A stretch of 51,305 nucleotides of DNA, taken from the IMG/VR virus record IMGVR_UViG_3300037882_001299, positions 1-51,305 of that record; one strand, 5' to 3'. Each line of letters starts with the position of its first letter. Within the stretch, counting starts at the first letter, position 1. Below the pieces are notes generated by a model that saw only the letters and a program-made list of their open reading frames with translations, had not been told where the DNA came from and searched no databases. Shown piece after piece: positions 1-51,305 of the stretch. Both the position numbers and the translations under genes were made by a program. Origin of the DNA: a virus.

Positions 1-99
1 AGTTGAGTCTGTGAAGGTAAGGCGGTTTACATCATCAGTGTCGTAATCGTCAATGTATACACCTGTTGTAGTGATGAGAGTGTCACCTACGAAGTTCAT
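1..99. repeat. Terminal direct repeat, copy 1 (circular join)
   Basis: These 99 bases are identical to the final 99 bases (51207-51305). The 500-codon gene that ends at 50823 stays in frame across the join, so the repeat is the overlap of a circular assembly and not two loci. The length 99 matches a common assembler k-mer size, so a physical terminal repeat is not implied. Confidence 0.95.
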
Positions 100-1119
100 G
101 AGCTTCTGGGTGATGATACCTGTCTTTGTCCCTGCTCCTGAGTCGATATCTGAGTTTTGGCGGAGTAGGTATTGAACTTTAGTGTAAATGTCTTCAGCTA
201 CGGCAGCGTTACCGTCTACGATGACTGTAAATGGGAAGTATGAACCCCCGATTTCTCGCTCACCTGTGTAGGCAATGAGAGTAGCAGTACCACCGTTTGT
301 GGTGTAGTCCGCTACTCCAGCAGCGTCAATCGTTCCTCCTACAGTACACTTGAACCAACGTCCTGCTGTATCCTGTCGCACATCGTCAGCAACGAGAGAG
401 CCGACTGTTGCAGCAGTGAAACCATTACCTGCAATCCAAGTAGTAGTGATTCCTGTGTATGGTGCATTAGCGGCTACGTTTGCATCCGTGTCTTGAATTT
501 TAAGGTCGGCCTCATTGGCCACAAGCATGTTTACAGTATACGCACCAGTAGCAGTTTGTCCCGTGTCTGCAAGAATAGAGTCATCGTACTTGTACCCTTC
601 CTCGCGCACGTAAGCTTTAAAGTAGGTACGGTTGTCGATTCCACCATCTTCATACACCATGATACCTTCGTTCACTTCGTCAGTGAAGGTAAAGTCGGCA
701 GCAGTCCCACCATCCGTCTTCTGATAGTAGAGTTGTGCGCCAGTGTTTACATCACCAAGAGACACGATACCAACGTACTGTCTATCTAGTGTTCCGTTTG
801 CAAGATATTCAGACCAACCGCCGTCTCGCAGCATTTGCCGTGTGGCATCATTAGAAGGTACCCATCCACTGAAGGTGGCCCCGTCTGTACCGAACTGGTA
901 CTGTCCGGACTTCGCATCAATGGTATACATCGGAAACTCAAACTTGTTATAAGCTGAAGTAGTCCAAAGGTCTACAAACTTTGAGTAAAGAGCTTGGATA
1001 GTTACACCATCTTTTGCAACAAGTGTCCCTGCCACGTTAAGGGTGAAAGTTGAAGCACTTGTATCGAGGGTGAGTTCTACACCTACGTCGATGTCATCTG
1101 GGTCGGTAATCTTGGCCAT
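1..1119 (-). CDS. Virion/tail structural protein, N-terminal 373 codons (gene spans the circle join)
   Basis: The gene starts with ATG at 1119 (MAKITDPDD) and runs leftward off the window start. In the closed circle it continues from 51206 to a TAA at 50823, giving 500 residues; the methionine at 99 is residue 341 and also begins the copy at 51305. It is rich in Thr, Gly, Ala and Asp with few Cys or Lys clusters, as in beta-rich phage tail and fibre proteins. It lies among fibre genes, between the 856-residue protein and a 157-residue tail protein, so a tail or baseplate role is inferred from context. No catalytic motif is seen. There is no Shine-Dalgarno sequence before the ATG. Confidence 0.75.
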   Translation of the reverse strand, partial: MAKITDPDDIDVGVELTLDTSASTFTLNVAGTLVAKDGVTIQALYSKFVDLWTTSAYNKFEFPMYTIDAKSGQYQFGTDGATFSGWVPSNDATRQMLRDGGWSEYLANGTLDRQYVGIVSLGDVNTGAQLYYQKTDGGTAADFTFTDEVNEGIMVYEDGGIDNRTYFKAYVREEGYKYDDSILADTGQTATGAYTVNMLVANEADLKIQDTDANVAANAPYTGITTTWIAGNGFTAATVGSLVADDVRQDTAGRWFKCTVGGTIDAAGVADYTTNGGTATLIAYTGEREIGGSYFPFTVIVDGNAAVAEDIYTKVQYLLRQNSDIDSGAGTKTGIITQKLMNFVGDTLITTTGVYIDDYDTDDVNRLTFTDST

Positions 1120-1129
1120 AAATAATTTG

Positions 1130-3700
1130 TTAAGTTAAATAATTTCTGTCTGCTACTTGGGCTACTGGTACGCTACTGTCGCTGCTGGTCAATGTATATC
1201 CTCTAATATAGAACGGTACGTAGCCTATTTTGAAGACGCCAATGTCGATGTCTTGCGGTGTCTCGTAAACAAAGCCGTATGTTGTTCCTGCGTTCGCGTC
1301 TACGTTCACTAGTTCTGTTTCTGTCCCTGCTTCCAGCACTACGATGTCACTACCCGTTTGCAGTCCTGTCAGTGTGAGGGTGATGGTATCGAGGGGGTAC
1401 TGGTAAGCTTGGGTGGTCGTAGTGGAGCTGGTGAGGAGATAGACTGAGGTGATGGCTGTGGCATTAGTAGTTCCCGTTGTAATCTCTAGTCTGAGTTTGA
1501 AGCCGTTTAGTGCGCTTATTCCTGTCAGTCCGTTTAGGGCTGTGGCTAGGGTGGTTGGTGAGTAGTTACTTGTGGTCATTGTAGACCAGCCAGCACCATC
1601 GTTTTTATCTATTGAGTAATCGTAAGTGTAGTTGGTTGCTGTACCTCCAGCCATAATGAGTGCTGAGTTTTGGAAAGCTGTGTGTCCAATGATATAGTCA
1701 GGTGTTTCAAAGATTGCTTGGTGTCCAATCACAGGCATGTAGAGACCTCCAGCCGAGGTGAAGGCTGCGCCGTTACTGAGTGTTACTTGTGAGTTAGTTT
1801 CCGCAGTCGCTTCGTTCATTACAATACCGATACGCCCTGCGGTGGTAGAGGTGTAGTAGTCTATCCAGTGAGTACCATATACCGATGTCTGTGCTGTGAG
1901 AGCCTTAGTGCCACCGAGTCCACGCTGTGTCATGTTGATAACAGCACTTACGTCTGCTGCATCAGCATAGTCTCCGAAGACGTTATCCATAATAAGACCC
2001 TTTGAAGAGTTATCACCAGAGATAATACCTGTTCGTGTGTTTGAACAGTAGACACGTTGTAAGCGTGTATTTACCGCAGCACTAGCAGCTACGAGTGTGA
2101 GGATAATTCCTGAAGCGTTGGCACTACCGAGCGAAAGTGGTGAAGCATACGTTCCGATATTTCGGATGTCTGTATTTGCACACCCCGCTACACCGATTGA
2201 GAATAACCCTGTGTATGGATGGTTGTTTGTTACTGGGAGAGTCAATCCGTCAATAACAGTATTAAGGCAGTTAGAAGTAAGTAGGAAAGCTGTTACAGGG
2301 TTTCCTGTTCCTGTGGTACTCGATACGTTCATTATGTACACCGTGTCGTTTACCGTTACATTAGTACAAGTGATTAAAGTAAAAGAGCCGTCAATGATTT
2401 TAGGTGTATCGAAAGTTGTGTTGGCTACACGAGTGGCTGTGATAGCAACAGGCAATGTATGACCTCTTAGTGCAGCATATCTAGTGACTAATCTAGTAAA
2501 TGTAAAGCCATCACAGTCAGTCATAATAACCTGAGTTGAGTTGTTTGCAGCAGTAGCTACTCGCTGGAATCTACAATCAGTGAAAGTACCTCCAGCGAGA
2601 CAGAGAGTCATCGTAAGAGGGGCTACGACAAGCGCAGTAGTAGGTTTGTTACCTACACCCATGTTTGTAAACGTCATGGCAGTAGCGACTTCTGAGAGGA
2701 GAATACCGTCAACGAAACCTGCGTTAGATACATCGACTGAATACGCTTGAGAGCACGAGAGATACCAAGCCATGTTTGCTTTGTCGATATTGATTACACC
2801 TCCCCCAGTGGTAGTGAAGTCGTAACGTGTAGCAATCGTAGCGTTAGGGATTACGTTCGCAGTACGAGCTGCTGTGGTACAGTTCTCTAAGAATACGTTA
2901 CCGATTACTACTTTAAGCCCAGTCACAGGAGTGTATCCGTTGGTAGCTGCACCTGAGTTACCAATACGCACCAAACCCGCGTTGTCTATCCATACACACT
3001 TTCCGCGAGCTGCTTCTGTTCCAGTCGTGGTTACAATTCCAGCGTTAGGGTAAAACTCGTAGTCTCCACCTCCTACAGTCTGTTCAATAAAGACACCAGC
3101 GGCATAGCGAAGTAGCCCGTTATTTGGAATCTGCATGGTCTGGTTACTTGAACCGTTAGTAGTTCCAATTTCATACCATGCACCAGTAATATTTACTTCA
3201 CCAAGTCTGTTGGCAGTGATGGTAGAAGCTTCGTCACCAACCACTTCAATCCACCCGATACGTCCTGCGTCTGAGGCGGTAGCACCGATACCAGTTAAAG
3301 CTCCAGCCGCGTATGTACCAGACTTCTGTTTGACACGAATAAAGCCAGTAGCTGGCATAGCTGCACCAGTGGCAGTACTTGCAGCAGTGAGAGCAGAGTG
3401 TACACCGATTAGTTTACCTGTCGCGCCGTTATTAGTTATTGCGGTATTCCATGCTGGCACGTTTCCCGTCCCTGCCGTGTAAGGAATCATCCAGACGGCA
3501 CTACCGTCGATGTTTACTTTTCCACCCGTGGCCGCAGTTACGGTAATAGGCCCCAATGTCGAACTCGTTGTTTGGTTAAGACCTACGCGACTATCTTGGT
3601 CTATGGTCAGAATAAAACCAGCAGTGTTATATGTGTCACCGCCAGCTTTTGTCGTAAGCGCGTCTATATTTGTATCGGCGGATAGGGTGTAAGTTGCCAT
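1130..3700 (-). CDS. Large beta-rich tail/fibre protein (856 aa)
   Basis: Begins MATYTLSADTNIDALTTKAGG and is rich in Thr, Ala, Gly, Val and Asn throughout, with short hydrophobic strands separated by turns. This pattern is typical of beta-helical or beta-sandwich phage tail spikes and fibres; I recognise no specific family. It sits in the fibre block just before the 500-residue tail protein (10-base gap). The -10-like TATAAT lies 2 bases before the ATG, and a second TATAAT lies 11 bases upstream, so it may have its own promoter and almost no leader. Host recognition or tail structure is inferred from context. Confidence 0.7.
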   Translation of the reverse strand: MATYTLSADTNIDALTTKAGGDTYNTAGFILTIDQDSRVGLNQTTSSTLGPITVTAATGGKVNIDGSAVWMIPYTAGTGNVPAWNTAITNNGATGKLIGVHSALTAASTATGAAMPATGFIRVKQKSGTYAAGALTGIGATASDAGRIGWIEVVGDEASTITANRLGEVNITGAWYEIGTTNGSSNQTMQIPNNGLLRYAAGVFIEQTVGGGDYEFYPNAGIVTTTGTEAARGKCVWIDNAGLVRIGNSGAATNGYTPVTGLKVVIGNVFLENCTTAARTANVIPNATIATRYDFTTTGGGVINIDKANMAWYLSCSQAYSVDVSNAGFVDGILLSEVATAMTFTNMGVGNKPTTALVVAPLTMTLCLAGGTFTDCRFQRVATAANNSTQVIMTDCDGFTFTRLVTRYAALRGHTLPVAITATRVANTTFDTPKIIDGSFTLITCTNVTVNDTVYIMNVSSTTGTGNPVTAFLLTSNCLNTVIDGLTLPVTNNHPYTGLFSIGVAGCANTDIRNIGTYASPLSLGSANASGIILTLVAASAAVNTRLQRVYCSNTRTGIISGDNSSKGLIMDNVFGDYADAADVSAVINMTQRGLGGTKALTAQTSVYGTHWIDYYTSTTAGRIGIVMNEATAETNSQVTLSNGAAFTSAGGLYMPVIGHQAIFETPDYIIGHTAFQNSALIMAGGTATNYTYDYSIDKNDGAGWSTMTTSNYSPTTLATALNGLTGISALNGFKLRLEITTGTTNATAITSVYLLTSSTTTTQAYQYPLDTITLTLTGLQTGSDIVVLEAGTETELVNVDANAGTTYGFVYETPQDIDIGVFKIGYVPFYIRGYTLTSSDSSVPVAQVADRNYLT

Positions 3701-3717
3701 TTATTATACTAATTATA

Positions 3718-4080
3718 TCACAAATACGTAATAGTGTCCACATTTCCGTCTACATCATAGGTGAAAGTTTTTACATTACTTCCGTCAGAAATTGTGTCGA
3801 TATTGCCATCAATATCATAGGTAAAGGTAAGAACAACAGCCCCGACTGTCTTTGTGTCGATATTCCCATCAACGTCGTAAGTGAAGGTTGCATCCCCGAA
3901 TGGCTTGTCCCATGCCCCCGAAGCCGAGCTAGGTGCCCAGACGAGGTTTCCTCCTACGATTTGTAGGTAGTCTCCTTCGGAATATGTAAGCCCAGCAAGG
4001 GTGGTGAGGAATATCTCCTCAGCATTAGTTAGCTCATCCAGCCCACCAATACCGGGGTTTTGTGGGGCGAAGAATGACAT
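3718..4080 (-). CDS. Short fibre protein with conserved anchor and YD-like repeats (120 aa)
   Basis: The first ~30 residues (QNPGIGGLDELT then an EE pair) match the N-terminus of the 574-residue fibre at 48583-50307, so this looks like a shared virion-attachment anchor. The C-terminal half is three near-identical units of the form FTYDxDGNxDT, visible in DNA as three diverged ~60-base copies at about 3720-3900. Such YD-like units build beta-sheet rods. It may be a short side fibre, or what remains of a longer fibre after loss of its distal domain. It follows the coiled-coil gene with a 1-base gap. Confidence 0.65.
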   Translation of the reverse strand: MSFFAPQNPGIGGLDELTNAEEIFLTTLAGLTYSEGDYLQIVGGNLVWAPSSASGAWDKPFGDATFTYDVDGNIDTKTVGAVVLTFTYDIDGNIDTISDGSNVKTFTYDVDGNVDTITYL

Positions 4081-4081
4081 A

Positions 4082-4768
4082 CTAAATCTTGAATCCTACT
4101 CCTTTTGTTTCGTAGATTTTCTTCCACCTTTGCTCTACTGTGCGTAGGTCAGACTCCTTGGTGTTGAGTTCCGCTGCTTTCTTTGTCAGCCTTTCGTCCT
4201 CTGCACGCAGTAGTGTTTTCTTTTCCTCTAACTGAGCGATAATATCCTTGTTGACTTCGCGGAAATTCTCTTCAGCTTTTGCCTTTGATTCAGTAAGCTT
4301 CTCTATACTGGTATTTAGTTCCTTTACAAGAGTCAGTTTTTCGCGGTAGTCGTTAGTGATATTATCAAGCTCACCAAGGGCTAGCTCTTTCTGGTTCAGA
4401 AGGTCTGTCAGAGAGCTGGCAAGTTTGCTCTTATCGTCAATCTCTCTATCCAAGATAGAAATTTGTCGCTTTAAGGACTCGTACTGTGCGCTTTGTTGCT
4501 CATAGGTTGACAAAAACGCGTCTCGTGTTGAGTTGAACTCTGCCTGCTCTGCTTCTAGTGTAGATTGGTCCTTGCTTACTGCCGCACGCACCTCATCTGA
4601 CCAGTCCGAAACAAGCTTTGCTTGCTTTTCTAGCTCAGATAAGTTTCGGATAACAGCAAGATACTCATCCTTGACAGAAACTAGTTGTTGTTGTACTGCA
4701 CCAATCTCTTTTTCAAGACTATCGACAGTCTGCTCCACGAGCTTTTGTATTTTTTCCTTTATACTCAT
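4082..4768 (-). CDS. Coiled-coil virion-associated protein B (228 aa)
   Basis: Almost the whole protein is predicted coiled coil: heptad-like Leu/Ile spacing and Glu/Lys/Gln-rich stretches from residue 1 to about 210. It ends with a short basic segment (RWKKIYETKG). Its ATG overlaps the stop of the preceding coiled-coil gene by 4 bases (ATGA), so the two are translationally coupled. Both end with a similar helix (compare LRTVEQRWKKIY here with FAILKGRFAKAF in the neighbour), suggesting an old duplication. The position between capsid and fibre genes suggests a structural or assembly role; no enzyme motif is present. Confidence 0.6.
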   Translation of the reverse strand: MSIKEKIQKLVEQTVDSLEKEIGAVQQQLVSVKDEYLAVIRNLSELEKQAKLVSDWSDEVRAAVSKDQSTLEAEQAEFNSTRDAFLSTYEQQSAQYESLKRQISILDREIDDKSKLASSLTDLLNQKELALGELDNITNDYREKLTLVKELNTSIEKLTESKAKAEENFREVNKDIIAQLEEKKTLLRAEDERLTKKAAELNTKESDLRTVEQRWKKIYETKGVGFKI

Positions 4769-5514
4769 ATAAGATTATCAATATTTTGGTCTGGATAAAG
4801 TAGGGCGAATGCTTTAGCGAACCGTCCCTTAAGGATGGCAAAGTTCTTGTCTCGATTATCAAGCTCTAGTTCTTTCTGAGTAAGACCGGCGTAAGCCTCG
4901 GCTATTTTCACTGACTCTGCTTGGGTTGCTTTCTGTAGAGAATACAGTTCACTTCTTAGCGAGTCGATACTGCGCTGTAATTCCATCTTCCTGTCAAGTT
5001 CTGCGTAATAGTCAGTAGCAACTTGAGCTAGGTCATACTGAAGAGAGTCTAGCTTATCGCTATCGTAGGCTAGCCTCTCTGACACTCTATTGTACTCCTC
5101 ACATTGCTCATTGATTTCCTCCCGGAGCTCTTTGAGTTGTGACTGCGCTTCCATTACGTCCTCTTGACTCTTGATTACTGTCCGTGCTAGGGAGTCCTGG
5201 TTGTCACGGTGTAGCTTCTCAACAGCCTCTCTGTTTCTGTCTACATTCTTCTGCGCCTCCTCTATATCGGAAACAAGTATTAGAAGTTCCTGCTCTGCGT
5301 TCTCCTTGGCGTCAAGGAATTGTTCAAGGTCAGCCTTCGCTGCTTTTGCTTGGGATACAGCGATAGCTACCCGTTCGTTTAGGGTAGCTTCGACCTGCTT
5401 CTTTTCTATAAGGAGATTCCCAAGAGTTTCACTCTCCTGTTTTATCTCACCTCTCAAAATGACCAGGTGCGCCTCCATGTTCTGTGCCACCATTTCCATT
5501 CGAGAGTCTGCCAT
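4765..5514 (-). CDS. Coiled-coil virion-associated protein A (249 aa)
   Basis: Long charged coiled coil (residues ~10-215), starting MADSRMEMVAQNMEAHL. It is followed by a C-terminal helix and the tail LLYPDQNIDNLI. No transmembrane segment or catalytic motif is seen. It overlaps the following coiled-coil gene by 4 bases and follows the 145-residue head/tail protein with a 1-base gap. Length and style match coiled-coil proteins often found beside phage fibre genes, where they act as spacers or chaperones; that function is inferred. Confidence 0.6.
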   Translation of the reverse strand: MADSRMEMVAQNMEAHLVILRGEIKQESETLGNLLIEKKQVEATLNERVAIAVSQAKAAKADLEQFLDAKENAEQELLILVSDIEEAQKNVDRNREAVEKLHRDNQDSLARTVIKSQEDVMEAQSQLKELREEINEQCEEYNRVSERLAYDSDKLDSLQYDLAQVATDYYAELDRKMELQRSIDSLRSELYSLQKATQAESVKIAEAYAGLTQKELELDNRDKNFAILKGRFAKAFALLYPDQNIDNLI

Positions 5515-5515
5515 A

Positions 5516-5953
5516 TTATAGTCCGCTTAGGGTTCCTTCTACGTATGCAGTACCAGCGTTTGCTGCTACTCCAGTTTCCTTTACGGATACTTTGATGTAC
5601 TTGTAGAAGATGTCGAGTCCGATAGAGATTGTTGCTGCGGCTGCGTTTGTACCAACGAAGGTGAACTCACGAGCCGTTAGGGTAGATGTACCACCAGAGA
5701 CAGTCTCGTTAGGGATACGGTAGAAGTTCACTCCGTCAGAGCTTTGTTCTACTTGAATCTCAATAGAGTTAGCTGTCTCAGCCGCTCCCATGGTGTACAG
5801 GATGGCGAGGTCAAGCTTCGAGTAACCACCAACCTTAAAGGTCTTGGTGTTACCCGTGTACAAAGAAGTAAGGGTCGCTGGTGTTCGTGTACCTAGCGCT
5901 GTCTTACTCCCAATGAGAGGTTGGGGTAGTTGTGATTTGTAATATAGGCTCAT
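5516..5953 (-). CDS. Small beta-sandwich structural protein (145 aa)
   Basis: Begins MSLYYKSQLPQPLIGSK. Alternating hydrophobic/Thr strands, for example IEIQVEQSSDGVNFYRIP, resemble the small jelly-roll proteins encoded between capsid and tail genes of many phages. The family is not recognised. It lies in the late operon, 9 bases after an 81-residue protein. A role as head decoration or virion adaptor is inferred from position only. Confidence 0.55.
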   Translation of the reverse strand: MSLYYKSQLPQPLIGSKTALGTRTPATLTSLYTGNTKTFKVGGYSKLDLAILYTMGAAETANSIEIQVEQSSDGVNFYRIPNETVSGGTSTLTAREFTFVGTNAAAATISIGLDIFYKYIKVSVKETGVAANAGTAYVEGTLSGL

Positions 5954-5962
5954 GTTGTTTTA

Positions 5963-6208
5963 TTATTTCTTTACAACCTTCTTCTCGTCTTCCTTTGCTA
6001 CTTCAATCACATCCTTAACCTCCACCTTTGGTGTTTCTACTTTAGGTGCCTTTTCAGGAGACACTTCGATAAAGTTGTGAAGCATATTCTTCCAGTAGTC
6101 TGCGTGAGATTCCTTAACTCCACTTATTGAGCTATTTGCTGCGACAAAGTATTCGTTTCCTTTGATAGAAACTGTGATGTCTTGGTCGGTTGGGTTAGTA
6201 ACTACCAT
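5963..6208 (-). CDS. Small hypothetical protein in capsid operon (81 aa)
   Basis: Begins MVVTNPTDQDITVSIKGNEYFV, a single short beta-rich domain (residues 1-50), and ends with a very charged tail rich in Val, Glu and Lys (ending DEKKVVKK). Tails of this kind are common in small virion-associated phage proteins. It is separated by 3 bases from the 135-residue gene upstream and 9 bases from the next gene, so it is clearly co-transcribed. I do not recognise the family. Confidence 0.5.
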   Translation of the reverse strand: MVVTNPTDQDITVSIKGNEYFVAANSSISGVKESHADYWKNMLHNFIEVSPEKAPKVETPKVEVKDVIEVAKEDEKKVVKK

Positions 6209-6211
6209 ATT

Positions 6212-6619
6212 TTAGTGAACTACTGTACCTAGTGAGTAAACGGTTACGGCTGTAGGTGAGTTAACAACTACACGGAAAGTCTTTGAGTTGTTTTGCGCGA
6301 TAGTCATTGTGCCACTAAGAGTAACTCCAGTTCCTGCTGTAAGAGTGATTGTTTCAGCAGCATCAGCAGTATTTCGAACTGTAAAGTCGAATGAGATGTC
6401 TGTGTACTTAGCTGGTGAGCCGAGTGCTGCGTAGATAAGTGCCGCAGTTGGAGTAACGTCTGAACGTCCTGCTCCGTTAGGGTCTCGAAGGATGAGCCCT
6501 CCGATAATTTGCGCAGCAGTATATGTTTGTGCTGATGCAGTTGTATTTGTTGTTACCGTTCCCTTCTTAGCGAGTACTTCGACCGCTTGAAGGTTGGTGA
6601 AAACTGTTGGTTTAGCCAT
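6212..6619 (-). CDS. Head decoration-like protein (135 aa)
   Basis: Begins MAKPTVFTNLQAVEVLAKKG. The composition (Thr, Ala, Val, Gly) and predicted all-beta character fit small capsid decoration or head-fibre proteins, which are commonly encoded directly after the major capsid gene as here. Between the capsid stop and this ATG lie about 80 bases containing a 9-bp hairpin, which may tune expression of downstream genes relative to the abundant capsid protein. Function is inferred from position. Confidence 0.55.
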   Translation of the reverse strand: MAKPTVFTNLQAVEVLAKKGTVTTNTTASAQTYTAAQIIGGLILRDPNGAGRSDVTPTAALIYAALGSPAKYTDISFDFTVRNTADAAETITLTAGTGVTLSGTMTIAQNNSKTFRVVVNSPTAVTVYSLGTVVH

Positions 6620-6664
6620 AATTCTTTCTTAATTCTTTTAAACAGATTGTTAAACAACCTTACT

Positions 6665-6689
6665 CCTCAACCCTAGAGTTGGGTTGAGG
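6665..6689 (-). terminator. Strong hairpin after major capsid gene (attenuator?)
   Basis: Perfect 9-bp stem CCTCAACCC/GGGTTGAGG with a 7-base loop, starting 10 bases past the capsid stop codon. No U-run follows on the minus strand, so it is more likely an mRNA 3'-end stabiliser or weak attenuator than a classical terminator. Confidence 0.5.
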
Positions 6690-6698
6690 ATAAAGTTA

Positions 6699-7673
6699 CT
6701 AGCTTGAGTAAGCAGCAAGGTCTCCCTTACTAGCCCATGAACCCTTCCAGTCCTTTACGACTTCTGCCCATCGTGCGTTTACTGAGAACGTAGAAACTAG
6801 GTTTCGTTCGTTGATAGATTGACGCATTACTGGAGCTTGTCGAACCGCGTGCATGAAACGTGTGCGTCCTGGGACGATTAGGAACCATGCTGTGTTAGAA
6901 CCACCATTGATAGAGTCAAGGTACTGTGAAGCAACCATGTCTACTGGGGCACCGTTCTTGTACACGTTAATCGCGTTGTTGGCATTTTCACTAACGTACT
7001 CTGACATAGTTAGTTGCATACCGAGCTTCTCCATCGCTACTGGCACAACAAGGGTAGCCTTGCCGATGAGTTGTGATGGTTGGCCGTCGTCGGTTTGTTG
7101 CAGTGTAAGTGCAATACGACCTACTTCAATGTTGTCATCTCCAAGGGCGATACCTGTAGAAGATGCGTTAGACTGAGTAGACGCTCCTGGAACTGTGCTT
7201 CCGTGAAGGGTTGAGAAAGTTGGCTTTCCGTCACCGTATAGAGAAACATCGTATCCATTAACGTTTGTTGAAGTTGAGAAACCTCCGTTGAAGAGCTGGA
7301 CTCCCGACTTGTCTTGTGACATGTTTGAAGCAATACCCATGTGATGCATTGCATCGAGTTCTGCTTGGAAGTCGTTATCTTCTAGTTGGTTGTAGCTTAC
7401 TTCGATAGACTGACCGTAGTTAGTCCAGAGTGCCTTAGTTGTGTAAGACTTGAATCGGCGGGTAGTAGAAATGTCTTCTCCATCTCCGTCAAACTTACGC
7501 AATTCGCCTGAACCAGTTAGTCCAGTGTAGTTCTCTTGTGCTCCAGTTACAGCTTGTACTGTAAGAAGATTAGAGATACCTACTTTGTATTGTGTTAGAG
7601 CTTGGTCAAAGACTTCGAACATTTGTAGTCCTACTCCACCAACCAAGTCTCCAAAATTTCCTCGTGATTCCAT
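6699..7673 (-). CDS. Major capsid protein (324 aa)
   Basis: Begins MESRGNFGDLVGGVGLQMFEVF. Its position (portal, small protein, scaffold, decoration candidate, then this gene), its length, and the mixed alpha/beta composition fit an HK97-fold major capsid protein. It includes a central stretch on oligomeric contacts (LVVPVAMEKLGMQLTMSEY) and a C-terminal segment with LVSTFSVNARWAEVVKDWKGSW. The sequence is too diverged to name a subfamily by eye. The leader (AATCTAATCAAGTAATATG) has no Shine-Dalgarno sequence. The gene is followed by a strong hairpin, consistent with a separately controlled abundant transcript. Confidence 0.8.
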   Translation of the reverse strand: MESRGNFGDLVGGVGLQMFEVFDQALTQYKVGISNLLTVQAVTGAQENYTGLTGSGELRKFDGDGEDISTTRRFKSYTTKALWTNYGQSIEVSYNQLEDNDFQAELDAMHHMGIASNMSQDKSGVQLFNGGFSTSTNVNGYDVSLYGDGKPTFSTLHGSTVPGASTQSNASSTGIALGDDNIEVGRIALTLQQTDDGQPSQLIGKATLVVPVAMEKLGMQLTMSEYVSENANNAINVYKNGAPVDMVASQYLDSINGGSNTAWFLIVPGRTRFMHAVRQAPVMRQSINERNLVSTFSVNARWAEVVKDWKGSWASKGDLAAYSS

Positions 7674-7687
7674 ATTACTTGATTAGA

Positions 7688-8215
7688 TTAAGCGAGTGGT
7701 CCGAATACAACTGACTCAAAGATAGATACAACTGCTTGAGCTGTATTATCGTAGTCAACACCGTGAGTTGTGTACTGGCCAGTTGTTGTGGCTGCTGTAC
7801 TTTCGTCAAGTGTGTCTTCGTCTACAATGTCCATGAAGTAGCCAGCAAGGTTAGAACCAGTTGTGGTCCCAATAGCTACGTCTACTTCAGCCGAATAAAG
7901 AGTTTCCTTTGATACGTCTACTTCTACCTTGTTCATCGCTACTGTTTGGTTGTCTGATGGCATGGTGAATGTTCCAACGAAACTACCAGTTTGTGCACCA
8001 GCGGTTCCATTAGTTTCTACACCTACGCCTTGTTTTGTTCGAATAGCAAGAACGTGTCCGAGGACAGATGCTCCAGTTGTTCCGAGAGAAACAAAGCCCG
8101 ATGCCATTTTAACAGAGTCAAGCTCAGTTACGACAATAGAGTTTGTGGCGATACGAACGACCTTAATAGGTGCGCCTTGTGTATTGCCGTATTTTCCGAT
8201 TGCTTTGAAAGCCAT
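7688..8215 (-). CDS. Capsid-associated/decoration protein (175 aa)
   Basis: Begins MAFKAIGKYGNTQGAPIKVVR. The repeated Thr/Val/Gly-rich strands suggest an all-beta protein. Its place between scaffold and major capsid genes is where many phages encode a decoration or capsid-stabilising protein. The last ~30 residues (VDYDNTAQAVVSIFESVVFGPLA) are more hydrophobic. The gene ends 15 bases before the capsid ATG. Family not recognised; function from synteny. Confidence 0.6.
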   Translation of the reverse strand: MAFKAIGKYGNTQGAPIKVVRIATNSIVVTELDSVKMASGFVSLGTTGASVLGHVLAIRTKQGVGVETNGTAGAQTGSFVGTFTMPSDNQTVAMNKVEVDVSKETLYSAEVDVAIGTTTGSNLAGYFMDIVDEDTLDESTAATTTGQYTTHGVDYDNTAQAVVSIFESVVFGPLA

Positions 8216-8239
8216 GAGTTAAATGTGTTGGGTTTATAA

Positions 8240-8899
8240 TTATCCTTGCATCAAACGAAGTAGGTTGTTCATGTAATCTGGATTTTTTGCCTTGAGAGAT
8301 AGGTACCGTTCTTTCGTCCAGCCGTTCTTCTCTATAAGCTTCTTTTCCAGAGCATTTACATCTTTGTCGTCTGACACTCCTGGAGTAATTGAAGACCGTG
8401 ATGTCGATGCATACGGTGTTGGCACACTAGAAGTTTGAGGTGCCGTGTTAACACCCAAAAGACTTGCCGCGTCTTTTAGTACAGAGTAGAACTCATCTGT
8501 TGAATGGATACCGTTAGTGTTAAACATTTTTAGCTTGGCATCTAGTGCTTCGCGTAGTTTTCCTGTAACGTCATTCTCTGGATGAAACTCTTTGTTCTCT
8601 GTAACAAACTTCTCAATAGCTGCAACTCGGTTGCTTTGCGCTACTGACGCATCCCGTTCTGAAAGTTTTTGCTCTACTGCGGCCTTTACGACATCGGCGA
8701 TGTCACCTGACGCTTGTGTTCCCACATTTGTCTTCGTTGCCTCTTCAAGTGCCTTTTGCAATGCATCTCGTTCCTCTGTTAGGAGTCTCCGCTTTTCGCG
8801 GTCGTCCTTCAGTTCCCCGACAACATTAGCTATAGCTACTTCCTGTTCTGCGATTTTCTTAGTGAGCTCTTCAGCTTGCTCCTTTGTTATTTCTGGCAT
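8240..8899 (-). CDS. Capsid scaffolding protein (219 aa)
   Basis: Acidic, highly helical protein: a coiled-coil N-terminus (residues 1-55, MPEITKEQAEELTKKIAEQ), a Ser/Thr/Pro-rich linker near 155-175, and a basic C-terminal helical segment (NGWTKERYLSLKAKNPDYMNN). This architecture and the location directly before the capsid genes are classic for phage scaffolding proteins, whose C-terminal helices bind the capsid protein. A ~160-base leader precedes it, with its own promoter at 9062-9090 and two hairpins in the leader. A purine-rich AAGGGA about 17 bases upstream may assist initiation. Confidence 0.75.
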   Translation of the reverse strand: MPEITKEQAEELTKKIAEQEVAIANVVGELKDDREKRRLLTEERDALQKALEEATKTNVGTQASGDIADVVKAAVEQKLSERDASVAQSNRVAAIEKFVTENKEFHPENDVTGKLREALDAKLKMFNTNGIHSTDEFYSVLKDAASLLGVNTAPQTSSVPTPYASTSRSSITPGVSDDKDVNALEKKLIEKNGWTKERYLSLKAKNPDYMNNLLRLMQG

Positions 8900-9061
8900 C
8901 TTGTTTCTTTTTCCCTTAACTTTTTAATCCCTTGATGACTCGGTTGGGTCCGAGAGTGGGTGGGTCCACTAAATTAGAAAAGATTGAACACTATTCGATT
9001 ACGTTTAAGTAATCTATTCTTTCCCCCAATATTGAGGAAAAGTAAGACTAATCAATACTGT

Positions 9062-9090
9062 ATTATAACACGCGTTTACTTTGTTCGCAA
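9062..9090 (-). promoter_or_regulatory. Extended -10 promoter for scaffold/capsid genes
   Basis: Minus strand TTGCGA, a 17-base spacer, then TGTTATAAT. It lies over the 3' end of the 93-residue gene and points to the scaffold gene. The leader down to 8899 contains the hairpin GATTAC/GTAATC (loop of six) and CTCGG/CCGAG, so this long 5' UTR could be regulated. Confidence 0.7.
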
Positions 9091-9357
9091 GTCTCCTCCA
9101 GAACGAGCCAGACCAAGTAGGTAAACTGTTCGTGAGAACGCACCTTTGATGTTGGGTTGCTCTGCTTCTGAGGCGGCAAAGTATCTTCGCATATCTGCCG
9201 ACATTGTTTCCTTAAGAAAGTCCTTCAGGCCTACTACTTCAGATAGACCTTTAGCGACCTCACGTTCCATTCCTTTGTTGATAGAAGCTTCTGCTGGATT
9301 CTCCAGTGTCTGAGCTATCATCAGGACAAGCTCGTCAAATGTGTACTTGTGTTCCAT
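9076..9357 (-). CDS. Small protein between portal and scaffold (93 aa)
   Basis: Begins MEHKYTFDELVLMIAQTLENP. Short, mostly helical and charged, with a likely basic C-terminus (ARSGGDLRTK). Its ATG is 1 base past the portal stop, so it is translated with portal. I do not recognise the family. The position suggests a head-assembly accessory protein. Its 3' end overlaps the promoter for the scaffold gene. Confidence 0.55.
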   Translation of the reverse strand: MEHKYTFDELVLMIAQTLENPAEASINKGMEREVAKGLSEVVGLKDFLKETMSADMRRYFAASEAEQPNIKGAFSRTVYLLGLARSGGDLRTK

Positions 9358-9358
9358 A

Positions 9359-11404
9359 TTACGCCATTTCGTTACTTATCATTTGCATCTCATTTCCCAT
9401 TTGGTCACCTCCTTGCATTCCACGGGTCATGTTGTTGGCGATGTTGGTAGTTGGTGTCGTAGAGACGCCTTTATCCACCATAGACTTTTGAGCCCCTTCG
9501 TCTGGTTTGTTCTGCGGGTTGATGACATCCTGCTTCATTATCTTCGTTGGGTCATCGCCCATCTTCTCAGCAGTTTGAGCACAGAGAGCGGCGTCGTCAA
9601 TCATGTCTGGGAAGAATGACTTGTACACGCGTACCTTTTCAAGCTGTAGTGCTTGTTCTGATTCCTTGGTTGCGTCTGCCTTTGGATTCTGTACAACCTT
9701 TGTATCGAAGTCAAAGTTTTGAATATACTCAAATGGAATAGCAACGATTTCAATCTCCTTCCTGTTTTCAAGTCGGTAGATGTCTGCTCGTGCGCGAAGG
9801 TCAGCCTTAGTTGGCATGTCCTCCTTCTTTGCGTACATCTCGATAATCTTAGCACCACGCTTACCGTTAGACATTAGAGCTGATTCAAAACGGAATGTGT
9901 TGAATGCTTTATTCATTTCATCAGAACCACCCTCTCCTAGAATCTGTTCCACGATAGGGCTGTCTGGCATGGTCCAGAACTGCATGATGTTCTTCGCGCG
10001 AAGTGTGGCCTTGCGACTTACTCCATATTTGATGAAGCGACCAAAGAGTCCTAGTACAGAAGCAACACCTTCAGCCGCAACGCGTACAGCCTGGGCTGGT
10101 GTGCGGTCAGCGAGGTTAGAAGCTGAACCCTGTTGGAGCGCATCAACAGATGACTCCTCCATAATCTTTCGGGTGTACTCCAAGATGTATTGGTGCCATC
10201 CAGAAGGGGTAGAGATATCTAACTCTACAACCGCATCCTTAATAGATAGACCTTGTGTGTCAATCGGGGTGCGTCGTCCTGGGCGGAGGTAGTCATCTTC
10301 AATAGAGTCAAATCCGTTAGTTAGGATTGGCTTGAAGACAGTCAAGAAAGACTGGTCAAGCATCATGTTTGTTAGAACGTTAAGAACGTCCTGGTATGAC
10401 TTAAGCTTATCAGGCAGGGATTTGCCGTAGAAGAAGTTCGCATCGAACGACTCAAAGCGAACCTCCCAGAATGGTAGTTCCTTGTGTTTGAATGGAAGGG
10501 GTGAGATTTCCTTGCCGGATGAAGTAAGAATAGGGTTAAGCCACTTACCGTTAGCAATAACAACGTACTCGTCAACGTCTTGGTTGTAGTAGCGGATAAT
10601 TTCTACTTGCCCATCCTCCACGTCACTAGATACGTAGTCTGTGTACCCTGGCTTATTCTCCATACTGGCATCAGACGCAGCTGTGAATGGAACGTCTGTA
10701 GCCCGAGCAAAGTATGCAAAGTCTTGTAGGAATTGCTGGTACGGGGTAACATTACGCCAGAAACAAAATGGCATCGACTTAATCTTACGCACACCAACAG
10801 ATGATGGGTAGAAGTCCTCAAGTCTAACAATGTCTCCGTAAAGGCGGTTGGTCCTCTGAATCTTTTCAGTAACAGTGATGTCATCTCCGAAACCTTGGAT
10901 GTCACGAATCTTAGTCTCCTTCTTCTCGTATCCTTCGTATCCAATAGCAGTCCCCTTAACACAAGACTCTAAAAGAATATTAACCATCAATTCTTCATAG
11001 TCGTCAACATCCTCAGAGTACTCGTAGAGGTCTGTTATGATTTGGCCGCGACGCATGTCTTCATCTCCACGTCCTTTGAACTCAGCAATAGGAATAACCT
11101 GAGCAACCTTGCCCACGATAGCCATTACCTTGTTACGTGTAAACTGGTCGTGTACACGAGCTTGCCAATCTTCGATATTCTCTCGCTCATCAATATTAGT
11201 TGTGTAGCGGTGAACTGAGTCATCAATGTAATCAACGAGACACTGACCATCGAAGTTTTCGAAGTTCATGTTTCTCATGTCCGCAGCATTGCGGAACTTA
11301 TTGAATACAGCGCTAACAACAGCTTGCTCTTCTTCGTCTACTCTTGGAAGAACTCCTTGTGGCTCGTTCTCCTCTAAGACGGAGACATTTTTTGTATCAG
11401 ACAT
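9359..11404 (-). CDS. Portal protein (681 aa)
   Basis: Large protein downstream of the terminase, with features of phage portals: a long N-terminal helical region (EEEQAVVSAVFNKFRNAADM), a central wing/stem region with SLPDKLKSYQDVLNVLTNMM, and a C-terminal helical, glutamine- and methionine-rich tail. It would form the dodecameric ring through which DNA is packaged. I chose the ATG at 11404 (MSDTKNVSV), because the upstream in-frame ATG at 11416 overlaps the promoter's own TATAAT and should not be in the transcript. This leaves a leader of only about 4 bases and no Shine-Dalgarno sequence. Confidence 0.85.
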   Translation of the reverse strand: MSDTKNVSVLEENEPQGVLPRVDEEEQAVVSAVFNKFRNAADMRNMNFENFDGQCLVDYIDDSVHRYTTNIDERENIEDWQARVHDQFTRNKVMAIVGKVAQVIPIAEFKGRGDEDMRRGQIITDLYEYSEDVDDYEELMVNILLESCVKGTAIGYEGYEKKETKIRDIQGFGDDITVTEKIQRTNRLYGDIVRLEDFYPSSVGVRKIKSMPFCFWRNVTPYQQFLQDFAYFARATDVPFTAASDASMENKPGYTDYVSSDVEDGQVEIIRYYNQDVDEYVVIANGKWLNPILTSSGKEISPLPFKHKELPFWEVRFESFDANFFYGKSLPDKLKSYQDVLNVLTNMMLDQSFLTVFKPILTNGFDSIEDDYLRPGRRTPIDTQGLSIKDAVVELDISTPSGWHQYILEYTRKIMEESSVDALQQGSASNLADRTPAQAVRVAAEGVASVLGLFGRFIKYGVSRKATLRAKNIMQFWTMPDSPIVEQILGEGGSDEMNKAFNTFRFESALMSNGKRGAKIIEMYAKKEDMPTKADLRARADIYRLENRKEIEIVAIPFEYIQNFDFDTKVVQNPKADATKESEQALQLEKVRVYKSFFPDMIDDAALCAQTAEKMGDDPTKIMKQDVINPQNKPDEGAQKSMVDKGVSTTPTTNIANNMTRGMQGGDQMGNEMQMISNEMA

Positions 11405-11414
11405 TTTATCAATC

Positions 11415-11443
11415 ATTATAACACAGAAACCTTTACTTTACAA
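11415..11443 (-). promoter_or_regulatory. Extended -10 promoter for portal gene
   Basis: Minus strand TTGTAA, a 17-base spacer, TGTTATAAT. The last bases of the -10 overlap an in-frame ATG (11416); transcription would start around 11408, nearly leaderless for the ATG at 11404. Confidence 0.7.
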
Positions 11444-11822
11444 CCACATTAGAATAAGCACGGATGGCGTTGTCTAGGAACTCCTTGTTGTTGCGGAGCA
11501 GGCGGACTCTCTTCTTCAGGGTGTCCATGGAGTCCCAGTATCCCTCTACGAAGTTCTTAATCTTAAGGGTTAACTCAGCGCGGTCTTCGTATTCCTCATA
11601 GTACTTCTGACTAGCAAAGCGAGGGTCCTTCTCGTCCATATCGTATCCCTTCATGGGCATCCACATGTACACCTCATGGACATAGGCTGACTGACAACCC
11701 GACTTCCAATAGATACGGTAAAAGCCGTGCTTGACGGGAACGAACACTAAGTAGGGAGACAGCTTCTTGCAATCTTCTACTAATCTTTTAAACCAAATTG
11801 AACCGTTTAATTGTTTAGACAT
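11433..11822 (-). CDS. Hypothetical protein between terminase and portal (129 aa)
   Basis: Begins MSKQLNGSIWFKRLVEDCKK. Aromatic- and charge-rich, with a compact alpha/beta N-terminus (FVPVKHGFYRIYWKSG) and a helical C-terminus. Its ATG overlaps the terminase stop by one base (TAATG), so the two are translationally coupled. The family is not recognised; a head-assembly or packaging accessory role is inferred from the tight coupling to terL. The portal promoter lies over its last codons. Confidence 0.55.
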   Translation of the reverse strand: MSKQLNGSIWFKRLVEDCKKLSPYLVFVPVKHGFYRIYWKSGCQSAYVHEVYMWMPMKGYDMDEKDPRFASQKYYEEYEDRAELTLKIKNFVEGYWDSMDTLKKRVRLLRNNKEFLDNAIRAYSNVVVK

Positions 11823-13465
11823 TAATATCCTACTGACCTTTTAACATGACGACGACCTGTGGAGTGTTCTCGTCGTGGGAACTTATCGTAGACTCCTGCT
11901 TTCCTTGGGCGGTAATCCTCTATACCCAGAGCCAGATATTCTAGGGCAGACCTGTAGTGCGATGTGCCATCGTGCTTTGGCTTGGCGGTGTTGTACTGCT
12001 CCATACCTTCAGTTCGCGACTTTGGATACGCGGCATTGATTATACACATATCAAAGTACCGTGTACGAACGTTTGAGTTAAGGTTGATACCGTCCATAAT
12101 TAACCTCTTAGTTGACGACTTGCGGATTGTGTGGTACTTCCAACGTTCGTTGAAGTTTATGATTATACCATAGTTCTTTAGTTCGTCAATAACAGTCAGG
12201 TCAGTAACTTGATTCACGAAGCGCCCCGCAGGGTCACCGAAGTGGGTTCCAGGTCTCCAGCCTGAGTGCGAACGGATAACCTCCTCCTCTTCCTTTGAAT
12301 AGGTATACGTACCAGATGGCATCTGCCCAGTAATGAACGGAACATAGAAGTCAATGTTCTTGCCTGTTCCACGTACAACGTCCACGATATTTAGGCCGCC
12401 TTCTCTTCGTGGCTGTGCCCAGATAATAGCTGTGTCGTCAGTCTTACCGAAGTCCCACGCTACATAGAGGGGTAGCGACTCATCGTAAGGGAACAAACCA
12501 GTTCTAACATTCTTCTCATCCCACTCTGGGTACACTCGTCCTGTTCGAGACTTAGAGTAAGAGATGTCCAGCTCCTGTGCCACCTCTTCTGGAGTACGGC
12601 GAGAGCATTCAAACTTATACCATTCATCATCCTTGAGCGGGTGCCTCTTCCAGTGCAGAGTAAGAACATCCATGCCCGAGTCCTTGAGCATCGAATAGTA
12701 ATTATACCCGTGCGGGGTAGAGTTTGCGATACGACATGACGTAGCATCTCCGGCAGAACCCCATGCGTCTTGTGCATAGTCCCAGAACCCGAGCTCGTCG
12801 AATAGGATACAAGTCTTACGAGAACCACGACCGAACTGTGGGTTCATTGTGTCTCCGGTAATCTGGTTACCATTGGCTGGGTTGATAAGCTTTAGTTTTG
12901 TTCGGTGCTTATCAGGATTGAACTTCTTCGGTAGCATCCATGGAGGTAGTGACTGTAGTGAGTAGTCCATCTTACCAAAGAGGGAGTCTTGACTTCTGTC
13001 GTCTACAAGAGCTTCTTTGTATGAACCTACAAGGAAGTTTACCCCTCCTCGGTAAAGCCAATACCACAATGGTACCCATACAAAAAGCAGCCACGAAGCT
13101 CCCATGTCTCGTGACTTCTCCACTAGCCCATCGCGCCCGTTGTCGATGTGTTCAATAATCCAACGGATTGTTTCCCGCTGATACTCGAACATAATGAAAG
13201 GAAGATGGTGTGGTGCGTGCTCTGGTCTAGGGTCGAATGACCACGCAAAGTTTTCTATAAAAAAGATACACCCCTCAATTGGGTCGTCTGGTCTTTCACA
13301 TAGATGTTGGATGTAGGACCGTGCCTGTAGTGAACGGTTACCTGCATCTAGGAGCTGCATCCGTTGGAGCATCTTCTCTGCGTATTCGTCTGAGGCCAGG
13401 TACTGAGCGAACTGTTCTTTACGTCGTATGAACTCTGCGGCTTCCTGGTCTGGGGTTAATTGCAT
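11822..13465 (-). CDS. terL: Terminase large subunit (547 aa)
   Basis: ATPase-nuclease that packages DNA through the portal. The N-terminal ATPase has an atypical Walker A (EKSRDMGAS, near residue 118) and a Walker B (CILFDE, near 222). The C-terminal RNase H-like nuclease has acidic residues in VAWDFGKTDDTAI, HFGDPAG and a late aspartate in KPKHDGTSH followed by ALEYLALG. Length and motif order are normal for TerL. I chose the ATG at 13465 (MQLTPDQEA) over a GTG at 13471, because the promoter's TATAAT ends at 13472 and only 6 bases separate it from the ATG. The mRNA is therefore probably leaderless. Confidence 0.9.
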   Translation of the reverse strand: MQLTPDQEAAEFIRRKEQFAQYLASDEYAEKMLQRMQLLDAGNRSLQARSYIQHLCERPDDPIEGCIFFIENFAWSFDPRPEHAPHHLPFIMFEYQRETIRWIIEHIDNGRDGLVEKSRDMGASWLLFVWVPLWYWLYRGGVNFLVGSYKEALVDDRSQDSLFGKMDYSLQSLPPWMLPKKFNPDKHRTKLKLINPANGNQITGDTMNPQFGRGSRKTCILFDELGFWDYAQDAWGSAGDATSCRIANSTPHGYNYYSMLKDSGMDVLTLHWKRHPLKDDEWYKFECSRRTPEEVAQELDISYSKSRTGRVYPEWDEKNVRTGLFPYDESLPLYVAWDFGKTDDTAIIWAQPRREGGLNIVDVVRGTGKNIDFYVPFITGQMPSGTYTYSKEEEEVIRSHSGWRPGTHFGDPAGRFVNQVTDLTVIDELKNYGIIINFNERWKYHTIRKSSTKRLIMDGINLNSNVRTRYFDMCIINAAYPKSRTEGMEQYNTAKPKHDGTSHYRSALEYLALGIEDYRPRKAGVYDKFPRREHSTGRRHVKRSVGY

Positions 13466-13471
13466 ATACAC

Positions 13472-13500
13472 ATTATAACATGTGTATCACAATATTTCAA
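13472..13500 (-). promoter_or_regulatory. Consensus extended -10 promoter for terL
   Basis: Minus strand TTGAAA, a 17-base spacer, TGTTATAAT. It is the closest to consensus of the family of promoters found here. The predicted +1 falls on or next to the terL ATG. Confidence 0.8.
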
Positions 13501-13501
13501 G

Positions 13502-13572
13502 TTGCGTAGTTGGGAATCGAACCCAAATCAGAAGCTTATGAGGCTTCCTGCTTGCCATTAGCATACCACGCC
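13502..13572 (-). tRNA. tRNA-Met (CAT)
   Basis: Cloverleaf on the minus strand: acceptor GGCGTGG/CTACGCA with only the first pair (G1.A72) mismatched, a 4-bp D stem, the anticodon arm GAAGC-CTCATAA-GCTTC, and the T arm TTGGG-TTCGATT-CCCAA. Anticodon CAT. A CAT anticodon could also be an Ile2 tRNA read after lysidine modification. No CCA is encoded. Confidence 0.85.
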
Positions 13573-13623
13573 ATTTATCGTTACGAGTCCGTGTCACTAC
13601 CACGCCAGCCTTTTTAATTTGTG

Positions 13624-13644
13624 GGCCAGTGAGGTTAACTGGCC
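13624..13644. other. 7-bp inverted repeat between tRNA genes
   Basis: GGCCAGT/ACTGGCC with a 7-base loop in the ~92-base spacer between tRNA-Met and tRNA-Arg. It may be a processing or stability element of the tRNA precursor. No T-run follows it directly. Confidence 0.4.
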
Positions 13645-13664
13645 GTGTTGGTTCTTAACGATTG

Positions 13665-13737
13665 TAGGAGAGACACGATTCGAACGTGCAACCTCCGGTT
13701 TCGAAGACCGGCGCTCTATCCGTTGAGCTACATTCCA
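13665..13737 (-). tRNA. tRNA-Arg (TCG), acceptor stem damaged
   Basis: D arm GCTC/GAGC, anticodon arm CCGGT-CTTCGAA-ACCGG (anticodon TCG) and T arm with GTTCGAATC are all intact. The 5' acceptor strand TGGAATG pairs poorly with the 3' strand CTCTCCT: positions 1, 5 and 6 are mismatched. The mismatched bases are also the last codons and stop of the adjacent HNH gene, whose TAG overlaps tRNA positions 8-10. The gene may be functional only after editing, or it may be a pseudo-tRNA. Confidence 0.75.
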
Positions 13738-14075
13738 AGTGCTGCCTCTCTTTCTTCATGGTGGTGCTTTCTGTGGCAGTTAGAACAAACCACCACACAC
13801 TTAGCCATCTCCGCCGCCATCCTTTCTTTGGACCAACCGTTCTTCCATGTGTCTGCCACAGCTATGACCTTCTCTCTCCCGTCAACGTGGTGGAAGTCTA
13901 AGGTCGCTGGGTGGTCCTCGCCACAAGCACATACGAGCGTCTGTTTGAAATCATTAAGCCACTTCCTTAAATCTTTCACCCGTCTGTGAATTTGCGCCTT
14001 TCGTCTCTCTTTGTTTTTTTCGTACCACTGTTTGTGGTAATCCCTATGGTACTGTTGTTTCTTTGTTAGTTCCAT
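13728..14075 (-). CDS. HNH endonuclease, probable homing endonuclease in tRNA array (115 aa)
   Basis: A helical, basic N-terminus (KKQQYHRDYHKQWYEKNKERR) is followed by an HNH core: CACGE, LDFHHVDGR, and CVVVCSNCHRKHHH, giving the paired zinc cysteines and the His-His-Asn catalytic residues. Free-standing HNH genes of this size are mobile homing endonucleases common in phages. It sits between tRNA-Gln and tRNA-Arg, starts 2 bases past tRNA-Gln, and its stop codon lies inside tRNA-Arg. This suggests insertion at a tRNA target. Confidence 0.85.
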   Translation of the reverse strand: MELTKKQQYHRDYHKQWYEKNKERRKAQIHRRVKDLRKWLNDFKQTLVCACGEDHPATLDFHHVDGREKVIAVADTWKNGWSKERMAAEMAKCVVVCSNCHRKHHHEEREAALGM

Positions 14076-14076
14076 G

Positions 14077-14150
14077 CTGGGTTAGAAGGGGTCGAACCTC
14101 CAGGTTACGAGTTCAAAGCTCGCCGACTTTACCAATTTGTCTATAACCCA
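14077..14150 (-). tRNA. tRNA-Gln (TTG)
   Basis: Perfect 7-bp acceptor TGGGTTA/TAACCCA, D stem GAC/GTC, anticodon arm GCGAG-CTTTGAA-CTCGT (anticodon TTG), T arm GGAGG-TTCGACC-CCTTC and discriminator G. No encoded CCA. The HNH gene begins 2 bases downstream. Confidence 0.9.
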
Positions 14151-14172
14151 TCTTTGCTTCTCCGCTTTCTTT

Positions 14173-14373
14173 TTAAGGAGCGGTAGGATTACTTTTCTCA
14201 AGTACATCCCCTGCACCCCCATCTTGTTCTGGTTCCTCTGTATCTTCTCCCTCTTTTCTGATTTCGTCATAGATGAATAAATTAATCTTACTCCTCACTT
14301 CCTTATATGGAAGTTTTGACCAGCCTCTAAGCTGGGTCTTCTTTTCAAATTGTGTCATATTAACGATTGCCAT
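14173..14373 (-). CDS. Small hypothetical protein inside tRNA array (66 aa)
   Basis: Reads MAIVNMTQFEKKTQLRGW, then a basic-helical stretch, then an acidic tail (EGEDTEEPEQDGGAGD). Composition and charge pattern look like a real protein. It starts 78 bases past tRNA-Pro and ends 22 bases before tRNA-Gln. The second methionine (ATG at 14358, MTQFEKK) is an equally good start. No Shine-Dalgarno sequence or family recognised. Confidence 0.45.
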   Translation of the reverse strand: MAIVNMTQFEKKTQLRGWSKLPYKEVRSKINLFIYDEIRKEGEDTEEPEQDGGAGDVLEKSNPTAP

Positions 14374-14450
14374 TCATGGCGGAATTTCACCTCGTGAGCT
14401 TGTCAGACCTTACACGATACTTTCAGGGGAAGCTATCCTCCGTTAAGTTG

Positions 14451-14521
14451 TCAAGATACCAGGAGTTGAACCTAGGCCTCCCGAGTCCAAGTCGGGCACG
14501 CTACCGTAACGCTTTATCCTG
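14451..14521 (-). tRNA. tRNA-Pro (TGG)
   Basis: Acceptor CAGGATA/TATCTTG (one G.T), D stem GCGT/GCGT with wobbles, anticodon arm CCCGA-CTTGGAC-TCGGG (anticodon TGG), T arm CTAGG-TTCAACT-CCTGG. Base 8 is A where U is usual. No encoded CCA. Confidence 0.85.
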
Positions 14522-14574
14522 GAAAGTCGAGCCATGCTCACTACCTCTAATAGGGAGCAGTGGACCCGACCTTG

Positions 14575-14647
14575 TGCTGCGAGCAGGACTTGAACCTGCA
14601 AGAGTCCGCTTCTAAAACGGATGCGTTTACCATTTCGCCACCGCAGC
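14575..14647 (-). tRNA. tRNA-Leu (TAG) with short variable loop
   Basis: Acceptor GCTGCGG/TCGCAGC, a leucine-type D arm (GGCGAAATGGTAAACGC), anticodon arm TCCGT-TTTAGAA-GCGGA (anticodon TAG, reading CTA), T arm GCAGG-TTCAAGT-CCTGC and discriminator A. The variable region is only CTCTT, whereas bacterial tRNA-Leu normally has a long variable arm. CTA appears frequent in the genes at 17-21 kb. Confidence 0.8.
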
Positions 14648-14877
14648 ATTAGGGAGTTAGGAGGTTGTCGGGTTCGCAAGTTACGAAATTTACCTACCCG
14701 TTACTTCAGAGCTTTTAGTGCATATCGTAGTCGTAACACTACTTTCGCCAGCCCCTCCCATCTGTATAAACTCCCCCTACCGGCAACCTACTTCCTGAGC
14801 TCAGGCAAGGTACAGGACTTTCGTCCACGGTAGTTTCGCAGAGATTCGGCTACAGTTAAGCGGCCGCGTCTGCTTTG
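14648..14877 (-). other. 230-base noncoding spacer with several hairpins
   Basis: No credible gene. On the minus strand it holds GGAC-GAAA-GTCC (a GNRA-capped hairpin), the palindrome CCTGAGCTCAGG, and GTAGT/ACTAC with a six-base loop. This could be a structured RNA in the tRNA transcript or a degraded tRNA/intron remnant. I could not match it to a known family. Confidence 0.35.
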
Positions 14878-14948
14878 TGCGCCATGTAGGAATCGAACCC
14901 ACATCTCCTCGTTGGAAGCGAGGCGTTTTACCATTAAACTAATAGCGC
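14878..14948 (-). tRNA. tRNA-Gly (TCC)
   Basis: Acceptor GCGCTAT/ATGGCGC (one G.T), D stem GTTT/AAAC, anticodon arm CCTCG-CTTCCAA-CGAGG (anticodon TCC), T arm GTGGG-TTCGATT-CCTAC and discriminator A. Canonical type I cloverleaf without encoded CCA. Confidence 0.9.
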
Positions 14949-14950
14949 AA

Positions 14951-14999
14951 TGGTGAGGGGTCTGGACTTGCACCAGAATGAAAGCTGACTTCCCCTCGC
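14951..14999 (-). ncRNA. Acceptor/T-arm minihelix resembling a tRNA without D and anticodon arms
   Basis: Minus strand GCGAGGGG pairs with CCCCTCAC (one C.A mismatch) and is followed by encoded CA. Just before the 3' acceptor strand is a perfect T arm, TCTGG-TGCAAGT-CCAGA, whose loop differs from the tRNA consensus only at position 55. Only 14 bases join the 5' acceptor strand to the T arm, where D and anticodon arms (~40 bases) would be. It begins at the stop codon of the small-terminase candidate and ends 2 bases from tRNA-Gly. Confidence 0.5.
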
Positions 15000-15565
15000 T
15001 ACCTACCTGAGTTCTTATCAACGTTCTGCTCTCGTGCTTGGAGGGCAAGACTGATAATCTCACTTGGTGGTAGGTTCTTATCAAGCTGACTGATGACGGT
15101 AATAGTCTCAGTAGCTTCCCCTCTCAGAATCTGGCTCTTATCAAAGGAGATACCTGCAATGATGCCGAGGTCCTTGAATGATACAGCGTCTAGCTTCTTG
15201 GTTGAGTTAGCTAGTCGGTTTAGCTTCTTGTCGATAAGATGGAATGTCTTATCCCGAATGCCTGATACAACGTTCTTTATATCAAACTTTTCGTCATTGG
15301 CCTCAGCGAGGGTAACGGGCGTGTTGGATTGGATGGCAAGCTTACGCTGGGTCATCCCTTCCTGTACAAGGTCCACCACCTCTTGGTTGATTCCATACTC
15401 CTCGCAGTTGTTCTTGACCTTATTAAAGATTCCGTTGACTGCGTTTCGAATAGCCCGAGTATCTTTGTAGACCTTATCAAAGCCAAACATAAGCCCAACC
15501 TTTAAGGTGGACTGTGTAGCTAGAGCTTTGAATATCTCTACTTCTTTTTCTTTACCGTACTTCAT
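14999..15565 (-). CDS. Candidate terminase small subunit / DNA-binding protein (188 aa)
   Basis: Helical, basic N-terminus with a helix-turn-helix-like stretch (FGFDKVYKDTRAIRNAVNG, about residues 28-46), a central helical core and a polar C-terminus (REQNVDKNSGR). Its length and location upstream of terL, separated only by tRNAs, fit a small terminase. The assignment rests on synteny and the possible HTH, so another DNA-binding role is possible. A TGGTATAAT box ends 7 bases before the ATG, giving a very short leader, and an AGGAA sits in that gap. Confidence 0.5.
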   Translation of the reverse strand: MKYGKEKEVEIFKALATQSTLKVGLMFGFDKVYKDTRAIRNAVNGIFNKVKNNCEEYGINQEVVDLVQEGMTQRKLAIQSNTPVTLAEANDEKFDIKNVVSGIRDKTFHLIDKKLNRLANSTKKLDAVSFKDLGIIAGISFDKSQILRGEATETITVISQLDKNLPPSEIISLALQAREQNVDKNSGR

Positions 15566-15572
15566 TTCCTAT

Positions 15573-15581
15573 ATTATACCA
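15573..15581 (-). promoter_or_regulatory. Extended -10 (TGGTATAAT) upstream of small-terminase candidate
   Basis: TGGTATAAT on the minus strand, ending 7 bases before the ATG at 15565. The -35 position (TATGCA at a 17-base spacer) is weak, as tolerated by extended -10 promoters. Confidence 0.55.
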
Positions 15582-15604
15582 CAATAAATATGTAATGCAT
15601 AATG

Positions 15605-15676
15605 GGTGTTTGCAGGGAGTTGAACCCTGGCTGTCTCCTTCACGGGGAGAGGTGCTACCGTAACACTTCAGACACC
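15605..15676 (-). tRNA. tRNA-His (GTG)
   Basis: Extra G at -1 opposite C73, the hallmark of tRNA-His, then acceptor GTGTCTG/CAAACAC with one C.A mismatch. D stem GTGT/GCAC; anticodon arm TCTCC-CCGTGAA-GGAGA (anticodon GTG); T arm CAGGG-TTCAACT-CCCTG. Base 33 is C instead of the nearly universal U. Confidence 0.85.
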
Positions 15677-15681
15677 ATATT

Positions 15682-15779
15682 GCTTCGGTCCCGTGTTGTA
15701 CCACGTACTCCCTGTACAAGAAAGACCCGCTTAGACCCAAGCCGTAAACGGGGGGTCCGTGCGGGGATATTCCCGAAGC
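15682..15779. ncRNA. Candidate structured RNA, three-way junction (98 bases)
   Basis: Ends pair as GCTTCGG/CCGAAGC, like an acceptor stem. Inside are a nested hairpin CCCGC[GACCC[CCG-TAAA-CGG]GGGTC]GCGGG (15726-15765) and a second helix around GTAC/GTAC and CGTG/CACG (about 15690-15720). It lies just upstream of tRNA-His in the minus direction. No standard T loop or anticodon is seen, so it is not a normal tRNA. Known phage ribozyme cores (hammerhead CTGATGA) are absent. Strand uncertain; minus is likely from context. Confidence 0.45.
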
Positions 15780-15827
15780 ACCAGTAGTATATCATACTCT
15801 AGATTTCAGGCAAGCCCGGACAGTAGT

Positions 15828-15851
15828 AAACCCCACACGAATGCGGGGTTT
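15828..15851. terminator. Bidirectional terminator-like hairpin
   Basis: 10-bp stem AAACCCCACA/TGCGGGGTTT (one G.T) with a four-base loop. Plus-strand reading is followed by TTAGTTT. On the minus strand it lies below the small zinc-finger operon and may end or attenuate it before the tRNA array. Confidence 0.55.
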
Positions 15852-15925
15852 TAGTTTAGGTTCGGGGTCTAGCGCCCCTGTTTAGATTGGACCACCTCCT
15901 CTCACTCCAAGAGTGCGTAAGTACA

Positions 15926-16105
15926 TCATCCGCGTCCTCCTTTCGTTAGTTCTTCATAATGAAGCCTGCGATTGATTTCTTCGTCCGAGAATGTGAATCT
16001 GAACAGCGCATCTGCGTCTTGGCAGCCGGTAGAACAGTACACAACACGGGGTCTAGGGATGTTTACTTTAAGGGGTTTAAGGCACCAAGCGCAACAGCGG
16101 GTCAT
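15926..16105 (-). CDS. Small zinc-finger protein (59 aa)
   Basis: Starts at ATG 16105 and reads MTRCCAWCLKPLKVNIP, then VVYCSTGCQDADA, ending at TGA 15926. The CxxC and CxxxC pairs ~19 residues apart form a likely treble-clef or rubredoxin-like zinc finger, common in small phage regulators. Unlike most genes here it has a strong Shine-Dalgarno sequence (AGGAAGGAG, about 8 bases before the ATG). It follows the 63-residue gene with a 1-base gap. A possible 15-residue ORF with AAAGGAGG upstream overlaps its stop codon. Confidence 0.65.
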   Translation of the reverse strand: MTRCCAWCLKPLKVNIPRPRVVYCSTGCQDADALFRFTFSDEEINRRLHYEELTKGGRG

Positions 16106-16106
16106 C

Positions 16107-16298
16107 TCATTTCTCCTTCCTGTGGTCTATTATACCACAAGTGGGACATGGGGCAAGCTCGGTTCTATCCGAGAACACACAATCTGGCTGAAGTCCATAG
16201 AGGTACTCTGCCCACCTGTCATCCTTTACAATCAAATCCCGGGCCCCTCTCTGGATAGTTTTCCCTATCCTATCTACAAACCATTGGCTATCCTTCAC
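16107..16298 (-). CDS. Small zinc-binding hypothetical protein (63 aa)
   Basis: Begins MKDSQWFVDRIGKTIQRGARD, is mixed-charge helical, and contains one CPTCG knuckle near the C-terminus plus an upstream Cys (PDCVF) that may complete a metal site with IIDH. Its start overlaps the end of the 37-residue gene, and its end contains the Shine-Dalgarno sequence of the next gene, so three small genes form an operon. A TGGTATAAT box lies inside it at 16129-16137. Function unknown. Confidence 0.55.
   Translation of the reverse strand: MKDSQWFVDRIGKTIQRGARDLIVKDDRWAEYLYGLQPDCVFSDRTELAPCPTCGIIDHRKEK
16129..16137 (-). promoter_or_regulatory. Internal extended -10 (TGGTATAAT)
   Basis: Minus-strand TGGTATAAT inside the 63-residue gene, 23 bases before the ATG at 16105. 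It would give the zinc-finger gene its own transcript with its Shine-Dalgarno sequence in the leader. Confidence 0.5.
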
Positions 16299-16401
16299 AA
16301 GAAGTACACACAGAGTCCATAATAGAGATACGTATCTTCGTGGGTACAGGTCCGTCTAGTTCGGGTAAGTCAAAGTCTGGGATTGTTTCCTCTTCTGGCA
16401 T
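16288..16401 (-). CDS. Very small acidic protein, first gene of leftward operon (37 aa)
   Basis: ATG at 16401 (MPEEETIPDFDLPELDG), ending MDSVCTSCEG with a lone CxxC. A longer reading up to 16503 exists but extends over the promoter at 16429-16437, so the downstream ATG is preferred. It overlaps the 63-residue gene by 11 bases. This is the outermost gene of the leftward block. No function known. Confidence 0.45.
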   Translation of the reverse strand: MPEEETIPDFDLPELDGPVPTKIRISIMDSVCTSCEG

Positions 16402-16428
16402 AGGCTTTAAGTTAAATATAAGACTACT

Positions 16429-16437
16429 ATTATACCA
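16429..16437 (-). promoter_or_regulatory. Extended -10 (TGGTATAAT) at head of leftward genes
   Basis: Minus-strand TGGTATAAT, 27 bases before the ATG at 16401; the -35 region is poor. It marks the left edge of the divergent intergenic region. Confidence 0.5.
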
Positions 16438-17209
16438 CAGGCGTTCGTCTTCTACGAATCCTCCAAGCCAGTGTAATACGTTTAATAGAAAAAATGGTAA
16501 CAATTCTTATACGTATATAAATATATCTACGCGGCAACACCCCCTAGTCCCCCCCCCTCCAAACATCACATTGTACATCCTGTCAAGTACGTGCTATTAT
16601 ATGCATACCTATATACGCGCTCTGTATCGTGTGGCCTCTTATTGTGGGGGGTATACAGAGAATAGCCCACTATGGGGCTTATGTGTGTCTATGTGTACGC
16701 TCTATGCGTAGTATGGTATATAGATTGTATGTCATGCCGCGTACCACCATTGTATTTAAACAGGTGTGAGTTGCCCTATATCTACGGTCCTATATATATC
16801 TATCTATAATTATATCATAGTATACGTATACAGGCAAGGATATAATAACGTATTGGTGTATAGAGGTGCGCTGCTAGGCTTTGTGGTATATACATATCCC
16901 CACTAATGCCCCATACATATTGATACGTGATAGCCTACAATCAGAATAAAAAGCCCCATTTTAGCCTTACAGGTGTCACTTGCTAAGCCCTACAATGGAT
17001 TCTAAGCTCTTTTATATCCCCTACAGGTACCATGCATCCTTTATTCTTTTATAGGGGGCGCGTTATGCTTGTCCCTACTGTATGGGTTATCCACATACTT
17101 AGTATTGCGTTATAGAGGGGGCGCGGTATTATGTGTAGGTGGCCACGCGACGGCTACAATGGGGGATGTGCTTAATAAGTGCATCCTTTTATTATATAAA
17201 TAGTTCTTT
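16438..17209. other. Divergent intergenic region, candidate origin / early control region
   Basis: About 770 bases without a credible gene, where leftward late genes and rightward early genes diverge. It is AT-rich with many TATA steps and odd G-tracts. It holds a consensus DnaA box (17087-17095), two direct copies of an element like TTATAGGGGGCGCG (about 17050 and 17111), and several TACAAT boxes preceded by pyrimidine/GC steps (about 16933, 16992, 17154) that could be rightward -10 elements. Strand switch, AT-richness and the DnaA box together make it the best origin candidate; not proven. Confidence 0.5.
17087..17095 (+). promoter_or_regulatory. DnaA box TTATCCACA
   Basis: Exact match to the consensus bacterial DnaA-binding 9-mer, in the divergent intergenic region. 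The same word recurs at 17741-17749 (reverse) and 23268-23276. Confidence 0.6.
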
Positions 17210-17548
17210 ATGTCAATTAAACAAAAAATAGAGGTAGTGCGGGAATCGTGGACGTGGAATCATAAGCGGGATATTGTCATCATGGTGCTTATGGTGGCGT
17301 TGTATGGGCAAGTCAATATTGATAGGGTGCGCGAGTTGGTGGCTTTTGATGATAAAGTCGAGGCGACCGTGTGTGATATCTTATGTGAGCAGCGCAAGTG
17401 GGTAGATACTAGGGCAGCGGAAATCCTAGCGCAAAATATGCCTAGTCATACCCGCGAGGCACAATATACGGCGCTTATAGAGTTAAATGAGATGAGTACA
17501 GAGCTGGCAGGAACTTATACACACGCGTCTCTAAAGAGGGCGGAATAG
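17210..17548 (+). CDS. Hypothetical protein, first gene of rightward module (112 aa)
   Basis: Begins MSIKQKIEVVRESWTWNHKRD, with a hydrophobic segment (IVIMVLMVALYGQVNI, about residues 23-38) that could be a signal anchor or single membrane helix. A helical charged domain containing CDILCEQRKW follows. Family not recognised. No Shine-Dalgarno sequence; the leader before the ATG is TTATATAAATAGTTCTTT. Codon choice (GCG, CGG, GTG, CTA) matches the following ubiquitin-like module, so it may belong to it. Confidence 0.55.
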   Translation: MSIKQKIEVVRESWTWNHKRDIVIMVLMVALYGQVNIDRVRELVAFDDKVEATVCDILCEQRKWVDTRAAEILAQNMPSHTREAQYTALIELNEMSTELAGTYTHASLKRAE

Positions 17549-17585
17549 TGTGCTATAGTGAACAGGTACTAACTAATTAAATTAT

Positions 17586-17696
17586 ATGCAATTATACCAT
17601 CTATTGTACATCCTAGCCATCGGGCTAATTGTAGCAGTGGCGGGGGCGGTGGCGTTTGTCGATACTTGCGGGGTCCGCGAGGCTTGCGGCTACTAG
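17586..17696 (+). CDS. Tiny membrane peptide (36 aa)
   Basis: MQLYHLLYILAIGLIVAVAG followed by AVAFVDTCGVREACGY and TAG. One hydrophobic helix covers residues 5-24, followed by a short tail with two cysteines. The start context (TTATATGCAA) equals that of the ubiquitin-like gene at 18018. Small size keeps confidence modest, but the clean membrane profile and codon style argue for a real gene. Confidence 0.45.
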   Translation: MQLYHLLYILAIGLIVAVAGAVAFVDTCGVREACGY

Positions 17697-17730
17697 GTAC
17701 AGGGGGCGAGTGGACGCGCAACCTATACAT

Positions 17731-17767
17731 AAAACACACATGTGGATAACTTACACATGTGTGTTTT
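17731..17767 (+). terminator. 14-bp terminator hairpin containing a DnaA box
   Basis: Perfect 14-bp stem (AAAACACACATGTG with its complement, 9-base loop), with a T-run ending in TTTTCT. Part of the stem and loop (17741-17749) is TGTGGATAA, the reverse complement of the DnaA box. It ends the small transcript of 17210-17696. Because it begins with A-runs it can also act in the other direction. Confidence 0.75.
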
Positions 17768-17820
17768 CTATTGTGTATACTGTTTATAAGTGAGTAGCTA
17801 ATCGACTCACTAAAATAGCC

Positions 17821-17946
17821 ATGGTAATAAAACCAGTTATAGTGAACGGTAAAATGGTAGTAGAGATGCGGGGCAAGGTGCGAGGCGTATATACTTGCGT
17901 AGTGGACAAGACTAGAGGCAAGGTGCTGGCGCGATTGTGTAGTTAG
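17821..17946 (+). CDS. Tiny basic ORF (41 aa)
   Basis: MVIKPVIVNGKMVVEMRGKV then RGVYTCVVDKTRGKVLARLCS. Strongly beta-like alternation and basic, with the same codon style as the neighbouring module. It lies between the strong terminator and the hairpins upstream of the ubiquitin-like gene. No family known; could be a leader peptide. Confidence 0.4.
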   Translation: MVIKPVIVNGKMVVEMRGKVRGVYTCVVDKTRGKVLARLCS

Positions 17947-17955
17947 TGCATCGGT

Positions 17956-18004
17956 GCATCATCTCATTAGTGGGATGATGCGGCCGGTACGCTAACAAGT
18001 ACCG
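17956..18004 (+). promoter_or_regulatory. Two consecutive hairpins upstream of the ubiquitin-like gene
   Basis: The first is an 11-bp stem (GCATCATCTCA with TGGGATGATGC, loop TTAG, 17956-17981). The second is CGGTAC/GTACCG with an 8-base loop (17985-80 to 18004, first arm 17985-17990). They end 14 bases before the ATG at 18018. No U-run follows, so leader-mRNA structure or operator palindromes are likelier than termination. Confidence 0.5.
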
Positions 18005-18017
18005 ACTATATAGTTAT

Positions 18018-18266
18018 ATGCAAAAAAAAGCAAGTACCCGCTCTAGAGTTAGTAAGACAATGATTGTCACTGTTTCAAAGTTCGGTGATGACCCATTGAA
18101 TGTGACTGTACCAGTTGGTGCATCGGTTGCGGATGTGCTAGAGGCCGCGGGCATCGAGACATCGGGACGTGAGCAAACTTTTGTAGAGGGCGAGGCAGCA
18201 GAAGGGGGCGACATTCTAGAGAATGGTGACATACTTTCTATTGTGACACCAAAACAAGCGGGATAA
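18018..18266 (+). CDS. Ubiquitin-like beta-grasp protein (82 aa)
   Basis: The last 68 residues (from MIVTVSKFGDD, ATG at 18060) form a ThiS/MoaD/ubiquitin-type beta-grasp: strand 1 MIVTVSKF, strand 2 LNVTVPVG, a helix with ASVADVLEAAG, then ENGDILSIVTPKQAG. That last segment closely matches the GD-I-xIVTP block before the C-terminal glycines of ThiS/MoaD. It ends in Ala-Gly, not Gly-Gly, with nothing after the glycine, so no processing is needed. A basic 14-residue extension (MQKKASTRSRVSKT) precedes it if the ATG at 18018 is used. It would be adenylated by the E1-like protein at 20198 and passed to the E2-like protein at 18325; that is inferred from the operon. Confidence 0.8.
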   Translation: MQKKASTRSRVSKTMIVTVSKFGDDPLNVTVPVGASVADVLEAAGIETSGREQTFVEGEAAEGGDILENGDILSIVTPKQAG

Positions 18267-18324
18267 TTTAAAAGCCTAATTTATACAAGGGGCGCGGCAA
18301 TATCGCCCGTCCCTTTTATGTACT

Positions 18325-19383
18325 ATGATAAAACAAAAACAGGGCCTAGCGCCTACGGTTGCACTACCCCCGCAATTTGCGGACAAGTACAATCAATTAG
18401 TGCCATCGCCACAAAAGCTGGCAGAGATGGACCTAGCGGAATCAACGGACCGCCTTCTCAGTATACAATCTGACACTGGCGAATATACACGTAGGCTAGA
18501 AAGTCTTAAGCAAAAAGAACTAGAGGAAAAAGAAAAACAAGCCGCGCTTACGTTGGCACTTGAGACGGTGGACATCGCCCCGCACTTGTCACGGATGAAT
18601 AGAGAAAAAAAGGCACTTAGTAAGATACCACTATTAGAGTCAATTGAACTAGGGCGCGACTCTTTAAAGTTTCGCACTAAGGTACTCTTTACACCTATAC
18701 GAACCGGCGACGGTGAACGCACGAACGTGCGGCGGTGTATCGGGGCATTTGAGGTCCGGATTGACTTTTATGATTGTGACATCTATGTAAAAAACCTAAC
18801 TTTTGACAATAACATGACACGCCCACATTGGTCCGTGTATGAAGGGGGCAAGATATGTCAAGGGGAATGGGAAACGGTTTTAGTGGGACTCAAGAATGAT
18901 AGGGAACTAGCGGCGCTTGTAAATACAATGCTTGTATATCTACAGAGTACCGACGACGCGGCGGCGTTTCTGCCGTCCCATCACTGGCTAGTACATCGCA
19001 ATAATTCTGTACGTGATAGAGGCGGTGATATAGAGTTGCTAAGTGTAGGCGACACGGTGGTGATGGTGGCTAATGATTATGTTGACATCGGGGTGCGGGC
19101 GGTGATATCCGAGATACACGAACAGGGCAATAACTATAGACTCGCGGGTGGTAAAAATGCGCTGGGCGGCACATACGCTATCTCTAGCAGTCCGTGGATT
19201 AAAAAAGAAAGTGTAGCGAAAATAACAAAACTTGATTATAAGCGGGCAGTGATGATGCAATCTCTAGAGTACGTTAAAAGTAAGATAAAGCGGACGGGCC
19301 TAAAGAAACGCGAGGACATTATAAAAGAGCTAGACGCTGCCCCCGACGGGCTAACATCTACGCAAGTTAAGGAATTATTTTGA
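18325..19383 (+). CDS. E2-like ubiquitin-conjugating-enzyme-fold protein with C-terminal SH3-like domain (352 aa)
   Basis: Three regions are visible. Residues ~35-105 are coiled coil. Residues ~105-215 match the E2 (UBC) pattern: alternating strands (FRTKVLF, GAFEVRIDFYDCDIYV, KNLTF), then RPHWSVYEGGKICQGEW with His168 and a putative catalytic Cys178 in the G-x-I-C context, then a long helix (NDRELAALVNTMLVYLQ). Residues ~236-300 are beta-rich and SH3-like (LLSVGDTVVMVANDY). Prokaryotic E2-like proteins of this form accept a Ubl thioester from an E1. The gene ends in TGA at 19381-19383, next to the JAMM gene. A GC-rich hairpin about 18287-18317 precedes the start. Confidence 0.75.
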   Translation: MIKQKQGLAPTVALPPQFADKYNQLVPSPQKLAEMDLAESTDRLLSIQSDTGEYTRRLESLKQKELEEKEKQAALTLALETVDIAPHLSRMNREKKALSKIPLLESIELGRDSLKFRTKVLFTPIRTGDGERTNVRRCIGAFEVRIDFYDCDIYVKNLTFDNNMTRPHWSVYEGGKICQGEWETVLVGLKNDRELAALVNTMLVYLQSTDDAAAFLPSHHWLVHRNNSVRDRGGDIELLSVGDTVVMVANDYVDIGVRAVISEIHEQGNNYRLAGGKNALGGTYAISSSPWIKKESVAKITKLDYKRAVMMQSLEYVKSKIKRTGLKKREDIIKELDAAPDGLTSTQVKELF

Positions 19384-19385
19384 GT

Positions 19386-20201
19386 ATGATAGCAGAACTA
19401 ACACACAATGCATGGCACAAAATGCGGGCCTACGTTGACAATTGTCCGGATGAGATAAGCGGGCTAGGCAAGGTGGAAATCGTAGATGGTAACTTTTTGG
19501 TTACAGATATCGCAATCTTTGAACAGGTAGTAAGCGCGGCACATTCTGATATACCGGCGGCGGCACTTGCAAAGTTTCAAGTTGAGTTGATTAAAAAGGG
19601 TGAGAATCCTAAAGACTGGTTTTGCTGGTGGCATTCTCATGCTGCTATGAAAACTTTTCTCTCAGGTCGTGATACTGCCACCATCGACGAGTCAACCGAC
19701 TTTAAGATGATGCTATCAATTGTCACGAACCACGCGCACGAGTTTACATCACGTTTTGACTTGTATAGTCCGGTCCGTATGAAACAGGACGTACAAGTAC
19801 AAGTGCTAGAGGAAGAGGACGACGACATCATAAACGAGTGCAAGGCGGAAATCGCTAAAAAGGTATCTAAGCCAGCGCCTAGTGCATATTTAGGATACGG
19901 GCGAGGCGGCGATCATTCGCACAATCACGGCAAAACGCACAATTTTGGTTTTGAGAAAAAAGAGGAACACGAAAAGCTAAAGACACTAAGCATGCCCACA
20001 AAAACACGGCTTGACTTTGATGTTATGGTGGACCTAGAGCAATATAATGATGAGGTGGCCGGACTAGTCGAGGAAATCGCCAACGCACACGCGGCGGGCG
20101 ATATGACACTAGTCAAGATGCTACGTGATGAACTAGAAGACAAAAAGATAGACGGATTCTATGCGGGTTATGAGAAAAGTTATCCCAAAAAATTATCATG
20201 A
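19386..20201 (+). CDS. JAMM/MPN (JAB) metallopeptidase, probable Ubl isopeptidase (271 aa)
   Basis: Complete JAMM zinc site, numbered from ATG 19386: Glu23 (DEISGLG), His83 and His85 (WWHSHAAMKTF), Ser93 and Asp96 in the spacing H-x-H-x7-S-x2-D. The MPN core covers about residues 1-130. The C-terminal half contains an acidic stretch (LEEEDDDIINE), a His/Gly-rich loop (GDHSHNHGKTH) and a coiled-coil-like end. Known relatives remove or process ubiquitin-like proteins. A TTG at 19380 inside the E2 stop could also start the gene; ATG leaves a 2-base gap. The stop overlaps the next ATG (ATGA). Confidence 0.85.
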   Translation: MIAELTHNAWHKMRAYVDNCPDEISGLGKVEIVDGNFLVTDIAIFEQVVSAAHSDIPAAALAKFQVELIKKGENPKDWFCWWHSHAAMKTFLSGRDTATIDESTDFKMMLSIVTNHAHEFTSRFDLYSPVRMKQDVQVQVLEEEDDDIINECKAEIAKKVSKPAPSAYLGYGRGGDHSHNHGKTHNFGFEKKEEHEKLKTLSMPTKTRLDFDVMVDLEQYNDEVAGLVEEIANAHAAGDMTLVKMLRDELEDKKIDGFYAGYEKSYPKKLS

Positions 20202-20833
20202 TAGACTTTAAAAGACAAGTCGCCATGTTTGACCCGTCGAAACACGAGGCCGTACACGCGGTGATTGTGGGATGCGGGAATATAGGCAGCCATACGGCGC
20301 TTGCACTAGTTAGGATGGGAGTTAAAAGGTTTACACTAGTGGACTTTGATACCGTCGAGGGCCACAACCTAAGCAGTCAAGCGTACTCATGGCGCGACAA
20401 GGACAAGTATAAAGTGGACTGCCTAGAGCAGCACATACTGGCAATCAGTCCTAATACGCAAGTTAAAAAGGTGTACAAGGCGTACCAAAATGCCGGATTA
20501 TCACTCGCTAATGAAGTTGTAATTAGTGCCGTTGATTCTATGCAAACGCGGCGCGAGATATGCGAGATGCTGCCCCTTGATATGTTTGTTATAGATGGGC
20601 GGATGGGCGGCGGCCAAATTGAGGTGCATGCACAAAAGGTAAGCGAGTGGGGCGAGACTTTAAAAGTTGAGGGCGACGCGGACCCGTGCGGGGCTAGGTA
20701 TATATCATATACTAGTTACATCATCGCGGGGCTTATCGCTAACACCTTAAAGCGCTACCTACAGGGCGAACGCTATGCAAGTCGTACACTTATGCACACT
20801 AATACCTTAGAAATTATTAAAACAATGGTATGA
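20198..20833 (+). CDS. E1/ThiF-like Ubl-activating enzyme (211 aa)
   Basis: Compact ThiF/E1 adenylation domain. It has the nucleotide-binding glycine loop (GCGNIGS, residues 25-31), the acidic motif LVDFDTVEGHNLSSQ with Asp49, Asp51, Glu54 and Asn57, a later basic residue (Lys72), and AVDSMQTRRE with Asp113. The candidate catalytic cysteine is Cys164 in DPCGARYISYTSY. The usual Arg after the Asn (NLNRQ in ThiF) is Ser here. The domain is shorter than host ThiF/MoeB and similar to E1s of PRTRC-like cassettes. Its start overlaps the JAMM stop by 4 bases. Predicted to adenylate the Ala-Gly C-terminus of the 18018 protein. Confidence 0.85.
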   Translation: MIDFKRQVAMFDPSKHEAVHAVIVGCGNIGSHTALALVRMGVKRFTLVDFDTVEGHNLSSQAYSWRDKDKYKVDCLEQHILAISPNTQVKKVYKAYQNAGLSLANEVVISAVDSMQTRREICEMLPLDMFVIDGRMGGGQIEVHAQKVSEWGETLKVEGDADPCGARYISYTSYIIAGLIANTLKRYLQGERYASRTLMHTNTLEIIKTMV

Positions 20834-20834
20834 T

Positions 20835-20948
20835 ATGTATGAACGCGCAAAACTCATAGAGCAGTTAAAACTGCTACTAGATACAAAACCAGACAATAAA
20901 ATTAATCGCTTTGCACGCGGGCTACTGCTCGCACTGCTAGGCATGTAG
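20835..20948 (+). CDS. Tiny ORF closing the Ubl operon (37 aa)
   Basis: MYERAKLIEQLKLLLDTKPD then NKINRFARGLLLALLGM and TAG. An amphipathic Leu-rich helix, a short basic turn and a hydrophobic C-terminus. It starts 1 base after the E1-like stop, so it is probably translated with it. A strong terminator follows about 50 bases later. No family known. Confidence 0.5.
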   Translation: MYERAKLIEQLKLLLDTKPDNKINRFARGLLLALLGM

Positions 20949-20998
20949 TTTACCCTATATCTACCCTGTACCCCCGCAAGGCGCTACAGGCACATTAG

Positions 20999-21024
20999 GC
21001 ACACTTTAAACAGTGTGCTTTTTT
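20999..21024 (+). terminator. Rho-independent terminator of the Ubl operon
   Basis: Perfect 7-bp stem GCACACT/AGTGTGC with six-base loop followed by TTTTTT. Its stem resembles the other terminators of this module (17731 and 21599), all built from CACAC/GTGTG. Confidence 0.85.
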
Positions 21025-21099
21025 GTTTTTCGCGCGACACTCTCAAAAGTTGAGGCGGTCGCGCGGTATATAAAACCGCTTAATAAATAATATATAAAC

Positions 21100-21375
21100 A
21101 TGCGAAAAGTAACGCGGGAAATCGTGGCCGCTTTTGAGGCACGCGAGAAAAGGACGCGAGGCAATACGCGGACCGACGGCGAGACATTGTACCTATTCAA
21201 TAATGCCATCGCGCAATGGCGATATGATGGGCTTTATGTTACTACGGCCGGATGGGATACAGTGACTACACGCGAACGTTTAAACGGTATACGCGGGGTA
21301 TCGGTTACAAGGCATCGGGGCGAGTCACGTTTAAACGGGCAGCCATGGGGCGGCGAGTGGCGGCTAGTATCCTAG
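21100..21375 (+). CDS. Conserved small phage/plasmid-type protein (91 aa)
   Basis: MRKVTREIVAAFEARE, then GNTRTDGETLYLFNNAIAQW, GLYVTTAGWDTVTTRERLNG and RLNGQPWGGEWRL. The Trp-rich, Thr-rich pattern with TTRERLNGI resembles a small domain family widespread in phages (I recall it as DUF8033-like, from memory). Function unknown. It shares codon style with the Ubl module and is separated from it by a terminator. It ends 1 base before the next ATG. Confidence 0.65.
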   Translation: MRKVTREIVAAFEAREKRTRGNTRTDGETLYLFNNAIAQWRYDGLYVTTAGWDTVTTRERLNGIRGVSVTRHRGESRLNGQPWGGEWRLVS

Positions 21376-21376
21376 T

Positions 21377-21565
21377 ATGGCAAGACTATACGCGGAAATC
21401 ACCAGCGACAAGGGGGGGCGGGTAGTGGGCAAGAGCGGGGAAAAATACGTGCAAGTGCGATTTATGAACAAGAACAGAGATGTATACATCGCTGTTTGGA
21501 AGGGTGATGAGTTACTCATAACTAATCACGACGGCACACAGGAACTACAGAGGCATACAGCTTAA
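21377..21565 (+). CDS. Small hypothetical protein (62 aa)
   Basis: MARLYAEITSDKGGRVVGKSG, then strands YVQVRFMNK, VYIAVWKGDELLITNH. Looks like a small all-beta domain. It is translated directly after the 91-residue gene (gap 1 base), and a terminator follows 33 bases past its stop. It is probably the last gene of the imported-looking module. Function unknown. Confidence 0.55.
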   Translation: MARLYAEITSDKGGRVVGKSGEKYVQVRFMNKNRDVYIAVWKGDELLITNHDGTQELQRHTA

Positions 21566-21598
21566 ATAGCACAGCGCACAGGCGCACAGCAAACAAAG

Positions 21599-21621
21599 CA
21601 CACTTTACAGGTGTGTTTTTT
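21599..21621 (+). terminator. Rho-independent terminator after 62-aa gene
   Basis: Stem CACAC/GTGTG, seven-base loop, then TTTTTT. Marks the right edge of the 17.2-21.6 kb module. Confidence 0.75.
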
Positions 21622-21824
21622 GTGTCATAACTTATACCATACTTTTATAGATAGTCAAACAACTACGGACCATTGTCATGTATAAAGAGTTGTGCTACGG
21701 ACGCGGCTTACGGACGGGCCATACAAATATTTTATACCGATGACCCCACTCAAGGACCAACAAACGGACGGGGCGTTCGGGGAATTTTCATAATTAATTG
21801 ACATACAAGATTTTGTGTTGGGCA

Positions 21825-22036
21825 TTTGGAGAAAGGTCGTTTTTTAACTTGCCTTTGGGGAGAAAGATTGTTATACTAAACCAGCTCTAGTTTGGAGAAA
21901 ACCTTCTATTTGCCAACAAATATCATTACGTTTTGCGTTTCGAGTTGGTCCAAATGGAGAAATGGTGCTCTGGAGGAAAGCCGTTATTTGTTACGTAAAC
22001 AAGAGAAGCAACATCCCGTACCTCCTTTGGAGAAAG
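21825..22036 (+). repeat. Six interspersed copies of TTTGGAGAAAG
   Basis: Copies start at 21825, 21854 (TTTGGGGAGAAAG), 21891, 21954 (AATGGAGAAAT), 21970 (CTGGAGGAAAG) and 22026. Spacing is irregular (about 16-63 bases). Several copies are followed by T-rich text with TTATTTG or TTATAC. All are in the same orientation. Confidence 0.55.
21849..21877 (+). promoter_or_regulatory. Extended -10 promoter inside the repeat array
   Basis: TTGCCT, a 17-base spacer, TGTTATACT. The spacer carries repeat copy 2, so a protein binding the repeat would block or modulate this promoter. It points to the tRNA-like gene and replication genes. Confidence 0.6.
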
Positions 22037-22090
22037 TCAATATCTGGATTTGAAGGCTCTCACTTGGCCACGAGGTTATCGTGGCGTATG

Positions 22091-22195
22091 GGTTGTGTAG
22101 CTCAGTTGGTAGAGCTTGATGACGCGTCTAGACTATGTAGACTAAATACCTACATCGGCGTACACAGTGCGCGGGTTCGAACCCCGCCACATCCC
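22091..22195 (+). tRNA. tRNA-like gene with enlarged anticodon region (type undetermined)
   Basis: Acceptor GGTTGTG/CACATCC (one T.T), D arm GCTC-AGTTGGTA-GAGC and T arm GCGGG-TTCGAAC-CCCGC are excellent. Between the D and T arms lie 55 bases where 23 (type I) to ~39 (type II) are expected. Several helices are possible there: TGATG/CATCG enclosing 31 bases, GTCTA/TAGAC with a seven-base loop, or ATGTAG/CTACAT with loop ACTAAATAC. The anticodon is therefore undetermined; an intron or a nonstandard tRNA-like RNA is possible. Encoded bases after the acceptor are CCCC, not CCA. Confidence 0.65.
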
Positions 22196-22197
22196 CT

Positions 22198-22485
22198 ATG
22201 TCAGAAAAAATAATGGAGGATGGAAACGTTGCTTATTTAACAGAATCAAAAAACTGGTACGCGAGACGCATGCCAGACAAGGATAACTGGACAAGTATAG
22301 ATTATTACACATTGGAGGGTAAGTATATAAAACTTCCAAACGGGACCTGCCCAAATTGCAAAGAACATATCCAGTCCAAACACTGTGGTGATTTTGTGCG
22401 CTGTAGTTGTGGAGAGTGCTTTGTTGACACAGACCGTTGGTGCCCAGAGCGAGGACGATTTGGAGGAAATATAATAATAAATTAA
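22198..22485 (+). CDS. Zinc-ribbon hypothetical protein (95 aa)
   Basis: Begins MSEKIMEDGNVAYLTES, with a Trp/Tyr-rich N-terminus and a C-terminal zinc ribbon: CPNCKEHIQSKHCGD, CSCGECF, DRWCPERG. A start at the second Met (22213, MEDGNVAYL) is possible. Its ATG is 3 bases past the tRNA-like gene and it ends 2 bases before the replication initiator ATG. Likely nucleic-acid binding; exact role unknown. Confidence 0.6.
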   Translation: MSEKIMEDGNVAYLTESKNWYARRMPDKDNWTSIDYYTLEGKYIKLPNGTCPNCKEHIQSKHCGDFVRCSCGECFVDTDRWCPERGRFGGNIIIN

Positions 22486-22487
22486 AT

Positions 22488-23297
22488 ATGGACTATAAAC
22501 CAGACTTTTTAATCATACCTGGTGTGATTGCTTTCGATGAGGACATAACAACGAAGGGTGGATTGCTTTATGCTGTCATCTACTGGATGTCTAAATTAAG
22601 CGGACAGAGGTGTATAGCGTCGAATGTTACTCTTGCAGAGACAATGGGAAGGGGAACTACTCCAGACTATGTTAAGAAACTACTAACTTCTTTGGAGAAG
22701 AAGGGGTATATTGAGCGTGTCTACAAGGCAGGTCGCGTGGACGGAGAACTCATCAGAGAGGAGATTGTTCCTTTGGTTAACTATGGGGGGGTGATGAAAC
22801 CACCTACGGGGGGGGTCGAAACGAGCACTTCGGGGGGGGTCGAAACGAGCACAGATATAAGTAAAACTATTATAAGTAAAAGTAATAAGGAATATATACA
22901 ACTCAGTCAGACTCTAGGTAAGACTCCGCTGTCACGGCTGGGTAAGTTCTATGCGCTACTCTACCGTGACGAGTTCCAGGTGGACCCGAAAGTTTACCTG
23001 AATGGTAAAGAAGGTGGTATTTTGAAGTCTCTGCTGAAAGACTACACTGAGCAGCAACTTGCGGCGCTGTTGATTGCACACTTCAACTGGTACGGACCAC
23101 AGGGGCAGGACGACCGGGAGCACGGACGACTCAAAGACGCAGCCTACCCACTTGCATGGGTCAAGCCAAACCTGAACAAATATATAATATTCCTGAATAG
23201 CATACACAGACTAGACCTGGAGGACAGTAGAGATGTTGCTGACTTTGTAAAGGACTACGTGTGTGGGTTATCCACAGGTGAGGCGCTAGACAGTTAA
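22488..23297 (+). CDS. Replication initiator / replisome-organiser-like protein (269 aa)
   Basis: Starts MDYKPDFLIIPGVIAFDEDI, chosen over an upstream non-ATG start that lies within the zinc-ribbon gene. Residues ~10-100 look like a winged helix: TLAETMGRGTTPDYVKKLL and LEKKGYIERVYKAGR. A low-complexity linker has the tandem unit GGVETST twice, encoded by a ~21-base DNA repeat with G-runs (about 22805-22850). A C-terminal helical domain ends in ADFVKDYVCGLSTGEALDS. This layout matches phage helix-turn-helix replication initiation proteins (RepO/DnaD-like). A DnaA box lies within the gene, as in origins embedded in initiator genes. Confidence 0.7.
   Translation: MDYKPDFLIIPGVIAFDEDITTKGGLLYAVIYWMSKLSGQRCIASNVTLAETMGRGTTPDYVKKLLTSLEKKGYIERVYKAGRVDGELIREEIVPLVNYGGVMKPPTGGVETSTSGGVETSTDISKTIISKSNKEYIQLSQTLGKTPLSRLGKFYALLYRDEFQVDPKVYLNGKEGGILKSLLKDYTEQQLAALLIAHFNWYGPQGQDDREHGRLKDAAYPLAWVKPNLNKYIIFLNSIHRLDLEDSRDVADFVKDYVCGLSTGEALDS
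23268..23276 (+). promoter_or_regulatory. DnaA box TTATCCACA inside initiator gene
   Basis: Exact consensus 9-mer near the 3' end of the initiator gene (codons for Gly-Leu-Ser-Thr). Lambdoid and other phages place origins inside their initiator genes, so this is a second origin candidate. Confidence 0.5.
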
Positions 23298-23323
23298 ATC
23301 CTAGCATGCTACTCTAACTGAGT

Positions 23324-23653
23324 ATGAATAAAACAATTGTACTTTGTGAGGGAGTGGAAAACTTCCGTGAGAACAGACGAATTATCAAACTTGGTGGTCT
23401 TAAAAGAGTCCCCACCACTGCCCAATTATTAGAAGTTTATAGCGAACACTACCACGGCCCATTATCCTTTGGCCACATACTTGTCAAACTTCGAAGTGAA
23501 GTTCAGGTACGTGAGGACAAAGAAGGTAAACTACACGACCACCATTACCTAGACATCTACACTTGCCTCAAATGCAAACCAGGTGTAGAGTGCTTAAGGA
23601 GTGGTTGGGAGATAGGTTGGTGGAATGGTACAGAGTCTAAGAAATTAAAGTAG
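23324..23653 (+). CDS. Hypothetical protein (109 aa)
   Basis: MNKTIVLCEGVENFRENRR, a His-rich middle (VREDKEGKLHDHHYLDIY) and CLKCKPGVECLRSGW that could bind zinc through three cysteines. It resembles small phage-specific proteins; family unknown. Start context TAACTGAGTATG has no Shine-Dalgarno sequence. First of a run of six small rightward genes before the primase-helicase. Confidence 0.5.
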   Translation: MNKTIVLCEGVENFRENRRIIKLGGLKRVPTTAQLLEVYSEHYHGPLSFGHILVKLRSEVQVREDKEGKLHDHHYLDIYTCLKCKPGVECLRSGWEIGWWNGTESKKLK

Positions 23654-23654
23654 T

Positions 23655-23720
23655 ATGAAAAAAAGACAAGCCATAGATGAGTTACTGTCCGAGCTAGACA
23701 CCCCCTTACCAGAAGTTTAA
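23655..23720 (+). CDS. Tiny ORF (21 aa)
   Basis: MKKRQAIDELLSELDTPLPEV, starting 1 base after the previous stop and ending 14 bases before the next ATG. A single amphipathic helix with a Pro-containing end. Tight packing in the operon is the only support. Confidence 0.35.
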   Translation: MKKRQAIDELLSELDTPLPEV

Positions 23721-23734
23721 CTATAAAATGAGTT

Positions 23735-23965
23735 ATGAAAATAAAAGCAACAGTAGATAAAGCAAACGAAGCGCTAGCAAAAATCCAACAAGCGGGGTCA
23801 CTCTCAATGACGGACAACAAAGGCAGCTTCTCAGTAAAAGGCGTAGTGGGTCGTTTTTCCTACGACAGTGAAGCTGAAGAACTAACTGTGGTGATAGATG
23901 ACAAGCCGTGGCTAGTGTCACAAGACTACGTCGAAAGCGAGATTAGAAACTTCTTCAAGAACTAA
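23735..23965 (+). CDS. Hypothetical protein (76 aa)
   Basis: MKIKATVDKANEALAKIQQAG then alternating strands (GSFSVKGVVGRFSYDSEAEE, LTVVIDDKPWLVSQDYV) and a helix VESEIRNFFKN. Looks like a small alpha/beta domain with a hydrophobic C-terminal helix, reminiscent of host-like small acid-tolerance or YdfO-like folds, but not assigned. Ends 1 base before the next ATG. Confidence 0.5.
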   Translation: MKIKATVDKANEALAKIQQAGSLSMTDNKGSFSVKGVVGRFSYDSEAEELTVVIDDKPWLVSQDYVESEIRNFFKN

Positions 23966-23966
23966 C

Positions 23967-24245
23967 ATGAAAGAAACACTACTACAAAGATGCCAGCGAC
24001 TTGCTCGTGAAAAGTATGCACAAGACTCAGGCGAAAAGGCTCACAACCTATTGTCGGCAGAAGAACTTGATGAACTAATCGCCAACACTCTCAAACAAGC
24101 GGCTGAGGAGGTAGGCAGCATTATAGAAAAAAGCAATGAGGATTTTGAGAACGAGCCTCTTCACCCTGTAGCGCCATTCAACACTGGCTATAACACAGCC
24201 CTCACAGAAGCTCAAAAGGTGCTTATAGGAGAATTAGATATATAG
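23967..24245 (+). CDS. Helical hypothetical protein (92 aa)
   Basis: MKETLLQRCQRLAREKYAQD, mostly helical and acidic in the middle (LLSAEELDELIANTLKQAAE), ending EAQKVLIGELDI. No catalytic motif or metal site. It follows the 76-residue gene with a 1-base gap and precedes the next gene by 5 bases. Function unknown. Confidence 0.5.
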   Translation: MKETLLQRCQRLAREKYAQDSGEKAHNLLSAEELDELIANTLKQAAEEVGSIIEKSNEDFENEPLHPVAPFNTGYNTALTEAQKVLIGELDI

Positions 24246-24250
24246 TACTT

Positions 24251-24460
24251 ATGAAAGAATCATTTATCAAATTCCTAGGGGAGCATCCAGAGCAGAGATT
24301 CTGGCAAGCACTTAGGAATTGGACCAGAGAAAACATTGACGCAGATTGTAACTACATTCTTTTGGCCCCCGCGCACTTCGAAGAATCAGAAGAGAAGGTA
24401 GCCCTTGCCAGCCTTAAGGACACATTCTACTATGAAGACAATAGAATCAGAAAGGGATGA
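24251..24460 (+). CDS. Hypothetical protein (69 aa)
   Basis: MKESFIKFLGEHPEQRFWQA, aromatic and helical (LRNWTRENIDADCNYILL), ending in a charged tail YYEDNRIRKG. The pattern (short helix, EQRFWQALRNWT) resembles small phage proteins of unknown role near primases. It overlaps the next gene by 29 bases in another frame. Function unknown. Confidence 0.5.
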   Translation: MKESFIKFLGEHPEQRFWQALRNWTRENIDADCNYILLAPAHFEESEEKVALASLKDTFYYEDNRIRKG

Positions 24461-24638
24461 GATTAGACTAAGGACAGAGTTTAAGAGGATTATCAGCGAA
24501 TCGTTCATTCATCCAGAATTATTATCTATAAAGGATGTGCCGGACGGATTTAACATGGTAAACAAGGCGGGCGTTGACTTGGCGACAGACAAGATTTATC
24601 AGTTAATGGTTAAAGAAAGCAATGGATGGAAAAATTAA
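24432..24638 (+). CDS. Hypothetical protein (68 aa)
   Basis: I chose ATG at 24432 (MKTIESERDEIRLRTEFKRI) over an upstream in-frame ATG because it lies nearer the end of the preceding gene. A charged helix is followed by ESFIHPELLSIKDVP and KIYQLMVKESNGWKN. Overlaps the preceding gene by 29 bases and the primase-helicase start by 17 bases. Function unknown. Confidence 0.45.
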   Translation: MKTIESERDEIRLRTEFKRIISESFIHPELLSIKDVPDGFNMVNKAGVDLATDKIYQLMVKESNGWKN

Positions 24639-26097
24639 ATCAATCAGACAAGCCCTCGCAGGAGGTTATCGACTGCCTGATGAAGATGCACTACGACAGT
24701 TTGAGGCAAATCTCGTGGTTGGGACACCAGGATGGGAATACTTGCTTCTACGGAAAATCACTCCCGAGTCTAGTAGACACTTTAGACTTGGATATGATAC
24801 TGGAAAGAATGCAGTCTGCATCCCAGTCTTCAAAGACGGAAAACTTGTCAACATCAGGTACCGACACCTTGACCCAAATGCGCCACAAAGGTATACGCAA
24901 GAGAAGGGATGCGAAGTTTGGCTCTATAACGAAGCGGGTCTGCAAGAGGAGAAGTCTAAAAAGGGAGTGCTTATTGTTGAGGGAGAGTTTGACCTCATAT
25001 CGGCTTGGCAAGCGGGCTTCAAGAACGTTATCTCACCAAGCTCAGGTAAGGATAGCTACGGACCTTGGATTGAGCTACTTGACAATACCGGAAGGGTATA
25101 CATTGCCTATGATAACGACGATGCTGGAAGAGGGGCAAGCCTTAAGCTGGCAGAACGGGTGGGAATCGACAAGTCTTATGAAGTCTCTTACCCAGACGGT
25201 TGCAAGGATGCAAACGACTACTTTGGGTCATTCGGGGACGATGCAAGTTTTAGGCAATTAATCAAGGAGGCCAAACCCTACTACAAGCATAAGTTTTCCA
25301 ACCTTGGTGATGTAATCGAAGGTTACCTAAACAAGGGAGAGGACCGTATAGAGTTAGACTCAGTTCCCTACGTAAAGTTTAAACCAGACTGGTTGGCTGT
25401 GTTCTCTGGCGATTCTGGTGTAGGGAAGACTAGCTATCTACTTAATGTTGCTAATGAGTTAGTGACGAAAGGATACCCAACACTAGTACTGCCATTTGAA
25501 AGAGGAATCACAGAGGTGGGGCCTCGATTCATCCAAGTCCGTTACAAGAAGGAAGAGGACGACCTCGGTGTAATGACCAAGGAGGGTTGGGACGCTATCA
25601 GGAATGATGCAGTTGACCTACCTCTATACTTCGCAATGCCAGACGAACAAGAGTTCGAGGATACTCTAGTTCGGGCCAAGAGGTTGTTTGGGATTCAGTT
25701 CGTTATTCTGGACCACCTTGATTACTTCATCCATGGTACAGACCAGACCGCAAGACAAGCTGATTGGATACGTAAGCTTAAGGATATAGCGCAGCGTCAC
25801 CAGATAATTATGCTCGTCGTGCACCACATAGGTAAGCCAGAGAAGGGCAAGATAAAAAGGCGACCAACTAAAGAAGACATGAAGGGTTCTTCAGCCATCT
25901 ATCAAGTGGCGGAAGCAGTTGTACTTCTACATGCAGTTGATGATAAACGTATGGAGATAATCATTGACAAAAACAAAGGTCCCCAGGGCTTGCGTGTGGT
26001 CAGAGTAAATCACGCGACAGGGGTGTTTGGTACTAATGAAGCGTTGTACACAGAGGAAGAGCTCAGAGCTTTACAAGAAGACGAAGACGACTACTAG
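24622..26097 (+). CDS. Toprim primase-helicase, T7 gp4-like without zinc domain (491 aa)
   Basis: Synthesises primers and unwinds DNA at the fork. Toprim domain about residues 100-200 with Glu120 (VEGEFD) and Asp164/Asp166 (YDNDDAGR). RecA-like helicase about 240-470 with Walker A SGDSGVGKTS (262-271), Walker B FVILDHLDYF (Asp364), and the HH pair at 401-402 (VVHHIGKP). T7 gp4-type enzymes carry an N-terminal CHC2 zinc finger that templates primer start; it is missing here and is encoded by the next gene. The C-terminus is acidic (LQEDEDDY). Confidence 0.9.
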   Translation: MDGKIKSIRQALAGGYRLPDEDALRQFEANLVVGTPGWEYLLLRKITPESSRHFRLGYDTGKNAVCIPVFKDGKLVNIRYRHLDPNAPQRYTQEKGCEVWLYNEAGLQEEKSKKGVLIVEGEFDLISAWQAGFKNVISPSSGKDSYGPWIELLDNTGRVYIAYDNDDAGRGASLKLAERVGIDKSYEVSYPDGCKDANDYFGSFGDDASFRQLIKEAKPYYKHKFSNLGDVIEGYLNKGEDRIELDSVPYVKFKPDWLAVFSGDSGVGKTSYLLNVANELVTKGYPTLVLPFERGITEVGPRFIQVRYKKEEDDLGVMTKEGWDAIRNDAVDLPLYFAMPDEQEFEDTLVRAKRLFGIQFVILDHLDYFIHGTDQTARQADWIRKLKDIAQRHQIIMLVVHHIGKPEKGKIKRRPTKEDMKGSSAIYQVAEAVVLLHAVDDKRMEIIIDKNKGPQGLRVVRVNHATGVFGTNEALYTEEELRALQEDEDDY

Positions 26098-26098
26098 T

Positions 26099-26383
26099 AT
26101 GCTTGACCTTACTCCACAGGAACTTCAGAGGCTACGAGAAATTAGTATCTTTGATATCCTCAATGTACCAGACAAAGGTCGAAGGGTCGGCATACCTTGC
26201 CCCGTCCACCAAGGCAGGAACGACAACTTCAACCTGTATCCTAATAACTCATACTACTGCTTTAAGTGCGGTGCTGTGGGTTCCAATGGGATAGACCTTA
26301 TCAGGGACCTTAAGAGTTACCCTAAGAAAATGAGTTCAGACCAGTTCGTGTCTGTTATAGAAGAGCTAGTTCACTATCTGTGA
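26099..26383 (+). CDS. Stand-alone CHC2 primase zinc-finger protein (94 aa)
   Basis: Starts MLDLTPQELQRLREISIFDI, chosen because it lies 1 base past the helicase stop. The zinc finger is CPVHQ ... YYCFKCGAVGSNGID, the CHC2 arrangement C-x2-H...C-x2-C of DnaG and T7 gp4. Together with the upstream Toprim-helicase it reconstitutes a full primase, but as a separate polypeptide and in reversed gene order. The C-terminus is a short helix (SVIEELVHYL). Confidence 0.85.
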   Translation: MLDLTPQELQRLREISIFDILNVPDKGRRVGIPCPVHQGRNDNFNLYPNNSYYCFKCGAVGSNGIDLIRDLKSYPKKMSSDQFVSVIEELVHYL

Positions 26384-26409
26384 TTTCTGTGGTGTAATAA
26401 GTTATCCAC

Positions 26410-26437
26410 TTGCCTGAAATCGGGTATGTGATACAAT
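26410..26437 (+). promoter_or_regulatory. Extended -10 promoter for 26484 operon
   Basis: TTGCCT, a 16-base spacer, TGATACAAT (extended -10). Just upstream, at 26402-26410, is TTATCCACT, a one-mismatch DnaA box overlapping the -35 by one base. Confidence 0.6.
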
Positions 26438-26483
26438 ATTCAAATCCAAAGCAGTTTGGAATTATTCAAATAAGAAATAATTA

Positions 26484-27080
26484 ATGTCACTATTCAAATC
26501 ACTATTTCCAACCTTGGCAGAAGTCAAGACAGCAACCTCAGAGAAGGAAGCGTTGGAAAAGAAATTAGAAGCCCGCGATAAGCGTATAGAAGAACTCCAG
26601 GATTCAAAGCGAGAACTGGCTCAGTCTTACGAACGCAGCATCGAGGAGAAGAACTACAGTCATCGTCGTGCACTCTCTAGTCTTGAGCGAGAGCTTAAGG
26701 AAGCAGATGAACGAAATGAGAAGGCTCTTAGTTTCTACGCAGAAGATTCTCGAATCACTGCCGACAACATTGAGATGCGTGCAGACCTCCGTGTTGAAAA
26801 GGAAGCGCTGGAATATCGTAAAGAAGTCCGCAAGGAAGTAGAGGCGCTCATGATAGGACTCCGAGAAGCTCTCGTTAATGAAGCAGCGGCCATGTCAACT
26901 GCAGAAGCGCAAGAAGACACAATCAAGTCTCTCAAGGCTCAGATTGCTGACTACAATGAAATGATTAAGTTCATCTCAAGTAAGATTCCTACAGTGGACC
27001 TCTCTAGCTTCAACATCAATGTTGATGTACAACCAGCCGAAGTAAATGTTAGTGGTGGTCAGCAAATCAAGAAAAACTAA
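26484..27080 (+). CDS. Coiled-coil protein with C-terminal hydrophobic-polar tail (198 aa)
   Basis: MSLFKSLFPTLAEVKTATS, then a long coiled coil (residues ~18-165, KEALEKKLEARDKRIEELQ), ending in a Val/Asn tail (FNINVDVQPAEVNVSGGQQ). It is followed with no gap by the SSB-like gene, suggesting a replication/recombination partner. Family unknown. Its own promoter lies about 50 bases upstream. Confidence 0.6.
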   Translation: MSLFKSLFPTLAEVKTATSEKEALEKKLEARDKRIEELQDSKRELAQSYERSIEEKNYSHRRALSSLERELKEADERNEKALSFYAEDSRITADNIEMRADLRVEKEALEYRKEVRKEVEALMIGLREALVNEAAAMSTAEAQEDTIKSLKAQIADYNEMIKFISSKIPTVDLSSFNINVDVQPAEVNVSGGQQIKKN

Positions 27081-27428
27081 ATGCAAACAGTAACAGTTAA
27101 GAAGCTCAACTGGAAAGACGGTGAGGGCGCAAAAGGAAAGTGGAGTAAGATTGGAATCATAACTGAAGAACTGGGTGACAAGTGGCTCGGATGTTTTGAA
27201 GACAAGTTCAACTCAACAAAGCTGCGGGCTATTCAAGAAGGTTCTAAAATTGAGATTGTAGTAATCCCTAATGGAGATTACCTGAACTTCTCATTCCCAA
27301 CTAAGGTTGACCTTCTAGAACTCCGCATCGCACGACTAGAGGCAATGGTGTTTCCTCCCACAGTAGGAAATACTAACGTACCTTACCCGGTTCCAGAAGA
27401 TGATGGGCCAGGACCAGACGATTTCTAA
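27081..27428 (+). CDS. Candidate single-stranded-DNA-binding protein (115 aa)
   Basis: MQTVTVKKLNWKDGEGAKGK, then beta strands with aromatic/basic residues (KWLGCFEDKF, SKIEIVVIPNGDYLNFSFP) fitting an OB-like fold. A Pro-rich linker ends in an acidic tip EDDGPGPDDF that resembles the Asp-Asp-Ile-Pro-Phe tip of bacterial SSB and the acidic tails of phage SSBs. It sits between a coiled-coil protein and recombination genes. The call is a structural inference, not a family match. Confidence 0.55.
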   Translation: MQTVTVKKLNWKDGEGAKGKWSKIGIITEELGDKWLGCFEDKFNSTKLRAIQEGSKIEIVVIPNGDYLNFSFPTKVDLLELRIARLEAMVFPPTVGNTNVPYPVPEDDGPGPDDF

Positions 27429-27957
27429 AGTTGACGAAGCTCACCAGTTAGTATCAGAACTAATCTCTATTCAGAAAGTACGCCGGAAGATAGACGTTGC
27501 TAGGGGAAAATTACTCTGGCAACTACACGCTAATAACCTTTTTAGGTCAGCTTTCGGGGATGGTGTTGATACATGGGAAGAGTTCGTCCGCTCACCAGAA
27601 ATTGGGCTTACTGTGTCCGAAGCGAACCGAGCGATGCAGCTATACGAATACTTTGTAGTAAAGTTTGAGGTTCCAGAGAGCGACCTTGAGCGAGTACCAG
27701 TACGGGCACTGACGCACATTCTACCAAGACTAAAAGCGGGGGATTTCGACTTTCAGCACGTAGAAGAGCTTATAGGTGCGGCACAAGAACTTACATTCTA
27801 TGAGTTTAAGGAACGCGTAAGAGATATGGAGTTTGGACCAGACCGTACATACAACTACATGGTAATGCGTAGATGTAACGAGACGAAAAATCTCTCTAAA
27901 GTGATAGAGATTTCAAACGAAGAGATATTATCAGTTTGGCCACAATTAAATGAGTGA
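27400..27957 (+). CDS. Hypothetical helical protein (185 aa)
   Basis: MMGQDQTISKVDEAHQLVSE, helical with two Trp-containing cores (GVDTWEEFVRSPEIGLT) and a C-terminal segment ending LSVWPQLNE. It overlaps the SSB-like gene by 29 bases and the nuclease by 8, so expression is coupled. The layout near 50-90 (EANRAMQLYEYFV) resembles a DNA-binding helix bundle; not assigned. Confidence 0.5.
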   Translation: MMGQDQTISKVDEAHQLVSELISIQKVRRKIDVARGKLLWQLHANNLFRSAFGDGVDTWEEFVRSPEIGLTVSEANRAMQLYEYFVVKFEVPESDLERVPVRALTHILPRLKAGDFDFQHVEELIGAAQELTFYEFKERVRDMEFGPDRTYNYMVMRRCNETKNLSKVIEISNEEILSVWPQLNE

Positions 27958-28861
27958 ACCACAATTACAGTCGTACACAATAAAAGCAACAATTCCGACA
28001 GGGAGTTACGCTAATATCCAACCGGAAATCACGGTTACGGCAGAAAGCATGGAAGCAGCGAAGGCGACAGTGATGCCGCATATCCAGACTATGTACAGGG
28101 AATACTCTGACATCGCACTTAGACCAAACAAAGTTCAAGGTGTAATTGAACTGTTAAAATCCTTCAACGAAGGTGTAGAGCTAGAGTTTGACCGGGAAGC
28201 CCATACGTACATGTACAACGGGCAGCGTCTTGAGTCAGCATCAGGATTCACGGCTCGCCACACTAAAAAGTTTGACACACAAGGAGTCAGTAAGCAATGT
28301 GAAGGTAAATGGGGTATTCCACAAGTAGATATTCTTGGGCTTTGGAAAAGTAATGGTGACGCTGCTGCCGGTTTTGGTACAGCTATCCATGCAGTATTAG
28401 AACACTACTTCAAGATGAAGTCAATAGGACAGACCATCATGGAAAATTCCAAGAAAGAAGTAAATGCAGCTCTACCCAACCATCCGTTCCTTCAGAAGCT
28501 CATCCAAGAGCTAGAGGTATTGATGCCAGAAGAAGGTGAGAACCTTCAGGAGATATTAATCTCAAACGTAGAGAAAGGATTCTGTGGACTCGTGGATAAT
28601 CTCTTAATACTTGACGCAGAGAATAAGGTGTGTCGTATTAGAGATTACAAGATTGCTTACGATGTAGAGAAGAAGGGAGATAAATTACTAACCCCCTTCG
28701 ATGTACTACCACCGACCAAACTGTCCAAGTATCAAGTCCAGTTATCCTTCTACGCCAACCTACTCCAGTTCTCGGGCTGGACAGTCGAAGGTCTAGACAT
28801 CTTCGCATACGACGGAGAGTGGAAGAAGTACCCATTAGAGGTATTACAAGTTATAAATTAG
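27950..28861 (+). CDS. PD-(D/E)XK exonuclease, RecB/Cas4-like (303 aa)
   Basis: N-terminal ~85 residues form a beta/helix domain. The nuclease core has motif I GFGTAIHAVLEHYF, the catalytic core GLVDNLLILD followed by IRDYKIAYD (Asp and Lys), and the KYQVQLSFYANLL helix (Q-x3-Y) typical of RecB-family exonucleases. It probably processes DNA ends for recombination or replication along with the SSB-like protein. Ends 13 bases before the 91-residue gene. Confidence 0.8.
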   Translation: MSEPQLQSYTIKATIPTGSYANIQPEITVTAESMEAAKATVMPHIQTMYREYSDIALRPNKVQGVIELLKSFNEGVELEFDREAHTYMYNGQRLESASGFTARHTKKFDTQGVSKQCEGKWGIPQVDILGLWKSNGDAAAGFGTAIHAVLEHYFKMKSIGQTIMENSKKEVNAALPNHPFLQKLIQELEVLMPEEGENLQEILISNVEKGFCGLVDNLLILDAENKVCRIRDYKIAYDVEKKGDKLLTPFDVLPPTKLSKYQVQLSFYANLLQFSGWTVEGLDIFAYDGEWKKYPLEVLQVIN

Positions 28862-28874
28862 ATTCAAAAAAATT

Positions 28875-29150
28875 ATGTTTACATTCATTATCGCAGCATC
28901 CGTAGGAGTTCTCGCGTACATTACAGGCTTTGCTCTAGGGCGAAACTCAGCCTGGGACGAAATGTTCCCAGCAACAGACCTTGTTCCTTACACAGCAGTA
29001 CCAGTAGTAGAAGCAGCTAAGGAAGAGGTAGTAACAGCCGAGGTGCCAGCACCAAAGGCTAAGAAGCTCACAGTAGTATCTGTAACAGTGTCAAAGACAC
29101 CAAAGAAAGCTACTGCGAAGAAAGCAGCAAAGAAAAGCAAGAAGTCATAA
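28875..29150 (+). CDS. Membrane-anchored protein with lysine-rich tail (91 aa)
   Basis: Signal-anchor or membrane helix at residues 3-23 (FIIAASVGVLAYITGFALG), a Pro/Val/Glu linker, and a Lys/Ala-rich tail (TPKKATAKKAAKKSKKS) like histone H1 tails. The basic tail may bind DNA or the inner face of the envelope. It is located between replication and lysis genes, so a spanin-like or DNA-organising role are both possible. Family unknown. Confidence 0.55.
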   Translation: MFTFIIAASVGVLAYITGFALGRNSAWDEMFPATDLVPYTAVPVVEAAKEEVVTAEVPAPKAKKLTVVSVTVSKTPKKATAKKAAKKSKKS

Positions 29151-29169
29151 TTACACGGGGATTAAACCT

Positions 29170-29251
29170 CCCCTCTTGCTTCCAGCAATCCCATAGGGAT
29201 ATGCGCGATACAAATAACGATTTAGTCGTCGCCTGGATGTAAGCGGAGGGG
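29170..29251 (+). other. Possible small structured RNA / leader region
   Basis: CCCCTC (29170-29175) can pair with GAGGGG (29246-29251), enclosing a small hairpin ACGA-TTTAG-TCGT. The 134-base gap holds no gene. Evidence is weak. Confidence 0.3.
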
Positions 29252-29280
29252 TTGAATTACTAAGATAATCATGTTATAAT
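29252..29280 (+). promoter_or_regulatory. Consensus extended -10 promoter for lysis genes
   Basis: TTGAAT, a 17-base spacer, TGTTATAAT. It is followed by only 4 bases before the first ATG (29285) and 7 before the second (29288), so the transcript is probably leaderless. Confidence 0.8.
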
Positions 29281-29284
29281 CACT

Positions 29285-29482
29285 ATGATGGACATATTCA
29301 AGAATATATCAAGAGTCCTAGGGTCAGCCTCGAAGCTAGTGTTACTTATGTTCTCTGGAGCCACATGTGCCGCCCTGTTTACAGGCCACATTGATTCTGA
29401 GATATTTAACGCAGCGATGATGATGGTCCTTGGTTTCTACTTTGGAAAGACACAAAGCTCGAACGAGCCTAAGGTTGAGTAG
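29285..29482 (+). CDS. Holin-like membrane protein (65 aa)
   Basis: Two hydrophobic helices (LVLLMFSGATCAALFTG and FNAAMMMVLGFYFG) joined by a short polar loop (HIDSE), and a polar C-terminus (TQSSNEPKVE), fitting a small class II holin. It lies directly before the secreted lysozyme-like gene. It could start at 29285 (MMDIF) or, more likely given the promoter, at 29288. Holins have little sequence conservation, so the call rests on topology and context. Confidence 0.55.
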   Translation: MMDIFKNISRVLGSASKLVLLMFSGATCAALFTGHIDSEIFNAAMMMVLGFYFGKTQSSNEPKVE

Positions 29483-29510
29483 AACCATTTATCCGATAAG
29501 CCCATAGCTT

Positions 29511-30008
29511 ATAAAACATATACGAAAGTTCATTCTTTTACTCGTCCTACTATCAGGCTTCCTCATACTGAACTCACGGGTCACGGCAACCCCACAACAA
29601 ACTCCGGCCTTGGAAGCTCCGCAAGCTACAACCACTCAACAAGTAATTGTAGCGACTAGTACCCCCGATGTTAAAGTCGCAGGCACTACGAAACAAGCGG
29701 TCACTCTACCCAACGAGGTAGCGAAACAAATTGCAGAACGCATTGGTCCAGACCACCCACTATTACAGGTGGCAAGGTGTGAATCAAAGTACCGGCAATT
29801 TAATGCTGATGGAAGCGTACTAAGAGGTGAGCAGAATCCGCAGGACGTTGGTGTTCTTCAAATCAATGAGAAGTACCACCTTGCAGATTCAAAACGACTA
29901 GGGTATGATATCCATACTCTAGAAGGCAACGTAGATTATGGAGTATACCTCTATGAACACCAAGGACTAGTGCCTTGGAATTGGAGCCGTCACTGCTGGG
30001 GTAGCTAG
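29511..30008 (+). CDS. Secreted lytic transglycosylase/lysozyme-like protein, noncanonical AUA start (165 aa)
   Basis: Peptidoglycan hydrolase: a lysozyme-like SLT core with catalytic Glu91 (ARCESKYRQF) and DVGVLQINEKYH. The reading frame upstream of the conventional TTG start (29610) encodes a perfect signal peptide, KHIRKFILLLVLLSGFLIL, ending near SRVTA. No ATG, GTG or TTG lies between the in-frame TAG and the signal peptide; the best start is ATA at 29511. Using TTG would lose the signal sequence. The C-terminus ends NWSRHCWGS. Located beside a holin-like gene. Confidence 0.7.
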   Translation: MKHIRKFILLLVLLSGFLILNSRVTATPQQTPALEAPQATTTQQVIVATSTPDVKVAGTTKQAVTLPNEVAKQIAERIGPDHPLLQVARCESKYRQFNADGSVLRGEQNPQDVGVLQINEKYHLADSKRLGYDIHTLEGNVDYGVYLYEHQGLVPWNWSRHCWGS

Positions 30009-30032
30009 CACGGATAGTGATAAAATGATAAA

Positions 30033-30262
30033 CTGTTCCTCACATGTGGGTGAGGATGAGAAGAAGAAGTGTGGCGCAAAAGAGAGACGCTAGACCCCTA
30101 CAGAATTGGGTGTAGGGGTGACTATTACGAGGGTTTGTAGCCCCTGATATGTGCCTTGACCCAGGCTATACCTTAAGGTAAACCGCTATCTAAAAAACTT
30201 GTTAGGTGACCATACTGATAAAGAACTCCTAACCACTCTCTTCTTCTCATCCTTGCTCATAT
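30033..30262 (+). ncRNA. Large structured noncoding RNA candidate (~230 bases)
   Basis: Its ends pair through a perfect 14-bp helix (30054-30067 with 30239-30252; core GGATGAGAAGAAGA). Inside are a CCCCTACA/TGTAGGGG hairpin, GCG/CGC, GCCT/AGGC, GTTAGG/CCTAAC and an upstream CCTCAC/GTGAGG. An extended -10 (TGATAAAAT, ending at 30026) places transcription start near 30033. No open frame of note is present. It matches no common phage RNA I know (not tmRNA, 6S or a ribozyme core). T-rich text (ATATTTTT) follows the closing helix. Confidence 0.65.
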
Positions 30263-30286
30263 ATTTTTACCCACTAATGTAATACA

Positions 30287-30661
30287 ATGAGCAGAGTAAT
30301 CTTCAAAAAATTAGAAGACCCAGTTTATAAACGGAACATATACTTAGGAATAGGCGACCAGGAAAAGGTATTAAAACAATTTGCCCGAGATACAAAACTG
30401 AAGAACGAACCACTAGATGTTGTTCCAAGTCGCCTAGGTATGGTATGGCAAGCACCTAACGGAGCAATTCTAATATGGTTGCATAAGTTCAGTTCTGCGG
30501 CAGAAGATATCGACACAATGGTTCATGAAATATTTCACCTCGTACACTCTGTGATGGATTGTATCGGGGGTAGATTAACTGACTCATCAGAGGAATCATA
30601 CGCCTATCTTGCTGGCTACTACGCTAGTCAGATATCTGAACTATATAAAAAATATAAATAA
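30287..30661 (+). CDS. HExxH metallopeptidase-like protein (124 aa)
   Basis: Zinc-metalloprotease signature HEIFHLVH at residues 80-87 (His80, Glu81, His84), followed by VMDCIGGRLTDSSEESYAYL. The N-terminus is a compact alpha/beta domain (MSRVIFKKLEDP). The size and HEIFH pattern with a downstream acidic segment resemble ImmA/IrrE-like or SprT-like small peptidases; not resolved. A TACAAT box overlaps its ATG. It ends immediately before the exonuclease ATG. Confidence 0.65.
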   Translation: MSRVIFKKLEDPVYKRNIYLGIGDQEKVLKQFARDTKLKNEPLDVVPSRLGMVWQAPNGAILIWLHKFSSAAEDIDTMVHEIFHLVHSVMDCIGGRLTDSSEESYAYLAGYYASQISELYKKYK

Positions 30662-31395
30662 TGTTAAACATATTAATTTTCGACATCGAGAACTCACCAA
30701 ATATCTCAGCTAACTGGGGGATATGGGAACAGAACGCAGTCTGGGTAGAGAAAGAATGGCAGTTGCTTTCATTCGCATACAAGTGGTATGGGGACAAGAG
30801 CGTGAAGGTAAGAACTCTGCACGATACTGGTAGTAAGGTAGATAAGCAACTCACCAGGGAACTATGGATGCTCTTTGATAAGGCTGATATTATCATTGCA
30901 CACAACGGTGACAAATTCGATATTAGAAAAGCTAACGCACGATTCTTACTACATGGACTACCTCCACCCTCTCCTTATAGAACTATTGACACCCTCAAGG
31001 TGGCTCGTAGCCGTTTTGCTCTTAATAGTAATAGACTGGATGATATTGCGAAAGCGTTAGGTATAGGAATGAAAGAGTCTACAGGTGGTGCGCAACTCTG
31101 GCGCGACTGTATGGCAGGAGACGAGCAGGCCTGGGCAAAGATGAAGAAGTATAATAAACAAGACGTTGTGCTTCTAGAGGCTGTGTACGAGGAGCTACGA
31201 CCATGGATTAAGAATCCAATTAACCTAGGCGTGGTATGTGAAGGAAAGGTCTGCCCTCACTGTGCGTCAACCAAGATACAAAAGCGGGGTATGGGCTACT
31301 CACAATCTGGTTCACACCAACGGTACATGTGTTCTGATTGTGCGGGATGGAGCAAAGGAAAAACTATTAGTTCAAAGTTAGTTATAAAACCATGA
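30661..31395 (+). CDS. DnaQ/RNase H-fold 3'-5' exonuclease with zinc ribbon (244 aa)
   Basis: Catalytic carboxylates: Asp8 and Glu10 (IFDIENSPN), Asp87 (HNGDKFDIRK) and Asp168 (YNKQDVVLLE), matching ExoI/ExoII/ExoIII of DnaQ-type nucleases. The C-terminus adds a zinc ribbon with two CxxC pairs (CPHC and CSDC). With no phage DNA polymerase, this would act as a stand-alone nuclease, for example degrading RNA or DNA ends. Its ATG is right at the metallopeptidase stop, and it overlaps the ligase by 4 bases. Confidence 0.85.
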   Translation: MLNILIFDIENSPNISANWGIWEQNAVWVEKEWQLLSFAYKWYGDKSVKVRTLHDTGSKVDKQLTRELWMLFDKADIIIAHNGDKFDIRKANARFLLHGLPPPSPYRTIDTLKVARSRFALNSNRLDDIAKALGIGMKESTGGAQLWRDCMAGDEQAWAKMKKYNKQDVVLLEAVYEELRPWIKNPINLGVVCEGKVCPHCASTKIQKRGMGYSQSGSHQRYMCSDCAGWSKGKTISSKLVIKP

Positions 31396-32390
31396 CAACA
31401 TTTAAACGCTACCCAAAAATTCACAGGTTAGGTAAAGAAGAAGTCGAAGGAATCCTTGAGGGTGAATGCCATATCGAGGAAAAGATTGACGGAGCTAACG
31501 CATCCATCTGGCTTGACAAGCGCGGGGAAGTAACGTGTGGTTCTAGAAACAGAGAACTGTCAGGGGGCTTCAATGGACTGGTTGATTATGTAAAAACAGA
31601 CGCAGCAATAAATCTTATCCTACATGACCACCCAACCTGGAGACTATACGGTGAGTGGCTTGTACGGCACACTATCGGATACAACGAGTCAGCGTATAAG
31701 AAGTTCTATTTGTTTGATATAACAGTAGTGCGTGATGGTGAAGAGGTCGAGGAGTTCCTTACAAAGGAAGAGGTTATTAAAGTTGCTGACTACTACAATA
31801 TCCCACGACCTGAGTACCATGGGTCGTTCAAAAACCCAACCAGTGAACAAATCTTAGAGCATGTCGGTAAGTCAGTACTTGGCGAGAAGGGAGAGGGTGT
31901 TGTTATAAAGAACCACGAGTTCCGAGACAAGTTTGGTTCACACAACTACGCGAAGATTGTCACCGAAAACTTCAAAGAAGATAACGCAGTTAACTTTGGA
32001 GGGAATAACAAGCATTCGGAATCTTACTGGGAGCTTTACGTTGTAAACAAATACATGTCCTTGGCAAGAGTCGAAAAGGTTATGCACAAGATTCAGCCGC
32101 TAGTGGATAAGCGACTAGACCTAGAACACATCCCGCGTATTTCAAATACATGTTACCATGACATGTTGACCGAAGAAATATGGGAGATTCAAGACAAGGT
32201 AGAGTCACTAAACTTCCGGTCTTTGAAACGAATCGCACTAAAGAAGGCCGTCGCAATCTACAAGGAAATATTATCAGGAGATATAAGCGTAGCTCATGCA
32301 AGAACTATTGATAATGAGGGGGCTTTCAGCATCAGGGAAGTCAACGATAGCGAAGGAGCTGATGAACGGACAGAGGAAGAGAGTCAATAG
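31392..32390 (+). CDS. RNA ligase, Rnl2 family (332 aa)
   Basis: Joins RNA ends via an enzyme-adenylate. Motif I lysine is Lys31 in EEKIDGAN (the KxDG signature), motif III LYGEWL, motif IV GEGVVIKN and motif V NYAKIV are all in order. A C-terminal helical domain follows (DKVESLNFRSLKRIALKK). Length is normal for Rnl2. The last ~30 codons overlap the kinase gene, which starts in another frame. With the neighbouring Pnkp it forms an RNA-repair pair; phage T4 uses such enzymes against anticodon nucleases. Confidence 0.9.
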   Translation: MTTFKRYPKIHRLGKEEVEGILEGECHIEEKIDGANASIWLDKRGEVTCGSRNRELSGGFNGLVDYVKTDAAINLILHDHPTWRLYGEWLVRHTIGYNESAYKKFYLFDITVVRDGEEVEEFLTKEEVIKVADYYNIPRPEYHGSFKNPTSEQILEHVGKSVLGEKGEGVVIKNHEFRDKFGSHNYAKIVTENFKEDNAVNFGGNNKHSESYWELYVVNKYMSLARVEKVMHKIQPLVDKRLDLEHIPRISNTCYHDMLTEEIWEIQDKVESLNFRSLKRIALKKAVAIYKEILSGDISVAHARTIDNEGAFSIREVNDSEGADERTEEESQ

Positions 32391-33150
32391 AGATTTACTC
32401 CGTGAGATGCTCCACGACAATGTGTTTAGTGGGCGCAATGAAAAGGTTACTATTGAGGTAGAGAAGGCCATTGTGTCTGAATTACTTAAGTCAGGATACG
32501 ATGTCATTGTAGATGACTGTAATCTTTCTGAACACCATGCTCAAATGTGGCTAGCTGTAGCAGTTGCACACGGGGCCAAGTTCAGTCAAAAACACGTAGC
32601 CACCTCATGGCAGGTGTGCATAGAGCGAGACAAGGGTCGCGGGAAAGCAGTTGGAGAACACACAATTAAACAAATGGCGTTACAGTATGGGTTACTTCTT
32701 GATAAGGATATTTCTAAAGGTATTGTCATATGTGATATCGATGGCACGATTGCTGATATCGAACACCGCCGCCACTACGTACAACAGGACCCTAAAGACT
32801 GGAAAGGCTTCTTCTCTGAAATGGATAAGGACACAGTTCGTGAAGATGTCAAGGCAGATATAAAGAGATGTGAAGAAGCTGGCTTTGACATAGTATTTGT
32901 TAGCGCACGACCTGAGGACTACCGAGAAGTTACAGAGAAGTGGTTGATGGACAACATGGGATACAACTTTGTGCTCATGCGCAGGTCTGGAGACAAGCGA
33001 CCGGATGTGCAAGTTAAACAAGAAATCTATGACAAATATCTCAAACATTATAATGTGGTACGAGTATATGATGACCGTCCTTCTGTCATTCGTATGTGGG
33101 AAGGGAACGGATTAGAAGTAATAAATTGCGGCGATAGCGTCGAGTTCTAA
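32296..33150 (+). CDS. Polynucleotide kinase 3'-phosphatase, T4 PseT-like (284 aa)
   Basis: N-terminal kinase: strand QELLIMRG leading to the P-loop GLSASGKST (Lys15, Ser16). C-terminal HAD-type phosphatase with Asp147-x-Asp149-G-Thr151 (ICDIDGTIAD). Both halves match T4 polynucleotide kinase-phosphatase. The P-loop lies within the 95-base overlap with the ligase gene. Starting at the later Met (32314) would remove part of the strand before the P-loop, so 32296 is preferred. It repairs 5'-OH/3'-phosphate RNA ends before ligation. Confidence 0.9.
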   Translation: MQELLIMRGLSASGKSTIAKELMNGQRKRVNRDLLREMLHDNVFSGRNEKVTIEVEKAIVSELLKSGYDVIVDDCNLSEHHAQMWLAVAVAHGAKFSQKHVATSWQVCIERDKGRGKAVGEHTIKQMALQYGLLLDKDISKGIVICDIDGTIADIEHRRHYVQQDPKDWKGFFSEMDKDTVREDVKADIKRCEEAGFDIVFVSARPEDYREVTEKWLMDNMGYNFVLMRRSGDKRPDVQVKQEIYDKYLKHYNVVRVYDDRPSVIRMWEGNGLEVINCGDSVEF

Positions 33151-33151
33151 T

Positions 33152-33721
33152 ATGATAATAGGGTTCACAGGAAAAGCACAGAGCGGTAAATCAACCGCGT
33201 GTCAGATGGTACAAGGCGACCTACCAGACGTAATCAGAGTAAACTTTAAGGATGGATTGGTAAATGAGATGAAGAAGAACTTTCCCAACACACTTAAGGG
33301 CCTGGGCGCTTTGATGGGTGAGGTTAACGCCACACAAGACTTCTCACTTGAGCGTCTATTCGATACAAAACCAACCACCATGCGTGCATTCATGCAGGAG
33401 TATGGTACCGAGGTCAGGCGAGGAGACGACCAAGATTACTGGATTAAAATCTGGAAGGAGACAGTGCTGGCTAATCAGGAGTTCCATATTGTTTGTGATG
33501 ATGTGAGGTTCCTCAACGAGGCGAAGGCACTCAAAGAAATGGGAGGAGTACTCGTCCGCATCAAACGCGATGATATAACTGACACAGGAAACCACCAGTC
33601 AGAAATGGAGATGGACCAGATTGAAGTAGACTACACGTTCAATGCAGTGAAGGACGGACATGAACAACTACATGCACAGATACGAGAACTCTACACGCCT
33701 GAGTTGATACCAAGTAACTAA
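33152..33721 (+). CDS. Deoxynucleoside monophosphate kinase-like P-loop protein (189 aa)
   Basis: P-loop GKAQSGKST near the start, the nucleotide-binding core FMQEYGTEVRRGDDQDYW, and CDDVRFLNEA as the Walker B-like Asp/Asp. This matches the T4 gp1 family of dNMP kinases, which feed phage DNA synthesis. A region (VDYTFNAVKDGHEQLHAQI) closes the fold. Starts 1 base after the Pnkp stop, so it belongs to the same operon. Followed by a bidirectional terminator. Confidence 0.8.
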   Translation: MIIGFTGKAQSGKSTACQMVQGDLPDVIRVNFKDGLVNEMKKNFPNTLKGLGALMGEVNATQDFSLERLFDTKPTTMRAFMQEYGTEVRRGDDQDYWIKIWKETVLANQEFHIVCDDVRFLNEAKALKEMGGVLVRIKRDDITDTGNHQSEMEMDQIEVDYTFNAVKDGHEQLHAQIRELYTPELIPSN

Positions 33722-33722
33722 C

Positions 33723-33749
33723 AAAAATGCCCCTAATCGGGCATTTTTT
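33723..33749. terminator. Bidirectional terminator between convergent operons
   Basis: Perfect 10-bp stem AAAAATGCCC/GGGCATTTTT with a six-base loop. Ends the rightward dNMP-kinase operon and the leftward NinG gene, whose stop lies inside it. Confidence 0.9.
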
Positions 33750-34218
33750 GTAGCTTCTTTTGTAGCTTGCGAATCTCTACATCATATTCAAGCTGTGTCC
33801 ATTCCTTCATCATCTCCTTCTTCTGGTAACGGGTGTCTAACTTTTTTACCCACGCTTCTCCATATCTTTTCACTAGGTTGGCGCGGTATGTAATCAGTTT
33901 CCCTGGTGAGATTCTGGGATTATTACAAGAGGGACATTCCCCGTGTATATTCTTAGGGTCGAATAGGAGGGAGAATCCACAGTTTCCGGCTGGTGCATAG
34001 TGCCCACCTTGTGATTCGTGCCAATCGTTGAATTGTTTACCGCAACTAATGCAGGTCCCCCACCCAAGGAAGTCTCGGCGTCTGACATATTGTGATAGTA
34101 AGTTCCAGTAAATCCCCTTGAGTCCTTTGTACCTCCAGTAGGTCATCTTGATACCATATAAAGCCTCCAGCTCCTTGTCTTTAACAGTCTTCTTCTTGCT
34201 GAATCCAGAGCGCTTCAT
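33733..34218 (-). CDS. ninG: NinG/Rap-like recombination nuclease (161 aa)
   Basis: Basic N-terminus MKRSGFSKKKTVKDKELEAL. The core includes CISCGKQFNDWHESQGGHY, then HGECPSCNNPR, with paired cysteines and histidines as in lambda NinG (Rap), a Holliday-junction/D-loop endonuclease that promotes recombination. The central GGHYAPAGNCG and NIHGECPSC motifs are typical of the family. Overlaps the ribbon-helix-helix gene by 1 base, and its stop is inside the shared terminator. Confidence 0.8.
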   Translation of the reverse strand: MKRSGFSKKKTVKDKELEALYGIKMTYWRYKGLKGIYWNLLSQYVRRRDFLGWGTCISCGKQFNDWHESQGGHYAPAGNCGFSLLFDPKNIHGECPSCNNPRISPGKLITYRANLVKRYGEAWVKKLDTRYQKKEMMKEWTQLEYDVEIRKLQKKLQKMPD

Positions 34219-34355
34219 TACTTTAGAAACTTCTCACAGGCCAACCGGATAACTTCAGACACCTTCTCTCCCATGTGTTTAGCCTTAGTCTCCAGCTTGA
34301 CCTTCAGGTCTTTAGGTACGCGGGCAATAAGCACCGCATCTTTCTTGTCCTTCAT
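34218..34355 (-). CDS. Ribbon-helix-helix DNA-binding protein (45 aa)
   Basis: ATG at 34355 chosen (MKDKKDAVLIARVPKDLKVK) because the longer frame starts inside the endolysin gene. Strand AVLIARVP followed by two helices (KDLKVKLETKAKHMG, VSEVIRLACEKFLK) is the Arc/CopG fold; it would bind DNA as a dimer. It sits between the endolysin candidate and ninG and is the main repressor candidate for this cassette or for the divergent promoters at 34.9 kb. Confidence 0.75.
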   Translation of the reverse strand: MKDKKDAVLIARVPKDLKVKLETKAKHMGEKVSEVIRLACEKFLK

Positions 34356-34356
34356 A

Positions 34357-34875
34357 CTAGATAACTCTAAAGAAGACAATCGGATAACCACCCTTCCCTC
34401 GGTACCTTGCAACCCATGTCTTCAGGGTGTAGTTAGATTCAAAAGTACCAGTGGCAGAAGAGTTAGACATAATAGTCTCTGACTCCCCCACGATACCAAC
34501 GTGTCCATTTGACAAACCTCCATTTCCGTAGCCTGTTGGACTGATGATGATGTCGCCGGGCAGGGCTTGGTCAACCTTTATAAACCTACTATCCTTAAGC
34601 ATCGCGTTGTACATCTGGTGAGTAGACAGACCCCCGCCAGCCTCTCTGCCAAATACAGACTTAAAGATAGCGTTAACAGTCTCTGCGCAACCTACCTCAT
34701 CTGGAGCCACATCGTTTGGTGAGGCGTCGATACCGATAGATGCTACAGCAGCGTCAAATAACTTGACACGATTAGATTTAATGGTGCTAAGTTGTGCCCT
34801 GTATTCCTCAATTTGAGCAAGTAGTTCCTTGATTTTGGCTTGGATTTCTGCTCGTGTTAATTTTCCTTTAATCAT
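34357..34875 (-). CDS. Cysteine peptidase/amidase-like endolysin candidate (172 aa)
   Basis: N-terminal coiled coil (residues 1-35), then an NlpC/P60- or CHAP-like domain with Cys63 (VGCAETV), PGDIIIS and His125 (NGHVGIVG). Such phage proteins cleave peptidoglycan peptides. No signal peptide is seen, so a holin is needed for release. It is expressed leftward from the promoter at 34930-34958. It could act instead as a virion-associated hydrolase, but its placement away from tail genes suggests lysis. Confidence 0.75.
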   Translation of the reverse strand: MIKGKLTRAEIQAKIKELLAQIEEYRAQLSTIKSNRVKLFDAAVASIGIDASPNDVAPDEVGCAETVNAIFKSVFGREAGGGLSTHQMYNAMLKDSRFIKVDQALPGDIIISPTGYGNGGLSNGHVGIVGESETIMSNSSATGTFESNYTLKTWVARYRGKGGYPIVFFRVI

Positions 34876-34880
34876 AAAAC

Positions 34881-34909
34881 TTGCCTCAAATTGGCGCTTA
34901 TGTTATAAT
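34881..34909 (+). promoter_or_regulatory. Rightward extended -10 promoter for chaperonin operon
   Basis: TTGCCT, a 17-base spacer, TGTTATAAT. Predicted +1 near 34916, giving a ~43-base leader before groEL. It faces the leftward promoter at 34930-34958. Confidence 0.7.
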
Positions 34910-34929
34910 CCTCTAGTTAGTAATACATT

Positions 34930-34958
34930 ATTATAACATATAAGAAACACAGAAGCAA
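34930..34958 (-). promoter_or_regulatory. Leftward extended -10 promoter for endolysin cassette
   Basis: Minus strand TTGCTT, a 17-base spacer, TGTTATAAT. The -35 abuts the groEL ATG (34959). Its +1 lies about 7 bases from that of the opposite promoter, so transcripts overlap head-on. Confidence 0.7.
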
Positions 34959-36554
34959 ATGGAGAAGTTGATTAAACAGAGCACAGAAATTGCAGACAAG
35001 ATTATCCGCGCAGTGGATACTATTACAGACCCCATCAGGCAAACACTAAGTCCTCGTGGGGGTAATGTTATATTTGAATCAGACGGAGGAGAGATAACGG
35101 TAACTAACGATGGTGTGACTATTGCACGAGCCATCAATGTAGAGGACCCGTTCGAGAACGCCATCATTCAGATAATTAAAGAGGCGGCCTTGAAGACCAA
35201 CACTAAGGCAGGTGACGGAACAAGTACTACCATTTTGTTCAACAGTGTCCTTACAAAGGGTGGGCTCAAACTCACACGGGATGGTATGAATCAACGTGAA
35301 GTGGTTGGATGGTACCGGGAGTTTGCCGAAGAGCTCAAGAAGTCCCTAGGGAAAATGAAGCAGACAATCAAGAGTGACGCAGACCTGTTCAACGTCGCAT
35401 GTATCTCAGCGAACAATGACAAAGAGATTGCCGCTGATGTAGTTAAGATTGTACGTACAGCGGGAGAGTTTGGCTTTATATTTGTAGAGCCTAGCGCAAC
35501 AAGCAAGACAGAGATAGTTGAGGATTCAGGATTCATCGTACAAGGTGGGTTGTTTAAACCAGAACTAGGTAACAACATGGGTGTGTCGGCATTCCTTGAT
35601 GTACCTATTCTTGTTACAGACAAACGACTATACTACGCAGAAGAGGCAGAGACCATCCTCAACACCTGTTTAAAGAATGGGTACAAGGAGGTCGTAGTAG
35701 TGGCACAGGATTTCATTGGAGACGCCCTACCATTCTTCATAGCTAACCACAAGAAGGGTGCGGTGCGCGTAATCCTCGTGAAGGACCCACACATTGAGAA
35801 GTCACAGGGTGCAACAGTAGAGGACCTTGCCCACTACCTGGACGGAGAAGTGGTAGCAGAAAAGAACGGGACCATTGTAGACAAGCTTAGTATCTCTGAC
35901 TTCTACATGGCTAAGAAAGTGTACGCAGATGCACAACAGACGGTAATTGTCCGAGAAGATGAAACAAGTAAGAAGAGATTGAATGATAGAATTAAAGGAC
36001 TCAAGGCTGAGTTTGAAAAGTTCGGTGACGAAGGCTCAGAGGCTAAGAACTTTATTCAAAAGCGTTTGGCGTCGCTTACTAACGGAATTGTTACTCTTCG
36101 CATTGGAGCTCGCACTCCTATTGAACTCAAGGAAAAGCATTTTCGATATGAGGATTCCATTAGTGCGGCACGAGCAGCCGTTAAAGACGGATACCTTGTC
36201 GGGGGAGGACTCTCAATCCTCCGCGCGTACCAAGACACAGCAACCAAATGGAAAGACACGCCAGAAGTAAACAAAGTCTTCCGTGAATTAGCAGAGGCCA
36301 GTGTGCGCCAGATTGCAGAGAACTCGGGACTACACGGTAACACTGTGTTGCTGGAGATTCTCAAGAACAAGAATAAGAACTATGGGTTTAACGCACTCAC
36401 ACAAGAGTATGGAGACCTATTGAAAGACGGGGTGATAGACCCATATACAGTGACGGAAATGGCGATTGATAACTCAGTCTCTATTGCTAGCGCGATTCTA
36501 TCGTCAAATTACTACATCGTTAATAAACCAAAAGATGACAAAAGCAGTACCTAA
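34959..36554 (+). CDS. groEL: GroEL-like group I chaperonin subunit (531 aa)
   Basis: ATP-driven folding chamber. Conserved ATP-site motifs: NDGVTIA with Asp51, GDGTST with Asp86, a GGGL loop in KDGYLVGGGLSIL, and the intermediate-domain block YGFNALTQEYGDLLKDGV. Length is near the usual ~540. The C-terminus lacks the Gly-Gly-Met tail and ends KPKDDKSST. Sequence is clearly divergent from host chaperonins. The ATG has no strong Shine-Dalgarno sequence. Together with the GroES gene downstream it probably folds phage proteins such as the capsid or large virion proteins. Confidence 0.9.
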   Translation: MEKLIKQSTEIADKIIRAVDTITDPIRQTLSPRGGNVIFESDGGEITVTNDGVTIARAINVEDPFENAIIQIIKEAALKTNTKAGDGTSTTILFNSVLTKGGLKLTRDGMNQREVVGWYREFAEELKKSLGKMKQTIKSDADLFNVACISANNDKEIAADVVKIVRTAGEFGFIFVEPSATSKTEIVEDSGFIVQGGLFKPELGNNMGVSAFLDVPILVTDKRLYYAEEAETILNTCLKNGYKEVVVVAQDFIGDALPFFIANHKKGAVRVILVKDPHIEKSQGATVEDLAHYLDGEVVAEKNGTIVDKLSISDFYMAKKVYADAQQTVIVREDETSKKRLNDRIKGLKAEFEKFGDEGSEAKNFIQKRLASLTNGIVTLRIGARTPIELKEKHFRYEDSISAARAAVKDGYLVGGGLSILRAYQDTATKWKDTPEVNKVFRELAEASVRQIAENSGLHGNTVLLEILKNKNKNYGFNALTQEYGDLLKDGVIDPYTVTEMAIDNSVSIASAILSSNYYIVNKPKDDKSST

Positions 36555-36813
36555 GAAAGTGAGTAACCGAACAGAAGAGCAAATCGTGTCAGACCTAAAG
36601 TTAAAGGACCTACAGAAGCGCCAGCAAGGATTCATTGAGGGAGTTAACCAACTTCAAGAAACCTTTCAAGTGCGTATCGGAGTAGAGCTTAACAACACAC
36701 CGCAAGGTAACTTCCCGCAACTCAAGCTTGTTGATATTAAAGGGCAAGGTAAGCCAGCAGAAATTGAAGAAGTAGAGGTAACAGACGTAGACGATGAAGA
36801 CACCGAAGCTTAA
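36535..36813 (+). CDS. Small charged protein between groEL and groES (92 aa)
   Basis: ATG at 36535 chosen (MTKAVPKKVSNRTEEQIVS), which overlaps the groEL end by 20 bases. Basic N-terminus, a helix (KDLQKRQQGFIEGVNQLQ), strands, and an acidic end (EEVEVTDVDDEDTEA). It overlaps groES by 20 bases too, so all three are coupled. Such small genes are common between phage chaperonin genes; function unknown. Confidence 0.55.
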   Translation: MTKAVPKKVSNRTEEQIVSDLKLKDLQKRQQGFIEGVNQLQETFQVRIGVELNNTPQGNFPQLKLVDIKGQGKPAEIEEVEVTDVDDEDTEA

Positions 36814-37123
36814 TATCCTTGACTTCGCACTTCTCGCTGATTGTGTGATGATTGAACCGTGCGCAGCTACAACTGTGGACGGACTGGTTAAGCCAGAGTC
36901 GTATGACGACAAACCAGAGTTCGGCCTAGTTATAAAGGTTGGCGATGGTAAGATGTTAGACGACGGTACAGTGGTCCCTCTCAAGATGCAACCCGGGGAC
37001 TACGTATACTTCGGTAAGTATAGTTCAATCAAGATTCGCTCAGATGGTAAGGACTTCCTTATCATTAGAGATTACGATGTCATGGCCCTACAAAGAAATG
37101 AACAAACTAGAAAGAAGGTTTAA
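36794..37123 (+). CDS. groES: GroES-like co-chaperonin (109 aa)
   Basis: Beta-barrel co-chaperonin with the mobile-loop region AATTVDGLVKPESYDDKP (mobile loop shortened, DGLVKP for the usual GGIVLP), FGLVIKVGDGKMLDDGT, MQPGDYVYFGKYSSIKI and FLIIRDYDVMAL, in GroES order. It would cap the GroEL-like ring encoded upstream. A C-terminal extension (NEQTRKKV) exceeds host GroES. Overlaps the 78-residue gene by 26 bases. Confidence 0.85.
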   Translation: MKTPKLNILDFALLADCVMIEPCAATTVDGLVKPESYDDKPEFGLVIKVGDGKMLDDGTVVPLKMQPGDYVYFGKYSSIKIRSDGKDFLIIRDYDVMALQRNEQTRKKV

Positions 37124-37334
37124 GATTGAGTGTGCTAAGAACCCCTACTTTTCGACCCTGATTAATCTTGGTCACGTTGTTGAGTACCAGAGTTACAGTC
37201 GGCATGTCATTGCTAAAGGAATTAATTCGCTTGTCGATGAAGACGATTACTCGTCCTCTGACTTGGAGGCTATCATTGAACACCTCTTAAGTCTTTCCCA
37301 CTCAAAAAGACCCCCAAAAGACGGCTCTAAATAA
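37098..37334 (+). CDS. Hypothetical protein ending the chaperonin operon (78 aa)
   Basis: ATG at 37098 (MNKLERRFKIECAKNPYF), chosen as nearest the groES end; ATG 37077 would also work. Hydrophobic core (STLINLGHVVEYQS) and a Ser-rich C-terminus (SLSHSKRPPKDGSK). It overlaps the last 26 bases of groES. Function unknown. A terminator follows at 37377. Confidence 0.45.
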   Translation: MNKLERRFKIECAKNPYFSTLINLGHVVEYQSYSRHVIAKGINSLVDEDDYSSSDLEAIIEHLLSLSHSKRPPKDGSK

Positions 37335-37376
37335 GGGCCACCAAAAAGAGAAATGCCCCAGGTTGGGCGTAAAAAC

Positions 37377-37409
37377 AAAAGAGCTACCTTGATAAGGGGT
37401 AGCTCTTTT
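37377..37409. terminator. Bidirectional terminator between chaperonin operon and late genes
   Basis: 12-bp stem AAAAGAGCTACC/GGTAGCTCTTTT with a 9-base loop and T-runs on both strands. A small extra hairpin (GCCC/GGGC) lies just upstream. It closes the rightward chaperonin operon and the leftward late region. Confidence 0.85.
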
Positions 37410-37415
37410 TCGGGC

Positions 37416-40400
37416 CTAAAATGAGGTTTCTTTGGCTGCCTTCTCGGCCTCAGTCTTAGGGATAAATGTGCGTGTGAACTTGGCGGTGATACCGGCTTCT
37501 GTGAGTAGGTCCTCCAGTTGCTTGCGTAGGATGTTCTCCTTCTTGGCTTGCTCCAGCTCTAGGTCGAATGAGTATGCCTTAACCCCGATAAGGTTGGCAA
37601 TAGTCTTCTCCTGAACAGACAACTCTTGGTTCTCTAGTCCAGCTAGGGTAGACCATACGCGAGGGGTAGGCGGAAGGTTTAAGATTAGGTGCATCATCTC
37701 TGGTCTCATGGCTACGTTCAGTTTTGAACCGTCAGCCTTGGTTACTGTAGTAAAGCCAATCATGTCCTTTAATACTTTAGGCGCATGTACAAAAGCGGAA
37801 GCGTTAGTTACCTCTGACAGAGGCTTACCAGCGAAGAAGTTATACCCAGCACCTAGCTCAACAGGAATGCGCACGACAGGTGACACAGAGCCAAGCATGT
37901 TGTTTGCCTGAATCTGTTGGAACGGAGCTTCGAGAGGTGTACCCAGGTTACGTAGGATATTTACTTGGTTGCCGTTCTTTTTAGTGAGGACAGTCATACC
38001 AGACTTAGCCCAGTCGGGTAGTTTATCTCGTTCTGCATCTGTTAGTTGCTCACCTCCAGAGATTACCTCTCCTAGGGTTTCGAATCCATGAACCTCTGCC
38101 GCGATACGACCAGGGGTATTTATAATGGCACGAGCCTGGAGCTCTAAGTTCTTTCGTGTGAAAGTATAGAACGGTAGGATGCGCTTCATTACGTTACGCT
38201 CAAAGTTTGTGAGGTTACTGTAGTCAAAGAGGAACTGCTTAGTTTGTCTTGATGCCATTGTCACATCACCTGAGGCTTTAAGGTTAGTGATGAAGTTGAC
38301 AAGTCGTGATTGTTCTTCTATAGTACGACCAACTACATCTTGCCCGATGCGACCCGGTGTTGCTGCAATACGACCAGCCTTAGCAAGCTTAGTCTTAGCA
38401 GGCATGAGTGCTGCCATCAAACCTTCTGGACCACCCGCTGCGTCTGATTGAGACACGATACGTGAGGTGAACGCTATGTTATTATTCTTAGCAACCTGAA
38501 TCATTTCACCGTATGACCATGTGTGCCCGGTCACATCAGTAAAGAAGTTCTTTGTCAAGAGTTCTGCAATCTTTTCTTGCGCTTGTGTAGAACCACCAAC
38601 TACCTCTCGTTGTAGTTTCGCAATGCTTCGTTGTGCCACGATTAGTTGAGACGACATTACGTGGGTGCGTGGGTCTAGGGCAGATAGACCTATGTCAAGA
38701 TAGTTCTGTAGAACGTTAGATATAGCATTACGCCCATGGAAAGCAGGCCAGACAGCAGTAACTGAAGCCTTCCAGAAGTTTTGTAGAGTGTCGTATGACT
38801 TAAGGAAGCCCATCGTTGCGTCGTCAGTCTTAACTGATTTGGCAAAGTCTTCTAGGAATGACGCGATAGCAGGGTGGAACTTCATATCTCCTGAAGCTGA
38901 GGCTACACGTAACATTGATTCCCCACTCAAGCGAACAAAGGATTCGTTTGCGTACTCTGCATCAACGCCAAAGGTTCTAGCGAAGTCTTTAACCATGTCC
39001 TGCATTGTAATAGTCTTCACGTTCTGTAGGGACCGCGCAGCTAAAGCGGTGACTAGGTTGTCATCAAAGATTTCAAAACCCTCGGTCTTAATAGCTTGTA
39101 ACATTTCCTCTGCTTTCTTTGGGTCTTTGAGGTAGGTCTCTTCGATTACCTGTAGGTGTTCAGCGTCTTTAATATTAAAGAATGGAGCAGCTTCTTTGGT
39201 AAAGATATCACCAGCAGCGTTCTTATAGATAGCAGGTGCGTTAGGTAGACCAGCCAAACCAGTCTTTGCACCAAGCACAGAAATATCCAACTCACTAAGT
39301 AGGTCAGTGATTTGTTGCTTTCGTCCGATGATGGATTCTATTGCCTTCCGTGCTCCCTGTGGGTTCTCTAGGAATGCAGCCTTGATACCTTCTACGAACT
39401 GTGCCATTGACTCTTGGTCTACACCCTTAGCTACCTTAGCCGCACGTCCGGACTCGTCAGCAAGCTTGACCTTCTTCATCATGTCCTTAATCTCACCAGC
39501 AGTATTCACCTCAGCCCCAGCCTTTGCAGTCTTCTTTGGTGCCTTCTTTATCGCAGCAGCTAGAGCGTCGTTCAGGTGGGCAAGGTCCTCAGGCAGTGCC
39601 TTCTTTGCTTTTGCAACTTGCTTAACAAGAACTTCCAAAGCCTCTGGTGATAAGTCATTAACTGCTTGTTGTATAGATTTCTTTACGCCAGCTTCGTAGT
39701 TCTTTACTCCGTATGATTTAACAAGCTTACCTACATTTAGTTCGCCAGCTTCGTTTACAATTGACTGAACAAAAGTCTTTAGATTTTTCTTATCAATATT
39801 TTTAGACTTGCGTAGGATTTCCTTAGTCGCGTCTGAAACTTTCCCAGAGAACACATCTTGAATAACCCCAGCAAGGGTTTCAATCTCCTTCTCTAGTACC
39901 TCCACCTTAGAGCCAGTCTTCTCCGTGGTCTCAGTAATCTTGCGAACGATATTTGCCTGCTCCTCTTCTGTGAGTACACGCTTAAGCCCGAGCATATCCT
40001 TATGACCAGTGATAGCTTCACCTGTCTGAGAGTTTACGAACTTAGCCATGCTTCGTTCCTTTACAGCACCTGCATTTAGAGACTTTGATGTTCCTATAGC
40101 CACAGACTTAACGCCAGGGTCAACGAGTATTTGCGGTACGTGCCTCTCAATCTTTGAAACAGCACTCATGTTTCCGCTCTTAACTAGGTCGTCGAACTCC
40201 TCATCACTGAAGTCGAGTAGAGCTTTAAGTGCACCAGCTAGTTTTGCATCAGCAGGAATAGAGCCAGCCTGTAGGTTGGCCATGACAATCTTTGTTCCAG
40301 TAGGGTCTAGTCCAAACTCCTTTACTACATCATCCAGTGCACGCATCTTCCTGTCTGTTCGTGCCAGAGTAAGGTCCTTCCACTTCTGTTCCATCTCTAC

Positions 40401-41330
40401 GATTCCTTGTGGTGTACGAACCCACTTACCCTCAGCGGTTTTCCTGTAGGCAGGGTCAAAGAGTGCAGCAAGAGCCTTTCGTGGCTGTTCAGTAATCACA
40501 TCAAGAGAGTTCATCCCGGGAATCATCTCAAAAGTAGACTTCATTCTTTGAGCAGAGAGGATAGTCTGTCCGAAATATTTGATACCTCCCTTATCCATGT
40601 AGTCTTTCACCAGGGCAGGGTTACGTTCAAACACCCGTGTCATTACATCACGAGCGAAGTCTTGGTCTAGGGGGGCGTCTACTGTTTTTTTAAGGGTGGT
40701 CTTAAGTTCCTCCTCGGCCAGGTCAAAGAATGCATTGCCTGCTTTTATATTGGTATAGGCTGCTGTCCCATCCATTTGACGGCCCAGGTTAGACACGTAC
40801 TGTAAAGCTTTACGCCCTTCTGGGTTTAAGGCGATTGTTTCGAAAGCCTCTTTACCTAGGTGAGCCGCTGCGATGTCGTTGAGGACAACAGTTGATTTGG
40901 CACCAGTCTTCAGGATAGCGCCTGTTCCAAATGTAAGGTACGTTGTTGGGTCAAGTAGAACGTCAGTTGCAAGTCGTACAGTAAAGCTACCTATCTTCTG
41001 GTAGATAGATGCTTTAGGGTCAGCTTTTCCATACAATACATCAGAGGTCGAGATGTTCTTTTGAACTGCCTCCTTCATTGTATACTTCGATGAGATAGCA
41101 CCGGCAACTAATTGATTCGGTACAGAGATGATGTCAATGAAGTCTGAGAAGGCGTTCTTGAAACCCTTAGATACACTTGACAAAATGCCAGTCTTAGGGT
41201 GTGCTAGTTCTGTTGCGACTTGAGAAACAGCCCCGCCCTGTGCTTGGGCTAGGGCTAGTAATCCATCTGACGAACTTAGGTCTTGTGCAGGTTCGCCAAA
41301 TCCTTTGAAGCTTCCGAATCCACTTTCCAT
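37416..41330 (-). CDS. Large internal virion/ejection protein (1304 aa)
   Basis: Largest gene of the window. Long helical stretches (for example GDMKFHPAIASFLEDFAKSV) and a conserved block TKQFLFDYSNLTNFERNVMK followed by ILPFYTFTRKNL, which I know from large virion proteins of podophages and some siphophages. N-terminus MESGFGSFKGFGEPAQDLSS, C-terminus KTEAEKAAKETSF. As in T7 internal core proteins, it may be packed in the capsid and ejected with DNA. It is the last gene of the leftward late block. No lytic domain motif is seen. Confidence 0.6.
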   Translation of the reverse strand: MESGFGSFKGFGEPAQDLSSSDGLLALAQAQGGAVSQVATELAHPKTGILSSVSKGFKNAFSDFIDIISVPNQLVAGAISSKYTMKEAVQKNISTSDVLYGKADPKASIYQKIGSFTVRLATDVLLDPTTYLTFGTGAILKTGAKSTVVLNDIAAAHLGKEAFETIALNPEGRKALQYVSNLGRQMDGTAAYTNIKAGNAFFDLAEEELKTTLKKTVDAPLDQDFARDVMTRVFERNPALVKDYMDKGGIKYFGQTILSAQRMKSTFEMIPGMNSLDVITEQPRKALAALFDPAYRKTAEGKWVRTPQGIVEMEQKWKDLTLARTDRKMRALDDVVKEFGLDPTGTKIVMANLQAGSIPADAKLAGALKALLDFSDEEFDDLVKSGNMSAVSKIERHVPQILVDPGVKSVAIGTSKSLNAGAVKERSMAKFVNSQTGEAITGHKDMLGLKRVLTEEEQANIVRKITETTEKTGSKVEVLEKEIETLAGVIQDVFSGKVSDATKEILRKSKNIDKKNLKTFVQSIVNEAGELNVGKLVKSYGVKNYEAGVKKSIQQAVNDLSPEALEVLVKQVAKAKKALPEDLAHLNDALAAAIKKAPKKTAKAGAEVNTAGEIKDMMKKVKLADESGRAAKVAKGVDQESMAQFVEGIKAAFLENPQGARKAIESIIGRKQQITDLLSELDISVLGAKTGLAGLPNAPAIYKNAAGDIFTKEAAPFFNIKDAEHLQVIEETYLKDPKKAEEMLQAIKTEGFEIFDDNLVTALAARSLQNVKTITMQDMVKDFARTFGVDAEYANESFVRLSGESMLRVASASGDMKFHPAIASFLEDFAKSVKTDDATMGFLKSYDTLQNFWKASVTAVWPAFHGRNAISNVLQNYLDIGLSALDPRTHVMSSQLIVAQRSIAKLQREVVGGSTQAQEKIAELLTKNFFTDVTGHTWSYGEMIQVAKNNNIAFTSRIVSQSDAAGGPEGLMAALMPAKTKLAKAGRIAATPGRIGQDVVGRTIEEQSRLVNFITNLKASGDVTMASRQTKQFLFDYSNLTNFERNVMKRILPFYTFTRKNLELQARAIINTPGRIAAEVHGFETLGEVISGGEQLTDAERDKLPDWAKSGMTVLTKKNGNQVNILRNLGTPLEAPFQQIQANNMLGSVSPVVRIPVELGAGYNFFAGKPLSEVTNASAFVHAPKVLKDMIGFTTVTKADGSKLNVAMRPEMMHLILNLPPTPRVWSTLAGLENQELSVQEKTIANLIGVKAYSFDLELEQAKKENILRKQLEDLLTEAGITAKFTRTFIPKTEAEKAAKETSF

Positions 41331-41342
41331 TACTTTTTATTG

Positions 41343-42557
41343 CTAGTTTCTAAAGAAGTCAATTGCAGCCATCCATCCAGCAGTAGACGCGTCTCGCAGA
41401 CCACCTCCAACGTCCCGGATGCCAAACCTATCTGTTGCGGCTTTTGGCTCCTCTTGCCCGTACACACCATCAAGCGCATTGGTTGCAGCTTGCTTATCAG
41501 CAACAGAACTAGCGGAGCTCCAGATTTGAGTCTTGGCATCATCTTTGGATACCCCTGTGTTCTTGTAGTAGGTGGCTGTTTGCTCACCACTCTTAGTAGA
41601 CATTGTGTTAATTACGTATGTCTGCTGGTCCTTAGATAGACCCTGGAGTAGTGGCCCCATTGTTGCTGGGTTAGCAAGTGCTGCATTTACAATAGCATTT
41701 AGGTCGGCATTAGCTAGGTCAGGCTCTGTTTTCTTTTCGTTTGACTTTCGAATCTCATTTCGTATTCTGTCTATGTCTGCATTGTTACGATTGATTTCAG
41801 ATTGAGCTTGCTTAATCTTTAGAGCAGCCGGTGAGTCAGGTCCCATCTCCTTAGAAGCACGGGAGTACAGAGTTGTCAAGGTCTCTCCGGGGTTAGCTTG
41901 TAGACCGTACTCAAGAGCAATAGAAGTCATTGCTGTTGTTTCGTCGTACTTCATCTTCTGGTCAAACTGAGACTTAGACTGAGCTAGGGCAGCAGCAGAC
42001 TGTTCCTTTTGCTGACCGTAGTTGGCCATACCAAGTAGGTTAGAGAACACTTGCTGTTCCGCTTGTTGCTTGAACTTCAGGCGGTCAATGATAAGACCAG
42101 AGATTTGAGTGGCAGCATTAGAGTCACCTTGTAGGATGAGTTCTTCCTTACGTTGCATTAGGTCATTGAGGTTCTTGTCGGTTGTTTGTACAACATTACG
42201 TAGACCGGCCATCTGTGTAGCAAAACCAGAGCGTCCCTCAGAGAAACCAGTGACAGAGTTTTCCCCTGCTTGTTCTATACCAGACCGCTCTCTATTGTAT
42301 ACAGACTCGATACGTGCCTTAGACGCGTCATTTCCTTCACGAATACCCTTAGCTGCGTCCGTGTAGCTTTGCTCTAGTTGAGTATCAAATGATGATACAA
42401 CTTGTGATTGTCCAAGAAGCCGTTTCTCAACAGCTTTTGTGAATGACTCGTTGTCTGAGCCGTTAGTTGTATTAGATGCTTGCATCGCCTTAACGCGAGC
42501 CACCGTTTCTGATGCGGTCTCCATCCCTGCGGATGTTGGTATTTTCCTTTCTGCCAT
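41343..42557 (-). CDS. Second internal virion protein candidate (404 aa)
   Basis: Helical, Gln/Ala/Ser-rich protein: MAERKIPTSAGMETASETVA, KMKYDETTAMTSIALEYGLQ, and a C-terminus WMAAIDFFRN. No membrane helix or catalytic motif. Directly upstream of the 1304-residue protein (12-base gap), as internal core genes are in podophages. It has its own consensus promoter with the ATG 8 bases past the -10. Confidence 0.55.
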   Translation of the reverse strand: MAERKIPTSAGMETASETVARVKAMQASNTTNGSDNESFTKAVEKRLLGQSQVVSSFDTQLEQSYTDAAKGIREGNDASKARIESVYNRERSGIEQAGENSVTGFSEGRSGFATQMAGLRNVVQTTDKNLNDLMQRKEELILQGDSNAATQISGLIIDRLKFKQQAEQQVFSNLLGMANYGQQKEQSAAALAQSKSQFDQKMKYDETTAMTSIALEYGLQANPGETLTTLYSRASKEMGPDSPAALKIKQAQSEINRNNADIDRIRNEIRKSNEKKTEPDLANADLNAIVNAALANPATMGPLLQGLSKDQQTYVINTMSTKSGEQTATYYKNTGVSKDDAKTQIWSSASSVADKQAATNALDGVYGQEEPKAATDRFGIRDVGGGLRDASTAGWMAAIDFFRN

Positions 42558-42565
42558 GAGTTTAT

Positions 42566-42594
42566 ATTATAACACGATTTTGTATCACAAACAA
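42566..42594 (-). promoter_or_regulatory. Extended -10 promoter for 404-aa gene
   Basis: Minus strand TTGTTT, a 17-base spacer, TGTTATAAT; ATG follows 8 bases later. It overlaps the 3' flank of the connector-like gene. Confidence 0.75.
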
Positions 42595-42595
42595 G

Positions 42596-43819
42596 TTATG
42601 TGAACCGAACCCTACGTCTATTGCGATTAAAATTAAGTCCACTTACTTTGAAGCTATTTGATTCAGGTGTCTTTGATTTAGGGAACAAGGACTCCAGTCT
42701 CTTAACAGCCGCGATAGCCTCTCTCTCCTCGATAAGCGCCTCATCCCGTAAGCGCACAGAGAAGAACAGGATAGCAGCAGCCTTATGTGCCACAGCGTAC
42801 TTGTACTGGTCATATTGTCCAGAGTAGAACGGTATATCCGTTGCTGCTGTGTAGGCTGTGAGGTCTGCGCCAACGCTAGTGGTACCAAGGTCCCAACTAA
42901 GGTAGTGGTACTTTAGCTTCTCAGGGTTGGCAATACGGAGATTATCGTAACGGAATGCAGTGTCGTCTACCTGCCCAGCAGAGTAGTTGAGTTGAATTGC
43001 GACGTACTCAATCGCTGTGATGTCAGGTGTGCCCGTTTCTGATGCGTTAACCCAATCAAACTTAAGTGTATTCCACCCGTCAGCGAGAGTTGAGCCGTCG
43101 ATATCTGTAGTAATTGTGGCTGACCAGTAGTTTGTTGAGTCTGAGCCCCAATATAATGTATATGAAGTCACAGTTAGGGCATCAGGGATATACGCTTCCA
43201 AAAGCCAAGAACCTATGTCCTCGTTTATTGTTAGGTCTTGTGTTCCCACCGCACTGTTGAGTATCGTGGCGCGGTTGTTTCCAGACTGAGATACATCCAC
43301 ATCAAAACGAATAGACGCGTTCCCCTCCAGGAACTCATTTGAGTCTATTGAGATATTTGTGGCGTCAGAGGTTGTGCTGTCAACTTCCCACGTACCAAGA
43401 ACGTCAAAGTTCTCCACGACATTAGCACGCTTATTTGTGCTCAGTGTAATGGCTAGAAAAGAATCACCATCCCTACGCTCCACCGCCCAAGAGAACTCCC
43501 TAGAACCTTTACCAATAGCCTCGGCCATCTCTTTAGATGACTTGTGGTTAGCGGTGATAGTCTGTGCGTCTACAGCACGACGTAAATCAGCAGACGCAAG
43601 AAGGTCAGAAACAGATGAAGATATTCTGTAGTAGTTAATTGTGTCAAAAAAGTTGACATCATAGGTTTTTATGTTATGGTCGTTTCCGAGTTCCTCCAAA
43701 AGCCAGACCGTAGCTTCAGTCAGGGCTTGGTATCGTTCCGCGTTAGAGATTCTATCTTCAGTTGCGTCACCGAAATACGTGTTGAGGTTCGATGTTAGGT
43801 TTGCGAGAGTTACTGCCAT
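42596..43819 (-). CDS. Connector/adaptor-like protein with inserted carbohydrate-binding-like domain (407 aa)
   Basis: N-terminal ~110 residues (MAVTLANLTSNLNTYFGDAT, RISNAERYQALTEATVWLLE) resemble head-tail adaptor proteins that bind under the portal. A central all-beta domain (residues ~135-300, FDVLGTWEVDST ... VDDTAFRYDNLRI) looks like a carbohydrate-binding sandwich insertion. The C-terminal helices return to adaptor style (VRLRDEALIEEREAIAAVKR). The ATG lies 6 bases past TATAAT. Function inferred from fold style and context. Confidence 0.55.
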   Translation of the reverse strand: MAVTLANLTSNLNTYFGDATEDRISNAERYQALTEATVWLLEELGNDHNIKTYDVNFFDTINYYRISSSVSDLLASADLRRAVDAQTITANHKSSKEMAEAIGKGSREFSWAVERRDGDSFLAITLSTNKRANVVENFDVLGTWEVDSTTSDATNISIDSNEFLEGNASIRFDVDVSQSGNNRATILNSAVGTQDLTINEDIGSWLLEAYIPDALTVTSYTLYWGSDSTNYWSATITTDIDGSTLADGWNTLKFDWVNASETGTPDITAIEYVAIQLNYSAGQVDDTAFRYDNLRIANPEKLKYHYLSWDLGTTSVGADLTAYTAATDIPFYSGQYDQYKYAVAHKAAAILFFSVRLRDEALIEEREAIAAVKRLESLFPKSKTPESNSFKVSGLNFNRNRRRVRFT

Positions 43820-43825
43820 GTGATT

Positions 43826-43854
43826 ATTATACCATATTACTACTAAATTGTCTA
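43826..43854 (-). promoter_or_regulatory. Extended -10 promoter for connector-like gene
   Basis: Minus strand TAGACA, a 17-base spacer, TGGTATAAT; the ATG follows 6 bases later. It overlaps the stop region of the preceding gene. Confidence 0.75.
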
Positions 43855-46299
43855 CGGATTTATTCGTCTTTCGTCGTCATACTCAAGTTCCAAGTACATT
43901 GGTTTGAAGTCACTGTCGCCTAATGTGATAGAAGTTACGTACTCAATTTCAAACTGAACGAAGTTTACGTTGTTCTTATTGATTTCAATATTCTTCCAGC
44001 CCTTGTGAATGTCATCGAGGGTGATTGCCTTAGTCCATGCGGCGGTGGCAGATTGGTTGTAGTAACACTTTAGGTTAGCTACAGTTGTTGTCCCAGTTGC
44101 AGTACCAGGTGCCATCATTAGGCGCAGGTACTTAATGGTCGAGAGAGATGGTAGGTTGTACACCTTAGTGTAGATGTCTCCTTGATTCGGCTTCTGTGCA
44201 ATAGTGTCGATTGTTCCATCTCCGTGTGGGTACCACTTCTGTAGCACATAAGAAGGGTCGCCATCTTCCCAACCAAGAAAGATGCCAGAACGCGGCTCAC
44301 TTGACTCTTCATGCCCAACGAATATAGGGCCAGGAATTAAACCAGCGTTTGCTTGTGCGGCCATTGTACCTAACTTATATAGTTGCCCACGACCTCCAGC
44401 AACTGAACCGTACCCGTACAGGATTCCGTTCTTTCCAAACCAGACAGAGAGGTTATCTAATTGAGATACTCCTCTACGTGACGGTGGGTACCCGGCCTTT
44501 TCGAATGTGTGTAGGACAGCGAATTGGTTTCCTGAGATACCACGGAGCTCTGTGAATCCAGAGTTTCCAAGAGTGATGCATAGAATGTCTCCAGTAGAAG
44601 ACATGAACACTGAACGTATTTCCTTAGCCCCAGGACAAGGGTAGAAGTCGGCTGCTCCTTGGATTTGGGTGCGTCTATCCCACGCATAAACACCAACGCG
44701 ATTAGCGCCAAATGTACGGCTCTCGGTGTTACCAGCGTACAACCTATCTGCCATTTGAATACCAATGTACATGCGGGAACGAGTCTCCGCAACGTCGGCA
44801 ATTTCTATGTAGGACGGGAATACCAATGCATCCTCAGTCACCTTACCAACAAACCCTCCAGTGAGTGAACCATCAAGCGTGTGTATCCTATTACCCACAA
44901 TCCAGTAAGTAAGCCCGTTATCGGCTAGATACAGGAAGTTGTCTTGATTTGGTTGCACATCGAACTGGCCAGTAGCCGAGGTAGCTGACCAGTCATCTTG
45001 TCTATTGAGTACGAAGCTAAAGTCAAAGTCGTCGTGTTGCGCCGTTAGTATGTCCCCGTTTATGTTAAGAGTTTCCCAACGCCCCAAGGTACTCTGATAT
45101 GCCTTTGCGTAGCGTAGGTAGATTCCGTCATCATTTAGGGTGGACATCCAAGTTAGTTGGTCGGTACTCCCAGACATATTAGAACCAGACTCTTCTAATA
45201 CGAGCCAGTATTCTGTGTTGGCGGTAAGGCTAACCACAGAGGAGAAGTCTAGGTGTGTACGAATGTATCTAGAAAAGTTAGATAGATTACTTATAGTCGA
45301 TAGCGCGAATGTGACAGAGGCTACTTCAGTGCCAGAAGGAGCACCAAATCTATTCCAGTAGTCCTCCCACGCAGAACCAACTCCAGGTTCCTCGTTCGCT
45401 ATAGCTGCTGCGGAGTGGGCCAGGATACATTGCCATGTGAAACCTCCATTAGTAACAGTATTATTGACTGCGTAGTCAGTCACGGCGTTGGACCAGGCAC
45501 CGCGAGATGTGAAATCACCAGCGCTTGCACTGGCAGCAGTCTGAATAGAGAGCTTCATAGTAATCCCCGCGCCGGTTCCACCCTCCAGTGATAGAGCGAG
45601 GTCTACACCAGAAATTTGCGCTGTACCGTTAGTTGGGTTCGTTACAGATGATGTACCTGTGAAGAAGTCACTTGAATTAAACTGTTGAGCAAGCTTACGA
45701 GCTTTTGGTCCACCCCAACCACTTACTCCAGCGGTTGATGTTATGGTGTGGTATAGGGAACCAGTACCAAGCTCCTCGTCAGCTAGGTTATTATCTATAA
45801 GCGTCAATCCCTCAGTTGGGTCTATTGTTTTAAAACCAACATACATACCCCCCGTTCGAACTGTAGAACTAGTGTAGGTTATATCTGTGTTTGTATCTAT
45901 AGCATACAGTACACACTTCTTCCCGTTCACTTCGTAGATGAGCATGTCTTTTATGTCATGACCAGCAGTTATAGATAGGTAGTTAGAGACCACTATATCA
46001 TCCAGCCCATCAAGCTTAAGGATGTTTTCACCTTCCTCAGCAAGGTACACTACGTCGCTTTGTGGGTCGTATTGAATTGAGTTTAGGGGGGCAGCAATGG
46101 TTCCGGTCAGGGTTGTGAACGTGTTTACCGCAGGAGAAATGTAGCCGTATGTTTTGAGTGGGTTAAATATACCGTCAGCAAAAGAACCTTCGGCTCCTAA
46201 GTAGCGCAGGTTTGGTACGGCGGATGTATCATTAAGGTCCCCCTGATGTCTCTCAAGGAGCCCAACTTGGCCCGACAGGTCTATAATTATCTTGCTCAT
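43852..46299 (-). CDS. Tail hub/nozzle-like protein with beta-propeller character (815 aa)
   Basis: MSKIIIDLSGQVGLLERHQG. Residues ~80-620 show repeated propeller-like units (VYLAEEGENILKLDGLDD, NFLYLADNGLTYWIVGNRIH, GDILCITLGNSGFTELRG). A central segment with an inserted carbohydrate-binding-like stretch (LEGGTGAGITMKLSIQ) and a C-terminal beta region follow. Length and position after the connector fit a podovirus tail-nozzle protein. Overlaps the 243-residue gene by 4 bases. Function inferred; no sequence match to T7 gp12 claimed. Confidence 0.55.
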   Translation of the reverse strand: MSKIIIDLSGQVGLLERHQGDLNDTSAVPNLRYLGAEGSFADGIFNPLKTYGYISPAVNTFTTLTGTIAAPLNSIQYDPQSDVVYLAEEGENILKLDGLDDIVVSNYLSITAGHDIKDMLIYEVNGKKCVLYAIDTNTDITYTSSTVRTGGMYVGFKTIDPTEGLTLIDNNLADEELGTGSLYHTITSTAGVSGWGGPKARKLAQQFNSSDFFTGTSSVTNPTNGTAQISGVDLALSLEGGTGAGITMKLSIQTAASASAGDFTSRGAWSNAVTDYAVNNTVTNGGFTWQCILAHSAAAIANEEPGVGSAWEDYWNRFGAPSGTEVASVTFALSTISNLSNFSRYIRTHLDFSSVVSLTANTEYWLVLEESGSNMSGSTDQLTWMSTLNDDGIYLRYAKAYQSTLGRWETLNINGDILTAQHDDFDFSFVLNRQDDWSATSATGQFDVQPNQDNFLYLADNGLTYWIVGNRIHTLDGSLTGGFVGKVTEDALVFPSYIEIADVAETRSRMYIGIQMADRLYAGNTESRTFGANRVGVYAWDRRTQIQGAADFYPCPGAKEIRSVFMSSTGDILCITLGNSGFTELRGISGNQFAVLHTFEKAGYPPSRRGVSQLDNLSVWFGKNGILYGYGSVAGGRGQLYKLGTMAAQANAGLIPGPIFVGHEESSEPRSGIFLGWEDGDPSYVLQKWYPHGDGTIDTIAQKPNQGDIYTKVYNLPSLSTIKYLRLMMAPGTATGTTTVANLKCYYNQSATAAWTKAITLDDIHKGWKNIEINKNNVNFVQFEIEYVTSITLGDSDFKPMYLELEYDDERRINP

Positions 46300-47027
46300 T
46301 TTCTGTCTTGGATAAACTCATAATAATCAACAACTAGGTCGTGTGTTCCACTGTCTGAACCCTTGACAGAAATATATAGTGTGTTATATACATATGTAGA
46401 ATCAAAGGATGTTGTGATAGGCAGATGTTGACTGATAGAACCAACATATTTATCATCTATGAAGAAGTCCGCACGTTCTCGTGGGTAGTATCTAATCTCG
46501 CAAAGGTAGGAGGTTGTGCCAGATACCGTTATGTTTGTCTTGGATATTTTAGATTGCCCGCGATTATACGACATTATGTAAAACTCCCCATCAACTATCT
46601 TGAAACCAACAAACTCTGCGTTTGTGGCAAGGATAGGTGTTGTGGTGTTACGGGTATGGGCTGTTGTTATATATGCGGTGCATCCCTCACCACCCACAGT
46701 GCCATCATCAAAGTAAAAAGCAACACGCATCTTTGTGGGTCGAAGTACACTAAGAGTATTTGATTCTCCTACAGAAATACGGAAACGGTCGAAGTCTTCT
46801 GCGTCTGCAACTGAGGATATTGTACCCATCGGAGTGATTCCTGAGTGGTAAAAGAACCCTTCCCAAACAGAATCAGCAACTTTGTCGTTTACTACCTCAA
46901 GTACTCCGTCTTTAATCTCGTCAGAAGAAAACTTATCAATTTGGTACCTACGATTAAGAGCCTCTTCCATAGAGGCAACTTTTGTCTGTAGGTCTCTAAT
47001 TGATTTTTCTGTTTCTTGTACGTCCAT
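46296..47027 (-). CDS. Coiled-coil plus lectin-like tail protein (243 aa)
   Basis: N-terminal helix (residues 1-30, DVQETEKSIRDLQTKVASM) followed by an all-beta domain (GEFYIMSYNRGQSKISKTNI, ERADFFIDDKYVGSISQ) of jelly-roll or concanavalin-like style. A trimeric short fibre is a reasonable guess. Its stop overlaps the start of the 815-residue gene. Function unproven. Confidence 0.55.
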   Translation of the reverse strand: MDVQETEKSIRDLQTKVASMEEALNRRYQIDKFSSDEIKDGVLEVVNDKVADSVWEGFFYHSGITPMGTISSVADAEDFDRFRISVGESNTLSVLRPTKMRVAFYFDDGTVGGEGCTAYITTAHTRNTTTPILATNAEFVGFKIVDGEFYIMSYNRGQSKISKTNITVSGTTSYLCEIRYYPRERADFFIDDKYVGSISQHLPITTSFDSTYVYNTLYISVKGSDSGTHDLVVDYYEFIQDRK

Positions 47028-47028
47028 G

Positions 47029-47229
47029 TTATTTGAATATTGATGTCACTGCAAACCACGCCCCCATGATTCCCATAATAGTGGTTGTGACGAATAGAAT
47101 TACCCGTCTTCCGACTACCGCACCGCGAACTAGTTCAAGTAGTGGTGCGACCTCATCTTTGTGTTCTTGGAAGTCCTTCTTTATTTCAGCAAGAGCCTGC
47201 ATTATTTCGTTGATTTCTTTCTTACTCAT
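47029..47229 (-). CDS. XhlA-like coiled-coil membrane protein (66 aa)
   Basis: N-terminal coiled coil (INEIMQALAEIKKDFQEHKD) followed by one membrane helix (RVILFVTTTIMGIMGAWFAV) and a short tail. This topology equals the XhlA/hemolysin-like accessory holins of Gram-positive phages. The 1-base gaps to neighbours show late-operon membership. A second lysis-membrane gene separate from the holin candidate at 29285. Confidence 0.5.
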   Translation of the reverse strand: MSKKEINEIMQALAEIKKDFQEHKDEVAPLLELVRGAVVGRRVILFVTTTIMGIMGAWFAVTSIFK

Positions 47230-47230
47230 A

Positions 47231-48145
47231 TTACATCATTCTAAAAAAGTTTGTGGTATTCGTTGCACTTGATAGCACAGCAGTGAAAGTCCCGTTCGAA
47301 GTGAATGTGTGGATGGTGTACGCACCAGATGTGGTTATTGTCCCACCTGTAGACGAAGTAGATACCCCATCTGAACCGTCAGTTTTGTACGCAACGATAG
47401 CGACACCCGTTCCCCCAGCTCCTCCGTTTCGGCCTCCTCCTGCTCCGTCAGCTCCCGCGCCACCCCCGCCACCTCCAGTATTGGCTGTACCAGCAGTACC
47501 AGCTTTTGGTGAAGCATCTCCACCTGTTCCGCCACCGCCTGCACCCCCCGCTCCAGAAGTACCATTATACGAGCCTCCTCCTCCGCCACCAGCATAGGTC
47601 ACAGATGCGCCTGATATTGAAGAAGCTGTACCAGCACCTCCAGCACCCCCGTTGCTTGGATTGCCTCCACCTCCAGCAACACCAGTACCTGTAGCTCCAC
47701 CTCCACCTCCGCCAGAGCCGTAGACACTACCTCCTCCTCCTCCGTTTGCACCATTGTTTCCAGTTCCTGTGGTTGGGCTGCCACCAGTGGAACTTCCAGC
47801 AGCAGCAGAACCACCAGTAGCTTGGGTATTAGCCCATCCGTTACCTCCTCCACCGGAACCACCATTACCTCCGTTTATGTTAGACGAGTCAGTTGGACCA
47901 CCCCCTCCACGGCCACCGCCAGCAGCAATCTGGATAGTACCTATAGAGGTGTCTCCACCGGCAGTGCTAACAGTACTACCTTCTAGACCAGCAACCCCAG
48001 CAGTTCCGATTGTTATTGTATGTGCACCAGCAGTAATAGTGAGAGCTGTATTTTCAACAAAACGACCAGCACCGCCTCCTCCACCACCGTGGTTAGCGCC
48101 ACCTCCTCCCCCGCCCCCTACAGATAATGCCCAAACTGTTGCCAC
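47231..48145 (-). CDS. Glycine-rich tail fibre/adhesin (304 aa)
   Basis: Starts with GTG at 48145 (MATVWALSVGGGGGGGANHG). Long stretches of Gly with Ser/Ala/Thr (for example GGGRGGGGPTDSSNINGGNG), then a beta-rich C-terminus ending TNTTNFFRMM. Such glycine-rich domains occur in receptor-binding adhesins, where they fold as polyglycine II sheets. The strong G bias explains the Pro-rich antisense frame over it. Function: host adhesion, inferred. Confidence 0.7.
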   Translation of the reverse strand: MATVWALSVGGGGGGGANHGGGGGGAGRFVENTALTITAGAHTITIGTAGVAGLEGSTVSTAGGDTSIGTIQIAAGGGRGGGGPTDSSNINGGNGGSGGGGNGWANTQATGGSAAAGSSTGGSPTTGTGNNGANGGGGGSVYGSGGGGGGATGTGVAGGGGNPSNGGAGGAGTASSISGASVTYAGGGGGGSYNGTSGAGGAGGGGTGGDASPKAGTAGTANTGGGGGGAGADGAGGGRNGGAGGTGVAIVAYKTDGSDGVSTSSTGGTITTSGAYTIHTFTSNGTFTAVLSSATNTTNFFRMM

Positions 48146-48155
48146 TGTTTAACTA

Positions 48156-48566
48156 TTAGATGTATTCGAAGTACTCTGGTTTATACGTCGCAACTATTTT
48201 CTGCCTTAGAGCAACAACTTCAGTTGCGTCGTCTGCAAGAAGACCCCTGTCTACAACAAACTTCATAACTCTGTCTAAATGGTTTACGTCGTTGAACCAT
48301 TGGACTCTCGCTGTTACCGCTATGTCCTCCACGACCACATCTTCTGCGGCTTTGATAATCTCCGCTTTATCTCCAACGTCTAGTTTAGCGTCAATTTCCT
48401 TGCTACTGTTGAATACCTCTAGACGTGAGTTAATCCAGTGATTGAATCCTTCCTCATTTTGCGGTATAACCCATTCATTTACTGTCTTCTCTCCGTCAGA
48501 GAAATCTACATAAATCTTTATTGCGTTACCTTCGTATACTTTTTGTGTTACTGTTGCTGAAAACAT
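48156..48566 (-). CDS. Hypothetical late protein, possible fibre chaperone (136 aa)
   Basis: MFSATVTQKVYEGNAIKIYV, then a helical core (VVVEDIAVTARVQWFNDVN) ending KPEYFEYI. Mixed alpha/beta with no enzyme motif. Located between the two fibres (glycine-rich adhesin and 574-residue fibre), so a fibre-assembly chaperone or small tail protein is possible. Family not recognised. Confidence 0.5.
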   Translation of the reverse strand: MFSATVTQKVYEGNAIKIYVDFSDGEKTVNEWVIPQNEEGFNHWINSRLEVFNSSKEIDAKLDVGDKAEIIKAAEDVVVEDIAVTARVQWFNDVNHLDRVMKFVVDRGLLADDATEVVALRQKIVATYKPEYFEYI

Positions 48567-48582
48567 ATTATTTTAATTATTT

Positions 48583-50307
48583 TTATCCTGATGCTAAACA
48601 TCTCCATTTTGAACTGACACTATTCCACACGAAACCAACATCTAAACGATTTGTAGTAACCGTAGTAGTTGGAAGTGCCACGGTAGAAGCTTCAAATGAA
48701 GCACCCCATGTGATTGCTCGTGCGCCAGTACCTGTAATTGCAATCCATAAAGTTTGTCCTTCAGTTGGTGTACCTGAAAGGTTAGTAGTGAATGAAGTGA
48801 TATCTACTGTCTGTGCTGTGATTGAGTAGAAATCTACATCATCTGTGTTGATGGTTGGAGTAGCAGATGAGGTGGTAGTTCCTGTCCTTGGTTTCACACG
48901 AGCAGTAAGGCTAGCCCCAGCGAGGGTTACGTCATTCCCTGCTTGTGTAAGGGTGGCGTCACCGTTGTCCCAGTTGATTACTCCTCCTTCTGCGAGGAAT
49001 AGGTCTGAGAATTGCCTAACGCTTGTCCCAAGTCGAAGTCCGTCATTTGTAGTTGGAAATAAAGCTGTTCCAGCGAGTTCTAGTTTGTCAGCATAACTAC
49101 CTGATGCAGTGATACCAAATCTTAAACGACCACCTTCAGAAGTAGATGTTTCTGTTTCTATTCCTCCATATAGAGAAGCATACAATTGTTTGTTTCCAGC
49201 ACTATCTTTACCATAAAAGTTGATTGTTCCGACAACATCGTCAGCAACAGGTGAAGCCGAGTTTTGATACAACTGTAAGATTGGACCATTTGCATCTGCC
49301 GAACCATTAACAATTATAAGGTCTCCATGAGTACCTGCTCCAGCACCCGTTCCTAATTCTATAGTGAAGTTACCGCCGCTACCCGAAGTTGGTGCGTTTC
49401 CTGAAAAGAGAGTAATACCCCCCCCATTTCCTGAAGTAGCACCCCCATTTCCTACGTAAATCCCAAGACTTCCCCCATTACCTGTTGCACCGCCTGTACC
49501 CGCTTCAAAGTATAGATTTCCTCCGTGACCTGTACCAAAGCCATCTCCGTTATAGACTTCAAAACCACCTCCGTTTGCTCCAGTTCCCACCCCCGAGCCT
49601 TGTCCTCCGTAAAAATCAAAGTAACCCCCGCTTGAATTGTTGGTGGTACCGCTAGATGCGAACCATGACATACCGTACCCATCGCCACCACCAGCATCGA
49701 AGTTAAGCGCACCATCTCCTAGTAGGTTAATTGTAGTACCTCCGTTAAGAGTTAGGTCATCAGTGGCGGGGTTGAATGTAAAACCAGTATAACCCTCAAT
49801 AGTTCCATCACCTGTCCAAATACCAATCTGGTTATCGACTGGTGTTCCCACCTTAGTAACATCACCACCCGCAGCAATCGTAGCCAGTTCAAAGTCTGTC
49901 TCCCCTGCATTGACCCGTATGACCTTAAGTGCATTACTAGCGTATGCCAACCCAGCAATAGAAGTTAGTTGTACATCTGAAGCTTGTTTGGCATTAATTT
50001 GAGTTTGGATAGCTGAAGTGACGCCCTTCAGGTAAGCGAGTTCTGTAAGTGACGGATATGTAGCTACAGCAAGGGCACCAAGCGTGTCTGTGTCAACCCA
50101 ATACGCAAGTTCATTCGCGGTACCTGAACCGTCTATCGTTCCCGAACCTGCCGCAGCAGCCCACTCTACCGCAGTACCCGCCAGGTTAGTGCGCAGGAAG
50201 TACCCCGGGGTCCCCAGGGCAGCTATGGTCTGGATTGCTATTTCTTCGTTGAGCGTGAGCTCGTCAAGACCTCCAATTCCTGGGTTCTGGGTATCACGAA
50301 ATGACAT
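48583..50307 (-). CDS. Tail fibre with conserved N-terminal anchor and glycine-rich shaft (574 aa)
   Basis: N-terminus MSFRDTQNPGIGGLDELTLN matches the 120-residue protein at 3718-4080, so it is a shared virion anchor. The body has Ala/Ser/Thr linkers, a glycine-rich shaft (GGGFEVYNGDGFGTGHGGNL) and a C-terminal beta region (LARVKP-like end with FVWNSVSSKWRCLASG). It is a long fibre or spike for host recognition. A promoter with -10 at 50319-50324 gives an almost leaderless mRNA. Confidence 0.75.
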   Translation of the reverse strand: MSFRDTQNPGIGGLDELTLNEEIAIQTIAALGTPGYFLRTNLAGTAVEWAAAAGSGTIDGSGTANELAYWVDTDTLGALAVATYPSLTELAYLKGVTSAIQTQINAKQASDVQLTSIAGLAYASNALKVIRVNAGETDFELATIAAGGDVTKVGTPVDNQIGIWTGDGTIEGYTGFTFNPATDDLTLNGGTTINLLGDGALNFDAGGGDGYGMSWFASSGTTNNSSGGYFDFYGGQGSGVGTGANGGGFEVYNGDGFGTGHGGNLYFEAGTGGATGNGGSLGIYVGNGGATSGNGGGITLFSGNAPTSGSGGNFTIELGTGAGAGTHGDLIIVNGSADANGPILQLYQNSASPVADDVVGTINFYGKDSAGNKQLYASLYGGIETETSTSEGGRLRFGITASGSYADKLELAGTALFPTTNDGLRLGTSVRQFSDLFLAEGGVINWDNGDATLTQAGNDVTLAGASLTARVKPRTGTTTSSATPTINTDDVDFYSITAQTVDITSFTTNLSGTPTEGQTLWIAITGTGARAITWGASFEASTVALPTTTVTTNRLDVGFVWNSVSSKWRCLASG

Positions 50308-50318
50308 AGTTGTTTATA

Positions 50319-50347
50319 ATTATAACACGTTTTTAACGTTCCTACAA
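50319..50347 (-). promoter_or_regulatory. Extended -10 promoter for 574-aa fibre gene
   Basis: Minus strand TTGTAG, a 17-base spacer, TGTTATAAT; the ATG follows 11 bases later. The -35 lies on the last codons of the 157-residue gene. Confidence 0.75.
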
Positions 50348-50815
50348 TCCCGCAGCAGCAAGGGATTTAATTTGCTTGACAATTTTACCTGCTGTTCCTG
50401 GTGTGGTATACGCGTCTAGGTCTGTTGTCCAAGGGTCGCCTCCACCTCCAGTGGCTACAGTAATAGCTTGTACTGGCTGTTGGTAATTTATTCGTACAGT
50501 GTATGCCCCTATTGTGTCGAGGAACGGGTCTCCTCCGCCATCAACAAGTAGAATACCCGACGTAACAGCTAAGGTATGGTCTGCCTCCTTTGGTCGTACT
50601 CTCCATCCATCTTTCAGGAAGATGTATATAGGGATAGAAGTACCTGAACCTACGTCAATATCATTACCCCCCACCTGTTCCATTGCTATACCATATTTAG
50701 AGTTGTCACCAGTCAACCACCAGTCTACCCAACGGCTCCACAAATCAAGCACGTTTAAAGTCGTGTCTGTAGTTATCGTTACTACCTTTGTTGTGCCATC
50801 AAATGCTAATGCCAT
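50342..50815 (-). CDS. Tail-associated structural protein (157 aa)
   Basis: MALAFDGTTKVVTITTDTTL, LDLWSRWVDWWLTGDNSKYG and FLKDGWRVRPKEADHTLAV are features I associate with small phage tail proteins encoded before fibres. Beta-rich, with a Pro/Gly-rich C-terminus. The ATG lies 6 bases past a TGGTATAAT box that overlaps the stop of the 500-residue gene. Exact role unknown. Confidence 0.55.
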   Translation of the reverse strand: MALAFDGTTKVVTITTDTTLNVLDLWSRWVDWWLTGDNSKYGIAMEQVGGNDIDVGSGTSIPIYIFLKDGWRVRPKEADHTLAVTSGILLVDGGGDPFLDTIGAYTVRINYQQPVQAITVATGGGGDPWTTDLDAYTTPGTAGKIVKQIKSLAAAGL

Positions 50816-50822
50816 GATTAGA

Positions 50823-51305
50823 TTATACCAAGTACGCTCGGTCTGTTTCTGCGGTGAGTGTGATACTTTGTCCTGTTGCTCGCCCGATTGTGTAGGTAGT
50901 TACTACAGGCTTAGCACTCCCTGCGTTGCCAGCCACTACTGTTACAGCCGCGTCGGTTGCTGGAGTTCGACCTCCTTGTACGTTACCGTCGTAGTCAAAT
51001 GTGAAGGCGATAGAAGCACCACTGATTGTGCCAGCGATGTCGGCTGCGCTTGCATCATCTACTGTAATGGCTCCTGTGAGACCATAGTCGTTGGCTCCTG
51101 CAAGGTCTGTGAAGTACATGCGGTAGTAGCCTGTGCCTCCTGCGGTCAACACTGAGTTGAAGTTGAGAGTACCTGTCGCTGTGTATGGTTCGGTTTGTTC
51201 TGCTCCAGTTGAGTCTGTGAAGGTAAGGCGGTTTACATCATCAGTGTCGTAATCGTCAATGTATACACCTGTTGTAGTGATGAGAGTGTCACCTACGAAG
51301 TTCAT
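50823..51305 (-). CDS. Virion/tail structural protein, C-terminal part (same gene as 1-1119)
   Basis: This is the C-terminal 160 residues of the 500-residue gene that begins at 1119. The apparent start MNFVGDTLI at 51305 is an internal methionine that happens to sit at the edge of the window. The segment contains FDYDGN, which resembles the FTYDVDGN units of the small fibre protein at 3718-4080; that may be convergent low-complexity beta structure. The stop TAA lies 7 bases after the ATG of the next gene downstream (50815). Annotate it together with 1-1119 after circularisation. Confidence 0.75.
   Translation of the reverse strand: MNFVGDTLITTTGVYIDDYDTDDVNRLTFTDSTGAEQTEPYTATGTLNFNSVLTAGGTGYYRMYFTDLAGANDYGLTGAITVDDASAADIAGTISGASIAFTFDYDGNVQGGRTPATDAAVTVVAGNAGSAKPVVTTYTIGRATGQSITLTAETDRAYLV
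51207..51305. repeat. Terminal direct repeat, copy 2 (circular join)
   Basis: Second copy of the 99-base overlap, identical to positions 1-99. The unique genome length is therefore about 51,206 bases. Confidence 0.95.

Follow-up and report, generated by a model that had tools for sequence, protein, structure and literature searches.

A probable ubiquitin-like conjugation cassette recurrent among apparently virulent phages

In the current study, a 51,305-nucleotide viral contig (IMG/VR record IMGVR_UViG_3300037882_001299, positions 1 to 51,305; hereafter the window) was found to carry a tightly packed operon of four genes, spanning positions 18018-20833, which encode a ubiquitin-like protein (Ubl), an E2-like enzyme, a JAMM isopeptidase and an E1/ThiF-fold enzyme. 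We consider it probable, at roughly 0.8, that these genes constitute a phage-encoded, self-contained pathway for Ubl conjugation and deconjugation. The folds, catalytic residues, operon organisation and recurrence of the cassette were established by computation, and the claim of the original prediction that the phage possesses a complete Ubl-E2-JAMM-E1 conjugation operon is borne out by open reading frames (ORFs), motifs, folds, profiles and recurrence, the motif residues named for the E2, JAMM and E1 being present exactly in the ORF translations. The features of the locus are as follows:

17735..17772, + strand: inverted repeat/hairpin 5' of the operon (RNA fold z -4.3; tentative)
17821-17946: 41-aa ORF, tiny flanking ORF
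18018..18266, + strand: Ubl, 82 aa, single-domain beta-grasp modifier
18325..19383, + strand: E2-like conjugating enzyme, 352 aa, catalytic Cys178
19380..20201, + strand: JAMM/MPN+ isopeptidase, 273 aa (TTG start at 19380 or ATG at 19386)
20198..20833, + strand: E1/ThiF-fold activating enzyme, 211 aa, candidate thioester Cys164
20835-20948: 37-aa ORF, tiny flanking ORF
20997..21020, + strand: terminator-like hairpin and T run from the terminator scan (RNA fold z -3.5 versus shuffles)

The E2 and JAMM genes, and likewise the JAMM and E1 genes, overlap by 4 nt, and the hairpin and T run at 20997..21020 probably mark the end of the transcription unit. A promoter-like hexamer pair at 17752-17781 overlaps the upstream hairpin, the promoter scan of the window being at chance level overall (15 versus 12.5 +/- 3.6 expected). 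The range proposed at the outset, 17821-20948, holds for the four cassette ORFs, while the two tiny flanking ORFs that it also took in are without demonstrated relation to the system; the homology of the 37-aa ORF behind the E1 gene to a small ORF in relative L006 is not significant (E 0.32).

Concerning the E1, its sequence contains GCGNIGS (the GxGxxGS loop), D49xD51, DGR and DPC164GAR, and matches Pfam ThiF at 4e-22 as a single adenylation domain. Residues G25, G27, D49, D51, N57, Q61, K72, D113, R118, R135 and C164 are invariant over 28 sequences, such that the GxGxxG, DxD and conserved adenylation-site Arg/Lys/Asp of the E1/ThiF superfamily are all present. The family profile matched UBA5 (9.3e-22) as well as UBA1/UBA6, ThiF and MoeB, and the E1 domain is also recognised by the PADLOC E1-E2 and NCBIfam 6A-MBL models. 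Cys164 sits in a P-C-[TGS]-x-[KR]-like context; since this E1 is minimal and has no Cys domain of the kind present in BilD and in eukaryotic E1s, a thioester step on this residue is put forward as an inference only.

The original prediction had made its case dependent on the protein encoded from 18325 adopting a UBC fold, and such a core was indeed found by AlphaFold2 (AF2) modelling and structural alignment. The model comprises a long N-terminal helix (~29-99), a UBC core (~100-228; core pLDDT ~90) and a poorly modelled C-terminal region. All 50 PDB entries listed as structural matches are E2/UBC enzymes (Z 7.1-8.3 over residues ~84-228), the best among them being UBE2S at Z 8.3, a value that is modest in absolute terms; the Foldseek E of the structural evidence is 0.095. 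The predicted fold appears to place the catalytic Cys behind a beta-meander with an HPN-like motif before it, as in UBC-type enzymes; in the phage E2s this upstream motif is HPH, the Cys178 context in the window is RPHWSVYEGGKIC(178)QG, and Cys178 and Gly180 are invariant over 23 sequences. The single E2 sequence found no meaningful match among Pfam, NCBIfam or PADLOC models. Because searches of PDB sequences failed, the full-length profile being dominated by coiled-coil noise and a trimmed UBC-only profile finding no match, the case for this protein rests on fold, motif and neighbours.

The JAMM motif reads E25-ISG ... H85-S-H87-x7-S95-x2-D98, in agreement with the JAMM/MPN+ pattern E...HxHx7Sx2D, and its five residues E25, H85, H87, S95 and D98 are invariant over 27 sequences. 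As a single sequence its matches are weak (Prok-JAB 0.037; PADLOC JAB 0.0047), while the family profile matched Caldiarchaeum Rpn11 (2.9e-12) and yeast and human RPN11 (~5e-11), along with CSN5 and AMSH-LP. Of the 1204 ORFs in the loci, 85 contain the complete JAMM pattern, where 0.25 would be expected from shuffling. As these loci were fetched by their E1, the enrichment measured is enrichment beside E1; HxH..S..D is kept in 83 of the 84 JAMM matches. The AF2 model of the Ubl (pLDDT 89) has one beta-grasp domain of beta-beta-alpha-beta fold, with Foldseek probabilities of 1.00 to Mth1743, SAMP1, NEDD8, SUMO and Caldiarchaeum Ub. Its C-terminus, ..TPKQAG, carries the tail -AG and not -GG, and a Gly lies no more than six residues from the C-terminal end in 25/26 distinct Ubls. 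Regarding the check by HMM searches that had been proposed for each protein, the Pfam cut-off is passed by the E1 only, and all four assignments are backed by profiles together with structure prediction.

The cassette recurs as a family in phages and is not a one-off. All four genes are present in 26 viral records (24 distinct), that is, the window and 25 others in which HMM-detected Ubl relatives adjoin the E2, JAMM and E1 genes; the order is Ubl-E2-JAMM-E1 in 23 of these and E1-Ubl-E2-JAMM in the remaining three, and the catalytic residues of each enzyme are invariant over 23-28 divergent relatives. These relatives were retrieved among viral contigs by the E1 profile, whereas single-sequence searches of the viral contigs with E1 or E2 gave no match; for genome contigs a two-sequence profile found nothing and a sub-family E1 profile gave matches. 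Among GenBank phages neither a nucleotide search of the locus nor tblastn with three E2s found a match, nor did two E2s against plasmids. No fifth gene or built-in substrate gene widely conserved beside the cassettes was seen. A constant phage protease partner is unsupported, Lon being found in none and ClpP in one of 27 records, and among these 27 GroEL is present in the window phage only.

Approximately 55 further loci of crAss-like or Flavobacterium-type phages hold E1 and JAMM genes, and in most of them E2-like and Ubl-like genes of diverged sequence lie upstream. Representatives (MT774387, MT774392, PP511520 and KU599877), whose annotation covers the ThiF and metalloprotease genes only, have the E1 family with its invariant residues, the JAMM family and the gene order in common with the window. 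Their E2-like (HSH..CxG) and Ubl-like (K-x-SG) products differ in having diverged beyond the reach of plain sequence searches (hhalign E 8e-4 and 2e-3) and, in the case of the Ubl, mostly in a long C-terminal tail. In crAss-like Ubls K-x-SG ends the fold; behind it comes just one residue in L039 and L074 and otherwise a tail that is long and variable, which would fit a precursor that undergoes processing. Flavobacterium psychrophilum phages held in culture collections carry a diverged form of the gene set, and carriers overall extend from the 51-kb window contig up to genomes of 232 kb and include crAss-like phages of the gut.

The cassette is distinct from the PRTRC, Bil, type II CBASS and lambda-tail Ubl systems, each of which departs from it in a tested feature. 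The likeness to PRTRC and Bil drawn in the original prediction stands for function and gene order, while membership is contradicted by single-domain architecture and PRTRC model scores. Bil has the four activities in the matching named order, Ubl (A), E2 (B), JAMM (C) and E1 (D), and its JAMM processes the Ubl C-terminus; all four genes are likewise found in one operon here. BilA, however, consists of two Ubl domains and BilD of two adenylation domains, one inactive and one active, plus a Cys domain (PMC11354881), whereas the window has one beta-grasp (82 aa) and one ThiF domain (211 aa); BilB has a CEHH motif where the window E2 has HxH before its Cys, and the present cassette is carried by phages. 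PRTRC, or operon type 6d (Iyer et al. 2006), resembles the cassette in its single-domain Ubl with C-terminal Gly and separate JAB, E1 and E2 genes, and its ThiF model is matched by 28/28 phage E1s (best 1.5e-20). Nevertheless, the window E1 scores 32.8 bits against the TIGR03736 cut-off of 144.75, and in type 6d E2s the classical His is missing and a His is found downstream, unlike the HPH upstream in phage E2s. The phage E2 and Ubl alignments found no match to any PRTRC model, B and C included, the JAMM matched PRTRC_A weakly in three of 27 sequences, and the phage E2, JAMM and Ubl profiles matched none of five proteins encoded at a Deinococcus PRTRC locus. Type II CBASS Cap2-Cap3 and 6A-MBL have E1, E2 and JAB chemistry in common with the cassette; in these systems, however, E1 and E2 are fused and no Ubl is encoded, while the window has separate genes for the two and a Ubl gene besides, and neither a nucleotidyltransferase nor an MBL protein is a conserved partner of the cassette. 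Lambdoid phages also encode a Ubl (TAPI) plus a JAB protein (TAPK), which serve tail assembly (PMC1779556), yet these belong to a tail module, with the JAB fused to NlpC/P60 and without E1 or E2, whereas the window has both enzymes and its cassette lies in the replication module.

The description of the phage as lytic is consistent with the lack of Phage_integrase or Resolvase matches in the contig and is unproven for this linear, possibly incomplete record. Tyrosine integrase was found in none of 27 records (control positive in 14/14) and a terminase match in 19 of them, and cassette carriers are apparently virulent lineages. In the window, which encodes primase/helicase, the cassette stands at the start of a rightward replication gene block, away from the leftward head/terminase block (4-13.5 kb) and from large genes, also leftward, at 37-51 kb. 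Other cassettes have helicase, primase and UvsX genes nearby, and in crAss-like phages primase and uracil-DNA glycosylase genes are neighbours. This gene position suggests that expression is early or middle and that the targets belong to host takeover, counter-defence or phage replication and not to the virion.

In the pathway that we infer, the C-terminal glycine of the Ubl would be adenylated by the E1 with ATP and taken as a thioester on Cys164, then transferred to the UBC-fold E2 at Cys178; the E2 would join it to target proteins through their amino groups, probably those of lysines. Target choice may reside in the coiled-coil and C-terminal parts of the E2 rather than in a separate E3. 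The JAMM would strip the Ubl from targets and, in relatives with extra residues after the Ubl glycine, would also trim the precursor; the pathway would presumably act early in infection. The -AG ending of the window Ubl and the solely structural nature of the PDB evidence for the E2 were counted against this pathway.

Several other roles may be envisaged. A sulfur-carrier pathway, in which a ThiS/MoaD-like Ubl trimmed by the JAMM undergoes E1-driven thiocarboxylation for tRNA thiolation or cofactor synthesis, would agree with the best-scoring models for the single-domain E1 being ThiF-type and with the weak resemblance of the Ubl to ThiS, MoaD and SAMP; such carriers, however, need no E2, an E2 with conserved active site accompanies the cassette in 26 records, and no adjoining family is widely conserved as a sulfur donor or acceptor enzyme, making this highly improbable. 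Attachment of the Ubl to phage structural or replication proteins, controlling assembly or replication timing, could explain conservation across unrelated phages with different hosts and has a precedent in the lambdoid Ubl and JAB (PMC1779556), but it sits poorly with the replication-gene setting of the window cassette, remote from the head/terminase block and the 37-51 kb genes, and with the lack of any structural gene widely conserved beside the cassettes; we regard it as rather unlikely.

The two remaining proposals concern defence. The phage set might compete with host Bil or CBASS conjugates, or strip them by means of its JAMM, which is present in every cassette; Borg elements encode many JAMM enzymes, for which a role in countering host tagging has been proposed (PMC12660748). 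For this purpose a JAMM alone would suffice, and the retention of E1, E2 and Ubl with full active sites points instead to forward conjugation, rendering such antagonism improbable. It is also quite improbable that the tail proteins of superinfecting rival phages are tagged so as to protect the infected cell: Bil, whose four activities match those of the cassette (PMC11354881), has been described as impeding the assembly of phages by tagging their tails (PMC12135933), but a long-lived prophage would profit most from such a weapon, while the carriers look virulent (integrase 0/27) and their E1 and Ubl architectures are unlike those of Bil. We place at even odds a virus-owned Ubl-signalling lineage that performs offensive reprogramming of host or phage proteins across unrelated, apparently virulent phages, separately from Bil, CBASS and PRTRC.

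No earlier report of a phage Ubl conjugation cassette was found in the open-access PMC literature searched, where exact phrases for phage-encoded ubiquitin retrieved no paper, and a survey of 224 jumbo-phage genomes leaves Ubl, ThiF and JAB unmentioned (PMC7824862). Given that the four-gene kit recurs with its catalytic residues kept, it appears that some phages operate Ubl signalling of their own during infection. Bacterial Ubl conjugation is known as an anti-phage weapon, and the presence of complete E1-E2-Ubl-JAMM sets in phages that look virulent represents a reversal of the usual roles. The finding points to protein tagging as a tool of phages which has been overlooked because three of the four genes escape standard annotation, and the diverged set in cultured Flavobacterium psychrophilum phages puts such tagging within reach of test. 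The cassette furthermore adds minimal, single-domain forms of E1, E2 and Ubl that are of use in tracing the early history of ubiquitin.

The run of Ubl, E2, JAMM and E1 genes proposed in the original prediction was borne out at base level when ORFs were read on the plus strand.

Features of the cassette region and of the carrier phage
13501-15675, minus: tRNA genes for Met, Arg, Gln, Pro, Leu, Gly and His (seven in all), close to the cassette on its left side
17735-17772: strong inverted repeat upstream of the cassette
17821-17946, plus: 41-aa ORF, first of the run
17935-18020, plus: strong RNA hairpin directly 5' of the Ubl start (-35 kcal/mol, z -4.2, 0 shuffles as low)
18018-18266, plus: Ubl
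18325-19383, plus: E2, 3' end overlapping JAMM by 4 nt
19380-20201, plus: JAMM, 3' end overlapping E1 by 4 nt
20198-20833, plus: E1
20835-20948, plus: 37-aa ORF, last of the run
20997-21020: terminator-like hairpin downstream of the cassette
34959-36554, plus: full-length phage GroEL chaperonin (PHROG E 1.7e-110; Cpn60 4.1e-47)

The hairpin at 17935-18020 is a possible regulatory leader. The GC content of the cassette (0.465, versus 0.456 for the contig) gives no sign of recent foreign origin. The carrier, a linear IMG/VR virus record of 51,305 bases, is a tailed phage whose minus strand encodes the terminase, the head-tail adaptor and the major head protein, and whose plus strand encodes primase-helicase, exonuclease, DNA polymerase exonuclease subunit, RNA ligase, polynucleotide kinase, dNMP kinase and GroEL. 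GroEL is not generally associated with the cassette (1 of 27 records).

A profile scan with E1 detected relatives on 210 viral contigs. Eighty of these were kept, and iterated HMMs run over all ORFs of the kept loci identified the complete four-gene set in 26 records, the window among them (24 distinct; loci L019, L020 and L021 are copies of one another), on contigs of up to 232 kb. The gene order is Ubl-E2-JAMM-E1 in 23 sets and E1-Ubl-E2-JAMM in three (L008, L014 and L025, the last with E1 3.6 kb from the other genes). The closest relative of the window cassette, L006, shares 54% identity in E1, 40% in JAMM and 26% in E2. Catalytic residues are retained at a likeness of mostly 15-35% among members, which indicates selection on catalysis: invariant are G25, G27, D49, D51, N57, Q61, K72, D113, R118, R135 and C164 in E1, E25, H85, H87, S95 and D98 in JAMM, and C178 and G180 in E2. 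No fifth gene family common to many cassettes was found, nor is a dedicated protease partner general among the records; in locus L011 a PHROG 'ATP-dependent protease' gene (9245-11776) lies approximately 600 bases past E1, with Lon_C unmatched in that record. Terminase matches in the records of L043, L049 and L030 (G026, G027 and G023) run through at least one stop (four TGA and one TAG in G026), which may reflect stop-codon reassignment, introns or frameshifts. In the window contig, searches for Phage_integrase and Resolvase domains gave no match, and tyrosine integrase was found in 0 of 27 records, with all control genomes positive; since several records are short, this absence is weak record by record but telling in total.

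Profile searches with single sequences upheld the original assignment for E1 (Pfam ThiF, 4e-22) and left the other three proteins below the Pfam cut-off; family profiles are far more informative for the cassette proteins. The E1 profile matched UBA5 (9.3e-22), and the JAMM profile matched Caldiarchaeum Rpn11 (2.9e-12), the E, HSH, S and D residues falling in register. The invariant Cys164 of E1 lies in a P-C-[TGS]-x-[KR] or similar context in most members, and catalytic cysteines of eukaryotic E1s sit in comparable C-T contexts, which makes this residue the strongest candidate for carrying the thioester. For Ubl, the predicted model (pLDDT 89) shows its elements in beta-grasp order, and a structure search matched it to Mth1743, Rad60 SLD2, Caldiarchaeum ubiquitin, NEDD8 and SAMP1. 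The E2 model combines a long helix (29-99) with a UBC-like core (pLDDT approximately 90) and a C-terminal part that is poorly modelled; its Foldseek matches are weak (UBE2S, E 0.095). The predicted UBC fold was supported on structural re-alignment, where 50 of 50 entries among the matches listed were E2 enzymes; the best (Z 8.3, rmsd 3.4, 118 residues) is modest, as is any Z near 8, and the re-alignment drew on Foldseek's own list. The case for this putative E2 is carried by the uniform match list together with the HPH..G..C motif and the neighbouring genes.

E1 relatives also occur in GenBank phages, namely crAss-like cr111_1 and cr128_1, Dulem virus 41 and many Flavobacterium psychrophilum phages. 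In these, the stretch directly upstream of E1 encodes a JAMM protein, an HSH ... C[LI]G protein and a Ubl-like protein. In this second branch H, C and G are each retained in approximately 95% of the E2-like proteins (n = 41), and K-x-SG closes the fold in many Ubl-like proteins; two of these stop one residue later, and most carry tails of approximately 70-200 residues, a pattern that fits the expected look of a JAMM-trimmed precursor. Profile alignment of the two branches pairs the HPH and HSH motifs, and the two Cys residues, for E2 (E 8e-4) and gives E 2e-3 for Ubl; both are suggestive rather than proof, and gene order adds weight. In the Flavobacterium phage Fpv1 (L005, KU599877.1, 2683-4975) the JAMM gene appears split, perhaps by an intron with a homing gene:
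2683-3036: E-containing half of JAMM
3199-3948, minus: intervening ORF
4031-4975: HSH..S..D half of JAMM

Relatives were further found on three contigs binned as cellular MAGs (Parcubacteria, Bacteroides and Saccharibacteria). The Parcubacteria (CPR) contig (L087, MHXH01000017.1) carries Ubl, E2-like, JAMM and E1 relatives, the E2-like protein with no evident catalytic Cys motif, and its genome holds a second JAMM copy on a separate contig (L157). In a quick E1 tree a branch with support 83 sets all phage-type E1s, together with three MAG relatives, apart from the rest, PRTRC ThiF being among the nearest rows outside; this grouping is tentative owing to long branches.

Every single ingredient of the cassette is already known. 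The nearest known systems are Bil, which has the same four activities, and PRTRC/type 6d, which has the same simple architecture; the original prediction had likened the cassette to both, yet in each comparison a defining feature that was tested fails, and the cassette is therefore assigned to neither. No description of phage-encoded E1-E2-Ubl-JAMM sets was found in the open-access literature, and a detailed jumbo-phage survey makes no mention of them (PMC7824862); beyond that literature priority is not certain.

The retained active sites of E2 and JAMM speak for reversible protein conjugation and against a pure sulfur carrier. The window cassette and others lie near replication genes (primase, helicase, UvsX and uracil-DNA glycosylase), a location that favours a role in takeover or replication. 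Given these retained active sites, this location and the lack of a tyrosine integrase match in all 27 records, the favoured reading is that the cassette tags proteins of the host or of the phage itself while takeover and replication proceed.
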